64,000 nt of DNA, taken from NCBI RefSeq assembly GCF_000003815.2, contig NC_049995.1, forward strand, positions 4,045,747-4,109,746, given 5' to 3'. Positions 1 to 64,000 of this stretch are shown piece by piece (position 1 is the stretch's first letter; the number at the start of each line of letters is the position of its first letter). A program made the position numbers and the translations under genes. The DNA comes from Branchiostoma floridae (lineage: Eukaryota > Chordata > Leptocardii > Amphioxiformes > Branchiostomatidae). The notes below the pieces were generated by a model. It saw nothing but the letters and a program-made list of their open reading frames with translations, had not been told where the DNA came from and did not search any database.

Positions 1-1
1 C

Positions 2-1924
2 TATGCCATGGACTTCTTTTGGGTCCCAGACGAAATCAAGGGAATGGTAAGGAACTACTTTGAGGACTTCAGAGTCAGCATTTCTACTCCACTTTTCGTT
101 TCAGAGTGGCAACAGCTAGAGAAAGGAATCCCGATGGGCTGCACAATTTCTCCCTTGTTATTTGTGATGGGCTTCGAAGTCCTACTGACTGGTGCTAGAC
201 AAGTGGTTGGGGGAGTGAAACTACCCTCAGGGCAGAGGCTGCCGCCCCTCAGAGCCTTCATGGACGATGTGACGACTATCTTAAGAACAGCCCCATGTAC
301 AAACAGAGTCCTGAGGAGGCTGGAAGAGCTTACAAAATGGGCAAGAATGAAGTTTAAGCCCACCAAGTCGAGAAGTTTATCTCTAAGGAAAGGGAAGGTC
401 AGTAACAGAGTATTCACCGTAGATGGCCAGTGTATTCCTACAATTGAGCAGACGTCGGTGCGTAGTCTGGGTCGACTCTACACAAAGGACCTGAGCGACT
501 CAAAACGAGGTCAAGAAGTTGTGAGGCAAGCGTGTGAAGGTCTGAAGTCAATAGACAGCTGTCAACTACCAGGCAAACTGAAGATCTGGTGTACGCAGTT
601 TGTACTGCTACCGAGGCTCAAGTGGCCACTAAAGATGTATGAAATTTCCTTGACAACGGTAGAAGAGATTGAGAGGAAGATGAATGCCTACATCCGTAAG
701 TGGCTGGGAGTACCGAGGTGTTTATCAAATGTTGCTCTGGTAGGCCAAAACAAGCTGAGTCTCCCAATTGTGTCGATTGCAGACTAGTTCAAGTTAGAGA
801 AGGTGAGGTTGGCTCTGGAGCTCCAGGGATCTAAAGACGCCTCAGTTAGAGCAGCCTACAGAGACCAGAAGTCAGGAAGAAAGTGGCAAGTAGGAGATGT
901 TGTAAACCAAGCAGTCTCCAGACTCAGACATAAGGACATTGTCGGTGCAGTACAACATGGGAGACAAGGCCTAGGCTGGGGCGGAAAAACTCTGAGGTGG
1001 GACAGAGCTAACCCCAGGGAAAGGAAACAGCTCGTGGTAGACGAAGTTAAGAGAATGGAGTCTGAGAAGAGAAGGGTGACAGCAATCAGTCAGAAGCAGC
1101 AAGGTGCCTGGGTAAACTGGGAGGAAGCTATAGAGAGAAGGCTGTCTTGGAAGGACATATGGGAGATCCAAAGCTGCAGGCTGAGTTTCCTAGTGAGGGC
1201 AGTTTATGATGTACTTCTATCCCCCCAGAATGTAAATAGATGGTTCCAGAAGGAAGAAGCTTGTCAGCTGTGCGGACTAGCAGGCGCTAACCTAAAGCAT
1301 GTTCTCTCTTCATGTAATACAGCTCTCAAACAGGGAAGATTTACGTGGAGGCACAATAACGCACTCAGAGTGCTTGCCGCAGCAGTGGAAGAGAAGAGAG
1401 GCAAATCTGAGAGCGAAGAGTCAGCCCAGGCCAAGTCTATACCCTTTGTCAAGGAAGGCCAGAAGCCAGTTCGGAAAACAAAGGGGAAACAGGAAGGCGG
1501 TATTCTGCGCAAGGGCGTGTGGAATATGGCAGTGGACTTGGAAAACCGCCTATGTTTCCCGAAGAACATCTGTGTAACATCACTTAGACCAGACCTAGTG
1601 GCGTGGTCGGAGGCCCTTAAGACAGTTATCATCGTTGAGCTGACTGTGCCATGGGAAGAAAACATGCAGTCAGCATACGAGAGAAAGAAGCTGAAGTATC
1701 AAGACCTCACACATGAGTGCAAACAGAGCGGCTGGAATGTGCTTCTATATCCAGTGGAGGTGGGCTGCAGAGGGTTTCCTGGGTCTTCACTTGCCAGGTT
1801 CTGCAAGGAGATGGCCATAGACAAGAAGGTGCTAAGAAACATGGCTCAGGAAGTTGAAAAGTCAAGTTTCTGGCTTTGGATCAAGAGGAAAGAGAACACG
1901 TGGGGGAAGACATCAGAGAAGTGA
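2..1924 (+). pseudogene. Non-LTR retrotransposon polyprotein, 3' part (reverse transcriptase plus restriction-like endonuclease), one nonsense codon
   Basis: The reading frame is open from the window edge, so the 5' end lies outside. The first ~260 residues hold reverse transcriptase motifs: GIPMGCTISPLL and the catalytic box written FMDD rather than the usual YADD. The C-terminal half has a zinc knuckle (CQLC, then HVLSSC, encoded near 1264-1317) and, near 1585-1700, RPDLV followed by VELTVPWE and a K-x3-KY stretch, the pattern of the restriction-like endonuclease of R2/NeSL-type elements. A TAG at 785-787 interrupts an otherwise continuous frame; coding resumes directly after it, so this looks like a single point mutation in a dead or dying copy. 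The R2-like clade placement is inference from domain order. Confidence 0.8.
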
Positions 1925-2882
1925 TGGAAATCCAGTGTAGTATCTTAGTGACTGAAGGAAGTAAGACATGTAGGAAGAGTCAATCAAGACTGAAGAAAGT
2001 CATGTAGGAAGAGTCAGTCCAGGAGTGAGGAGTTAGCCAAAGTCCAGTCCAGAGTCTGGCAGACGTTTAGAAGGAAACGGATAGAAGAAAGAAACAACAC
2101 AGGAACAAAGCAAGTGTAGCAGTGAAGCAAGGGGGGGACGCCCCCCTTGCTGTTCCACCTCCCGGAGGGCGTTCCAGAGTTTCGGGAACGAAACGCCCAG
2201 TGATGAGAGGCCTCTGGCTGACGATCGCTGTTACATGGTGCTGAAAAGCACGGCAAGAGAGAGAAAGACCTCTTAGCAGGTGAGCGTATTATCGGTTCAC
2301 TCTGTATTTCCAATGATGTAGGTGTATTTGGATTGTTATTAGCTGTATTGAATGTTACCACCTATAAAGTATAACTGAAAAAATAGCAATTTTAGTTTGA
2401 TCCATACTTCCTAAATTCAGAGTGGTGCAGGTAAAATTTGTCTGGTGCAGGTAATTTGCAATGTTACCTGCACCAGTGCAGGTATGCAGAAAAAGTATTT
2501 TGAGTCCTGTCTCATGCAAGAGCACATGTTTGACCCAGTTTATGATCCACTCATTTCTGTCAGTACAGCTGAAATCTGACTCCCCATACAATGCCAATAG
2601 GGGTGAATGACCTCCTTCAAGTAGACATGGCTATATTTGCATGAGATACGTGAGTATGAAACACGTACTACCCTCGGGCAAGGTTAGGAGTACCATAGCC
2701 AGGGCATACCCCCTTGCCCTTTTATTAGTTTTAAGAAAAACACAGTTTGCTGTAGTAGGTCATATTAAACCCACATCTATAATAAACTACCAACAACCCA
2801 AAATAGGACTAGTACTAGTAGTGTGACCAATGTTAGGACAAAACAATGAATAAACAAATCTAGTACTGTACATGATGTGTGA
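1925..2882. other. Retrotransposon 3' flank and non-coding DNA
   Basis: No gene is recognised. The first ~430 bases are probably the 3' untranslated tail of the retrotransposon and contain two near copies of an 'atgtaggaagagtca' phrase (about 1970 and 2004). Around 2405-2485 a GGTGCAGGTAA word recurs in direct and inverted orientation. The short reading frames here show no family features. Confidence 0.5.
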
Positions 2883-3101
2883 TACTGTAAATGCACGTAA
2901 GTTTGTGGGGATTTAACTTCGCCGTAGCGGGAAAAGACCTTTTTGTGGTGGTTTTAAATTCGCGGTAGCACCATGCTATGTAGTCTCTTACTCAGTTACT
3001 GCCATGGAAAAATGTTCGCGGTGGTTTTAAGTTCGCAGTGAAGCGGCCACTAAGAAAACCCCGAACATTAAACCACCGCCAAAGTTTCTGCATTTACAGT
3101 A
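2883..3101 (+). mobile_element. Short inverted-repeat element (MITE), family A copy 1
   Basis: The 219-bp segment begins TACTGTAAATGCA and ends with its inverse, TGCATTTACAGTA-like. The interior repeats 'ttcgcggtggttttaa' words and their complements, so the whole element is an imperfect palindrome. Four further copies lie at 3307-3528, 11711-11921, 17793-18011 and 18277-18485. There is no coding capacity, so this is a non-autonomous DNA element. Orientation is set arbitrarily by this copy. Confidence 0.85.
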
Positions 3102-3306
3102 GTTGCCCTAGGGTATAGGGAGTGGTCTACCTTGGGTCTAGATTATAGCACACAAGTTACATCATACCAAAACCCTGAATAGCAAAGTCCAAACTGTGTT
3201 TGAAATCTGCAGCAGATCAATAAGCTTGTGCTGTATTCAAGTTCCGATCAATGATTTTTTCTTTCTTTTGAGGGAATGAATTTGTGAGCACCTTGATCAT
3301 TGAAGC

Positions 3307-3528
3307 TATTGTAAATGCAGAAATGTTTGCTGTGGTTTTATGTTCGTGTTTTTCACGGTGTCCACTACACCGCAAACTTAAAACCACCACCTTTTTCCAT
3401 TATGTATGAGACTACAGTCTATGGCGCTACCGCAAACTTAAAACCACCGCAAACACTCTCATAATCGTCACTCTATTTTCCTGCTACCACGAAAGTAAAT
3501 CCCAGCGAACTTAAATGCATTTACAGTA
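3307..3528 (-). mobile_element. MITE family A copy 2
   Basis: It has the same termini and interior words as the 2883-3101 element but in the opposite orientation (central 'gagactacagtctatggcgc' is the complement of that in copy 1). The left terminus is slightly decayed (TATTGTAAATGCA). It lies only 205 bp from copy 1, in inverted orientation. Confidence 0.8.
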
Positions 3529-4472
3529 TCTAATTGTGGTTCTGTGTTAGGATGTGCACTCAAGGCCTAAAAATTGTCTACTAACTACAGGTAACTTGTA
3601 CCAATACATGCCCACCATAGGTCTATCTGAGACAGGCTGTATCCAATCTAAAAAGAACCCTTTGTATAACATATGCTCAATCGCTCATCCTATTGTAATG
3701 ATGTAATATACAGTTACGTTGGTTGGTTGGGAGATGTTTTAGGTACATAGCAACTGACTGTAGATTAGATGAGCTAAAACATTACCCTTACAAGTAAGTA
3801 GGTAAGTAGGTAAGTATACAGGCTATTAAGTCCCTAGCGACAACAATTGAATGTAACTGTTGGCTGTTCCGTCATGTGAATGGCATCCCCATTAATACCT
3901 ATTATTGTCTATAATTGCCCACAAACCTAACAACAAAAACAAACAAACATCAAACTTAGATTCAAGTGAACAAGATACTTACTAGTAGATGTATGGAGGA
4001 AGATACTAGCTATTTCACTCAAATGTGTAAAAAAATATGTATCCTAGAAAATATAACACAACATGAGGAATAGACTGCAAAAATAAAGACTATAATGTTT
4101 ATATCTCAAGTGTCATATATGGCAGATGGGGGAGGGGGGCGTTTCACCTGTAACGTTAGCATTCAGTGACATAATTGTCGGACTGTCATATGTTTTTTGT
4201 AGTTCACAGTCCAAAACAGCTACACAATACGATAAAACCCTTGTAAAACATGCATGAAATGTTAGAAATGATAACTATGGGAGACAAAATGCCTACATGG
4301 TCCAGATGGACAAACTACTTGTCAACTAACTTTCTCTAGAACATTCCACGACAAATCTTCACCACCAAGTTCGCCCCAAGACTCAAAGATTTTGCCGCCG
4401 TGTTTTGGCTTATACAACCAAACTGACACTACCTACATGTGCTGGGATTATCATTGTAGCATTCTGACTTAC
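3529..4472. other. Intergenic or intron of the upstream minus-strand gene
   Basis: This AT-rich DNA has short direct repeats (GTAGGTAA words near 3795-3815). If the minus-strand exon at 4473-4570 is real, this is its first intron and might hide short exons. One candidate, read on the minus strand at about 4335-4400 (KIFESWGELGGEDLSWNVLE, then a stop), is coding-like but could not be joined in phase. Confidence 0.35.
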
Positions 4473-4570
4473 CCGTCTAATTTTTCTTCTTGTTTTTCTT
4501 GTGTTTCTTCAGGTATTTCTTCGTTTTCTTCCTCCTCTGAGACGTCGCTTTCTCTCTCGTCCTCCGCCAT
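4473..4570 (-). CDS. First coding exon of an unidentified acidic protein, divergent from NAPRT
   Basis: On the minus strand an ATG at 4570 sits in a strong Kozak context (A at -3, G at +4). It opens a 98-nt exon encoding a very acidic start, MAEDERESDVSEEENEE, followed by a Glu/Lys-rich stretch. The exon ends at a consensus donor (GTAAGT, 4472-4467); without splicing the frame stops immediately. The gene runs toward lower coordinates and starts about 480 bp from NAPRT on the other strand, which suggests a shared bidirectional promoter. No downstream exon could be assigned, and the family is not recognised because an acidic N-terminus is not diagnostic. Confidence 0.5.
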
Positions 4571-5049
4571 GATGGAATGGACGAGTTTATCGTTGCTAGG
4601 GGAGTTCAGACAAAAAAGGAAATAATGAAATTTAACGACTCTTTTGTTATCAATTGGACAACTGTCATTTAAATTTTATATCGTATATATTTATATAGTT
4701 GAATACTTTTGGTATATTTACTTATTTATATGATATATACAGTAATTACCAAAATGAATTGTTCCCCCCAGTAATGTAAAAATAGAATAATCTGATGGGT
4801 TGGGCTAGTCACTACCGTTCTGCAGGTCACTGACCTTTGATAGCATCACCACGAAAATAAGTATCTAAAAATAGAAAATAGACAATATCACATAACACCG
4901 CATCAAACTTACACACATTCATATGAATGGAATTATTTTCATGAATCTATAGTGCTATCTTTTGGTAGTATAAAAGTTTTAGTCTAATATATTTATTGTA
5001 GTTTATGTAACGTTGGATGCTTTCAGGGTTATCGAAAAAGGAAGAAGAG
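4571..5049. promoter_or_regulatory. Probable bidirectional promoter, with TATA box and IR-1 hormone-receptor-type site
   Basis: This interval separates the divergent minus-strand ATG (4570) from the NAPRT ATG (5050). TATAAAAG at 4969-4976 is well placed for NAPRT transcription starting near 5000. A perfect inverted repeat of the nuclear-receptor half-site, AGGTCA-C-TGACCT, occupies 4824-4836. Both sites are read directly; their function is inference. Confidence 0.5.
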
Positions 5050-8000
5050 ATGGAAATGGCGACCCCTCCCCCTCAGGGTAGCTTCAATGATAGTCACATT
5101 TCTCACAAAAATAACCAAAATGGCATCGTGCAATCCCTCCTCACGGACCTGTACCAGGTCACCATGGCTTACGCCTACTGGAAGAGCGAAAAGAGACACG
5201 AGATCGCAGTTTTCGATCTCTTTTTCCGGAAGAATCCGTTCAAGGGAGAGTTCACACTTTTCGCAGGTCTGGAGGAATGTCTGAAATACCTGCAGAACTT
5301 TAGATTCTCCGAGTCGGGTAAGTTTCAAGACGTTTTCTAAGATTTGTTGTCAATTCCTTTCACACACACACACTGTCAAATCATACTTTGTTATAATATA
5401 TTTTGCTGGAGCACAATAGCTGAATGAATACAATTTTGTTGTATCCTTGTATATTGAAACTATACTACTAAATTATTTATCAACATGTCACCACTATAAT
5501 ATAAATCATACATTAGGTCAGAAAGAAGGTTTGTAAGCTTATAGTAATTGTCTTAACTCCTACTAGGATATGTCAGCATTTGGGTCACGTCTTTTTTTCA
5601 TTTTACCCATGGCAAACTGTTCCATTATTTTCATGAACAGTCCAGTATAGTGGTCATGATCACTGACCCTTGCCCCTGGTCCAAAAGGTCATTAGTTCGA
5701 ATCCTAGGGGCTGTTAGCCTGAGTCGGATAGTATTTTGTCCTATGTTTGCTTCTGCTACTCGTCTGGTGGGGAACTGTACATTTAAATCTTTTGGTGGTG
5801 ACGCCAGTTAATGAACGAATCAAAGAGTGCCCCACCCCCATCTGCAGCAGAAGATTTCGTTTTGCAGGGCACGTGGTGCGCCATGAGGAAACGGCAGGAG
5901 AGGTCCTGCTTTGGGAACCAAACGAGGTACTACTGCAGGAGGATACAGGTTTGCAGGCCGGCGAGCTCCGTTCAATCATGCTGGACAGGAACATGTGGAG
6001 ACACTGGTGTCACCCCTCCGAAGATGACTGAACTGAACTGAACTGCCCCCCCCCCCCCCCAAACAAAAAACAAAAACAGAACAGCCCCTTTTGGAGAGAG
6101 CCCCAGAGGCTAATCTAGAGGTGCAAGTGAACAAAATCACATGTTTGTACATGTATGTTTTCATGCAGACTATCATCCTTTCAAATCCAGTAATCTGATC
6201 ATTCCAGATATCAACTACCTGCGGACCATCCTGCCCCCGTCTGTAGAGGAGGAGTTTTACGACTACCTCGGGTCGCTGGATGCCTCGGAGGTGAGCCTGT
6301 ACGCGGTGCCGGAGGGGACCGTGGTGTTCCCGCGCGTGCCGCTCATCACGGTGGAGGGCCCGCTGCCCGTGGTACAGCTGATGGAGACAACACTTCTCAA
6401 CTTAATCAACTATGCAAGGTGAAAGGGGTCTTTATTTTGGCTACACCTCAGGGGGAGGCCTTAGGCTGTTGTTTCTCAGTAAGACTGCATATATGATAAT
6501 ATCACTTACCAAAGTACAGGTAAGCAACTATGCAAGGTGAAAGGGGTTTCCTTTTTGGCTACACCACTGGGGGAAGGTCGTTGTTTGTTTGAACCTTTGA
6601 TTATTCATGAAAGCTCAAATTGGTCCACAGGCCGCTTTTCATTGATGCATGGGGGAAGAGGTAAGGGTAAGACTAAGAGAGAGCTGCACCTGAGAGAGAA
6701 GGCCTTTAGGCTCAGCTGTAGCATCACAGTAAGATTGCATGCAGATTTCATAAACTATTGTAGTTACCTTTTTTCTGGCCATATTTTGATGCTGTTACTT
6801 CCCTTTATCCAGTCTTGTAGCAACCAACGCAGCCAGATTTCGGATGGCTGCGGGAAACAAGCAGCTTCTGGAGTTTGGTTTGAGGCGAGCGCAGGGGCCA
6901 GACGGAGCACTGTCAGCCTCAAGATACTGCTACATTGGGGGTTAGTCATTTATGATACATTATATACATAGGGCCCAGGAAAAAAAATGTTGTGTTTCCT
7001 GTTTCAGTCCTGAAAAAATTAGGGTCGGTAGGTAGGGATTATCTTCTTTTTTTTCTTGTAATTTTTTTTTGGCTGGCCAAAACTCTAGTGATACATATTA
7101 CAATACAGTCAAACAAAGTAAACTGAAGTGCATGAGGACACTTCTCTTTTAATGCCAAACTTTAATTTTGTGCATGTAATAGATACATTTACCCTTCATT
7201 AGATAGGACAAGCAGTGTTTTTGCTTCAATAGGAAGCAGGCTGAATAAAAATTCTAACTGGAAGCTATGTGACTCCACTGCTCACCCCCCCAAAAAAGTC
7301 TAGGGTCGGCAGGTTTTTCTAGGGTAGGTAGGGAAACAGGAAACACAACATTTTTTTCCTAGGCCTAGTTTGGCAAGGTGGTCCTTTGGTCTGGGTTGTT
7401 GACGTAGATGTTAGAGTCTAAAAGTTCTGGGTTCCTAGCAGTTCCTAATGTTCTGCTTTTGTTAAAGGCAGTTTGACAACTATTTTCTCTCAATGCCTAT
7501 GAAAATAAGTACCTAGTTTCAGTTAAGCTGGAGGTCCTACATGTGTATATTAGAAGAGAGACACTCCTCGAGTTTGCAACAGAGCCCACCTCAAGAGTAG
7601 TGATCTTTCCTTGTGTGAGTGGATAAAAACACAGCTTGTATCTACTATATATGCAAAATCAGTATGTTGTGTCTAAAGGTAGTTAACTGGTTATATTGTG
7701 TGCAACAAACATAATAAGAATTGGTCTTTCATGATAAAAATTCGACAGTTTAAACCTTTTGCAGTTAAATGTAATTTGAGCTATGCTGACATCAGATTTT
7801 ATATTGATATTGCTCTATCCTGCTTTTATCTCAAATTGTTGTCAAAGTGTAATGATGATTAAGTGTTGTTTCATGTTGTAAAATCAATGCAATTCAGCCC
7901 CTACGGGGGCTGCAAAGTTGATTGAAGTAAAGTTTCAAGTATCAAACGTTTTATCTCTGACTGTTGACTTTCGTTAACAGGCTTTGACGGCACCAGCAAC

Positions 8001-11000
8001 GTTCTGGCGGGAAAGATGTTCGACATTCCGGTGCGAGGAACCCACGCGCACGCCTTCGTCACCTCCTACGTAGGTCTGCAGGATCTGAAGAACAGGGTGA
8101 TTTTCTATGCTCTTGATTTGATTTGATTTGATTTGATTTAAGCACATATTGAACAAATTAAAAACACTGATAATAACAGAATGAAAAGAAAACATGTTTC
8201 ACGATGGGAAAAAATACATACTTTTTCAGCAAAGAAATAAGAAGAATCTTCCAAGCCTTAGGCCATGTTGATTTGATTATATGCATGACATCCGTTGGGC
8301 ATCCCAAAACTGATGCGAACATGCAAATAGAAAACGTTTGGCCAAAAACCACAAGTTGCCCTCATTATGAAATCTTAGTGGTCTAGAAGGTTGAACAAAT
8401 AACAAACACAAAGTTTTGTTCATTTTTGTTTACACAATCTTCTTTGACATTGGAATTGACGTTGACACAAGTAGATCTATATGTTTCCTGATATATTTCT
8501 TTTAAACTATGGCATGTATCTGCTACTTTTACAGCTTCCTGGACGATTCAAAGCATGGTGGAAAGGACGAAAATTTATGACCTTGTCAAATTTTGTATTC
8601 TTTCCAGCTGCTGACACCATTAGACGGAGATTCTCCCACAGATTTTGTCTCCGCTTGTCTGGAGTTGCGTGAAGAGGTTTGCAAGACACTGGACGTTCTC
8701 CACGAGGAGACAAAGGAAAGCGAACTCACAGCCTTCATAGCGTACGCCACGGCTTTCCCCAAGGGATTTCTGGCCTTGGTGGACACATATGATGTCTTAA
8801 GGTATAATTTTTGTTTTAGAATTTGAAGAAACGTTTTATGAATCTTACTGATACCATGTTGGAAACTACAGAACACACCATAAGCAGGGTTGGACTTGTT
8901 CTATAGGTCAAGCACATAAGAAATTTGCTTGTCCGAACCAATTTTTCACTTGCCCCAAATACAAATGTCACTTTCATATGCATTTTCACTTCCAGCAATG
9001 GAATTCTTATTATTGCTTTTGGAAAAATCTTACTTGCCCAATTGGGGTAGGTCATGCACTTGCCTGATCATCACTTATCTTACCCTGGACGATAGGGCTA
9101 TTGGACTTGTCCAACCCTGCTCTAAGTCTAATACTTATGTGTTAGGAAGTGAAGGGCAGAAGGTGAGATTTAGGGAGTGACAGGTAGGAGAGTTCAGAGG
9201 TGGTAGAACTAGTCATTAATCAGACATGACAGACAGTCCAGGTCATGCAATTTTGCAGTTATGTATTTTCCATGTAGTAGTTACAGTTACCAGTGAGTGA
9301 GATGAAGTGATCATCAGACACAATTGTAATGTTGATCAAAACCTTAAAGTTTTCAAAGCCTCAAAATCAAAGTTCAGAGGTTTGCACAGCAATGTGAGTA
9401 CATTATTAGAGATTTCAGGGTCCAATTTTAGGGCCATGCTAATCTGTATATATCAAAGCACTGAATAAACCATTATTATTATTGTTGTTGTTGTTGTTGC
9501 TGTTATTGTTATTACCCTATGTGCATGGTAGATTAAGTACAAGGAAACATACAAGAAGCACTAAATATTTCACAGAGATTTTTCATCTTTTGTTCTTGTT
9601 TATTAGGAGTGGCGTCCCTAATTTCTGCACAGTAGCGTTGGCCCTGCACAGACTGGGCTACAGGGCCATTGGCATCAGACTGGACAGTGGGGACCTGGCC
9701 TACCTCTCCAAAGCGGTCAGACAACACTTTAGGAAAATCGCTGACCGGTAAGCTTTAGAAACTTTTTGAACTGAAACCGATTACAAAAGATACACCAAAT
9801 GGCAATTACTCATGCAACTGGATAAAATTTTGGAAACGGTCAGACATCTCCAAAACGTACCTTGATGGCTAACCTTCATCAATATATTATGAATGTGAAT
9901 GATAGCTTCTATTGTGTATTTGGGTGTAGCTGGCATTACAACAAATAACCTGCAGTATCGCCTCCTGTAGATAGGTGGCACTACTAATCAGTGGCAGGAC
10001 GACTGCAATGTTATGTTCGTCGTCATTGGTCAAAGCCAAGAAATATGTTCTATCTTGTAGAAAGATATCATGCATTTGCTTGCAAATGTTGGAAGTTTTT
10101 ACTCATTTACAGTTGCTCTATAATGTTTTAATCTTCCAAATTTGAAGTTCCGCCCATTTTACAGTTGCTCAAAAATGTTGTTACTTTGCAGGTTTGAAGT
10201 TCCATCCATTTTATAGTTGCTCTAAAATGTTAAAATTTTGGAGGTTTGAAGTCCAGCCCATTTTACAGTTGCTCAAAAATGTTGTAATTTTGCAGGTTTG
10301 AAGTCCCATCCATGGCAAACTTCACCATTGTAGCCAGCAACGACATCAACGAGGACACCCTGCACTCTCTTAACCAGCAGGTATGTGATTAACCTATCAA
10401 CCTAACTCATTAACTCTTCAGGTCATGAAGCATTTTTTTCAAACTTTATTTAACTTTAGATACATCTTTGGCCTAAACTGTTGATGGTAAGGGGTCTTTC
10501 CTTCTTGTGTTGTCTATAGGTTCTTGCTTAACAAGCCATTATGTATGTCACATTCACTGTCACAGAGGTGAGGAACTAATCATTATCAAGCATGACAGAC
10601 ATTTCAGGTCATGGGGTCAACGGAAGAGTCTACTAATTCACAGGGAGGTCTTTTTCAGGGGATGGTCTGTGTATTTGCCTTATTTACGTAAACGAACTAC
10701 AATTGAAGAAGACATCGAGAAACTCTAGATATTTCACGGAGGTGTTAGATTTTCCAGCTCTCGTTGCTTTCCATGAATTGTTGTTTTATTTTTGTTTTGT
10801 TTTTAGGGCCATGAGATTGACTCCTTTGGTATCGGTACACACCTGGTGACGTGTCAGCGACAGCCAGCTCTGGGCTGTGTCTTTAAGGTCAGGCACACTT
10901 CTTTATTCGCTAGTGTCTTCATCTTCTTAACACTTTTTGGCAATGCCTTTAGGGTAGAGCCCTTGGCTGTGTCCATAAGGTTTCATATTTGGTACACTTC

Positions 11001-14000
11001 TTTTTTTCAGTGTACTCTTTTCATGATGCCTTAAGTTAGGTGTTAAGCCGTTAAACAAGTATGCCACAACCAGGGGTCAAGCATACTTCTTTATTATTTT
11101 ATGTTCCTTACCCTTTCTTGGCAATACCTCTGGGGTGGTGCCCTTAAAAACTATATTTCTATCATGTTGCAAATGTTTCAAATGTTCAGTTATACATTTC
11201 TGTTGTTATTTGCATATATGTTTATTGATCTACATGTACTGTGTTTGTTATTGTTTTTCCCTTACCTGCTTCTGTGCTTCTTTCCTGTGTTACTACGATG
11301 TTCCTACAGCTTTGAAATGTTCATCAACTGTCCTCTATTTCATCTGCTGCAGGAGCGTTTTCCTTTGACCCTTCCTCTCCCACATACCCGAATTCTCGCA
11401 AAAAAAATCTGCATAGTTTTAATCTCCAAGCAGATGTGAGGATGCCTGTCCTAGAGTTGAGGGATGCTAAATGTTTCAAAAACAGGCATTAAACACATGG
11501 AACAAATCAAACCCTTGTATCTTCTTGGAGACTAGCATAATCAATCCCTAACATTGCTGTGCAACTTTAATTCCCACCAACTTTTTTGTCTCCCTGTTTT
11601 GTTCTGTTGTGTTTGGTCTGTTGTTTGGTAGGACTCTGAATCTCCCACTCTCTACTGGGTCTTTCAGGTATCAACTTAAGTTTTCTTTGTAACTGTTTGG
11701 TACTTGGTATTACTGTAAATGCAGAAAGTTTCGCAGTGGTTTAATGATCGCAGTTTTCACGGTTGTTGCTTCACCGTGAACTTAAAACCACCGTGAACAT
11801 TTTTCCATGGCAGTAAGAGACTACAGTGCATGGTGCTGCCGCAAAATTAAAACCACTGCGAAAAGTTGTTTTTCCCGCAACCGTGAAATTAGATCCCGCG
11901 AATTTAAATGCATTTACAGTATATTTTTGTACATTCTACTATGCAGAACATTGTCTGTGGCCTTTTTGGGGAGGCTCTGCTAAACCGACTGATCTTGCCA
12001 CTTTTGTGGGTGAGGCCTCTAACCAGCCATCAGCCAATCAGGGAATTGCCTTAATGTTTTACTTACTAACAGGTAAAGCAGATTCTCTGATTGGCTGAGA
12101 GCTGGCCCCAGAAGTGGAAACCTCAGCCCAGTTTAGTAGAGCTACCCTAAAGTATATTGTAAAGGCCACTGGCGAGGTTCTGCATTGGAGTATGTTTTTG
12201 TGTTGTTCTTGTTGTATGATACTATATATATTTGTGGTTTTCCTACGGTTGTTGTTTTGGTAATTTGATCTCTGTCTTTTCAATATTTCACACAAAAAAG
12301 TGGCTAAAAATATGGAAGCATTTTAACATGAAAATGATACTGCTATAGACCGATGAAAAGTAATCTCCCAGCAGATCCAATGGTAGCAGAAGATAGTATC
12401 AAATGCCGGCAGAGGAGTCAAGCTGGCATAGAAGTGTGTATGCAACCGGAGGCCCTGGTGCCCATTTGACTTCCTTTGGTCGGCTATACTCCCTGGCCAG
12501 CTTTGATACTCTCTTATGGCACGGTAGGATCTGCTTGGAAATTAGATGAAAAGGTGCACGTGCTTGTCCCAATTTGTAATAGATATACTAACTGGATAGG
12601 TTGCCCATGTATTACCATACGCTTTCTGTTCAACACAAAATGATAGTAGTTCAGAGATAGGGGGTACAGTTTTCTTGACACCTTTGACACCCCTATTGGT
12701 GCCACATGCCCATATAAGGTCATGGGACAGAATTAACATGTCCATACAGGGTCATGTGACACAAGTTGTGGGTCAGAATTCCTGAAGAAGGCTATTTAGA
12801 AAGAGTACTCCAAAAAAATTACAAGTCTACTTTATTTTGTGTTGGATGGAAGATTTTAACTGTTGCTATGAACAATCAATATGTTTATTTGTTTGTTTGT
12901 TTACAGCTTGTGGAAGTAAATAAACAGGCCCGGATCAAGCTGAGCCAGGATATGGACAAGGTGACTCTGCCTGGCAAGAAGAACATCTACAGACTCTACT
13001 CGCATGAGGGTCAGATTTTAACCTTTCTTACCTTTATTTCATTTGATTGTTTTATCAACAGTATACAGCCAGATGACTGATGTGGTATTAGGGACCGTAC
13101 GGCGTTTAGTGAGGGGGGAGGGCCGGTCGCCAGAGGGTCGGGTCAAAAATTTTTTGCATGGCCCTCCCCCCAGGTAAAAATTTTTTTGCTAGGCCCTCCC
13201 CCCAAGTCAAAATATTTTTGCTTGGCCCTCCCCCTCCTATCAACTTTGAAAAAAATTCAAGACGCCAATAAAACACCGCGCTCCCATTTGGAAATGTGCT
13301 TTGCGTCATACTTTTTCATGATTTTCATCGCGAAGACAGATCTCTCACCCCTAGTAAAAAAAGGGACACAGAATGGCTCAAAATATCTGCTTAATAGAGG
13401 GATAAATATCTGCTTCATAGAGGCATAAATATTTGCTTTATAGAAGCTATTTCGTTGTTTTGATATTAAAACAACACCTACAAAGCATTTATATCTGGAT
13501 TTCTAGTAGATTTGCGCCACGAAGCGGCGCTTCCCGCCCCCTAAATTTACGTATTGCAAGCTCGCGGGCCTGCGGCTTGACAGAAACTATTTTCAATTTA
13601 CATATATTTTGGACTTTTTCTTGGTTCTGTGGTGGTAATAACTTACGGTAAATCGGGGAAAAATGTAAACCAAGACGACATCACGATTCGAGTAACCAAA
13701 ACTGCAGTGGGGAGGGGGGCGTCGACGCTGATTTTCCCACGGCGGGGTAGATCGGTCGCCTCTCTCTAGCCGCCGGCGGGCGTGAGAACGCAGACTTGCA
13801 GGAAATCTTTTAGAAATGCCACGATTTTTTGCCACGATTTCCTGCATTGCTTTTTTATGGGAAAATTTGCTGGTCAAATGACATTTCTATGAAAAAAATA
13901 CGACGGTTTCAAGTTTTTGAGAACGACGTTCCGAACACCATGTCTGGCGCGGCAAAGGCACAAAGAATCGCAAGGTAGGTCCGGGGAAATTTTAAAATCC

Positions 14001-16839
14001 TGACCCTCTTAAAAGCTATTTCCTTCAGTTTGAGGGAAATATTTTGCTGACAAACAAAGCAAACTTTAATGGCATTTCAATTTAGAAATACAAAATTAAA
14101 TCCCCCTCCAAACACATTATCACGATGTCGGTCATCAAAGGCGCGAGTCCGGTCACGTCAAAAGGGATCCAGGGAATTTGCAAATATTTACCCTCGAGCT
14201 CTGAAACGCCATTTCTTACATTTTGAGGGCAATAAGACAGGGGTAAATTTTGCTGGCAGACTAATCTAGAGTTTAATAACATTTCTGTAAGTGAAAAAGA
14301 TTTTCGAGGGCGTCATGCATAAGCCCCGCCCCCTCCCTTTCGCATTTTCACTGTGTCCCGAGCGCCAACCTTGGGCGATCCCTTGCAGAGGTCCAGAAAA
14401 ATTTTGAAATCTTGACCCTCTGAAATGCCGTTTCTTGGATTTTAAGGGACAAATTTTGCTGGTAGACCAAGGTATTTTCTTTTTTGCTTGGCCCTCCCCC
14501 CAAGTCAAATTTTTTTTGCTAGGCCCTCCCCCTGGCAATTTTTTTTTTTGCTTGGCCCTCCCCCCCCCTGGCGACCGGCCCTCCCCCCTCGCTAAATGCC
14601 GTACGGTCCCTTATGTGTCTTTATGTGTTATATTGTTCTAGACACTTTTGGTAAAGCAATTAGTTAAAACACATTTCCTCAACCCATCTGAACCATGCCC
14701 ATATATGGCTTGTGCCTTCCCATCAGGCCATGCTCTGATTGACCTGATGCAGCGCCCCCACGAGCAGCCGCCCGACAACGAGAGGAGGGTTCTCTGTAGA
14801 CACCCGTTCGAGGTACAGGAACATGTCAATTTCAACCTCAAGGGGGAAGGGGGGCAGTATTTCTGTATATTATACTTCAATACACCTTTCTCACGCGGCG
14901 GCCATGATAGATCTAAAACGAGTTCAATGCGGCAAACAAAAGACTGTCCATCATAATTAACAGTTCAACCAATGATAGCCTGCTAATTAGAAAAGCAACC
15001 AATGAGTGAGTGGCTGCCAATCCGTCAAAAATTTGCATTATTATGTTTTTATTTTGCATCTCTTAAGGGACTATGGGATCAGTCTACACTACTCTAAATT
15101 GCTACATCTTTCGGTGCATAACACTACTCGTAATAGTTATTATTTTATCTTATATCATGAAAAATTGTGTGGTTTGGGGGAAAACTAAATGGGACCTGAT
15201 TTTAGAAATAAGTTTTGTCTGTTTGCCTCATTGACCTCGTCTTCGATCTATCATGGCCGTCGCGTGAGAAAGGTGTATATAAGTAGCTCCTACCCCAAGG
15301 AAAATGGCAGACTGTCCACAAAATGTCAAATGTCTGTTGGGTTCAGTTGTGTACAAAAAACTTTGTTGTGCAGGATGTAAAAATCTAATGAAACTAGTCA
15401 CAGAAAACAAAAAACCTTTATGTCGACAAAGGTTAGACATCCAGGTAATTGTAAATGCAAGGTAGCAGTTACTTATTACAAGCAACTTGATAGAACTTCA
15501 ATAAATTTATTCCATTACTGACAAAAGGTAGTGGATGCTTTTTAACCTGAAATGTCTACCATTTCCGAACTCCAGTCACTTGGGTACTAGTAATTGTTCC
15601 TTACAATCTGGCGCATCCCCATCTTGTAATTAGCCATACGAAAGGGTATGTCACCCGTAAGGGGCGGTATAACCCCGTCGTGTGTAAACATGTGCGAACA
15701 TGTTTAATCACGTCGACCGATGATGATGATGATGACAATCTGTTTACTTCATGGTCTGATGTATTGTTCGATGGCTTTCAGGAGTCCAAGCGAGCATACG
15801 TGTCACCCGGGACAGTCCAACTATTGCAGAAGCTATACTGGACTAAGGGAGAGGTGAGGATTTAATTGTGACAATATCTACATGGCGTATGATAGATTAT
15901 TTGATAATCATCAATTTAGAAGGATATTTTGGTAGAATTATTCTGGGCTACACTGGGAAAAAAGGGAAATATTTGCTGGCATTTGTACTGGTATTACCCT
16001 CGAGCTCAACATGCAATTTGCTTTCTCCAAAAGGTGTTATCTAAAGACTTCTCAATATCAGTTAAAGTTAAACCCTTCCCACGCCAAGATGGCACATAGG
16101 GCAGTGCCCATCTCTGTTTCATTAGCCCTGGGCCACACACAACGCAATCACTACAGCAGGGGGCTAGTCCACTGGTAGTGGTGTGTGTTCAACTTCCATA
16201 CTCTTTCCCGAGTGCTGAGTGCTAAGCAGAGAATATCAGAAAGCACTATTTTTTATTCAGATTCAGGAGTACTTGCCATCGTTGAAAGAGATCAGGGAGA
16301 GGGCAATACAGTCCCTGGCCACACTTAGGGAGGACCACAAGAGAGCACTCAACCCAACTCCATATAAGGTACACAAGTCCATATATGGCAGCAGCCCATG
16401 TAACATACATGCAGTGACTCCTTATATGGTATGAACTCCATATAAGGCATTATCTCCATATAAGGTACATTTAGTGACTCATTATATGGTTCTAAGTCCA
16501 TTTTAGTTACCAGCTCCATAAAGAAGTCTATAAAAAGCAATAGCTCCAAATAAGGTAGTGATTCCATATAAGGTAAATGTTGTAGATCCTTATAGTTTTT
16601 CCCAAGAATTTTAGCTACTCATAAAAATGCTTCCTACCTTGTTTTTGTTTTTTCATATAAATGTCCTCTAAAACACAGGTCATTTATCACACTGAACTTC
16701 TAATTGTTTATGTGAAAAAACACAGGGAACCAATAAAACTCCTTCTTGCATCTACTTCCAGGTGGCAGTGAGTGCAGACCTGTACCAGTTCTTACATGAC
16801 ATGTGGTTGGACAATGCTCCCATTGGTGAGCTGTCTTAA
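5050..16839 (+). CDS. NAPRT: Nicotinate phosphoribosyltransferase, 13 coding exons, complete
   Basis: The enzyme joins nicotinic acid to PRPP, with ATP hydrolysis, giving nicotinate mononucleotide: the first step of the Preiss-Handler route to NAD in the cytosol. Exons: 5050-5317, 6208-6418, 6813-6940, 7981-8096, 8608-8801, 9607-9747, 10296-10380, 10807-10887, 12907-13009, 14727-14812, 15782-15853, 16261-16368, 16762-16839. All introns are GT-AG and all phases join, giving 556 aa (human about 538). Family motifs include LTDLYQ (31-36), [27 protein letters not shown] (328-336) and GIGTHLVTC (389-397). The start at 5050 has a strong Kozak; 5017 (weak) and 5056 are alternatives. Exon 2 could instead begin at 6169 in the same phase, adding 13 aa; 6208 aligns without a gap. 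Confidence 0.95.
5640..6040 (+). mobile_element. LINE 3' end remnant with tRNA-like head, in NAPRT intron 1
   Basis: At 5648-5715 there is a tRNA-like stretch, with TAGTGGTCATGA resembling box A and AGTTCGAATCC resembling box B. It is followed (about 5850-6031) by a frame reading [20 protein letters not shown] and [20 protein letters not shown]. That is the C-terminal signature common to reverse transcriptases of animal LINEs. The end is marked by a (TGAAC)n tail at about 6023-6041 and a C-run. Either a SINE/LINE composite or two adjacent insertions would fit. Confidence 0.6.
6407..6740 (+). repeat. Local duplication of the NAPRT exon 2 splice donor region
   Basis: The exon 2 end and donor (CAACTATGCAAGGTGAAAGG, from 6407) recur 118 bp downstream (from 6525), both followed by a GGCTACACC word. 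The next segment, ending 'cagtaagactgcat' (6478), recurs near 6727. The second donor copy is intronic. Confidence 0.75.
6969..7367. mobile_element. Inverted-repeat element in NAPRT intron 3
   Basis: The left end (AGGAAAAAAAATGTTGTGTT, from 6977) is matched by its inverted complement at the right end (AACACAACATTTTTTTCCT, ending 7360). A second inner word, TAGGGTCGGTAGG, also occurs near both ends. The ~395-bp interior has no coding capacity. Flanking TA dinucleotides could be the target duplication. Confidence 0.7.
8113..8139 (+). repeat. (TTGAT)n pentanucleotide microsatellite
   Basis: Five tandem TTGAT units lie immediately downstream of the NAPRT exon 4 donor, within intron 4. Confidence 0.9.
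8255..8310 (+). mobile_element. Fragment of the GGCCATGTTGAT terminal-repeat family
   Basis: The words TTAGGCCATGTTGATTTGAT and GCATGACATCC match the termini of the elements at 17764-18568 and 33505-33866. Only one end is recognised here, so it is a solo or decayed terminus. Confidence 0.5.
9476..9515 (+). repeat. Trinucleotide simple repeat
   Basis: ATT and GTT triplet runs occur in NAPRT intron 5; a Leu-rich frame over them is an artefact of the repeat. Confidence 0.85.
9790..9890 (-). repeat. Dispersed repeat family B copy (TTTTGGAAACGGTCAGAC)
   Basis: The phrases 'caattactcatgcaactgga', 'ttttggaaacggtcagac' and the complement of 'gatgaaggttagac' recur together in several parts of this window: about 26520-26600 (inverted), 33878-33975, 35960-36070, 40530-40580 and 53505-53630. 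This is a moderately conserved interspersed repeat with no coding capacity. Confidence 0.6.
10096..10320 (+). repeat. Tandem repeat of the NAPRT exon 7 splice acceptor
   Basis: About four units of ~55 bp (ACAGTTGCTC, an AATGTT word, then TTTGCAG followed by GTTTGAAGT) precede and include the genuine acceptor at 10294-10295. The unit ending at 10191 keeps an intact TTTGCAG acceptor; using it would hit an in-frame TAG within eight codons. The unit near 10245 has TTGGAG and has lost the AG context. Confidence 0.85.
11711..11921 (-). mobile_element. MITE family A copy 3, in NAPRT intron 8
   Basis: It begins TACTGTAAATGCAGAAAGTT and ends AATGCATTTACAGTA. The interior order matches copy 2, so it is in the reverse orientation relative to copy 1. 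Confidence 0.85.
11943..12192. mobile_element. Imperfect palindromic element in NAPRT intron 8
   Basis: The left arm (GCAGAAC, TGGCCTTT, AGGCTCTGCTAAAC, CAGCCAATCAG) recurs inverted in the right arm ending near 12192 (CTGATTGGCTGAG, GTTTAGTAGAGC, AAAGGCCACTGG, GTTCTGC). It forms a ~245-bp hairpin with no coding capacity. Confidence 0.65.
12363..12541. mobile_element. Hairpin MITE family C copy 1
   Basis: The left arm CAGCAGATCC, GATAGTATCAAA and the right arm TTTGATACTCTCTTATG, GGATCTGCTTGG are inverted repeats. A related copy is at 24196-24355. Confidence 0.7.
13088..14613. mobile_element. 1.5-kb DNA transposon (non-autonomous) in NAPRT intron 9
   Basis: The ends are inverted repeats of about 40 bp. 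The left begins GGGACCGTACGGCGTTTAG (13091) and the right ends CTAAATGCCGTACGGTCCC (14610). Both are flanked by TTA, consistent with the 3-bp target duplication of PIF/Harbinger-type elements. Sub-terminal GGCCCTCCCCCC blocks repeat at both ends. No transposase-like frame is present, and the family assignment is inference. Confidence 0.85.
14879..15279 (+). mobile_element. ~395-bp inverted-repeat element family D copy 1, in NAPRT intron 10
   Basis: It starts CACCTTTCTCACGCGGCGGC and ends GTCGCGTGAGAAAGGTG, flanked by TA on both sides. A second copy at 46730-47116 shares the interior (for example AAAATTTGCATTATTATG), which defines the element boundaries well. The TA target duplication suggests a Tc1/mariner-type or related MITE. 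Confidence 0.85.
15602..15740 (+). repeat. Short interspersed repeat with (GAT)n tail, copy 1
   Basis: The phrases GGCGCATCCCC, TAATTAGCCATACGAAAGGG, GGGGCGGTATAACCCCGTCG and a (GATGAT)n tail recur inverted at 20876-21010. The one-sided trinucleotide tail suggests a SINE-like retroposon. It lies just upstream of NAPRT exon 11. Confidence 0.7.
16358..16575 (+). repeat. Repeats of the NAPRT exon 12 donor, forming a CArG-box cluster
   Basis: The exon 12 end and donor, CTCCATATAAG then GT, recurs with variation at about 16436, 16454, 16540 and 16562. Perfect CC(A/T)6GG boxes lie at 16360, 16379, 16420, 16438, 16456 and 16564, the first overlapping the coding end of exon 12. CArG boxes bind SRF/MADS proteins in animals; whether these do is unknown. 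Confidence 0.75.
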
Positions 16840-17763
16840 CCAATCACGGAGCAGTATATGTCTGGTGAAGCCAGCCAATCCAGTGGAAACACAGACTTAC
16901 TAAGGATAATGCCAGTAAAGTTTGTCCTAAGAAATATGAAATTATCTGTAAAATGAATAGCAATATATTTTAGGACAAGGTGAGAAAGAAAAATTGGTGT
17001 AATTTTAAGCTTTTTCATGGTGTCACATGCACATGATCTATTGCAATATTTGGCATGCAAAGTTTATTTAATAGATTTGCTGGCTTTAACTGAAAAATAC
17101 AGTTGAGAACCCCCCATTTATGAAAGTGCAATGTTCCCATATCAACTTCTGCCTACAGAGATTGTACTGTAGTTTGGATGAGTCCATATCAGAAAAGGGG
17201 TGAATCGAGGTTATCCCTGGCAATTTGTTTAACATAAATGCAAAAACTGTGCTTCATGGCTGAATCACAAGTAGTGTATGTAGATGATATTTTTAGTGTG
17301 AGTTTTTTGTGATCACATTCTTGTGGTTACATCAAATAACCAGAAGTGAAAATCATGACGATACTAATTGTACATTTATTGTATATTGAATATAGACTTA
17401 AAAGTAATAAGCAAAGGTTACTTCTTGGAGTGACACAATGATGATCATATGATATGATACTTTTACCTGTTGAGCTGGTAGGCTCGATTTCATAAATTTT
17501 CAGTCCTTTTTGGTTACTTTATCAGTAAATCTGAAAAGTACAAATGAATCCAATCTGTTGGAAACAAGCTGTGGTCATGTGGTTTAGTAATAACAATTTT
17601 GAACCACAAGGTCATTGATTGAAGGTCATTCAGCCAATCTTTAAGCACTCTGGACGATGACTTACATGCTGCTGGAAGGAGTTTCCATCTTTCTGAGGCC
17701 GGGGACACCAAGCCGTCACTCCCATATATCTAAAAAGAGCCGTATATTAAAAAACCCACTACA
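16840..17763. other. 3' flank of NAPRT
   Basis: This is AT-rich DNA with no recognised exon. I saw no AATAAA close to the stop codon, so the polyadenylation site is not placed. Confidence 0.4.
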
Positions 17764-17792
17764 TTAAAGGCCATGTTGATATGTTGATTGAT

Positions 17793-18011
17793 TACTGTAA
17801 ATGCATTTAAGTTCGCGGGGATTTAATTTTGCGGTACCGGGTAGTGGGAAAAGGGACTTTTCGCAGTGGTTTAAAGTTCGTGGTAGCACCGTGCACTTTA
17901 GTCTCTTAATGCCATGGAAAAATGTTCCCGGTAGTTTTAAATTCACGGTGAAGCGGTCACCGCAAAAACCGCAAACATTAAACCACCGCGAAAGTTTCTG
18001 CATTTACAGTA
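17793..18011 (+). mobile_element. MITE family A copy 4 (nested)
   Basis: It runs from TACTGTAAATGCATTTAAG to CTGCATTTACAGTA, 219 bp, in the same orientation and of the same length as copy 1. Confidence 0.9.
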
Positions 18012-18276
18012 TATGGATGACATCCACACATGCCTCAATTTTCAGCTGCCAAAAAGGTTTCAACCCCAAGTCATAAATAGCTGCTGCAAAGTTAGCAAAT
18101 ATGTGCCGACAATTGCAAAACATAAATATCAGAAACAGATAATGTCATAGAATACCATCGTCAGAGAGGAATATGTACAAGAACAAAAATGAATCCATTG
18201 TTCGATATGCCATATTCTGTGTGTTCAGTCATTTGTTCAATCTTCCTGACCACTTCCATTTCATTATGAAGGAAAC

Positions 18277-18485
18277 TACTGTAAATGCGTTTAAGTTCGC
18301 GGAGATTTAATTTCGCGGTAGCGGTAAAATGGACTTTTCATGGTGGATTTGATTTCGCGGTAGCACCATGCATTGTAGTCTCTTACTGTTATGGAAAAAT
18401 GTTCGCGGTGGTTTTAAATTCGCAGTGAAGTGGCTGCCGCAAAAACCTCGAACATTAATCCACCGCGAAAGTTTCTGCATTTACA
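18277..18485 (+). mobile_element. MITE family A copy 5 (nested)
   Basis: It has the same interior as copies 1 and 4; the right terminus is shortened to CTGCATTTACA. Confidence 0.85.
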
Positions 18486-18801
18486 TATCTTTTTTTATTC
18501 TCACTCTTACATCAGTTTTGGAGGTCCTTGAGGATGTCATCCATATGATCAAATCAACATGGCCTTTTTAATGACAAAAGTAGAATGTATAATTGGAATC
18601 ATGTGTAAATCACTTTCACATCTTGTACTTAAAAAGAGTACAGAGAATGGTGCGGTCGTTCACTGGTTATTTTGAATCTGGTCTTGATTGAGGAATGGAA
18701 TTGAATGTGCAACAGTCTACACATCCAATAAAGAAAAACGGTGATGCACTTCTTGTATTTGTATAGTATCTTACATACATAACATATTTACATGTATTAT
18801 C

Positions 18802-19017
18802 ATGCTGATGCAATCACTTTTCTTCATACTAGTACCTTGCAAGTATGGCATCCTTTTTTTCCTCGCTGACAGCTTCTTTCCTAGAACTACATCGTTATGG
18901 AATAAGCTTCCACAAACTTGCTTTCCTGTGGGGTACAATCTGAAACTATTTACTACTAAGTCAAGGATTAACAGACATCTTTCTTCACAATACGGTATTG
19001 TAACCCAAAATGCTTGA
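18802..19017 (+). pseudogene. LINE reverse transcriptase C-terminal remnant
   Basis: The frame reads SFFPRTTSLWNKLPQTCF and then LKLFTTKSRINRHL, matching the closing motif of many animal LINE reverse transcriptases (FxxRTxxxWNxLP, then a short Phe-Lys helix). Nothing upstream continues it, so this is a 5'-truncated insertion. Confidence 0.6.
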
Positions 19018-20058
19018 GTGGCTCAATAAGCCTTGTTTTGCGGTGAATCCTAACTATAGCAAAATTATAGTAGAATTTTATTTGTAATATAGAATTTAAA
19101 AAATTGAAGTCTGAAAGGAAGTCACCCTGATGAGTTCAGAATGTCTCTGTAGTCTCTGCCAGACTGTCTACGCTGGCCATTGTAGGTAGAATAATTTGCA
19201 ATGGGAAATTTACTACCATTGGAGTTGGTCGGCCGGAGGGGAACATGAACCTTACTGACTCCCCTAACCAATTTCGAGATTTTTTGCCGAATTTTACGAT
19301 CCACGAACGCCTGGTGGAAGCTGTCTCTGATCTGGTTGACCTTCCTTCGTTATCACACTCAAATGGGCATCTCCCCTGAGGTGCCGCCAAAAAGTAGACA
19401 AACCTGTTCTTCCACCCTTACCAAGTCAGCTTACACCAATGAAAGGTTAGGCTTGGGCGCAAGGTCAAAATTTCACCTCATAAAAAAAAGGGTTAACAGC
19501 TTAAGAAACATTTGTGCTTTGTTGTCATGTTTAGACTTAGTGTTGCACGTATAATTCGCAGTAAAAAAATGTCTACAAAAATCATCAGAAACTCAATTAA
19601 GTTTATAGCAGCCTTTCCTCTGGTCAGGCCCCTAGCACCTTGATAGCCAACACCTCTTTTTAAGATAACGTTATGAGCTCATATTGGTTGAGAGATGTAT
19701 GGCCACAAGCTCTCATGGACTAGTGAAAGGATGGATACTCGAATGTTGAGCCCTCTAGCAACTTTCTTTTGAACTGCAGGGGCCTTTCAGATCCAAAGTA
19801 TAAAAGAGCATACAGAAGTAGTATAAAGTTCGGAAGGTACGAATGAACTTTTTCCCTCTAGGTAACGTTATGAAGGCCAACGTAATCGTATTTTTTCCGC
19901 TGGTGGTCTTAGACATACCCCATCCTAATTTGCATAAACAAAGTTATGCAAATTAGGAAGGAATTTAGAAAAAAATATGCAAATTAGAAGGGGTATGTTT
20001 ATGAACTTAACTGAACTGATGTCTATGCCTGCAAGTAAAACAAACTGTGACACTTGCA
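19018..20058. other. Upstream region of the plus-strand sialyltransferase
   Basis: No gene is recognised. A hairpin of CTAATTTGCATA words and their complements lies at 19924-19980. Minus-strand frames at 19122-19390 show no known family and are treated as chance. Confidence 0.4.
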
Positions 20059-23000
20059 ATGGTTGTCAGGAAACGTCAAATTTCCATCCCAATATGGGAT
20101 CAACTTAACATGTTGCCGTCGACCTTTGTTTCAGAAACTACTTTCCAACTAAAGAAAAATTATCGAATTATCATGGCCGTCACGTTTCTCCTCCTGATTG
20201 TCTGTCTTATGTATTCTGGATACCAGGCATACCCAAGGACTAGGTGAGACATAATTTTTCGTAAAATTTAACACATGTATGCCTACACAAATGTTTGCCA
20301 GAACTGCTTAAGCAACAAATAGGTAGTAATATTAGTGTCCTCTTCCTCTTCCTTCAAAATTTCACATGCATTAATGATTTTCAAGGAAAAGCTACTAGTA
20401 ATTAAAAAGGCTAATAACAACAATGAAAAGCTACTAGTAATTAAAAATGTTAATAACAACAATAACTGAATTTCGACGGTCTCTGGTACAACCTTTTCAG
20501 GTACGAATGACCTGTGGTTTAGGTCACGTGACCTTACAGTCACTTGACGTACACAAATTGTCACGTGATATTCCTAGCCTTTTGTCTTTTAAGTACATGT
20601 ATTTTAGATACATAAGAGAGAAATTATATAATAAAGAGTCATTAAGATCAGGGGTGGTTGACACATTTTTCAAAAAAGTTATCAACTTTTCAATAAACTG
20701 TGATCTCTACGACCATTTCAGAGACGCGCATCGTTTAGCATCAGCTCCCAGGATAGATACAGCCAAGCCATGGGCACAGAATCAAGCAGAGTTTGTAAAA
20801 ATCAAGTGAGTAGCATTCATGAAGGTTAGACATCCAGGTTAACAATATTCAAATACAATTCAATCCCTAAAACTTGATCATCATCATCATCATCGGTCGA
20901 CGTGATCAAATGTAAACATGTTCGCACATGTTTACACACGACGGGGTTATACCGCCCCTTACGGGGTGACATACCCTTTCGTATGGCTAATTACAAGACG
21001 GGGATGCGCCAGGTCTCCCACTTGATAAAAACGGATATTATCCAGTTGTAGAGATTGAATTGCATTTGAACAAGGTTCACTTCAGATCAAATTCACGACA
21101 AAATTTTTCATTAAGACTTTTTTTAGTAATTGAAGGATTTCCAAGATTTTTTTGTTCTCAGATTAGATTTTCCTCTTTTTACCTCATTGAAAATGGAGGT
21201 ACTGTTTTCAGTGTGTTTGTCTGTATGTGTGTTTTTTCTTGGAGTATGTGCAAGTTTGTTCCCATTGTCCCGGTTCCAATGTTGAACATGTAGCATGGGA
21301 AACGCTGGTTTGGCCCTGGCCAAAAGCTGTTGTCAGGGGTTTGCTAAATAGAATATAGAGGCTGTTTTTCCACAACCATTGCTTTATTCACACCAACGTT
21401 TTGGTGACCGTCTATCACCTTCTTTTGATTGGTTCACATTGTACTGCAGTATAGGTGTCGCTGCTCACAGTACGGTCACAAACCTACTTGAAACTTTTCA
21501 CGTAGGTTTGCTGAATATTTTCATGTTTCTTCAGGAACGTCTTGAAATCCATCCTGGGCCCAAGAATAACTACAGTAAGAATCAGCGCAGACTTTAACCT
21601 CATACGTATGTTTGTTCGTCTTTGAGTTTGTGCAACTTTGTTCCTATTGTCCCGGCTCCAATGTTGAACATGGAGCAACTAGAGACTTGTGGAATGGGAA
21701 ACGCTAGTTTGGCTTGGGTCCAAAGTTGTTGCGAAGGGTTTGTTTAATATTTTATTCATTTTTCTTCAGAAACGTCTTGAAATCCATCCTGGGCCCAAGA
21801 ATAACTACTGTAAGAATCAGCGCAGACTTAAACCTCATACGCCAGTGTCTTGAGGCCCGGGAGTGCCAGGGGGTTTCTGCACTACGTCACTACGGCACAT
21901 GCGCACTAGTGGGCAGCAGCGGGATCTTGCTAAACAGCAGATGCGGTGCTGAAATTGATTCGAGTGACTTTGTCATCAGGTGGGAAACGTTTCAGGGTTT
22001 GTCTGTTTGTTTGTTTGTTTGTTTGTTTGTTTGTTTGTTTGTTTGTTTGTTCATTCATGAGCGAAGCTCAAATCGGCCTGCAGGCCGCTTTTCATTCCAA
22101 TTGAGGCTATAAGGGAGGTGCGGTTCAGCTAAAATATTTATACAGAGATACAGATTGCATTAGGTCCTAATAAATCTATCAACATATATCACTACATACA
22201 CAGAGCGGAAAGGCATAGGGCTACTTAGGGCCTTTCCAAAATGGTTAAAAGAAGAATGTAGATTTGAGTTCTTACACCAGTGACCCTCAGACCGCATACC
22301 CGGTATAAGCATTTGAAGCCCTGTTTTATTACAACCTGCATAACGTTACATCAATGTGAATATTTTTGACGACGCCTCAGGGGCGAATCCTTCTTTATGG
22401 AATTTGGGTGGGTTTGAAAGTATTCACAAAAGAGTCCACAAATACATTCCCAAAGGAATTTTTGTCTCTTTGTTCCGAGCAATTGCCAAAGTCACAATTT
22501 TAAACCTCGAAATACAAATGACATCATGTTTTGTTCATAATTCTGGGGGTGACAACTCTGTGCACAGAAGTGGTTTAGCTTTGGGCCATCTAGTTACAGT
22601 GTTTTACTGCATGTGGTATTTTTGTACGGGCTTTGTACAAGAATAACTCAACAAGGAATAAATAAATTAACCTGATGATTTGTCAAGTAGATGCGATAAT
22701 CTTATTGTTATTGTTGTTTCTAAATCGTTTCAAAAGTGTAAACAAAAAATATTCATCATTTTTCATTTCAAGGTTCAACCTGAGCCCTCGAGACGGTTAC
22801 ACCAAAGACGTCGGGAAAAAGTCTTCCATGATGGTTCTTAATACTAACATGTCCCACAAGGCCTACGACATTTTCAACAACACATCTGAACAAGGAAGCA
22901 CGACTAAGGGAAATGTTTCAAACAGCCGACAATTCCATATTGTTCTTTCCAGTAAGTATATATTATATGTTGTTGCCTCCTTGAAAATGAAATTTCAAAG

Positions 23001-24167
23001 AATGCAACCCAGTAGATTTTTTACTACGTGGGATGCATACTTCAATGATCTACCACATTAGACCGTTTCCGACTTTCAAATTCGAAATTATGAATTTGGC
23101 CAATTACAGGATAGGATTTCGTCACGTGACCACATGGGCGCGTCCGACGTTTTCTGTTGTATGAAAGTTTAGCTTTTTACTAACACCAAATTATTGCTAT
23201 ACTTCTGTTTTCAAGAAGGTAATATAGTTTCTTTTCTGGTATATTTAGAAGTCGAACAGATACTGGGGGATGTACAAGGGTTTGGAGCAGATCCTGAGAC
23301 GACAGGGACTAAATGTGGGGATTGTCATGGGGGTAACGACCTCTGAACGCGGACATGACGAGATCCGCCACATGTAAGTCTGTTTTCCCTGTCTTTCTTT
23401 CTGTACCCATTTATTTCTTAAACTTTATGCTGTGTGCACAGATTTAAAGCCTATACATAAAGGGGCAGTCGCACAAGATACAGCAGCTGTTGAAAACTGT
23501 CGAAGAAGACAACTTGAGAAACATAGAATCGATAGACAGGATGTTTTATGCTTGTGTCAATCATGGGAAAGTATCTAAAGGGGCCACAACAAACTTTAAG
23601 GTAACCCTTTTGTAGAGGTGGTCTCTTGTACAGATTTGACATCTTTTATAATGATAGCTGCTTTGGAACTAGCGACCTACCCCCGGACAAAAATTTAAGC
23701 TTTGTTATCATCTCTTCCATTAAATTCATTCTAGTGACGCTGAACTTGAGAAGAGTGATGGATGTCACTCTTAAGTGAATAAATCTCTGTCTTTTTATCC
23801 AATCGTAGATATTGAATCGTATTTGAATATTATATACCTGGATGTCTAACCTTCCTAAACGTTTCAATGTTTTGTGTACGTTTTCAGGGTCTGGGATGTT
23901 CTGGACAGTCAGCACACTAGCGAGATGCCGTCAACAGGTCTACTTCTGGTGGAAATCGCCATCACATTCTGTGACCGAGTCCGTCTGTACGGTTTCTACC
24001 CGTTTGCTCGTGACCAACAAAACCACGCCATCCCTTTTCATTACTGGGATGCCTCAATCCATTTTCCTGGACCGGAGAACATTCACAATTTTGTCGCTGA
24101 GTTTCAACTTCTTCGAAAACTCCACGACAATGGAGTCATAGAGCACAAAATTGGTCCATGTAGATAA
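20059..24167 (+). CDS. ST8Sia-like sialyltransferase, six coding exons, apparent frameshift in exon 4
   Basis: This is a Golgi type II membrane enzyme moving sialic acid from CMP-sialic acid to glycans. Exons: 20059-20243, 20608-20805, 21770-21979, 22773-22951, 23249-23373, 23888-24167 (about 391 codons). A signal anchor ([16 protein letters not shown]) spans residues 37-52. Sialylmotif L ([20 protein letters not shown]) starts near residue 172; motif S ([16 protein letters not shown], then LYGFYPF) and a HYWD motif III are in the last exon. Phases join except inside exon 4: it begins in the [13 protein letters not shown] frame but must end in the frame reading DNSILFFP, one base out. The paralogue at 41060-45304 has an in-frame exon of 172 bp against 179 here. 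This is a sequencing error or a true lesion. Exon 2 is 114 bp longer than its paralogous counterpart. Confidence 0.85.
20876..21010 (-). repeat. Short interspersed repeat with (GAT)n tail, copy 2, inverted
   Basis: This is the inverted complement of 15602-15740, including GGGGTTATACCGCCCC and the trinucleotide tail (ATCATCATC). It lies in intron 2 of the sialyltransferase gene. Confidence 0.75.
21222..21846 (+). repeat. Tandem duplication carrying the 5' part of sialyltransferase exon 3
   Basis: Two units share the CCCATTGTCCCGG-like stretch (21264 and 21642), AATGTTGAACATG, GGGAAACGCT, an acceptor TTCTTCAG, and about 70 bp of exon 3 coding sequence (21535-21606 and 21770-21844). The first copy breaks off at CATACG and lacks the sialylmotif L part, so it is a pseudo-exon. 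An unrelated ~160-bp stretch interrupts the first unit. Confidence 0.85.
22003..22051 (+). repeat. (GTTT)n microsatellite
   Basis: About twelve TTTG units begin shortly after the exon 3 donor of the sialyltransferase gene. Confidence 0.9.
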
Positions 24168-24195
24168 TTTGTAAGAGTACCTGCATTATTTAATC

Positions 24196-24355
24196 TCCAG
24201 GCAGATTTACCAGTGGCATAAGATCAAAGCTGGCTAATTTTATAATACAAAGGAGTCATCAGCCACTGAGCCAAACACACTCCTAAAGCCGGCTTCACTC
24301 CTCTGGCAGCTTTTGATACTATCTTATGCTCCCGTAGAATCTGCTTGTAGATAAG
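24196..24355. mobile_element. Hairpin MITE family C copy 2
   Basis: The left arm (CTCCAGGCAGATT, GATCAAAGCTGGC) and right arm (GCAGCTTTTGATACTATC, GAATCTGCTTG) are inverted, as in 12363-12541. It lies just downstream of the sialyltransferase stop codon. Confidence 0.65.
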
Positions 24356-24559
24356 CATAATAATTCACTGATGCGGTTCAACTTCCAGATGTGATGGCAA
24401 ACAATAACAACAATTAATAGCTATATAGACATTGTCAATGGTGCTACGAGGCTACATACAGAACAATAAAATATTATCTATAACAGCACAGTTATGTATG
24501 AGTGATCTGGTCTCGCATTTGGAATACAGTACATGTATTAAGACTTGATTATTTAACAC

Positions 24560-24830
24560 ATTTATTTAGCCCTGAATAGTATTTTAGGACAGAAAATGTG
24601 ATAGTTGGAAAAGTTGTGATAACTCGGTTATTTCAATAATTGTCTATATACTAGTGAATTAATGTGATAGAGGGGTGCTATCCCATTATTTCACTAATAG
24701 ACCGACATCTCCTACTAGTAAAATAATGTGATAAGGGGTTGCTATGACATCATTTCACTAATAGATACAATCTTAATATCTCTTACTAGTAAAATAATGT
24801 AATAAGGGGTTGCTATCACATACATTAGGT
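24560..24830 (+). repeat. TACTAGT(A/G)A...AATGTGATA repeat, three units
   Basis: Units of about 75-85 bp (TACTAGT, AATGTGATA, GGGGT, TGCTAT, TTTCACTAATAGA) are repeated. The same family with its ATTTAGCCCTGA flank recurs at about 54720-54890 in the acyl-CoA synthetase gene. Confidence 0.65.
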
Positions 24831-25256
24831 CTACCTTGTTGGAGTCTGCGACTGCTCTGCCACACAGAATTAAGTTACTTCATACATGCATCTCAGCTTC
24901 GGCAATTAACTATATATAGCTAGAAGTGAGCGAACATCCCACTTGGCTGACATGTTGGAAGTACATTCACGCCACCAAAGGGCAAGCCTTTAAACCAAAT
25001 ATGGCCAACAAGTAACAACCATACGCCAACTTATAAAGTCATCTCTTGATACGTGCGTGTGCGCCGCATTTCCGTCTTCTGCATCTCATTGTCTTCTGCA
25101 TCGGTAGAGCCGGTATTTTTATAACCGCCCTTCGGCTAACACGACAGCTCAAACCCGACACTGAACACGGTAGGAATATTTTCTTCTTATTGTATGCTTC
25201 ATCTTTCTAAAATGATGGGGATAGATAATCAGTAATGGTCAGAGGTAGGGATGGGT

Positions 25257-26384
25257 ACCGGTGTGACAGCGATCTAGCGTTTTCGCCCCCCTTTAGCGTT
25301 TTCGCCCCCCCCCCCCCCAAGAGCAGCTGGTTACTACATATTACAGGTGCGCTACCTGGTACTATACTGCACCTGGGGAGTAACGTGTATGGTGTGTTAC
25401 CTGGTACCTTATGGCACCTTATTACCGTACCGTAAGATGCCTGTCATACCTCGAAAGTCGATACTATATTGTTCGGTGCAAACATGACATTGAAATGAAA
25501 AAGACAATTTTTGCAGCTGAGGTGGCATAAAAACAGTGCTACTGCGAACGTATAAATCAACACCGTCTATGGTACGGAATACGTCAGCTGTATGTTTTCA
25601 ATTTGTCACAGTGTTTTCTTTCTTGTGCTGGAAACATTTCCAAAGCACTAACAAAAACACACGTGAATAATAGTTTCTCATTATAAACACTATCTACGCG
25701 CAAGTTGATATAGCTGTTGCTAAATGCTACACAAACACTGGTAAAGTACCAGTCTTAAGAAACACGGGTAAATGCATCAGTTCCTAAATACTAGAAAAAA
25801 CAGTCATGTTGGAGGTGAAGATATCCCTTGGCCAGGTGCATATACCAAAATGTGCGTTATTCTAATTAATACCTAATATTTGCATAATTAATAAAGACAT
25901 TACATAGTTCTTTTGTGGTCACTTCATGGTAGAGACTTCATATTGGAGATATATAGGTTGTTTGAGGACAGGTGAATACAATGAAATACATCTTATGATC
26001 TCTTATGTCAAGACTCAGGTATATGCAATAATGGGAATACAAGGGACCCAACCCTCCTTGTCTGAAACAAGTTCAACTATCTTATTACCTTGTAATTACG
26101 TTAATATTGATACTATGAATGGAGTTATGTATCAAACTCGTGTACTTATATCATTCTGAAACTGCATTTTGTGATTTATACCAATCAACTTCTAAAATGT
26201 CATGTAAACCCGTTTTTTGGGGGGGGGGGCGAAATCGCTAAAGGGGGGCGAGGTAGGGGGGCGAGATCACTAGCCGGGGAGGGCGAGATCGCTAGCGATT
26301 TCGCCCCGGGGGGGCGAGATCGCTAGTGATTTCGCCCCCGGGGGAGCGAGATCACGGGGGGGCGAGATCGCTGTCACACCGGTA
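25257..26384. mobile_element. 1.1-kb transposon with CCGGTGTGACAGCGATCT termini
   Basis: The left end CCGGTGTGACAGCGATCT (25258) and right end AGATCGCTGTCACACCGG (ending about 26383) are perfect inverted repeats with TA on both sides. The right sub-terminal region holds several palindromic blocks of GCGAGATCGCTAG and TTTCGCCCC type. No transposase is seen. A half copy (ACCGGTGTCGCAGCGATTTC) is at 59645. Confidence 0.8.
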
Positions 26385-26399
26385 CAGAAAATACTAGTT

Positions 26400-27640
26400 A
26401 AATAATAGTTGTTAACGTGTGTTATTGTTTGCCATACATTGTACCTTGTGCGATTGTTGAGCTATAAATTCATTCATTCATTCTAAGTCACAATACAAGC
26501 AGAGTCTGTGTTACAGATACGCCAAATCAGCAATTACTCAAGAAACAGCATCCGCGTCTGACCGTTTCCAAAATCATATCCAGTTACTTGAGTAATATCT
26601 TACCTTACAGTATAGTACAGTACAGTATAGTATATGTCAACGTCTGTTCCAATGTAAATAACAAAGATGTGAAAGGATGAAAATGAAGAATCGTTTGCTC
26701 GGTATACCACACCGTGTACGCAATCATCTGTTTAACCTTCCTGACCAATCAGATTTCAGAATGAAGGCAACTGTTTGTTTTTTTTTGGCCAAGCTTTTTT
26801 ATTCGCACGCTGGGCTTCCAACAATTTTGCGGTTTCCAGACTATCTCATCCATGTAATGAAATCAATAAGGTCTATTGCGAAAACAGTTACTAACTAGAA
26901 AGGTAATATTTGCAAGCAAATACAGAATGTTACCTTCACATGTTGTAGTCTAACACTGGCAACTGTTTTGTTCATTCTTATTTGAACACATTTCTAAATG
27001 TAGTGACCCGAGCCCCTCTAGATCTGACATTTGCTACATTATGTAACTGAACACCACATGGTGCCTGCTACTTTACCGGTTACCATGGTGACAGCCGTCT
27101 GGTCCAGGTCGTTGAACTTATTTGCGCGGAAAAGAAGAAGAAACTTTGGCAAAGCAAAAACAGACATGTTCCCTTCTGTGAAGGTAACATAATAAAAACA
27201 TATCTTAATCGCACCGGATTCGTTGTTCACAGTTCGTTCCCTCACTGCTTCCAGTTTGAGCATTTATCTATTCATGAGAAGCTCAAATCTGAGCCCAAAG
27301 CACTGCCGATTACGCCACACGATCTTTATACAACGACGACTTTAGACTGACGTGAGTCTGATGCTGCCGCACCCGCATGCAGACACATTTTACGCTTTAT
27401 CCCACTGATTTTCTTCTTTCAACCACTACAAAATTGAATTCGTCCGGTAATGAGTGCGAAATCCGGTGTTACTTGAAAGGTTGCTAGAAAATTAAATTTA
27501 TCCTCCTTTGAATGATCTCTAATTCCCTATCAATTTCGTCTGAGAGGAAATTAGGTTTATGTCTAGAGCTTTAAGAAATATAAACTATCTAGTAGTCAAT
27601 AAGGTTTATGTCTGATATTATATATATAGCTAGAATTTAG
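26400..27640. other. Intergenic, dispersed repeats only
   Basis: A family B copy lies at about 26520-26600, and a decayed member of the family seen at 17764-18568 may lie at about 26655-26875. No exon is recognised. Confidence 0.4.
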
Positions 27641-27884
27641 CATCCTCCTATGCAGGGACATCCAACAGACAAACTGTCTGTTAGGATGTACCCTGCTCTT
27701 TCAACCGTAGGCCTTAGTTCCTGACCGCCCTGCTTATGAATATTAATGAGGTTACCCTTATACATGCGAGACAGCTTTTGGAAACGGAAAGCCTATTCTC
27801 TTTGAAAAGTGACGGTTGGAAGAGCAGGGCACACCCAGACAGACAGACAGTCTGGCTGTTGGATGTCCCTGCGTAGGAAGATGG
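27641..27884. mobile_element. Hairpin element (~70-bp arms)
   Basis: The left arm (ATGCAGGGACATCCAACAG, ACTGTCTG, CCCTGCTCTTTCAACCG) is matched inverted by the right arm (CGGTTGGAAGAGCAGGG, CAGACAGT, CTGTTGGATGTCCCTGC). The loop is about 95 bp. Confidence 0.75.
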
Positions 27885-28049
27885 AATTGAGAGAACACCT
27901 CATTTGGCTGACATCCTGTCGATAGATAGATGTTGAGGATGAAAGCAGATTCTGGACCTCATCAGCAGTAAACAAGAAGATTCTCAAAAGCAGGAAACCA
28001 GTCGTGAGTACCAGTCTCAATTCCCCGATTTGGGTAAGTTCAATTTTCA

Positions 28050-28850
28050 CGTGTTAGAAATTATGGCTCAACTTTAAGCCAGCTAGTGTCTGTGTTGGAA
28101 TAAGTAAGCTGACGGTCACATAAGTCATGCAATCATCTTACGATCCCAAACGCGTTCTTGGTGTGTTGTTAGTATGTGTGACGCGAAAACGTTCGATACG
28201 GGTGTTCCAGACCGTGTGATAATTTTCCGTATCACACAGGTTCTAAGTTCTATCAAATAGGCTTCCTTTGAGTAAATCGAACTATTTCGAACGGGCCGAA
28301 TACGGCACGGTTGAAAATTCGAATACCGGATTCGGACGTTAGAATTGCTGTTGTTACAATCTTTTATTCGAGGACACAACATTTTCTCAATTTCTGGTGC
28401 ATTTCGCATCGAAATATGTGTTTTCTCAGGTGGGTATGACATAAATAAAAATACGCGCAACCCTTTGGCGATCTTAGAAATGGCCGATCTTCCATCGATA
28501 CGCCCGACGATCGTGAATAACGTGACAAGAGTATTACCAGATGAGAAAAAAATTGACTTACTCTGTGCTGCTTCTGCAGATTTACATCCCGATTCGCGGC
28601 GGTATGCTGCGGCATACCGCATTTAAGTGAGAATTGTCCGAAACCCATAAAGATACGTACTGGACCCACATATATACAGGCAATCCGTATAATAATAATG
28701 ATGATAACAGTACTGATAATAATGATGATAATAATCAAAGTAACTTGCGTATCCAGGCATAAAAAATTGAGTTGGAGTTAGATAATCGTTTCCACATTTT
28801 ATCAGTGGGCTGCCTAATTTGCTGTGTAATCCACGTGCGTATACGAAGTG
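28050..28850. other. No supported gene; overlapping open frames on both strands
   Basis: A 165-codon minus frame (28125-28622) and a 93-codon plus frame (28345-28626) overlap here. The plus frame contains a coding-like stretch (MADLPSIRPTIVNN, VLPDEKKIDLLCAASAD). Neither has a recognised family, flanking exons or splice context. An ATAATGATG simple repeat follows at about 28690-28736. Confidence 0.3.
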
Positions 28851-28860
28851 TCATTCATAA

Positions 28861-28960
28861 AAAGGGTCTACCGAAAGTGCGAAAAGGATCCTTTTCGTTC
28901 CTTTTCGTTCCTTTTCGCACTTTCGCTACCGAAAGTGCGAAAAGGAACGAAAAGGAAGGA
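28861..28960 (-). repeat. Decamer satellite, minor block (inverted relative to 30100-30376)
   Basis: The decamer TTTTCGTTCC and the terminal word CGCACTTTCGGTA or its complement (TACCGAAAGTGCG) occur here in both orientations. The outer flank (AAAATCAATGAGAATATAA, 28980) is the complement of the flank at 30070 (TTATATTCTCATCGATTTTA). The two blocks therefore form inverted arms around a 1.1-kb spacer. Confidence 0.8.
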
Positions 28961-30099
28961 AGTATGAAGCAAACTAAAATAAAATCAATGAGAATATAAC
29001 GAACCGGTACTGCGGGCGTTAGAAGACTATGAAACATGTTTTAAAACGTGTTTTATTTTAGAATTTGGCACTATGAATTTTTTACGGCGCTGTTTTAGGC
29101 GGTTGTGTTTTTGTGGCTAAATTATTCTCTGAAGATCAGCGAAATACAAGGAAACAGAACTGAGATAAGAAAGTAAGGACTAAAATTCAGTTACTGACGG
29201 GTGATAGATAAATATCGATTAACGTACATTTTGCAGGATGAGGCAAGATTGTAGCGTTGCTGTTGTATTTGGATGGCTTCTGTTCTCCCAAGATGGGAGC
29301 ACCGCATGCAATTCTTGCGATTGTTTACGTCTAATAGAAGTCCGGCCTGGAATGATATGCTAATAAACTGCTGCCCCACTAGCATGACAGCTCCTTTCAA
29401 CAGGGCCCACAACATGTTTTTCTGGAGACTGGAGACATATCTTCTTGCTCGTTCACGACAAAAGAAAAGGTGTGAAAGGATAGGCATGTATACATTGTAG
29501 TGATTGTACCAAGGAGCTTTCATCACGTTGTACCATGAGTATTCATAATTTTGGCGGGAAGAAAGGACAACGTGAGGAATTTGTGCAAAGGATATTGGGA
29601 AACTACGGAGAGATTTGGCCGTTGAGTCACGTCTCCCGTGCGGGTTTGACAGAAAAAGTCTTTGGAACCAGACCTCGAATTGAAATCAACGCGGTGTCCC
29701 GATTGCCCGGGGCCACATATCATTTAGGCCGGGACCACTAGAAAACGACTTTGTGACATTTTTGAGACCGTAGAAAAATAATCTACACCAGAATGTCAAC
29801 CCGTCAAACGTTTTTCAGGCGCGCTACTCAGCGGCTTTTACCCCCCCCCCCCCCTGGATCTGTGACAGCCCGCGTGGGAACCCGGGACGCACTGATTCGT
29901 GACTCCGCCCATCGCCTTTGATTTGTATTTAGCTATTTCCACGCGTGCACTTTCCCGCCGGTTCGCCGTTTAACCATTGGAGCTCTAGGAATTTCGTGGA
30001 GCAAGTCGCAAAATGCAAAAATAAAGTCCGTTGCAAATGCATTTGCCGATCACAGTGCCGTTACCTTATATTCTCATCGATTTTATTTCACTTTGCTTC

Positions 30100-30376
30100 A
30101 TACTTCGTTCCTTTTCGTTCCTTTTCGCACTTTCGGTACTTTCCTTTTCGTTCCTTTTCGTTCCTAGCCAATCTTTTTGTTCCTTTTCGCACTTTCGGTA
30201 CTTTCCTTTTCGTTCCTTTTCGTTCCTTTTCGCACTTTCGGTACTTTCCTTTTCGTTCCTTTTCGTTCCTTTTCGTTCCTTTTCGTTCCTTTTCGTTCCT
30301 TTTCGTTCCTTTTCGCTTCTTTTCGTTCCTTTTCGTTCCTGTTCGCTCCTTTTCGTTCCTTTTCGCACTTTCGGTA
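30100..30376 (+). repeat. Decamer satellite (TTTTCGTTCC)n with CGCACTTTCGGTA punctuation
   Basis: About 25 decamers are interrupted by the CGCACTTTCGGTA word at about 30126, 30188, 30232 and 30364. All long frames here (up to 158 codons, Phe/Ser/Leu/Arg or Lys/Glu/Arg rich) are by-products of the ten-base period. Confidence 0.9.
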
Positions 30377-31769
30377 CACCGCATAAAAATGTATATTCCT
30401 CCAGACTATTACCCCAGTTAGGAATGTCGGAGTAATACCATGTGCCGATTTATGATTATAGCTATGATCTCTACCAGCGTCGGCAGGCCTAGAGCTTGTT
30501 ATTGGATCATCATCGCCCCCTTTTGTAATTCTATGATAGCAGAAACTCGCTATCACGGCAAAGTCCCTTCCACAGCAAAGTCCCTTCCTCGGCAAACTCC
30601 CTTTCCCGGCACAAGAGAACATGGCCAACGTTAAAAAATCGCCTGATCCCGACCGCCTCCCATGCTGAAAGTGGTGAATGGATGCATATCTGGTTGCATG
30701 ACTGTAGGGTCAATGAACTGCCTTCCTTCGGTATATACAGTGTTGTTTAATAGGCACTGATCTTTTTGTTTTTTTACGAACACAGTCTGTGAACGAACAC
30801 ACCACCTGGATTCACATGAAGCGTACTTCCACTGGAGCTAGCTGAGGTTGAGTCATCAGCATTGAATTGTCACGGCTCCGTTCAAGGTTAGACATCAATT
30901 TAATTCCATGGAAAGATCTCTCTAGGCGGGCTTGATCCCGGTCGCCTTTCTTACAGCAGTTGGTGAATGGTTGCATATGGTTGTATGAATGTAGGGCTAA
31001 TGAACTGCTTTTCCTCGGTATATAAATATTGTAGTATCATTTTTAAGAACACGGTCTGTGGATACCACCTGGTGTGAACTGAAGCGTACATCCTCTGGAG
31101 CTAAGCTCGAGGTTGAAAGAAGAGTCACCAGCCATGATTTGTCACGACTATTAAAGGTTATTAAAGGCTGTTAAAGGTTGATATGTAAGTGTGGCAGAAT
31201 TGCACAAATTGTTACATTGTTGTTTTCTTGGTTATGTTGATATGTTTTGTTATGCTTTTGTTGTGTTTCTGGGATGCAGCTTATCATAGAATTGTGAAGT
31301 CTGGCAATCTTCAACAGCACTGTCGCCTTATTGGCACCAAGAAAATAGTTAGCATCATCGTGATCACTGTCGATGCAAAACAAATTCTTTGATCAGTCAG
31401 TACATCAAAGGGAAACCATGTAGGTGATACGTTACATAGACGTGTTAGGCCCACTTCCCTACTGTGAAACCGTCTGGATATGTGTCTGGGATTTTGAAAT
31501 AAAGAAGCAGGGAGTTGGAAGCTGGGGACAGTTGGATAGAGGCTTCAGTCAGAGAAGGAAGCAGAGAGAGTCCCGACTCACAGCTCCCGTGCGTGTCAAT
31601 GGCATACCTGTGTCTTGTGCATGTTTCTTAGTCCTGTTGTTTAAACGTCCCTCCTGCAGCATTCTAAAAGAACCTGGGGCCACAACATTGACCCCCACTT
31701 TCTTACAGATATGGTTGCATGAATGAAGGGTTAATGAACTGCTTTTCCTCGGTGTATATAATGTCGTTT

Positions 31770-33053
31770 AAAGCCCAGGTCACAGAGCGCGTACCGTATT
31801 TCTTGCGATGGCATATTTCGCATATCGTACGATGAGCGCAGTAAATCGCAGCTAGATGGTAAGCAAAATCAGTCATCGCAGTGCATTGGATGATGTTCAA
31901 AATTTTTCCAGGGTCGCACGATTTTTCACTTGTGTCTCTTCTGAATAGCAGCCTGACCGCTTTTGCGGTTTTTTTAACCAACAAAATGTGGACATAGCTG
32001 TTGAATACCTTCCTATAATATCTTTAACTGTAAAAATGAATTAAAAGAGACCATGACAACATGAGTATTACAAAATACAAGCAAAAGTTAAAATCAAGCG
32101 CGAGTACTGGTATGGTTATCTCGACCTGCTTGACGGCTCTATGAGTCAGGCTTTTTCGAAGATCGTATCATGATATGCTATCAACAAAATGCCATCATAC
32201 AGAATCATATCTGTCATAAGCATTATATCATATATATTTCCGACTCATAGAGCCTGCCTTTATGTTCGAGTTGTCTCCATGGTTATTACGATTATGGTAA
32301 ACTTGACCCGAGACCGACGAGAGCTGAGATCTGATCTAATTATGAACTCACGTGTATGTAGCGATCAAACAATTGTCTGCATCACCTGTGCGTGATACTG
32401 AACCTTGCCTTGAAGGCAGGCTCTTCTACGGGCGGGCTGTTTTCTGATATAGTTTCCTTTTTCGTCAACATCGACAATATCAGGGAAACTGAAACCATCA
32501 CAGCATGCTAAAAATTTAAGAATCTTTAACCTCATCAGTAGGAAAACATGGCCGTACTACCCCTCTCACATTAGGCCGCGATTCGATCGAACAACGAGTC
32601 TGCGAGCTCTAAATTACGAGGAGGCATGACCGTGACGGGAAGGGGGAACTCTGCAATTTCTTCGTCGGCATCAGGGTCATGCCTCCTCGTAAATTAGAGC
32701 TCGCAGACTCGTCGTCCGATCGAATCGCGCCTAATGTGAGTGGCGTATAATGAAGTCTGGTATGGGGGCAATAAAAATCGTACGACGATGGAGAAACTTT
32801 GAACATATTCAAAATCCATTTCGGCTCTATTTTTCGTCATAGGACGCTCCCCGATTTACTATGATTTACTGCGATTGACGCAGGTACGCTCTTATGACCC
32901 AATCGTACGATGCACTACGCGCTTTGTGACCACGGCTTTATATATTTAAACTATTGCCTCCGATTCTCCCCCGACTTACGACGCACTGCGCTTATACTGC
33001 GCATCGCAAGAAATCGCAAGGAACCGTACGCGCTTTGTGACCGGGGCTTTATA
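31770..33053. mobile_element. 1.28-kb transposon inserted in the tandem array
   Basis: The left end AAAGCCCAGGTCACAGAGCG and right end CGCTTTGTGACCGGGGCTTT are inverted repeats, with inner words GCGTACCGTATTTCTTGCGA and TCGCAAGGAACCGTACGCG. The host repeat continues on the far side, and intact units elsewhere (for example 33371) show the empty site, which suggests a TA or TTA target duplication. The interior holds a long hairpin (32565-32740) and a shorter one around GGCTCTATGAGTC (32133-32249), but no transposase. Confidence 0.8.
32565..32740. repeat. Near-perfect long hairpin within the transposon
   Basis: The left arm runs from CTCACATTAGG through CGAGTCTGCGAGCTCTAA to GGAGGCATGACC, and is matched inverted by the right arm ending CCTAATGTGAG. 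Arms are about 75 bp and the loop about 25 bp. Confidence 0.85.
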
Positions 33054-33504
33054 GGCACTGACCTTTGTTTCTACGAACAGTCAGTGAACGAACACGACCT
33101 TTGTTTCTACGAACAGTCAGTGAACGAACACGCCACTGGAGCGAGCTGAAGTGTAGTTTCACTGGAGCTGAGGTTGAAAGAAGAGTAACCAGCATTAAAT
33201 TGTCACGGCTCCGTTGAAGGTTAGAGGCCATGTAAGGCCATGGCCATGTAAGATCTCTCTAGGGGCTTGATCCCGGTCGCCTTTCTTACAGCAGTTGGTG
33301 AATGGCTGCATATGGTTGCATGAATGGAGAGCTAAGGAACTGATTTTCCCCGATGTATATAATAATAATGTCGCTTAATAGGCACTGACGTTTTATTTCT
33401 ACGAACAGTCTGTGAACGAACATACCACCTGGAGAGAGCCGAAACGTACTTCCTCTGGAGCTGGGATTGAAAGAAAAGTCATCGTTAAAGGTGAGACAGC
33501 AAGG

Positions 33505-33866
33505 TAAGGCCACACTGACTTAGTTCCGTGGATGACATCCGTGCGCGAGCGCAATGATTTTTGCCTGTTCTTAGAATTTAAAAAAAAACGGTGGCCGTAT
33601 TGCACCCAATAGCATCCCTAGCTAGTCAATCAGAATTTTATGCTTGCCAGAGGATCTGCTCTACAGCTCGCCAATTAAATGTGCACTTGTTCCATCTTTA
33701 AACAAGAATGGCAAAATATACACACCTGGGACAGAATGGACTCGATGTTTAGTCCTAAGGTTTAGCAGCATTTTTTGCTGGAGTTTTCTTTTATTCGCCT
33801 TCGTGTTTTTGTTCTGGGGTCTCTGGAGGATGTCATCCATAGAATTAAGTCAGTGTGGCCTAAAAA
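33505..33866. mobile_element. Inverted-repeat element of the GGCCA..GACATCC family
   Basis: The left end AAGGCCACACTGACTTAG, then GTGGATGACATCC, is matched inverted by GGATGTCATCCAT, then TAAGTCAGTGTGGCCT. The termini relate it to the 17764-18568 element. Confidence 0.75.
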
Positions 33867-34324
33867 TATACGCCAGAAAGCAACTACTCAAGCAAACCTG
33901 AGTACTGAATATGATTTTGGAAAAGGTCAGACGCTTAAGATAGCACCCGCCATCTTGCGTCAGTGACACTGAAGTGGTCTAGAATCCACTTTGTCTGAAC
34001 AGTGTCCGCTGTTTCTCAATCCTCCAAATGATATCAATCTTCAGATGGAAAACTCAGATAGGAAGAATTTCGGTACGTTGATATGGATTGCATTTGTTAT
34101 ATCAGAAACCATACATATGTATGGGTAAAGTTGATATGATTGTGGATACTTCTCTAAATGTCAAGACAGACAAACAAAATAAGGTGCATTATTGTCAAAT
34201 GTATGTCATGTTTTTGTTGTTGTTTTTCAAACTCACAGACATACAATCTCCACGAGGGACAGCTACAGTTTGTCCTTTGGCTTCTTTCGAGCACCAGCGA
34301 CGTTCCAACTGACGAAAAAAATAT

Positions 34325-35341
34325 ATGTCGGCTCACCACCCCATAACTACAGCTCCTAACGAAAATAGATCGTTCAGTGGTCTACTCGAGTGTGTTCTGT
34401 GGAACGTTCAAAACATAAGCGTGTCTTTCGACCTGGCTGAAGCCGCCTGCTCTGCTCATGTTCACGGTGTGATGTTGGGGACATGGAGCGCCATAATCTG
34501 TTTGCTGGCAGCGGTTTTCATCATCATCAACAACGCCATTGTTCTCTGCTCAATCGTCAGAACACGGTTAATCCACAAACTCGTCTACTTGCTCACAGCG
34601 AATCTGGCCATGTCCGACCTTCAAGCAGGCATAGGGCTTCTACTGTACACAATATCCATGGTACAACAGAGCTCAAGTCATGGCATCATGCACAGTCTGA
34701 CGTTCCTGATGTTTAGCCAGGCAATGTCTGTATCAAGTCTATGCCTCATGTCAATAAACAGCTATGTTGCCTTAAAGTACCCTATATTCTTCTACACTCA
34801 AGCCAGCGACATACAGAGATACACAGGCGTAGCCATAGTGTCTTCATGGCTCGTTCTCTCTGTGGTCTTTGCCTTGCCTAGTATGGGTTTGAACTGCCTG
34901 GATACACCGACGGAAAGCTGTTTCGGTCTTTTCCATATTGCGTTCATTTACGCTTTGGTACCCTTGTACGTCTTAATGATTATAATCATCCTTCTCATAA
35001 ACATCTTAACTTTCATAGCCATCAAAAAGCGACAGGGTGGAAGTCATAGACAAGGGCAGTGGGAGAGGGAGTACGAGAAGAACGTACACAGAGCACGGAC
35101 AGTGATGATTCACGCAGTAGTGACGTCCATTGCGTTTGTCTTCCCTCGTGTTGCAGTCGTGTCAACGTGCCATTTGGACCTAAAGACTTGTCTGATGGTA
35201 ACCGGGCCCGGAGGCCTGATGGTGCTGTTCGTTTTGAACTCGGCAGTCAACCCCATCGCAAGTATCCTCCGCACACCAGATTTGCGAGAGGGAACCTGGC
35301 TAGAATGGATGATTCCAAGAAAATGGGTAAAACAAGATTAA
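34325..35341 (+). CDS. Class A G-protein-coupled receptor, intronless, lipid-receptor (MECA cluster)-like
   Basis: This 338-aa seven-helix receptor has N-glycosylation sites at N14 and N30. Helix 1 is near 52-77 with an NN pair, helix 2 has NLAMSD (D98), helix 3 ends NSYVALKYP (145-153) in place of DRY, helix 6 has FVFP and helix 7 NSAVNPIAS (305-313) in place of NPxxY. It lacks the usual helix-3 cysteine. Instead it has paired cysteines within extracellular loop 2 (C191, C199) and loop 3 (C282, C289), an arrangement known from S1P, LPA and cannabinoid receptors. An in-frame TGA 15 nt upstream fixes the start. The tail is only about 20 aa after helix 7, and its stop codon lies in the target site of an inserted MITE. 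The ligand is unknown; an EDG/cannabinoid-like type is inference. Confidence 0.85.
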   Translation: MSAHHPITTAPNENRSFSGLLECVLWNVQNISVSFDLAEAACSAHVHGVMLGTWSAIICLLAAVFIIINNAIVLCSIVRTRLIHKLVYLLTANLAMSDLQAGIGLLLYTISMVQQSSSHGIMHSLTFLMFSQAMSVSSLCLMSINSYVALKYPIFFYTQASDIQRYTGVAIVSSWLVLSVVFALPSMGLNCLDTPTESCFGLFHIAFIYALVPLYVLMIIIILLINILTFIAIKKRQGGSHRQGQWEREYEKNVHRARTVMIHAVVTSIAFVFPRVAVVSTCHLDLKTCLMVTGPGGLMVLFVLNSAVNPIASILRTPDLREGTWLEWMIPRKWVKQD

Positions 35342-35821
35342 GGTAGCAGAACACAGTTTTCGGCCTATGGGAATTTCTATAGTTAAGGGCCTCAAGGTGA
35401 CTGGCTTCGACACGGAGAAAAATATAGAAGGTTGCACTTTAGAAATACCAAAAACGAATATGGCCGAGTTCAGGGTACAAGCCACAAAAAATTGAAAAAC
35501 AACAAAATCCTGTCGGCGCATCGCCTTCTGACGCCCACTTTGAAACGCCGCTCTGCGGAGGTTACATAATTGAAGCCGGCTCACACTAGAAGGGCAGTTG
35601 CGTAATGGAGCGCATTTATACACGAAATCGAAAACTTTCACAATCCAAACCATACAGTCTCAGAGCCGACACCTTCCGTGACCACGCAGCACAGGTTATA
35701 TCTGGATGCCCCTCAAATAAAGCTTTTTACCTCTCCTTCAACAAGTTTATCCGTACTACTTTATGTACCCGCGTCATGGATCGCGAGGGTCGCACATAAA
35801 TACTGTGTTCTGCTCCCTCAA
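35338..35821. mobile_element. 484-bp MITE abutting the GPCR stop codon
   Basis: Terminal inverted repeats TTAAGGTAGCAGAACACAGT (35338) and ACTGTGTTCTGCTCCCTCAA (ending 35821) define it. The outermost four bases are TTAA on the left and TCAA on the right, which could be a decayed TTAA target duplication. No coding capacity is supported. Confidence 0.75.
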
Positions 35822-36185
35822 GAAGCCTATGCACAACTCTTACACTACGGCGACATCATCATCATGATCATCGGTGAGCTGCTGCGCAGGCGACTGAAAG
35901 CTTCCCCCAGTTCCGCTATCGGCAGCAAGATGGCGAAACGACGATTTAGGAAACTACGTCAAATGTCAGTTACTCAAGCAAATGGATACATTTTGGAAAC
36001 GCCCAGACGTTGCAGATAGCATCCTCTACTTGTCGTTAATGACACTGGTGAGGAGACATTACCGAACAGCTGTTTGAAATAAAACAAGATATGTTTGCCA
36101 CCACTTTTGCGTCTGAAGCCATTGTTGTTACTCTTGCGCTCGGCCAACCACAAAGTCTGAGACCTTTGCACAGCACGAAAACGAA
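35822..36185. other. Family B dispersed repeat copy and unassigned DNA
   Basis: The stretch from GTTACTCAAGCAAATGGATA (about 35968) through GACACTGGTGAGGAGACATT and GTTTGCCACCACTTTTG matches 40530-40680 and other family B copies. Nothing else is recognised. Confidence 0.55.
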
Positions 36186-36599
36186 TATTTAAGCATACTT
36201 TCCGAGATACTTAAATGTAGCCTAAAGGTGGGAAAATATTTCCGCAGAGTTTACGGTATCGTAAAGACCACGGAAACCATGGTTTTACATTTCCGTAACC
36301 TTTCCGTATTCGTTAAGGCAGATTAAATACATGTAATATCTTTACATAACCTTTAAGCATCCTTATATGCGCCGTATATGAAACGGGTATTGCTTATGTA
36401 CAGAAAACATCTACAGGCTTTGAACCGACCATACGTTCACATACAATCAGTTAAACTTCGCCTTTCTTTTTTTTATTTTCGTGGTTCTCTAAGGTGGAAA
36501 TTACCAATAGGAGATGATATATTTTCATTGCCCTTCCGTTACAATTGATCTCATTTTACATACTCTTATCAGTATAGGTCTATGGAGACCTCCCCCTTT

Positions 36600-38400
36600 T
36601 ATGTATAGGTATGGTAGCGTTTATTTCTAAGAAGAGGCATTGCTTTTACCAAATTAAGAGTATTTTCCGCTCAATATACCACATGCGCCGTTCAATAAAG
36701 CAGCGGCTTCAAATGAATAGCTCCTGCTGTGTTTGCGTGTTTAGTTTAACCAAGAAAAGTAAATATCCTGTGTGAAAGCTACATATAACAGATACAATCT
36801 TTCCGATATCTTTCCGTTACATTTGAGCTGACTTTACATAAAAGGGGGGAGGTTTAAGCAAACCTCCCCCCTTTTATGTATAGGCGGAAAAAAGATGTCG
36901 GAAAGGTAGCGTTAATCATTACTTGAAGAAGAGGCATTGCTTTTACCAAATTAAGAGTATTTTCCGCTCAATATACCACATGCGCCGTTCACTTAGGCAG
37001 CGGCTTCAAATGAATAGTGTTTGCGTGTTAAGTTTAACCAAGAAAAGCAAATCTCCTTTGTGAAAGTTACATATAACAGATACAATCTTTCCGATGTCTT
37101 TCCGTTACATTTGAGCTGACTTTACATAAAAGGGGGGAGGTTTAAGCAAACCTCCCCCCTTTTATGTATAGGTGGAAAAAAGGTGTCGGAAAAGTAGCGT
37201 TAATCATTACTTGAAGAAGAGGCATTACTTTTACCAAATTAAGAGTATTTTCCGCTCAATATACCACAAGCGTCGCTTACTAAAGCAGCGGCTTCAAATG
37301 AATAGCTCCTGCTGTGTTTGCGTGTTAAGTTTAACAAAGAAAAGGAAATCTCGTCATGTGTGAAAGCTACATATAAAAGATACAATCTTTCCGATGTCTT
37401 TCCGTTACATTTGAGCTGACTTTACATAAAAGGGGGGAGGTTTAAGCAAACCTCCCCCCTTTTATGTATAGGTGGAAAAAAGATGTCGGAAAGGTAGCGT
37501 TAATTATTATTTGAAGAAGAGGCATTGCTTTTACCAAATTAAGAGTATTTTCCGCTCAATATACCACATGCGCCGTTCACTAAAGCAGCGGCTTCAAATG
37601 AATAGTGTTTGCGTGTTAAGTTTAACCAAGAAAAGTAAATCTCCTTTGTGAAAGCTACATATAACAGATACAATCTTTCCGATGTCTTTCCGTTACATTT
37701 GAGCTGACTTTACATAAAAGGGGGGAGGTTTAAGCAAACCTCCCCCCTTTTATGTATAGGTGGAAAAAAGATGTCGGAAAGGTAGCGTTAATCATTATTT
37801 GAAGAAGAGGCATTATTTTCCGCTCAATATACCACATGCGCCCTCACTAACGCAGCAGCTTCGCCTGAATAGCCCCTGCTGTGTTAACGTGTTGAGTTTA
37901 ACCAAGATAAGCAACATTTGCTCCTGGTTAAAACTTACATATAGCAGATACAATTTTTGGAATGTATAGGTGCAAACGGAAAGGTAGCGTTAATTATTAT
38001 TCTTAAAAGAGGCATTGCTTTTACCAAATTACGAGTATTTTCCACTCAATATACCACATGCGCCTCTCACTAAAGTAGCGACCTCGCCTGAATAACTCAT
38101 TCTGTGTTAGCGTGTTTGACGAAACCAGGAAAATCAAAATATCCTCATGGAACATATGGTATCTTTCCAATGTCTTTACGTTACCATTGAGCTCACTTTA
38201 CACAAAAAGATGCAATGTACAGGTGCAAGAAAGATGTCGGAAAGGTAGCGTTTACTTTTTCCAGTAGTATCGTATGTTACCGATATCGTTCCGTTACCTT
38301 TGCCTTTGAGCTTACTTTTCAGAAAACTCTCTGAACTTTCTTTACAGAGGTGGAGATTGATAGTTACAGAAAAAGATGTTGGAGAGGTAGCGTTGAAAGC
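36600..38400 (+). repeat. Satellite array, ~290-300-bp units with internal hairpins
   Basis: Unit landmarks are GGTAGCGTTAATCATTA, TTGAAGAAGAGGCATT, TTTTCCGCTCAATATACCAC and TACAATCTTTCCGATGTC. Each central unit has a 46-nt hairpin with perfect 21-bp arms and an AAGC loop. Hairpins start at 36835, 37123, 37423 and 37711 (spacings 288, 300 and 288). Units beyond 37900 are decayed and lose the hairpin. Confidence 0.9.
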
Positions 38401-38895
38401 AAGGAAATTAAATATTTAACCTCCTTGTTGAAAGGAAACAACAGTCGCCGGGAGGACTGGGTACATGCCCCCGAAGATTGGTGGTCATAATTACGGCATG
38501 TTCCCGTTCAGGGTAAGAGGACTAGTACTGGGCGGCCTGTGCAGTATGTCGCTCGCGGGTGGCTGTGCCTTGCAGCTTGGCATCCCGACGACATAGCGTC
38601 CTCACTACGCGGTAACGTATCATGGGAATATAGCGGGTTTGCTGTTTATATAATTGTACAAAAAAACTTTCTTATCATCTGGAAGAACATTTATTATCTA
38701 CAAGCAATAATCACGTTCTCCCAGAAAGGCTGGTATTTTCTAGTGTGGTAACAGTTGTGTTTAGCTTAACATTGGCTAAACAGCGTACAAAGGGGATGGT
38801 GTTTTTCAAATTCAAATTTATTCGCCGTCAACTATGAATAACGAACAACGCGGCATTGAATTTCTAATTAGCAGCTCCCAGAAGAGGCCAGTCAT

Positions 38896-39288
38896 GTGAT
38901 AGGGCGTTATCCAATGACAGACAAAGGTGGGTTTTTTAAACCTAACGAATATACCATAATTTATAGAAGAAACCAGTTTGCAGGGCGTCTGTTTCGGGAC
39001 AAGTCAAGAAGGAGCCTTGGATCCGTTTCAACACACGGATTATCGGCGTGGCTTTGCCGCAAATGGATTCGAACGGAACTACAGGACGGAACGGACATAA
39101 CCATAGGACACTCAAGGCTTGCCAGAAACGGAGTATGTTGGAGAGTCTTCAAAGGGGCACAACTCAGGGTGAATTCAAGACTGTGTCATCTTGACCAGCA
39201 TAAGCTGGCGGAGATATGGAGAGCACGGCCTGTTCATCACAAAACAGTACCCGTCTTCGGGAATCTCAGCGGATTTTTCCTAATGTGA
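38896..39288 (+). CDS. Unrecognised 130-codon open frame within the repeat domain
   Basis: The frame begins MIGRYPMTDKGGFFKPNE and contains a basic, Trp-rich centre (GLSAWLCRKWIRTELQDG) and CWRVFKGAQLRVNSRL. It is not a tandem-repeat artefact. I see no family signature, splice sites or promoter. It could be a domain of a mobile element encoded by the surrounding repeat region, or chance. Confidence 0.25.
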   Translation: MIGRYPMTDKGGFFKPNEYTIIYRRNQFAGRLFRDKSRRSLGSVSTHGLSAWLCRKWIRTELQDGTDITIGHSRLARNGVCWRVFKGAQLRVNSRLCHLDQHKLAEIWRARPVHHKTVPVFGNLSGFFLM

Positions 39289-39739
39289 TGGCCAGATAGA
39301 ACTATGCTGCTTGAAATGATGTCTTTCCAGGCGTATCGCCCGACACTGGACTCCAAATTGTGGACTTAAATGTAGCGGAGATTCGTGCATGGATATTGTA
39401 CACCGATTGTTCCCTCGGTCGACCAATCCAAGTCCACAATTGGACTCACAAGATAGTTTAGACGGCAAAGCCATAGATACCGGTGTAGGTATGATTCACA
39501 CCAAATAAGACACGCATACCCGATGCAAAAGTTCCAATTTAAGCCACACAAAACACATAAAGCCTACCTAAAGATGCGGAAAGGTTTAAACTTACGCCGC
39601 CTTTACTAAAAATAAATGACAACTATAGTCCAAGGAAAGATCACGGAAAGCGTTCGGATAAGTACGTTTCTGCACTTCTTCGCGTGCCTTTCAGGGTGTG
39701 TAAACGACACATACACGTGGGGAAATCGTGACGGAAATC

Positions 39740-40150
39740 GACTGTAAATGTGGTCAAAAGATCACGGAAAGGTCTTAAGAAACGCGTGCTTTCCGCCCGT
39801 ATAGGTTACGAAAAACTGTCATTAACGACGCCTTTAAGCGTCTAATAGTTGCGGAAAGGCACGTGAAGGAGTGCCGAAACGTACATATAAGTACATTAAA
39901 GGGAATCTTTACGTTCACGGATAGATGTCGTTAAGTTGCGGAAAGGGTGCAGAAAGGTCTTAATAAACGCATACTTTCCTCCCGTATAGGTTACGAAAAA
40001 CTGTCATTAACGACGCCTTTAAGCGTCTAATAGTTGCGGAAAGGCACGTGAGGAGTGCATATAAGTACATATAAGTGCCAACGTAAAGGTAACATTAAAG
40101 GGGATCTTTACGTTCGCGAATAGATGTCGTTAAGTTGCGGAAAGGGTACA
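39740..40150 (+). repeat. Two tandem ~190-bp units
   Basis: The stretch GGTTACGAAAAACTGTCATT, ACGACGCCTTTAAGCGTC, TAATAGTTGCGGAAAGGCAC and GATGTCGTTAAGTTGCGGAA occurs twice (from about 39804 and about 39988) with small indels. Confidence 0.85.
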
Positions 40151-40382
40151 GAAACGTCGCGTTTACGTTGAGTTTAAGCTTGCTTAAATACCAGATTTCG
40201 TGCTGTGTTGTAATCTTCACGTCCTGCCAGTGTACTGTAAGACCTTTTTGACTTTCACTTCCTGCCACTGTGGTGAGACATGAACTAAGAATCTGATCTT
40301 CAGGAAGTGGAGGTCAAAGTTTTAACTGCACTTCCTGCCAGTCTGTGATGAAACGTAACAGAATCTGAATAGAAAGAAATTG

Positions 40383-40530
40383 CTATAAATGATATCTACA
40401 AAGAGCAATTTTGTGCTCAATGACACCATTGTTGTGAAGTTTTCGAAGAAGTTCAAACTCGTCGGCAAAATCGTGAGGGAGTTGCCGATTTAGACCACTT
40501 TCAATGGAGATAACGTTATCCCAGTAGTAG
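40383..40530 (-). pseudogene. Duplicated 3' end of the minus-strand sialyltransferase last exon
   Basis: Read on the minus strand, it encodes [20 protein letters not shown] and the same stop context as the genuine last exon (41060-41360), about 680 bp away. It lacks motif S and an acceptor and runs into a family B repeat upstream, so it is a pseudo-exon fragment. Confidence 0.8.
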
Positions 40531-40857
40531 TAGCATCCACTATCTTTCGTCAGTAACACTGATGAGGAGATATTGTCGAACATCAGGTTAGAATAAAATT
40601 AAGAATAAAATATATATGTTTGCCACCACTCATAATGTTGTTTTGCTTCTGAATTCATTGTTGTTACTCTCACATAACTGGATACACATACGTAACGATA
40701 TGACAAAATTGGATTGAATTTGGACGTGGCTTCCTGTCATAATATGACGTACTTATTGAAATGCTCTGTCAGTAGAGTGGAAGGAAGTGAGTGGGAAGAT
40801 GGCGTCACTGTAAATGTCAGATGTGACAGGAAGTGATCAATATCATGGGCACACTAA

Positions 40858-40973
40858 ATTTCAATCAAAACTTCATTTGCATACTCCATGAGCTATTTCA
40901 ATCTAAACTTCATTTGCATACTCCATGAGCTATCTCAATCTAAACTTCATTTGCATACTCCATGAGCTACAGT
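40858..40973 (+). repeat. 41-bp tandem repeat, three units
   Basis: The unit AACTTCATTTGCATACTCC, ATGAGCTA, TCAATCTA is repeated three times immediately downstream of the minus-strand sialyltransferase gene. Confidence 0.9.
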
Positions 40974-41059
40974 CAAAGAAGACACAAGAAACTCTTGACA
41001 TTTCATGGACGTGTGAGATCCATGAACTCTTTTTCTTCTTCTGGAACACAGAGAAATTG

Positions 41060-44000
41060 CTACATATGATATCTACAAGGAGCAATTTTGTGCTCAATGA
41101 CACCACTGTTGTGAAGTCTTCGAAGAAGTTCAAACTCGGCGGCAAAATCGTGAGGGTGTTGGCGATTTAGAACACTTTCGATGGAGGTAACGTTATCCCA
41201 GTAGTGGTAGGGGACTGTGTGGCTTTGTTGGTCCCGTGCAAACGGGTAGAAACCGTACAGGCGGACGGAATCACACAAGGTGATGGCGATTTCTACCAGG
41301 AGTAGCCCTGTTGAAGGTCTGTCTTCACTGTTGTGATCCTTGTCCAGAACTTCCCAAATCCTAGAGAGATAGACAACAAACATTGAAGAATGGATTCGAC
41401 TTCGATGTATACTTCATGTAATCATGGAAGTTCATCTGTGTTGGTAGTAATCATTAGATACTAAACTTTCTTCTAACACAAAGGTATACAGGGATCAAAT
41501 TTTCAACGACCAGTACTGTCGCCTTCTTCAGGATTAATTCTGATGACCAATCACTTCAGAATGTAATCTCGCGAGAGTTACAGACACGTGATCTTATTAA
41601 CAACGTGATCTTGTGGATACGTGACGTCAGCAATTGGTCAAACGTGTCAGGAAGTTTATTAAGCCCACCATCTTTATTTGTTAATGGCTGGAGTGCCCTT
41701 ATGTATAACTGCCTCTTTTAAACCTCTTACAAAGTAGTCCTGTCCAGTATTATGACTTTGTCCAGTGAAGCCAGACAAACTTCAAACTATATAATTCATG
41801 TAACGTTAGTGGACAAAATGCATTAATTAGTGGGAATGAAATGCGTTTCTATGCGTGTACGATTTCATGTTTATCGGAGTTAAGACATCGTTGATGAAGG
41901 TTAGACACCAGGTAAACAAAGTTGTTGGATGTTTAGGTTTTACGTAGATCTGTGTGCCCTAATAAGTGAGAGCGGAAAGAAAGAAAGAAAGACAGTGAAA
42001 ATTGACGAGATTCATACTTACTGACGACGCATGCCGTCCTGCCCAAGTTCAGAAGTTGGTACTCCCATGACGACAACAATATTCAGTCCCTGTCTTCTCA
42101 TGGTTTCCTCCAAATCTCTGCTGTGTTGCAAATACTCCCTGGTCGATCGCGACTTCTACAGAGATGGAAAAATGCATTTGTTTTATTTATTTATTCATTT
42201 GGCTGTTATTACATTTTCTACCATGTTGCACACTTTTGTTCAATGGTTTTATGATTGTATTCTTGAGTAAAGAATTTGAGAAAACAAACTGACACACTTA
42301 CTGGAATGAACAATATCGCGTTGTTGGCTGTATAAATGTTCCTATCCTGTCGCGCTTTCCTTTTGCCATGGAAGAGCTCGTCTACCCATTTGGACATGAT
42401 AGTGTTCAGAACCATCATGGAAGTCTTCTTCCCCACGTCTTTGGTGTAACCGTCTTGGGGGCTCAGGTTGAACCTTAAAACGAAGACTAAATTTACGGTT
42501 TAAACTGTAATAAAAGACTTGTACGTAACGAAAATCATCAAAATCCATTCATTCATTCTTTATTGAGTTATCAGTTTCCAAAGTCTCGAACAATAGTGGC
42601 CCTGCACATATTGCCATTATGTGCACATATTGCAATATTCTGTGTTATGATAGTATCTTAACTTCAAAAGGGTCCCGTGGCTATCACCTAGGGTGGGTAC
42701 CGGTACGGTGTCCCGGTGCGAAACCGTATTTTTTCTTGTTGGATCGAAGCGGACCAGAACCTGAATTTTTCTGTACCGGTCCCCATCCCTACTCTCACCT
42801 GATGACAAAGTCACTCGTATCAATTTCACCACCGCAACCGCTGTTTAGCAGGATCCCACTGCTGCCCACCAGTGCGCATGTGCCGTAGTGACGTAATGGC
42901 GAAACCCCCTGACACTCTCCTGTCGCTAGGCAACGCCGTATGAGGTTGTCGTCTGAGTTAACTCGTACTATAGCCATCGTTTGCCTCAAAGTGGATCTCA
43001 ACACAGTCCTGCAGAAAAATAGAAAAATGAATAAGCATAGTCTTCGAAACGACATCTAAACAATCAGTGTCAGTTACAGGATCAAGCATACCATTGTTCA
43101 TTATAAGGAAGACTATTGAAAACATCAGCAAGCAGCTGTGACATTTTGGTCATAATTAACATCCAGAAAGTTCATATGAAATATCTTTGAAAAACTGTAA
43201 CTGAGAGAGTTTATTAGTGTGTTAAAAACTAACTCTAACCTTGTGGCTATCCCATGCCACAAGATTAGAGTTCCTGTCTTCTATAAGTAAAAGCCGGTCT
43301 CGCAAAATGTAGCCAAAAACGAATTCCCTAGGGAATGGATGCGTGGAATTTTAGAATTCCTGGCAATTCAATCGTAGTACTATACCAACGGCTCCACCCT
43401 TGAGGCGTCGCCAAAAAAATAAATAAATGTAACATTGACTTCAAAATCAAAACTCAGCACAAACTGATCAAATATGATTACTTCACAAATGTAGACTTGA
43501 ATTAGTGGTGAAAGACATGGAAAGAATCAACGCTACTTTTATTTTATTCATATTCTTTTAATGAGCATCAGACAAAAACCAACATCTGCCTATGGTATTC
43601 TACTCAGTGAAACATAAAATAACAGTCAGAGTTAACAAAGAGAACTAATAAATACAACACAGACATGCAACAGCGATTGTCATGAAAATAAACTAAGTCA
43701 TACACAAGGCTGGCTTACCAATGTGGGCAATGGAATTTAACTAAGTGAATCGCCCTGTCTTGGAAATATAGTTGAACACAAAGTCGAATATTTGACAGTT
43801 TATTGAACGCAGGAGGAAAGGGCTGCCCATAATGAGTAGGATACATAAGGTCAGAGGAATTGATATTAGGAATTGAGGGCATCAGACGAGAGTACTTCTT
43901 CTAGGTTGAAACAGGACACGGATTGCAACATATGAGTCGTTTCATATCATATAACTGGCAATGTAACAGCGCTACTTACTTCATTTTTGAAAACTCTGCT

Positions 44001-44555
44001 TGGTTCTGTGCCCATTGCTTGGCTGTATCTATCCTGGGAGCGAAGGCTAAAGGATGGATAACTCTGAAATAATCGTACAAGATACAGTGAAATAAACGAT
44101 GATAATCATTTTGAAAAGTTCGTCCCTTTTTGATAACTCGCTTCCTTTTATCTATGCAACGTACATGAAAATATAGGCCTTGGTTGTCACGTGACTACTT
44201 GTAACGTCATGTGATAGTAAGGTCACGTGTTTTAAATAATTTTTCGACGCCGACGTAGATAAACCTTTAGAGTAATAAACATGCTTGCTAGGTGATGAAT
44301 TTGCTGGAAAAGCATAAATGTAGATATAAATGTGTATAAGGAAACATATCTCACCTAGCTGTTGTGTAAGCTTGGTGGCCAGAATACATAGAACAGACGA
44401 CCAGGAGTAGAAACGTGGCTGCCAAAATAACTCTTGTCTTTTTCTTTAATTGGAAGATAACTTCTGAAACAAAAACCGTCAGCACAATACACTAATCTCA
44501 CATATTATGATTGTGCTATCAGTTTCCGATAATCCAGGCCACAAGAAATTTATGA

Positions 44556-44599
<44 letters not shown>

Positions 44600-44619
44600 A
44601 CAAACACACACACAAACAC

Positions 44620-44659
<40 letters not shown>

Positions 44660-45304
44660 ACACATACATACACACGAAACACACACATACACACAAACAC
44701 ACACACAAACACAAGCATACGCACACACACACACATGCACACACACACAAGCACACACACACATGCACACACACACAAGCACACACACACACACACACAG
44801 AGATGCACACACACACACACAAGCACGAACACACACGCACATACATACACACACACATACACGCACACACATACACACACACACAAACACGCACACGCAC
44901 ACACACAAGCATATACACACACACACATACACACACACGCGCGCACGCACGCACACACAACCACACCATGATCCACCACAATACTAAGACTGACGTGTGG
45001 CCAAAGCTCTCTATTAGCCATAGGCTATTGTCGAGGACTTAAGAGCCTTGTAAACTTACAGTTAGCCAGGAAACCACTATTGTTGAAAAATAACTTACAA
45101 ATCCTGAGTCACGGGGCATGGTATTATTCTTAACACGTCAACACAAAACATCCTTTATACATATAGAAGGCCAAGGACGTGTTGAGGAAAAATGAAATAT
45201 ATTCGATATGATATTATCAGAGAACATAAGATACCCTGTGACTAAGTATAGATCATGAAGAAATTCTTACCTTTCCATAGACCTATGTGGCTTCGAGGCA
45301 ACAT
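41060..45304 (-). CDS. ST8Sia-like sialyltransferase, seven coding exons, intact
   Basis: This is a paralogue of the 20059-24167 gene with the same predicted Golgi sialic-acid transfer role. Exons in transcript order: 45304-45271, 44463-44355, 44063-43980, 43008-42799, 42473-42302, 42155-42022, 41360-41060. All phases join and give 347 aa. A signal anchor ([16 protein letters not shown]) spans residues 23-38. Sialylmotif L reads [20 protein letters not shown], then TSDFVIR; motif S reads [16 protein letters not shown], then VRLYGFYPF, with HYWD following. Exon 4 matches its counterpart exactly in length (210 bp). The first exon (11 codons) is inferred from phase and donor only, so the N-terminus is less certain. 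Intron 1 holds a long CA tract. The two genes are tail-to-tail about 17 kb apart, with the GPCR between. Confidence 0.9.
42690..42792 (+). repeat. ACCGGTAC-bounded dispersed repeat, copy 1
   Basis: It begins GGGTGGGTACCGGTAC and ends TTCTGTACCGGTCCCCATCC. Related copies lie at about 53040-53135 (inverted), 54117-54450 and 55835-56005. It sits in the intron between exons 4 and 5 of the minus-strand sialyltransferase. Confidence 0.65.
43226..43274. repeat. Short perfect hairpin
   Basis: AACTCTAACCTTGTGGC and GCCACAAGATTAGAGTT pair around an 8-nt loop with one mismatch, in the intron between exons 3 and 4 of the minus-strand sialyltransferase. Confidence 0.7.
44560..44962 (+). repeat. Long (CA)n microsatellite
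   Basis: About 400 bp of CA repeat with TA, GC and AA interruptions lies in intron 1 of the minus-strand sialyltransferase. The overlapping Thr/His and Cys/Val frames of 74-180 codons are artefacts. Confidence 0.95.
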
Positions 45305-46440
45305 TTTTGGACACGAAAATTTCAGCAGCAGATTGAACGCATTCTTGGGACGGAAATGGAGCCCGACGTGCCCTCCAAAATTAGCTTAGCACCCTTCCTT
45401 AGCAACGACTTGTTCTGTTGTAACCTCCATTAGTCCCGAAGCGTCGTACGACACAAAATATCGCACGAAATATGCGACGTGTATACCTTACACTGGACCT
45501 GTAGCATGCTTGAATCAGTAAGTGTTACACAATAGATCATTTAATTTAAACGTGACGAAAATAACAACGCCCAACAGACGACATATGACCTTCTGATTGA
45601 CTGTTTGTTTGTTTATTTATTTTTTTACTGAACCGAACTTTATTTGACTGTAAATTTCAATTAGAACACTGCAGAGGTATGACAGGTATGCAAAAACACC
45701 ACTGTATCGTGTAACATTTATACAATTCTACGTATTTTTGATTAACTTCAGACAGACGGGATTTTTGACAGTGTACGAGTCAGTAATGCTCCAGTGAGGT
45801 CATGGCCTAATCATTCATGTGTGCTAACTTCGTTAGGGTGGAAGAACAGGGTTGGCTACTTTTTGGTAACGCCTCAGGGGCGTTGCCCACATGTTTTCTA
45901 CAATCGAGGGCTCAACGCGGCTTAACTGAAACCCGAGCTATGTTAAAGCTAATGATGTTTTATAGAATTATAGTCAGTAAATCCATACTGCAAAATAGAC
46001 GCATATTTATTTCTCGTCTTCGTACATGTATTTTTCTATATCATCCTACCGAAATAGTTTACGGTACACGTTAGCTTCAGAAGTTCAGTACGTAAGACAC
46101 AATGTCGCACTATAGGACTCTACCAACGGGAACAGCTAAAAAATTCCTTCTTGACGGGCAAATCCGACAATTCTATAAACCGGTTGTGTCGCCCCTATCA
46201 CGTGTGCAGCTTCTGTATCTGTATTGTGTACTGCAGGGACCAGAGTACGCGGACAACCAGACAAAGCACAAGGAGTCAGCTAGCAATTCCAAAACCTAGA
46301 GAAGAAACCTTCAAAAGATCGATAGCCTAGCCTGTGTTTATACAATCTCTCGCTGGCTGGGGTTAATGACCCCCTCCCCTAGGGCGGCGGCAATACTATA
46401 GGGCCGGCCGCTAGGAGCGCGATTTTAGTCAGGCTAATCG
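45305..46440. other. Upstream region of the minus-strand sialyltransferase; no gene seen
   Basis: No recognised coding sequence. A CGCCTCAGGGGCG-type word at 45871 also occurs near 22370 and, as a complement, 43405, so it marks a dispersed repeat. A promoter for the minus-strand gene should lie just right of 45304 but no clear TATA box was identified. Confidence 0.4.
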
Positions 46441-46532
46441 ATAGCCTACCGTGGACCAAATATCTGGAACAAGCTACCACCAGACACACGCTCGGCTCCA
46501 AATCTGACCTGCTTTAAGAGACTCTTGAAGTA
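46440..46532 (+). pseudogene. LINE reverse transcriptase C-terminal remnant
   Basis: The frame reads GPNIWNKLPPDTRSAP and then TCFKRLLK before a stop. This is the standard closing motif of animal LINE reverse transcriptases. Nothing upstream continues it. Confidence 0.6.
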
Positions 46533-46729
46533 AACGAAATGAACAAAACGAACGGACACGGACTATGAACCCTGAACTTTTGCTCTACTACTAGTATATT
46601 TTTTATGTTTTTGTACCATGTTTATGTAATGATTTATGTTGATAGATATATTAGAACTCTATATAATCTGTATCTCTGCTATATCCTATCTTATCAGACT
46701 CTTACCTCTTTCCTCATTACCTCCATGAA

Positions 46730-47116
46730 TACACCTTTCTCACACGGCGGCCATGATAGACCTAAAACGAGTTCAAAGCGGCAAACAAAAGACTGCCCAT
46801 CATAATTAGCAGTACAACCAATGATAGCCTGCCAATTAGGAAATCGACCAATAAGTGAATGGCTGCAAATCCGTCAAAAATTTGCATTATTATGTTTTTA
46901 TTTTGCATATCTTAAGGGACTATGGGATCAGTCTACACCACTCCAGATTGCTACATCTTTCGGTGCATAACACTACTTTATAATATTATTGTTCTATCTT
47001 ATATCATGAAAATTTGTGTGGTTTGGGGGAAAACTAAATTGACCTGATTTTAGAAATAAGTTTTGTCTGTTTGCCTCGTCTTCGATCTATCATGGCCGCC
47101 GCGTGAGAAAGGTGTA
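46730..47116 (+). mobile_element. Inverted-repeat element family D copy 2
   Basis: It has the same termini and interior as 14879-15279 (CACCTTTCTCACACGGCGGC to GCCGCGTGAGAAAGGTG), flanked by TA on both sides. Confidence 0.9.
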
Positions 47117-47827
47117 TAAATAAATAAATAAAAGTCCTATTTGAATGTTGGTATCCGAATATAGCTCCAGCTATACTCCGAATATAGGTCCACTTTTTGC
47201 ACAATTTTAGATGGAACCATGGCATGTATATTGACAGAGAGGCTTCATCGTTGACTGAAAGACAAACACTGCATTCATGACATTATGATCCAGCGTACAT
47301 CTGACCCACACCTTTATTCTTACAGTAATATTGCAACACATATGCATACATGTTAGGATGAACCACATTTGCACCATCTTAATTACTATGTATGTCTCCA
47401 ATTGAGTATATTTTTCACCAGCGTTTACATCAACACCTTGATAAAAAACTTATAACAATAATGTATCTTTTTACAAGGCAGTTCAGGCACCATGTGTTAG
47501 AATGCGGAGTACAATACACCATTCCATATAACCCAGTACTGTGTTGCATTGCATTAGCCTAAATTTGTAAAATTGAAATTCTATTGATTTCTCGGATAAC
47601 GAGAACACTTTATGTGCACGTTTTCGTAGTTACGTTCAACGTTTGTGGTGATGTGCCTAAAGACTGAAGTTTATCATTTGAAAAGTAGTGCTACAAAAAA
47701 AAATACATTTTCAGTTTATAACAATGATTTCCTCGTAGTCTAGTATAACCAATGTTGCCAATAGTATAAATACGTAGCTGAACAAATTGTTTTTCATGTA
47801 TATAGAATGCTCACTTTAAAATAGAAC
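47117..47827. other. Intergenic, no feature seen
   Basis: AT-rich DNA without recognised repeats or exons; it is downstream of the acyl-CoA synthetase gene. Confidence 0.4.
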
Positions 47828-48155
47828 AATTACTGTACACGTTCTTGTGTTTTAAGCTCTTCCTAATGGGCACGATAACGTGCATTTGTATTGTTGTTCA
47901 GACTATGTTTTTGTACTTTTCGTGGACCTGTGGCTGGAATGTATGTACACCTGAGAACCGTACGTTTAGACGTAAAGGATATAAACGGGATCATTACTGT
48001 ACACGTTCTTGTGTTTTAAGCTCTTGCATTTGCTAATGGACACGACGTGCATTTTTATTTCGCTGATCGTAGGTTTTTGTACATGTCTCGAATCTGTGGT
48101 TGGAATGCAGACCTGAGAGCGGTACGTATTGACTTGAAGGAAATTGGAAAATTAT
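47828..48155 (-). pseudogene. Two decayed copies of the acyl-CoA synthetase terminal coding segment
   Basis: Two blocks (about 47828-47990 and 47993-48150) repeat the sequence around the end of the last exon: TTTTTGTAC, TGTGGNTGGAA, CCGTACGTTTAGAC or a variant, with a shared ACGTTCTTGTGTTTTAAGCTC flank. In the first copy the SKRT.LR stretch is still readable on the minus strand but an insertion destroys the end. They lie directly downstream of the real stop codon (48230). Confidence 0.7.
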
Positions 48156-48229
48156 TGTAGACGTTTGTTTCGTTTGACGTTACCCCGAATGGACAACGTA
48201 AATATATAGAGATCATCAGATCGGATTAT

Positions 48230-51200
48230 TCAGACCAGGTTTTTGTACATGTCTTGAATCTGTGGTTGGAAAGTGGACCTAAGAGCGGTACGTTTAGACT
48301 TGAATGTCGGAGTGAGCAGACCGTTCTCCAGGCTGAAGAGTTCCGGATGGAGGTGGATGTCCTTCACCTGTGGAAACAAAAGTTCTCCGTAAAGTATAGA
48401 GTTTCTCGTATGCTTTGTATAGTTGTGTGCTTCTTTAAGTTTGTATGGACAGACAAAGACAAGATGGCACTGCACTCAAGTAACAGTGCCACAAAGTACA
48501 GACAGAAGGTAAAGGTACTCTTTTTGCCTCTCTGACCAAAGTCAGGTACCCATTTTTACACCTGGCTGAAGTGATGATGAGGAAGGTTGTGTAAAGTGCC
48601 TTTCCTAAGGGGGGGGGGGGGGGGGGCACAGCAAGTATCGAGTCCAACACTCTACCAGTAACGCAACAACAACGCTTTGTTTAGTTGTATATATTGTTTG
48701 TTACTACACAACACAACAAAAACAATCATAACCTCTCTGTGAGTTAAGTACATCTTCTTTTACCTGTTCAAAGGAATGCAGACCACGTTGTTGCCCTAGG
48801 CTGGTTACCTCTTCTAGAATGGCATTCCTTACAGCCTGTATGCGTGGAAAGAAGAAATTGTAATTAGAAGAACTTTGACCATTTTGTTGCAAAGATGTGT
48901 CAACTTTGCGTCGTGTATCAAAGCTTGAAGAGCCACATCGTCGTCAATGTTGTTATAGTGTGGGCTGACTCTGTCAGAAATTGCTGAATTGCGAGAATCT
49001 TACAACTGACTAGGTTCAATCACAAGGATCTGTAACGGTTGCCATTCGGCCCTCTTGTGAGCAATTGTCCCAGGTGTGGCCATAGGGCACAAAGAAGGAC
49101 CCCGACACCTTTCCAATCACTGTGGGATTTTCTTGACGTACTCGAGGAATGGCTTAATTTCATATCCTATCCTAGGGACGTTCCTGTTCGAAGCTTTGTA
49201 CTAATTTTTATGAGTGAAGTCAGGTACTTGTGAAGGACCTTTCCTACGAGAGAATCATCTGGGCATGTCAGAATCTGATTCTGGGTCAACTAATTTGATC
49301 CTTACGCCACATGATGCCAAAATTGAAGAACGTACAAAGCTGTAAACACCTTGTCCATCGGAGTATGTCAAAATCAAGACCCTAATTACGCCTCAAGATG
49401 TCAGGAAAGGAAGAATAATTGACGTATGCACAAAGTTGTCATCACCTTGCTCTTGCACAGCTCGTGCATCGTGCCCTCCATGTTCAGGTTGTTCTTGGCC
49501 CAACTTGGCAACACCTCAGGGTCGGGGACGAAAATACCAACACACGACGCCTGGGAATATACAACACCAAGGGAACGTTTTAGCAGCTTGTTTAGAATAC
49601 ATCACAATATACATCAATCCTTGCAACTTCTTTGATTTACGACAAATGTATATACGGATAAAATTTTCAACGACCACTGTCACCTTCTTCAGGATCAATA
49701 CTGTATTCTGAAGAAGGTGACAGTGGTCGTTGAAAATTTTACCTGTGTGTACTTTTGTGTTGGAAGAACGTTTAGCATTGTACGATGATTACTATCATTG
49801 CACGGATGAGCTTCCATGATAACTATGATAAGATCATCTAACCTTCAGACTCTCTCCATGAACAAACGCCTGCGCCACCAGCGGGCTGCCTGTGTAGATA
49901 CTCTCCACCTTCTCTGGAGCAATGTACTCTCCCTGGAGTTGGTGCAAAAAAAGATGTATAAATCCAACTGGTATGTGTATCATTAGCCTCCATAGCAGGC
50001 TCTCTGGGTCCCTTTTTCGTCTTTTTTTGGCTCATAATACAGTTTTGCTGGCCAGCAGTACAAGCGAACCAGTACAAATAAATGGCCAGCAAAATGTATT
50101 ATGAGCCAAAATGACGAAAAATCCGGCCGGATATTAGGGCTGCTATAAGTGAGATTTAATCAGTCTTAAATCTAACTATTCTGTCATTTTTCTTAGATGA
50201 CAAAGGGAAACGGAACTATCAAGAAAGTTTGACTTTAATAGTTTACCTGGGCAAGCTTGAAAATGTGCTTCTTTCGGTCAATGATCTTGAGAACGCCGTT
50301 CTAAAAAAAATTATCATGATACAAAATAACCGATGAAACATAAGTCTACTAAGGACACACAGCTTGAAATAAATAGAAATAGAATTCATACAAATGAACC
50401 AATGTCACAGGAATTGAAAGAACAGAATGAAATAAAAACCCAACTCAAAATTGAAGCAAATTGAGATGTAAGAACGTGTACACAAAAAAAAACGAAGGAA
50501 TGAACGAACAAATGAACGAATGAATGGTCGATTAAATGGATACCGGTAGCCACTGCCCCACGTCTCCTGTATGCAACCAGCCGTCCTCATCAAGCGCATC
50601 TGCTGTTTTCTCGGGGGCCTTGTAATACCCCTTCATGATGTTTGGTCCTTTAGCGCACACCTGTCGTGAACATCACAATACTCATGGACAGGAAACACCC
50701 AAGTGTTGTCTTGTCTTATAACTTTCAATGGCCCAACACACGCCTTTTTGGAGTCGACTAGAGGCTTTTATATCGTATTTTTCGTTCCCCAAAACTGCCT
50801 GAACGGAAATGTGACATCAGCTTAAATACCGGTAATCATGGCACAGTCTAAAATTCTTGACGGAATGACGCCTAACAAAACTTTTTCTTTAATGTTCCTA
50901 TTTCATTTACTACATATATGTATTAACCTGCAGCTTCTGGCTGAAATAGAATAGACCGCTGTACAAAACAGGATCCTTACATATTGATTTATACTAAGTA
51001 TCACTTCATTTATGTTCCTTTGCATGATTTGAATTAGTATTATTAATTCTTTGTACTTATCATTTGTCTGTTTCTCGTTGTCTGAACTTTTTTTTGCAAT
51101 TAGCCCACAGGCAAGAAGTTGCAATAAACTTATTGTACAGTTATTTATTTATTATTATTTATGTTAGTTTTGGAATAATGATAAAAACCGTATCCTTACC

Positions 51201-54200
51201 TCCCCCTGGTTGTTCTTGGTGTAGTAGTCCATCTCGGGAATGTCAACAAGCTTGATGAGATTACAGGTCAGTGGTGAGCCCACGTGACCTGAAGAAGAAT
51301 AGATCAACATTGGCTAGAATTCCATATCAAAATGAACATGTACACCATTTAGCTGTAACGTTTAAACAATAATTCATTTTCAAGTTTTTTTAGATTTTCG
51401 TTCACTAGGAAAACAAAATCATAAAATATGTATCACGAGGCTTGATGCATTTCTGTAAAGCAGAAGAAATATTACTGTCACAGTGACTTACCGGTGCTGT
51501 GGTCACCAGGTATAGTGAAGGAAACTCCTGCATTCGCCTCTGTTTGTCCGTATCCTTCATACACCTGGGAAATAAGAGATAGCTTGTTTGTTCCTTTGTT
51601 ATAACACGTCTTTGGCCGATGACAAAATGGGGAGTAAAAGTGGGAATAAAAATGAAATAATTTATCTACATAGAATCCTCTCGTATTTCACTGTCAGAAC
51701 CAGAACGGAGCCGATACCAACTTCTCACGTGACACTCACGGACGGTCACGTGTTCTGAGCGATTCGGTACTCCTCAATGTCAAATCCCTCACCATAGAGG
51801 AAATTGAGTATTGTCAAACAAGGTAAACAGCTTACCGTACAACCAATAGAAAAAGCTTACCGTACAACCAATAGAAACAGCTTATCGTGCAACCAATAGG
51901 AACAGCTTACCGTACAACCAATAGAAACAGCTTATCGTGCAACCCATAGGAACAGCTTACCGTACAACCAATAGAAACAGCTTACCGTACAACCAATAGA
52001 AACAGCTTACCGTACAACCAATAGAAACAGCTTACCGTACAACCAATAGAAACAGCTTACCGTACAACCAATAGAAACAGCTTACCGTACAACCAATAGA
52101 AACAGCTTACCGTACAACCAATGGCCGCCCTTAGGAAAGTCATGGCTGCCTCCGACAGAGGAGCCGATCCTGTGATGATAGCCCTCACACGACCTCCCAG
52201 AAGATTCTACATACGTAAGGTATAACACAGTTATAATTACATGACATCAAATTCTCTTGGAACTAATTGAAGCAAAGATGTTTTTAGCAACCGATGATAT
52301 CGTGGTAGGCATATGTTGAATAGTCTGTGAAATGCAAACTCCGGGGCTAAATTGGCTCCTCCAGTGGGTCGAAAGAAGCGTGATTAAATCAGGCTATATG
52401 TTGTAGAACTTACTTGGACTTTGCCAAAGATCAGCGTATCCCAAATGCTGTCACGTCTGACAATACCCCTGAAACACAAAAAACAATGTGTTAGTTAAAA
52501 GATTATTAATGGTAATTAGGTACATCATGATGATGATGGTATATCAAAAACATTCTTTAAAATCTTACTGTGATAGCTAGGTCGTACTTGTTGCCTTTAT
52601 TGCATTGAAAAGCAATAACTTCTGTAAAAATTGACGTTAACGTTACCTTTTGACTTCCGCAGATTTGCTTCTCAAGGCTATCTCCAACAGCTTGGACTTG
52701 ATGGCGCTACCCTGAACTCCTGCGTTTACCTGGGAAAGATATTGAGAACAAAACTAGATTCGAACCATTGTTCTGACAACAGGGTTGTTTGTGAATACGC
52801 TATACTCAAAACAATGGTCCATTTCGCTACAATTGAATCTGTTAGGTGGAGTATCGAATTTTCACGTCAACAACGCTAACTGCCTCTGTTAAGTAATACC
52901 AAGTTGGACTGTAGAAACTTGATAAAAAAGAATGACTATCAACTCTCCTATACTTAGTTCTTGATCTTTTCTTGGACTAATAAGCCTGCTCAAAACACGT
53001 CAACGTCTGTCACCGTAGTGCCGGTATAATCTGTTCATTTTCCAATCGGTCCAACATCCGGTCTACAGAATTTTTTTCAGATCCGTTATCCGGACCGGTT
53101 CAACGAAGCAGGTTTGTACCGGTACCCACCTCAAGAAAGCAAAATGCCGAACAATACATCTCCGTTGACAAGAGATGTTGAGAAGGACTATACCGGAATA
53201 GAATCGACATCGAGGACCTATTCTACCAGGTAAACCGACTTTACCGACCTTGTCATATATCTTGTACATATATATTTCATGGAAGAGGGCTACAGGAAGA
53301 GTAGAGATTGCATGTCAACACTAGTGAAGATTCCTTAATAAACAAATAAACGAATCTACTTTGTCATATATCCTGTTGAGCAGACGAGGGACCGACGGGA
53401 AGATGGTGGGCCGGAGTTCCCGGAAGTCATCCAGCAGTTTCTTGACGTCACCACCGAAGAATCCGATCTGAACACCGGTCATGAAGAACATCACCTGGAA
53501 AAACGGCGATGAAGGTTAGACATCAGGTAATAAGATACGCAAAAGAGCAATTACTCAATCAACTGGATATGATGTGGTTAACGGTCAGACGTTTCAGATG
53601 ACATCTGTTATCTTTCGTCAGTGAATAATTGCTGTTTAGAGTATCATGTAAAAAGCTAGCATGGGTACAATCCGGATAGTAGTTCGTGCCTATGTTCACT
53701 TCAGATAAGCGATCCATACAGTGTATAATGAATTTCAGAGCTAGAAGCGACTGTATATAGTATAAAATGCATATAGTATAAAATGAACGCCGGAGCGAAC
53801 TACTTTCCGGATCGTACCCAGGCTCTTAAAAACCAGCATAATTGCAAAATTTGCATCAGTTACAGTTTTGTTCTCCAAGATAGGGGTTAAACAATGATGT
53901 TGCAATACCCACATGTAGCGACCTCTCGAACTGGTGAGGAAGAGGCAAGTAGGACACGTGCATGTCATCAGGCCCCAGACACAGGTAGCCCTATACGAAA
54001 ACAGTAATGCAGAAGTCATCATTACGAACATCTTAACAAGGCGGTATTAAAAGCATTAATAACACTCCTTCGGTAGTAATCTGTAGTTAGAAAACCATCC
54101 TATATTGCTACAGGTCACGGGTTGGGTACCAGTACATCATACCGGTACAAAACTGGTTCTTCTTCTTGGACCGGTACGAAAAAAACGGACTTGAAAAAAA

Positions 54201-57200
54201 TCAGTGGGCCGGATTTTAAACCGATCAGAAAAGGAACAAAATACATCGGCAGGCGTCCACATGTTTGGGGGGCTAATACCCGTCCAAGAAGTGTATTCCT
54301 CTAAACAGATTACTTCGTAGCAAAATAGATCATTGTTCTGAGTATCATCAATTCACAGTTCAGTTCAGGTCCGGACCAGCTGGACCTGATCCTCTGCACC
54401 TGAACCGTACATGTACCTGAATTTTCTCTACCGGTATACACTCCTATACTCTTGGATAATAAAGATTTTATTCTTAAAGGTGATTAAGTTTCCGCAGGAT
54501 TTCATGATGTAATCAAAGATGGTGTAATCTCTGACGATATCAGAGATGGCCACCGACCTCCACATGTTTCAGCACAGCACTGATGTTTGTGACGATGTTC
54601 CTGTGAGTCAGCATCACGCCTTTAGGAAGTCCTGAAAATGATGGAAAAAACTGTGATCCTGATGATTTGCACCAAGGTTCTGAAGTGTTTATCATTGACA
54701 AGAAGTGTCTTTTGTGATTATCCTCTTACTAGTGAATTAATGTGATAGAAGAGTGCTATCACATTTTTTCACAAATAGAGACAATATTTTATCTATTTTA
54801 CCTATTACTAGTGACTTAATGTGATAGAGGGATGCTATCACAGTTCTGTCCTAAAATACTACTCAGGGCTAAATAAATGTGATAAATAATTACGTCTCTT
54901 TTGTGACAAATCATCGCATGTTCAGATCGAGCTGTAAGCCTTCAATCTCGTAGCTCTTCTTTGCTCCCAATGTCACAACGTTTTGTAACAACGTCCTAGA
55001 AAGTACACTTTACATGGCCAATGGAAAATACTTACTAGTAAGTCTAAATTGAATGTATCTAAAGTAGCTTAAACTTTAATTGTAACTTTTTTTTAATTTG
55101 CCAATCGAAACGCAAATTAAATATTTTATTGCAAACCCGTAGTTCCGCTGGTGTAGCAAATCGTCAGCAGGTCTTCTGGACGAGGTGGCTAAGAAATAAT
55201 ACAAGTTACTAAAAACAACCAAATGAACGCTAATGCTGAAAACAATTGACTCTGCCATCATCAAAGGTTTTAGTCTTATAAGCATGATATAGTTTAACTG
55301 TCTAGTAAGTTCACATGCTCTCACGTGACTTCAATTGACCAATCAATTGAATTGTTTCAAGTCAGACGTGTAATGTTTTTGACTTAATAACAACTCTGAC
55401 CTGCTAGCGCGCTCTTATAGGTAAGTATAAAGTATAAGTTTATCTATGCAAATAATGTTAGTAATAAAAGTAACTCACAACAGCTTTGTGTGTGTTTCTC
55501 CTTCCAGCCTCCTGTTTTAAAGAAGAAGAAAAATACTTGTAAGATGAAATGCCTTTTAAAACTTCTTACAAAAAGTTCCTGTCAAGTGAAGAATTTTCAT
55601 TGGTCACCAAATCAATGACGAAACAAGCCCATACCTCCACGTCATCAAACGTCATCACTTCAACGCCCAATGAGGTGGCTCGTTTCTTCAGGTCATCACT
55701 GATCTTTTCCATGACCACGATTCTCTTGACCACAGACACCTCCTGGGTTATGTCGAGGATGGAGGCTACCTTCTTCTCCACGTCACATACAATAGTATGG
55801 AGATTTCCTGAAAGAAAAGGTAAGCAGTCGGAACTAGGGGTGGGTACCGGTACACTACCGGTACAAAAACTGCACAACTCCGTCCTGAAAAAATTTGGTG
55901 GACCGGATGTTGGACACACGTTTCGGGGCTTACCGATCGAAGAAAATAACAAGACTGAAGTAGACAAGTTTTCACATACAGGTCTAGGTTCAGGTCCGGA
56001 CCTGTCGTCGGAGGTTACCCTCCGTCACACTAGAGTAATCAGATTTCTGGGTACCATCCTCTGCAGTTACATTAGTGTCGCTGGCTCTCTCTGTTCGCAG
56101 GTCACCGAGTGAAGCAAGCTAAAAGGGAGAGCTGATGATAACTACGGAGGACGGTAACCATGCTTTTAGGCTTCACCTCATTGACGGCGTGCGCAATCTG
56201 GTACAACATGTGGTAATTGCAGTACGGAAACACACAGAGAGACAGGCAGACAGACAGAGAAAACAACACAGTACTATGCTCTCTTGAGGTTTTGCTGTAT
56301 TTACTTACTGTTCTATGAACATGTGGAACGATACAGATCTAGAGTTATGTTGTAATATTTTCCAGTCACATTTTCCAGCTTGTGCTCTTTTTAGTGCCAA
56401 GGTCAATGTTACCCCTCACCCTGTTCGATGACAAACTTGATGGCCTGTGATCCCAGCGTGTCATACAATGGAACAACAACCATGGAGAACGCACTGCATG
56501 CCTGCTCAGCAATCACCCACTGTGACACAAAAACACAATTTGTGAAATTTGTCATCAACTTTCACAGAGACGGAGGACGTTACAGGCTTCTTTGATTCGC
56601 TGATGACGTCACGTGCAAGGCTCGGTCTTTTCTGTTGTCGTGTTGGATTGCAGTTTAGGTTGTGACAAAAATACTTAATTGACGTTTTACTCTAAATCAA
56701 GTCGAAGTGTAGATGGAGTTACAATCGTAGCAATCATTGAGAAAACATTTTACTGACCTCTGGACGATTCTGGGAGAAGATGGCGACAAAGGTGTCCTGT
56801 CCGGCAGATAGGCCCTTCTCCAACAGACCCGACCCGAACCGGAGGGCCCTGTCGTGTACCTGCACCAGAGAAAACTATCATCAGCACAAAGGAACAAGTG
56901 AAGGGTTCTAACATTTTCCAGATGTCCATCACCAAGCCTACGGGTATACTGACCTTGAGTGACCCTACCACATACCCAATATCAGTCAGCTAGTTTGTGT
57001 GAATACACAACGCAAACACCGTTGTTCGAGGCTTATATTAAATAACGGCCCCTTCCGCTATAACGGGTCGCAGAAAACAGTATTTATTCGCGACTTGAAA
57101 AAGCCGTTCCAATTTTGAGATTGTATAACTGGGCAGGCAAACTTATTTCATTTTCACATATTTTGTACATTGTATTTCGAACTGTTCAGTTTTTGATTGT

Positions 57201-58902
57201 GCACCCTGTCATAAATTTTGAGGCGTCAAAATCTCTCACTTTGGGGTCCCTAAGCATATGTAAATCGAAAGTTGTTCTTCTACCAGACAAGGCTACCATC
57301 TGCATGGTTGAGTCATGCAAGGTCAAAGAAGCCTGGGGTATTCTGATACCAACACTGAATACGTTAAATTTTCATCAACAGTTCTTTTGTGCCGATGACA
57401 ATTTGACTGTGAGATGGCGAAAGATCAGCAACATTCTTCTTTTGTGCAGTCAGACCTTGTCCTCAAAACTACCGTTACATGGGGTTGAGTGAGTCTATAG
57501 CTAGTAGCCTGTGCCTGGTACTGGTTGATGATTAAAAGTGCTGACACAACATGCCAACTGGACATATCGTTTAGACTGCTGAGTTCTGATCGCCAAAGAA
57601 AAAGCCCATATCGCGATCGTTCGATGCTAACATGGACCGGAAAGGGCATGGCTTGTGATTACATTTCTGCCTTGATTTTGATTCTTTATATTCTTTAAGT
57701 AACACATATTTTGTTTATAACGTTATGTATAACCCTTTTTACTTACGTTACTCATGCTACAATCTGCTATACCCCACGTGCACACTTCGATCAAAGAATA
57801 TGTGTTGATTTTGTAGACTGGGTCCAATTGAAAAACAATTAACTCGACAGCGTCAAAAGGATCTACCCAGCTGAAAAGTCGATAATGAAAATAAGCGTTC
57901 AAGCCTGTCTTACTGAGACATATAGATATGAGTTATATCATAATATTTATGACACCTGTTGGTATGTCATCCACTGGTAAGGCTCATTGGGTGCTGCTCG
58001 CCAGCCAAGACAACGTCCTGTACCCCCTGTGGAAAAATGTAAATAATGAATAAAGTAGTTCTAAATGTTCTAAGTACAATATAATGTATCTTCTATAAGG
58101 CATTAAACAGTGGCTATGTTTTCTCAACTTTCGAAACTTTCTAAGAGTGCTTTTTGTTGATCATTCACATAGCGCACTCACCATGTTGTTTGTATATGAA
58201 GGAAAGGAGGCGCTATAGACTTCTGAGTTCTACTATAGTCACGTGCCAGCAAGATCATGTGACCAAAGTGATGGGTCATTAAACCTGAGGACCGCAGGAA
58301 ATTTTGGTACGTTGTAGTTTCTTTCTGTTTGGAGCACAAAAATTTCTGTGTTTATAAGTATCATGATACGAAGGAGGGGATAGGATATATACAGTAGAAG
58401 CCGCTTAATTGCACGGCCAATTTGCCAGTGAATTTTGTGCAATTATCCGGCTGGTGCAATAATGCGAAGTTATCTTGCTGGACCGTACCGGTTTGGGATT
58501 TGGGCATTCCGTGCAGTTAACAGAAGTGTGCGTTAAACCGGTGTGCAATTAACTGGCTTCTACTGTATATATATCTATAGGATAGACTTCGAAGCATTCT
58601 AGTCACTTGTCCGTACGGTCATGTGACCAAAGTGATGGGTCATTAACCCTGAAAAGAAGGCTGAAATGTCCGTAAGCTGTAGTTTCGTTGTACTAGGTCG
58701 AAACTTTCCATTACTACAAGAGTTTAGTCCGACATAACTTTAAAATCAGACAACATTTTAACGAAGGAAGAAAAGGACAGAACGAACCTGTTAACCTGAT
58801 ACCCCTCTGAAACCCTTCGTAAGTGGTGGTGACGTCATCGTAAATGTATTCGAGCAGTTTCCCATCCTTGCACCTGGTAGAAATGCGAGCTCCGTCCTGA
58901 CC
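48230..58902 (-). CDS. Long-chain fatty acid CoA ligase (ACSL1/5/6-type), 21 exons, N-terminus not found
   Basis: It activates long-chain fatty acids with ATP and CoA via an acyl-adenylate, usually at ER or mitochondrial outer membrane. Exons in order: 58902-58788, 58026-57956, 56859-56758, 56519-56420, 55807-55635, 55511-55479, 55188-55137, 54631-54558, 53990-53913, 53494-53360, 52729-52647, 52468-52414, 52206-52111, 51564-51492, 51288-51200, 50660-50544, 50300-50247, 49932-49843, 49550-49446, 48835-48764, 48367-48230. All phases join, giving 634 aa. Landmarks: [14 protein letters not shown], the ATP loop [11 protein letters not shown] (about 210-220), YEGYGQTE (391-398), DGWLHTGD (469-476), [16 protein letters not shown] (487-502), ending [15 protein letters not shown]. 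Vertebrate ACSL1 is about 698 aa, so a membrane anchor exon lies further upstream or outside. Exon 1's 3' end (58788 or about 58797) is the least certain boundary. Confidence 0.93.
48500..48665 (+). repeat. SINE- or LINE-like repeat in the last intron of the acyl-CoA synthetase gene
   Basis: The stretch GTAAAGGTACTCTTTTTGCC to AAGTATCGAGTCCAACACTC, with a G-run at 48610-48626, looks like an interspersed retroposon. AGTATCGAGTCCAAC is a possible box-B-like word. This is recognised by general look only. Confidence 0.35.
49657..49741. repeat. Perfect-arm hairpin
   Basis: AAAATTTTCAACGACCACTG plus TCACCTTCTTCAG pairs with its exact complement (CTGAAGAAGGTGA plus CAGTGGTCGTTGAAAATTTT). A single arm occurs at 41489-41530. 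It lies in the intron between exons 18 and 19 of the acyl-CoA synthetase gene. Confidence 0.85.
50010..50116. repeat. Inverted-repeat hairpin
   Basis: TTTTTGGCTCATAATACA, then TTTTGCTGGCCA, is matched by TGGCCAGCAAAA, then TGTATTATGAGCCAAAA. Arms are about 40 bp. It lies in the intron between exons 17 and 18 of the acyl-CoA synthetase gene. Confidence 0.8.
51828..52127 (-). repeat. 25-bp minisatellite built from a splice donor, 12 units
   Basis: CTTACCGTACAACCAATAG-type units start at 51831 and recur every 25 bp exactly to 52106. The last unit is the genuine 3' end and donor of acyl-CoA synthetase exon 13 (minus strand: GGTTGTACG, then GTAAGC). Ten units keep the GT donor; two (51881 and 51931) read ATAAGC instead. 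Adjacent units are nearly identical, so the array is young or homogenised. Confidence 0.95.
53040..53135 (-). repeat. ACCGGTAC-bounded dispersed repeat, inverted copy
   Basis: AACATCCGGTCTACAG, GGACCGG and TTTGTACCGGTACCCACC match the complement of the 42690 and 55835 copies. It is intronic in the acyl-CoA synthetase gene. Confidence 0.6.
53505..53640 (+). repeat. Dispersed repeat family B copy, fullest version
   Basis: It reads GATGAAGGTTAGACATCAGG, AATTACTCAATCAACTGGAT, AACGGTCAGACGTTTCAGAT, ATCTTTCGTCAGTGA. This copy shows the order of the family B words seen piecemeal elsewhere. Confidence 0.65.
54117..54450 (+). repeat. ACCGGTAC-bounded dispersed repeat, long copy
   Basis: It starts GGGTTGGGTACCAGTAC and ends TCTCTACCGGTATACACTCC, with FRG-like internal words (GGACCGGTACGAAAA) and a CAGGTCCGGACC palindrome. 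It is intronic. Confidence 0.55.
54720..54895 (+). repeat. TACTAGT...AATGTGATA repeat, second locus
   Basis: Two units match those at 24640-24830, followed by the GGGCTAAATAAATGTGATA flank seen inverted near 24565. Confidence 0.6.
55835..56005 (+). repeat. ACCGGTAC-bounded dispersed repeat copy
   Basis: It starts GGGGTGGGTACCGGTAC and includes TGGACCGGATGTTGG and CAGGTCCGGACCTG. A 187-codon plus-strand frame spanning it and the antisense of acyl-CoA synthetase exon 5 is an artefact. Confidence 0.6.
56860..57955. other. Intron of the acyl-CoA synthetase gene; no feature supported
   Basis: Open frames here (for example 57115-57492 plus) carry no recognised motif or splice-site pair. I treat them as chance. 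Confidence 0.4.
58390..58567. mobile_element. 174-bp pogo/Tigger-like MITE
   Basis: The termini CAGTAGAAGCCGCTTAATTG and CAATTAACTGGCTTCTACTG are inverted repeats flanked by TA. The CAGTAGAA-type end is characteristic of pogo/Tigger-class elements. It lies in the acyl-CoA synthetase intron between exons 1 and 2. Confidence 0.85.
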
Positions 58903-59930
58903 CTGTATCGGGGATAAAAACTTTAATTTAGGACTACTAAAGTGTTGTTTTGTACAAATATGTTTGTTTGTTTGTTTGTTTGTTTTGATCTGTGTGCAAA
59001 ACTATTTGAATATAATATAGTGGCATCATATAGGGCGGAAGATAGATTAAAATGATAAGGGAATGTTGGGTTGGCTCATGAGGTCCAAAGTTGTGTAGGC
59101 AAGAATTCGAGAGAATTTCACAATAAAACATTTTTATTTAAGGACACAATTCGAGTTTTCATGCAATGAATAAAACAAGAGATTCACAAAAATGTATGGT
59201 GGGGATATGGAATCTTCGATTTCTTGATTTTGCAGGAATTCGCGAGAATTTCACAAAAATGAATAAGACAAGAACATTACAAAAACTCCAAAGGTATACT
59301 AGGGCTGTGGGGTCTTCTATTTCTTCTGTATTTGGGGATACAATGTTGCTTTGTGTTGAACATTTTGTGAATATTTAGCGTGACAAAAACGCTACTCATA
59401 AGTCGGTTTTCTCACGCACGTAAAATTAGCTTGCCTGACGAGTCTGTGGGCTCAATGACAGGCGGTTAGCGGTTATAATGATAATAATGATAAAAATAAT
59501 GATAATACATCTGGTATATCATTTTCAGCCAGTAGGTGCCCATTTTTTTTAGTAATGAGGTTGATTTAACGTGCTCGAGGCACGGAGGCTCCACGAACAG
59601 GTACCCCGTTTTACGCCCCTTCCGAAATACGAATTTGTGCTACGACCGGTGTCGCAGCGATTTCGCCCCCCCCTCCCCAATTAATTACGAAAAATTTCTA
59701 TCAACGCTTCAAAGAAAGCCGAATCATAAAATCATCGGTATTCGATAGTTCGACGCCGAAGACGCAAAAAAATGACTTCACACATACTTAAATTCGCTTT
59801 AAGTGACCATATGCACACATCGCTACACATACACATACTTGGTCATACTTCGCACGCACACACACGAGCGCGAGATTTTGTATTTTCTGAAGAAGCTTGT
59901 TTTAGGAATCCTTAAATTCTCACACTGTGC
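58903..59930. other. Upstream of the recognised acyl-CoA synthetase exons; simple repeats
   Basis: It contains (GTTT)n at about 58960-58985, two similar GAATTCG(A/C)GAGAATTTCACA stretches (59104 and 59237), an ATAATGATAA repeat (about 59478-59508) and a half copy of the CCGGTGT terminus at 59645. The missing 5' exon or exons of the acyl-CoA synthetase might be here or further right, but none was identified. Confidence 0.4.
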
Positions 59931-59984
59931 GAAAGGGTGTCATTTCCGGACGTTTCTATGTTTGTATACATCCGGATCGGGACC

Positions 59985-60700
59985 GTTTCTGGATATATCC
60001 GGACAATATCCGGACGAAATCTGACATGACTCCCCTGCGTTTTCGGATAATTTCAGGAGTCCGGAACGGGACCATTTAATTCCTGCCTCATATCCGGAAT
60101 TCCAGTAATGGAACGTTTTCGGACTCTTTTGAGACAAAACACGTTCCGAATATTTCGTATATATCCGGATAAATTCAGGAGTCCGGAACGGGACCAAATA
60201 ATTACGTCTCATATCCGGATTTCCAGTAATGGAACGTTTTCGGACTCTTTGGATACAAATCACGTTCCGAATATTTCGTATAAATCCGGATAATTTCAGG
60301 AGTCCGGAACGGAACCAAATAATTACGTCTCATATCCGGATTTCCAGTAATGGAACGTTTCCGGACTCTTTGGATACAAATCACGTTCCGAATACTAGTT
60401 TCGTATAAATCCGGATAATTTCAGGAGTCAAGAATGGAACCATGTGATCATGTCGCATATCCGGATTCAAAGCAATGGAACGTTCTAGGACTCTTTGGAG
60501 ACAAAAGACATTGGCTAATATTTCATGTTTTCTGATCACGTCCAGAACTTTTACGCCCCGGAATGGTCGCATATGCTGAGCATTTCCGTATTCCAGAATG
60601 GGACCGTATTATCATGTCTCATATCCGGATTCCAAATTATGGAACGTTCTCGGACACTTTGGAGACAAAACACGTTCCGAATATTTCATATTTTCTGAGC
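59985..60700 (+). repeat. ~121-bp tandem array, about six units
   Basis: Unit landmarks are CATATCCGGAT, AATGGAACGTT, CGGACTCTTTGGA, CACGTTCCGAATATTTC and GAGTCCGGAACGG. They recur near 60108, 60229, 60350, 60473 and 60638. The minus-strand frames (RVRKRSITGNPDMRRN and similar) merely reflect the period. Confidence 0.85.
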
Positions 60701-61419
60701 GCGTTCGGGGCTATTACGCCTCGGAAAGGTTGCATAAACTAAAGATATACTTAAACATCATAGGAACAATACAACACATTATTTCAGAATATCCAGTAAG
60801 TTTACGATCATGCTAAATACCTAATATTTAACGTTTCCTGTCCGTTTTAACCCCGAAAATGCTTACTCGGTAAGGCTACATTTTGTGAAAGCTTTTCAAA
60901 GACTTTCCTGTATAAATCAGATGACACAAGTATCACAACAAATACATTATGTGGAGGAACAGATAATGTTAACGTCAAGGGGCAAATCAATATGCATTTG
61001 TCTCTTAGTCATACGAAGGAAGTTTTATATATACATGTCCATTTTGTATTGTATATTTATATGTCTGTGGCCACGATATCAGCTTCGCTGCCTAGTGCCC
61101 GCAGTGTGTTGTCCTGTTACAACTTGAATAAAGAAAGAAAGAAAGGAAGTTTTAGCTCACAAAAAGTGAAGCTCGAACAAAGCCAAAGTTAAACAGTTCA
61201 GACAATCACTGTCAGATCCAATAATATCAAGCCCAAGTCAATAACATCATAACAAAACTGATCAGTTTAAATGTACAATATCAAATGTACAGTATCCGAC
61301 ACAAGTCTAACGTTATATACCATACAATCAATATTCGTAGGATAAAAATGTAATTGCGAAATCAGTACGACAGTCCATTTTCAAGTCCTCTATAAGTCCG
61401 TATCGTGTTGACTGTGGAA
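60701..61419. other. No feature seen
   Basis: AT-rich DNA with an AAAGAAAG run at about 61132-61146; nothing coding is recognised. Confidence 0.4.
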
Positions 61420-62676
61420 TCATCGTCCGGGGAGCCCTCTTCTGCGTCTTTGTGGTAGTGGACGATCATTGGCGACGGAAGATGCTCTGGCAAGACCCCG
61501 CAATATCGACGGCACGTCTCGAGGACAGCCCGCTCCGGCACTGTCCGTCTTCAGAGTAGAAACAATTCTGGCAGGATGCAACGGCACCGGGCACAGACTG
61601 TCGTAAGTGTTACGAGGAGGTAGGCCTCGGTCGTCGGCATGGCAGGACAGGCGATTGAGAAACAGGGGCTCAGCGGCTGGAATGGAAAAGAACGGCTTGT
61701 AACTGCCCCGAACCCATGAACGGTACATGTAAAATTATTCAAACAACACGGCCATAACAATCACAGCAGGACAAGACGGGGACAAAGGCAGGAATCTGGA
61801 GTCGGCTATCATCAAAGGGCGAGGGCCACACAGATGGCACAGATAAGGACCCCAAAGAACGAATGGAATTTGAATATGCACACAATCACATTGGTCCTAG
61901 TAAGGAGATTACAGTTCCTCCTTGGTTCTATAAAGATTTAGCCAGCCAAAACAATAGGACAGAAAAGTTTAGAAGCAACCGTTACGGCTCTTACAGCACA
62001 AAATAATATGAGAATTTAACTAACTATGGAACGGGCAATTTGTAAACAAGCCGGGGATGACATGCGGGGGTTCCAACTGAAAGAGAAGTGATCTATCATA
62101 CAACAATCTTTACAAAAAGATCACACTACTAATTATTAAATACACAAAACACTAGGAAGGGATAACAGACATTGCTGACAGACATATACGGAACTAAGAA
62201 CGGTAACTGCTATTTATATACAATCTATGTACTAGAGAGCTACACTACTCACTTCTTCAAGTTCTTGGTCCGGTAGCGGCTAGCGGCGGCGACAACTGAT
62301 GTTCAAATCTACTAGTAGTTTCAAACCTAACTGCTGTCACCAGCTGGTCTACTATTGGTCTAGTCAAGTCATGTGACTTCCTAATATGGTCTTGTTACCT
62401 AAGGACTCCTCCAGATGGTTCCAAGCAAGTTAGTGTCATCCATCATGCCTGTTTCACAGAAACACATGGCATTGTGCATTATTTTTGTGAATAAATGCAT
62501 CATGTACTTACCAGTTTCAAAGTTGTACACAGCAGCAAACGCTGTGGCGCGGTGTAGGCTGTTATCTGCAGCGACTTCCCCAGTGCCTGGCGCACCGTTG
62601 ACATGCCAACGCACTGGTCTGCTCGGCACTTTGCACAGCTTGCATAACCGCTTTACGAGTGCCTCGTGATATTGTC
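61420..62676 (-). CDS. Possible two-exon 3' end of an unidentified gene
   Basis: On the minus strand, an open frame ending at a consensus donor (GTAAGT, exon end 62512) reads LCKLCKVPSRPVRWHVNG and then ADNSLHRATAFAAVYNFE. A second exon (61676-61420) follows a good acceptor (TTTTCCATTCCAG). It joins in phase 1 and reads AEPLFLNRLSCHADDRGL, ending in an Arg-rich tail (QRRRRGLPGR) and TGA. Splice signals and phase agree, but no family is recognised, and the 5' limit (shown here near 62676) is unknown. The upstream 72-bp minisatellite is open in this frame for 250-300 bp. It may equally be mobile-element derived. Confidence 0.3.
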
Positions 62677-62679
62677 CGG

Positions 62680-63335
62680 ATATGGACCATTCCCACATAG
62701 CAACGCTGGTATTCAATATCATGAGTGACTTTTTGTCATGATATTGTCCGGATATGGATCTATCCCAAACTGAACCGCTGGTGTGGAGTGTTTTGACTGA
62801 ACTTTGTTCAAGATATTGTCCGGATATGGATCTATCCCAAACTGAACCGCTGGTGTGGAGTGTTTTGACCGAATTTTGTTCAAGATATTGTCCGGATATG
62901 GACCTATTCCAAACTGCACCGCTGGTGTGGAGTGTTTTGACTGAACTTTGTTCAAGATATTGTCCGGATATGGACATATCCCAAACTGCACCGCTGGGGT
63001 GAAGTGTTTTGACTGAACTTTGTTCAAGATATTGTCCGGATATGGACCTATCCCAAACTGCACCGCTGGGGTGGAGTGTTTTGACTGAACTTTGTTCAAG
63101 ATATTGTCCGGATATGGACCTATCCCAAACTGCACCGCTGGGGTGGAGTGTTTTGACTGAACTTTGTTCAAGATATTATCCGGATATGGACCTATCCCAA
63201 ACTGCACCGCTGGGGTGGAGTGTTTTGACTGAACTTTGTTCAAGATATTATCCGGATATGGACCTATCCCAAACTGCACCGCTGGGGTGGAGTGTTTTGA
63301 GTGAATGTTGTTCTTGATATTGTCCGGATATGCAA
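62680..63335 (-). repeat. 72-bp minisatellite, about nine units
   Basis: The unit TTGTCCGGATATGGACCTAT, CCCAAACTGCACCGCTGG, GGAGTGTTTTGACTGAACTT, TGTTCAAGATA repeats every 72 bp. The period is a multiple of three, so frames stay open on both strands (24-residue repeats such as QFGIGPYPDNILNKVQSKHS). Units at the left edge are more divergent. Confidence 0.95.
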
Positions 63336-64000
63336 AGAAACAATAATACTTGACTCATAATTGTTACCATCGCAAAAATTGTTTTCTGTGTCATTTGATT
63401 GTGAATGTCGATGTTAGTATATTTGCACATGTATATGGTAGCTTAAGCTTCAATTACCAGAAAATTAAAGAGTAAACATACATCGACATCGGGCATACTC
63501 GTTGTAAAATAAAAACACATATACAGAAACAAAAACGTTAATGACGTGTATTTGACAAGATAGAAACCTTTTTAGGATACCCAACAAAGCAATCTCAGAT
63601 TCAAGTATGACAAGAAAAGTAATTTGTTAACCATTAAGTGGTCCGAAAACTGATCTCTGGAATGTTTCTGTTTTGGACATCTGTCGTAAATGGAACGGAA
63701 TATGAATTTGGAAGGAGCGAAAATTTCGGCAAAAAATTGCAGTCTTATTTGTTCAGATGCGCAATAAAACAATCACCGATTCACAATTAACGTATAGAAT
63801 ACCTTTATCAGTAACGGTCAGAATATGCTAACTCCAAATCTGTCCTAAAATCCATGGAATATCTGTCGCGGATATGTCTCGTAAATGGAAGGAAAAGAAA
63901 ATAGTATGAGTTCGAAAACATGAAACGTCGCTGACACGTATTCGGAAGAACGGGAAATTCTATCCGTCCGGGCATGTGCCAAAACATTTCATGACTCATG
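63336..64000. other. No feature seen to the window edge
   Basis: AT-rich DNA without recognised repeats or exons. The 5' end of the acyl-CoA synthetase or of the unidentified minus-strand gene may lie beyond it. Confidence 0.4.

Follow-up and report, generated by a model that had tools for sequence, protein, structure and literature searches.

A 25-bp minisatellite over a 5' splice site in an amphioxus acyl-CoA synthetase gene

Introduction

When a minisatellite copies a 5' splice site into an intron, the spliceosome is offered several donors where one would do, which raises the question of whether the extra donors have any function. Such an array lies in an acyl-CoA synthetase gene within a 64,000-nt stretch of the Branchiostoma floridae genome (GC content 41%), referred to here as the window; all positions are counted from its first base. 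A first-pass annotation had read the array as twelve exact units that form an expandable ladder of competing donors. On re-analysis, the observation behind this proposal proved real in part and its interpretation was partly supported.

Comparable structures have been described in amphioxus. Minisatellite-like repeats over exon-intron borders, termed 'mirages', are reported for Adh3 and for the globin genes BflGb6 and BflGb9 in PMC3087553, which credits Canestro et al. 2002 for the Adh3 mirages in B. floridae and B. lanceolatum. This source gives units of 10-72 bp for Adh3, mentions both length instability and somatic instability there, and proposes mirages as a path to intron gain; RT-PCR and Adh3 data are described as suggesting that regular splicing is undisturbed at mirages (PMC3087553). 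Lancelet PGBD5 is reported to carry mirage-like repeats, 60 and 108 bp in length, that span splice sites and are also said to leave splicing undisturbed; troponin C is mentioned in the same source (PMC3902484). Not every intronic minisatellite need be inert, however, as one in C. elegans is reported to be over-represented near regions of alternative splicing (PMC4039745).

Results

The gene model and its exon 13 donor

The coding exons of the model join through GT-AG introns into a single open frame that ends at the stop at 48230 (Table 1); the model lacks one or more initial coding exons, which would lie upstream of 58902. The encoded protein gave a Pfam AMP-binding match at residues 53-456 (E 1.1e-88), and we take the gene to be a long-chain acyl-CoA synthetase, putatively ACSL1/5/6-like given its resemblance to vertebrate ACSL. 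The two best PDB matches were 5msp ('Thioester reductase domain-containing protein') and 6oz1 ('Oxidoreductase'), followed by two labelled carboxylic acid reductase.

The join between exons 13 and 14 sits inside the AMP-binding match, just before YEGYGQTE. Alignments with 5msp and 6oz1 run without a gap over a 13-residue stretch at this join, which supports the boundary donor (last exon base 52111, first intron base 52110, ...GGTTGTACG/GTAAGC) as authentic. The end of exon 13 with its GTAAGC donor is indeed the first unit of the array, and the exon that follows the array is the YEGYGQTE exon, both as had been annotated. Unit 1 takes in the last 12-14 nt of exon 13, and 286 of the 546 nt of intron 13 consist of the array.

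Table 1. Positions of the array, its gene and other features of the window
Feature	Position	Strand	Basis or description
25-bp minisatellite, 12 units	51825..52124	-	TRF and unit-by-unit register
Unit 8 in the 14+11 register, with ATAAGC as its donor and 3 substitutions	51925..51949	-	unit comparison
Unit 10 in the 14+11 register, with ATAAGC as its donor and 2 substitutions	51875..51899	-	unit comparison
Unit-1 donor ACG/GTAAGC, sole full-length-giving position of 12	52105..52113	-	translation with each donor
Unit-3 donor, GTAA giving an in-frame TAA in any donor-4-or-later transcript	52055..52063	-	translation
Acyl-CoA synthetase gene model, 21 coding exons, 634 aa to stop	48230..58902	-	open frame, GT-AG joins
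Exon 13, 96 nt	52111..52206	-	open frame through all joins; gap-free alignment over 13/14 join
Intron 13, 546 nt, GT-AG	51565..52110	-	gene model
Exon 14 (VYEGYGQTE...), phase-0 join to exon 13	51492..51564	-	gene model; alignment
Exon 21 duplication, whole region	47897-48304	-	
Exon 21 duplication, copy 1, 68 nt	48304-48237	-	near coding end of exon 21
Exon 21 duplication, copy 2	48138-48071	-	166 bp downstream, 90% identity
Exon 21 duplication, copy 3	about 47971-47897	-	about 77% to copy 1
Foldback in intron 18	49642-49758		two 54-nt arms, 89% complementary, 9 nt apart
28-nt inverted pair (89%)	53049-53076 and 55888-55915		inside dispersed repeat
72-bp tandem repeat	62668-63332		9.2 copies, 93% matches
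288-bp tandem repeat	36629-37814		4 copies, 92% matches
Sialyltransferase GT29 loci	21708-24164 and 41063-43055	+ and -	open-frame matches
Uninterrupted 342-aa open frame, rhodopsin-type GPCR match	34313-35338	+	7tm_1 E 7.3e-13
Nicotinate phosphoribosyltransferase-like exon	6114-6419	+	NAPRTase_N E 3.3e-13

Anatomy of the array

Read on the minus strand, the array unit consists of the exon-side CYATTGGTTGTACG (14 nt) and the intron-side GTAAGCTGTTT (11 nt), and this 14 + 11 register was used to compare units. In it the array measures exactly 300 bp without indels, while the TRF row covers 51825-52122 (11.9 copies, 94% matches, 0% indels). The first-pass annotation was right that an array exists, but its bounds of 51828-52127 lie three bases off the best fit. 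Nor are all twelve units exact copies as it had claimed, since only six of them (units 2-6 and 12) are identical and the others differ by one to three bases. The unit count is that of one assembly.

Unit 1 departs from the common sequence by one mismatch, with CC in the exon where the array has CT. Single mismatches also occur in units 7, 9 and 11, with two in unit 10 and three in unit 8. Units 7 and 9 are identical and carry the same substitution, units 8 and 10 have two changes in common with one extra in unit 8, and the substitution in unit 11 is its own; units 7-8 and 9-10 therewith look like a copied 50-bp dimer. GT is kept in ten units and replaced by AT in units 8 and 10, matching the count of ten and two given earlier. 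A 12-copy array of a 25-mer is not due to chance. Judged by its sequence, the locus is a minisatellite that multiplies a 5' splice site. No further copy of the unit was found in the window within 7 mismatches, and Rfam gave no match at the gathering threshold.

Donor strength and reading frame

All ten GT donors of the array read ACG/GTAAGC. Pairing with the 5' end of U1 has the same predicted energy of -8.2 kcal/mol for each of the ten, against -1.5 kcal/mol for the two AT units. Among the other 19 donors of the gene model, five are predicted to pair with U1 more strongly than the array donors and one ties. In sequence terms the ten donors could compete; being equal in predicted U1 pairing, they leave donor sequence by itself unable to single out donor 1.

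Reading frame separates donor 1 from the other positions. When the gene model was translated with each of the 12 donor positions in turn, donor 1 alone carried it to the normal stop and a full-length protein, and none of the 11 downstream positions (9 of these with GT) did so. Donor 2 (+25) shifts the frame and leads to a stop after residue 399, two codons beyond the final complete codon of the addition, and donor 3 (+50) shifts it to a stop after residue 436. Positions 4-12 (+75 and up) all stop after residue 406 at one common in-frame TAA, which comes from the GTAA of the third donor itself. This recurs by construction: the 25-bp period moves the frame by one base per unit, so the TAA of GTAAGC falls in frame at every third unit.

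It had been proposed that downstream donors shift the frame unless three units are added. An addition of 75 nt does stay in frame, but it offers no usable exception, since the in-frame TAA is already present. The idea of a ladder of competing donors would fit the equality of the donor sequences, whereas an expandable functional ladder is not supported, none of the downstream positions being productive. The premature stops from downstream donors are followed by at least six further junctions of the model. A premature stop with junctions downstream is expected to expose an mRNA to decay, and use of the downstream donors would yield truncated mRNA that is probably decayed.

Predicted folding of the array

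The RNA strand of the array has a predicted minimum free energy of -69.4 kcal/mol, which does not stand out from dinucleotide shuffles (z 0.47), as 129 of 200 reach this energy or a lower one. Twelve exact units likewise fold no better than 12-fold repeats of shuffled units (z about 0). Their energy was reached by 44% of 150 dinucleotide-preserving shuffled units and 49% of 150 mononucleotide-shuffled units, as well as by 35% of 300 random 25-mers from the window, each repeated 12-fold. A special RNA structure was rejected on these grounds, and so was a DNA single-strand fold, all 200 shuffles folding at least as well.

In the predicted minimum-energy fold, the two halves of the array pair with each other in a long regular hairpin (copies 1-4 with 4-7). 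Donor 1 was the most accessible of the 12 in two of three window settings, by a tiny margin (0.018 versus at most 0.015). Its accessibility was 0.000 in the third setting, with others up to 0.013, and all of these values are tiny. Accessibility leaves the choice of donor unexplained, since the margin of donor 1 is very small and disappears in the third setting.

Position of the array relative to splice junctions

We compared the location of the array with random placement in this one gene (48000-59100, with 41 junctions of the gene model). In this interval, 8.9% of 25-mers span a junction and 4.3% span a donor; a seed unit over a junction is only slightly out of the ordinary. Random placement puts a 300-bp array over a junction 68% of the time. 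Of all random placements, the array takes in more than 20 coding bases in 63%, none in 32% and 1-20 in 5%, and the real array belongs to this last class. Among the 50 TRF rows of the window with a score of at least 40, one lies over a junction of this gene; 12 of the 1905 coding bases fall within it.

With 8.9% of 25-mers spanning a junction, random geometry suffices and a special cause for the location is not needed; a junction-seeking mechanism may operate but is not required by the random-placement figures. The location would fit a seed placed by chance, from which the array spread into the intron, and arrays within exons would presumably be removed by selection. Location alone does not show a boundary preference, nor is a single gene enough to dismiss one. 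All 41 junctions were also searched for duplication within 600 nt, and donor 13 was the only one to stand out. Near donors 8, 10 and 17 the matches amounted to 16 of 24, which 9.65% of sampled random positions also reached.

Discussion

Relation to known boundary repeats

By its sequence, the array fits the structural definition of an amphioxus mirage. The unit spans an exon-intron boundary (12-14 exon nt plus 11-13 intron nt, 12 units), splice signals are copied in many but not all units (GT in 10 of 12), and the authentic exon is intact. Its 25 bp also fall within the 10-72 bp reported for Adh3, the globin units being given as 150-160 bp (PMC3087553). The mirage of BflGb6 is described as 3 or 6 copies of a 150-160 bp unit at an intron end and exon start (PMC3087553), whereas the present array lies in another gene and has 12 short, near-identical copies at a donor. 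The PGBD5 repeats are longer and are described as imperfect (PMC3902484). The spliced, animal-type genes of the window, its two sialyltransferase loci and its GC content are also in keeping with amphioxus.

Outside lancelets, human segmental-duplication genes are reported to contain minisatellite-class repeats, some at boundaries, with an average of four 30-bp units (PMC2812944). These repeats are proposed to give rise to novel introns and transcripts often keep the repeat in an exon (PMC2812944), whereas the extra copies in ACSL are intronic in the gene model. Tandem alternative donors such as GYNGYN resemble the array in placing several candidate donors at one exon end, but they are described as lying few nt apart (3, 6 or 9 nt, PMC2279118) and giving subtle isoforms, in contrast to the 25-nt spacing and solely truncated downstream products found here.

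The ACSL donor array is not named in titles or abstract openings among the matches listed. It adds a new locus to a phenomenon already described in lancelet genes, and, with ten donors of one sequence set in 25-nt steps, it offers a clean natural experiment on donor choice by the spliceosome. It is also a short-unit case of repeats at exon-intron boundaries, from which new introns have been proposed to arise (PMC3087553).

Origin and consequences of the array

We consider it very likely that a minisatellite was seeded over the exon 13 donor and spread into the intron with its extra donors near-silent, an event of the mirage kind. The seed would be a tandem duplication of a 25-bp segment that by chance spans this donor. 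Ordinary turnover of units, through slippage or unequal exchange, would then have extended the array into the intron; this turnover probably included duplication of a 50-bp dimer (units 7-8 and 9-10). Its persistence could be explained by the integrity of the authentic exon and donor 1, the extra copies being intronic. The spliceosome most likely picks donor 1, and the extra donors, by analogy with the published mirages, would act as near-silent decoys.

A regulatory role, in which copy number sets the use of downstream donors and the resulting premature stops tune ACSL output through nonsense-mediated decay, would be consistent with the equal predicted U1 pairing of ten GT donors and with a premature stop from every downstream position ahead of at least six model junctions. 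Varying array lengths in related lancelet cases (PMC3087553) and the over-representation of the C. elegans minisatellite near alternatively spliced regions (PMC4039745) point the same way. Such a role is nonetheless improbable, since the published mirages are reported without disturbed splicing (PMC3087553, PMC3902484), two of twelve donors have been lost to AT, probably through one mutation copied with the dimer, and the sameness of the remaining donors needs nothing beyond recent copying. A shade less probable again is that the array is a length-variable rheostat, heritable and possibly unstable in somatic cells, whose copy number determines how much of the ACSL mRNA is decayed. If this were true, each added unit would be one more unproductive donor of equal strength, and reading through three donors would always end at the GTAA stop through the frame rotation of the 25-bp period. 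The peptide-inserting ladder of the first-pass annotation, with three added units lengthening the enzyme, has the divisibility of 75 nt by three in its favour. It is barely conceivable given that only 1 of 12 donor positions yields the full-length enzyme, that additions of 75, 150 and 225 nt all stop after residue 406, and that an insertion would fall inside the AMP-binding match, right before YEGYGQTE.

Neither the assembly nor RNA structure offers a better account than chance seeding over the donor. The copy number, or even the whole array, could stem from a mis-assembled shorter duplication: the source is a single assembly, units 2-6 are identical, and in the amphioxus draft genome the mirage of BflGb6 haplotype 1 seems to have been assembled wrongly (PMC3087553). 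Internal variants in units 7-11 mark positions within the array, however, and make such an error about as improbable as a regulatory role. Common long and Sanger reads exceed 300 bp, and the array fits within them. It is more doubtful still, and highly unlikely, that the repeat is kept for an RNA structure that hides the extra donors and leaves donor 1 free. The predicted hairpin between the array halves and the top rank of donor 1 in two of three settings would suit this idea, but shuffled sequences and shuffled-unit repeats often fold as well, and donor 1 loses its rank in the third setting.

Other features of the gene and the window

A second tandem duplication occurs in the gene, with copies of a 68-nt segment near the coding end of exon 21 (Table 1). 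Located beyond the stop, the additional copies could act as decoy or alternative 3' ends. Intron 18 contains a MITE-like foldback, and a 28-nt inverted pair lies inside a dispersed repeat. This repeat, which contains stretches resembling GTACCGGTA, was recognised by eye in three introns of the gene (4, 8 and 10) and is possibly a short mobile element.

Elsewhere in the window, two segments (8581-8823 and 9443-9748) resemble the nicotinate phosphoribosyltransferase-like exon by eye, with no Pfam match at E 0.01. The larger tandem repeats include one of 72 bp, a period divisible by three, over which open frames of 258 and 211 aa run on the minus strand and of 86 and 104 aa on the plus strand. 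Sialyltransferase family GT29 is represented by four open-frame pieces, two per strand, which we read as two loci; a (GTTT)n run at 21997-22051 starts 17 nt past a likely donor at 21980, identified by eye.
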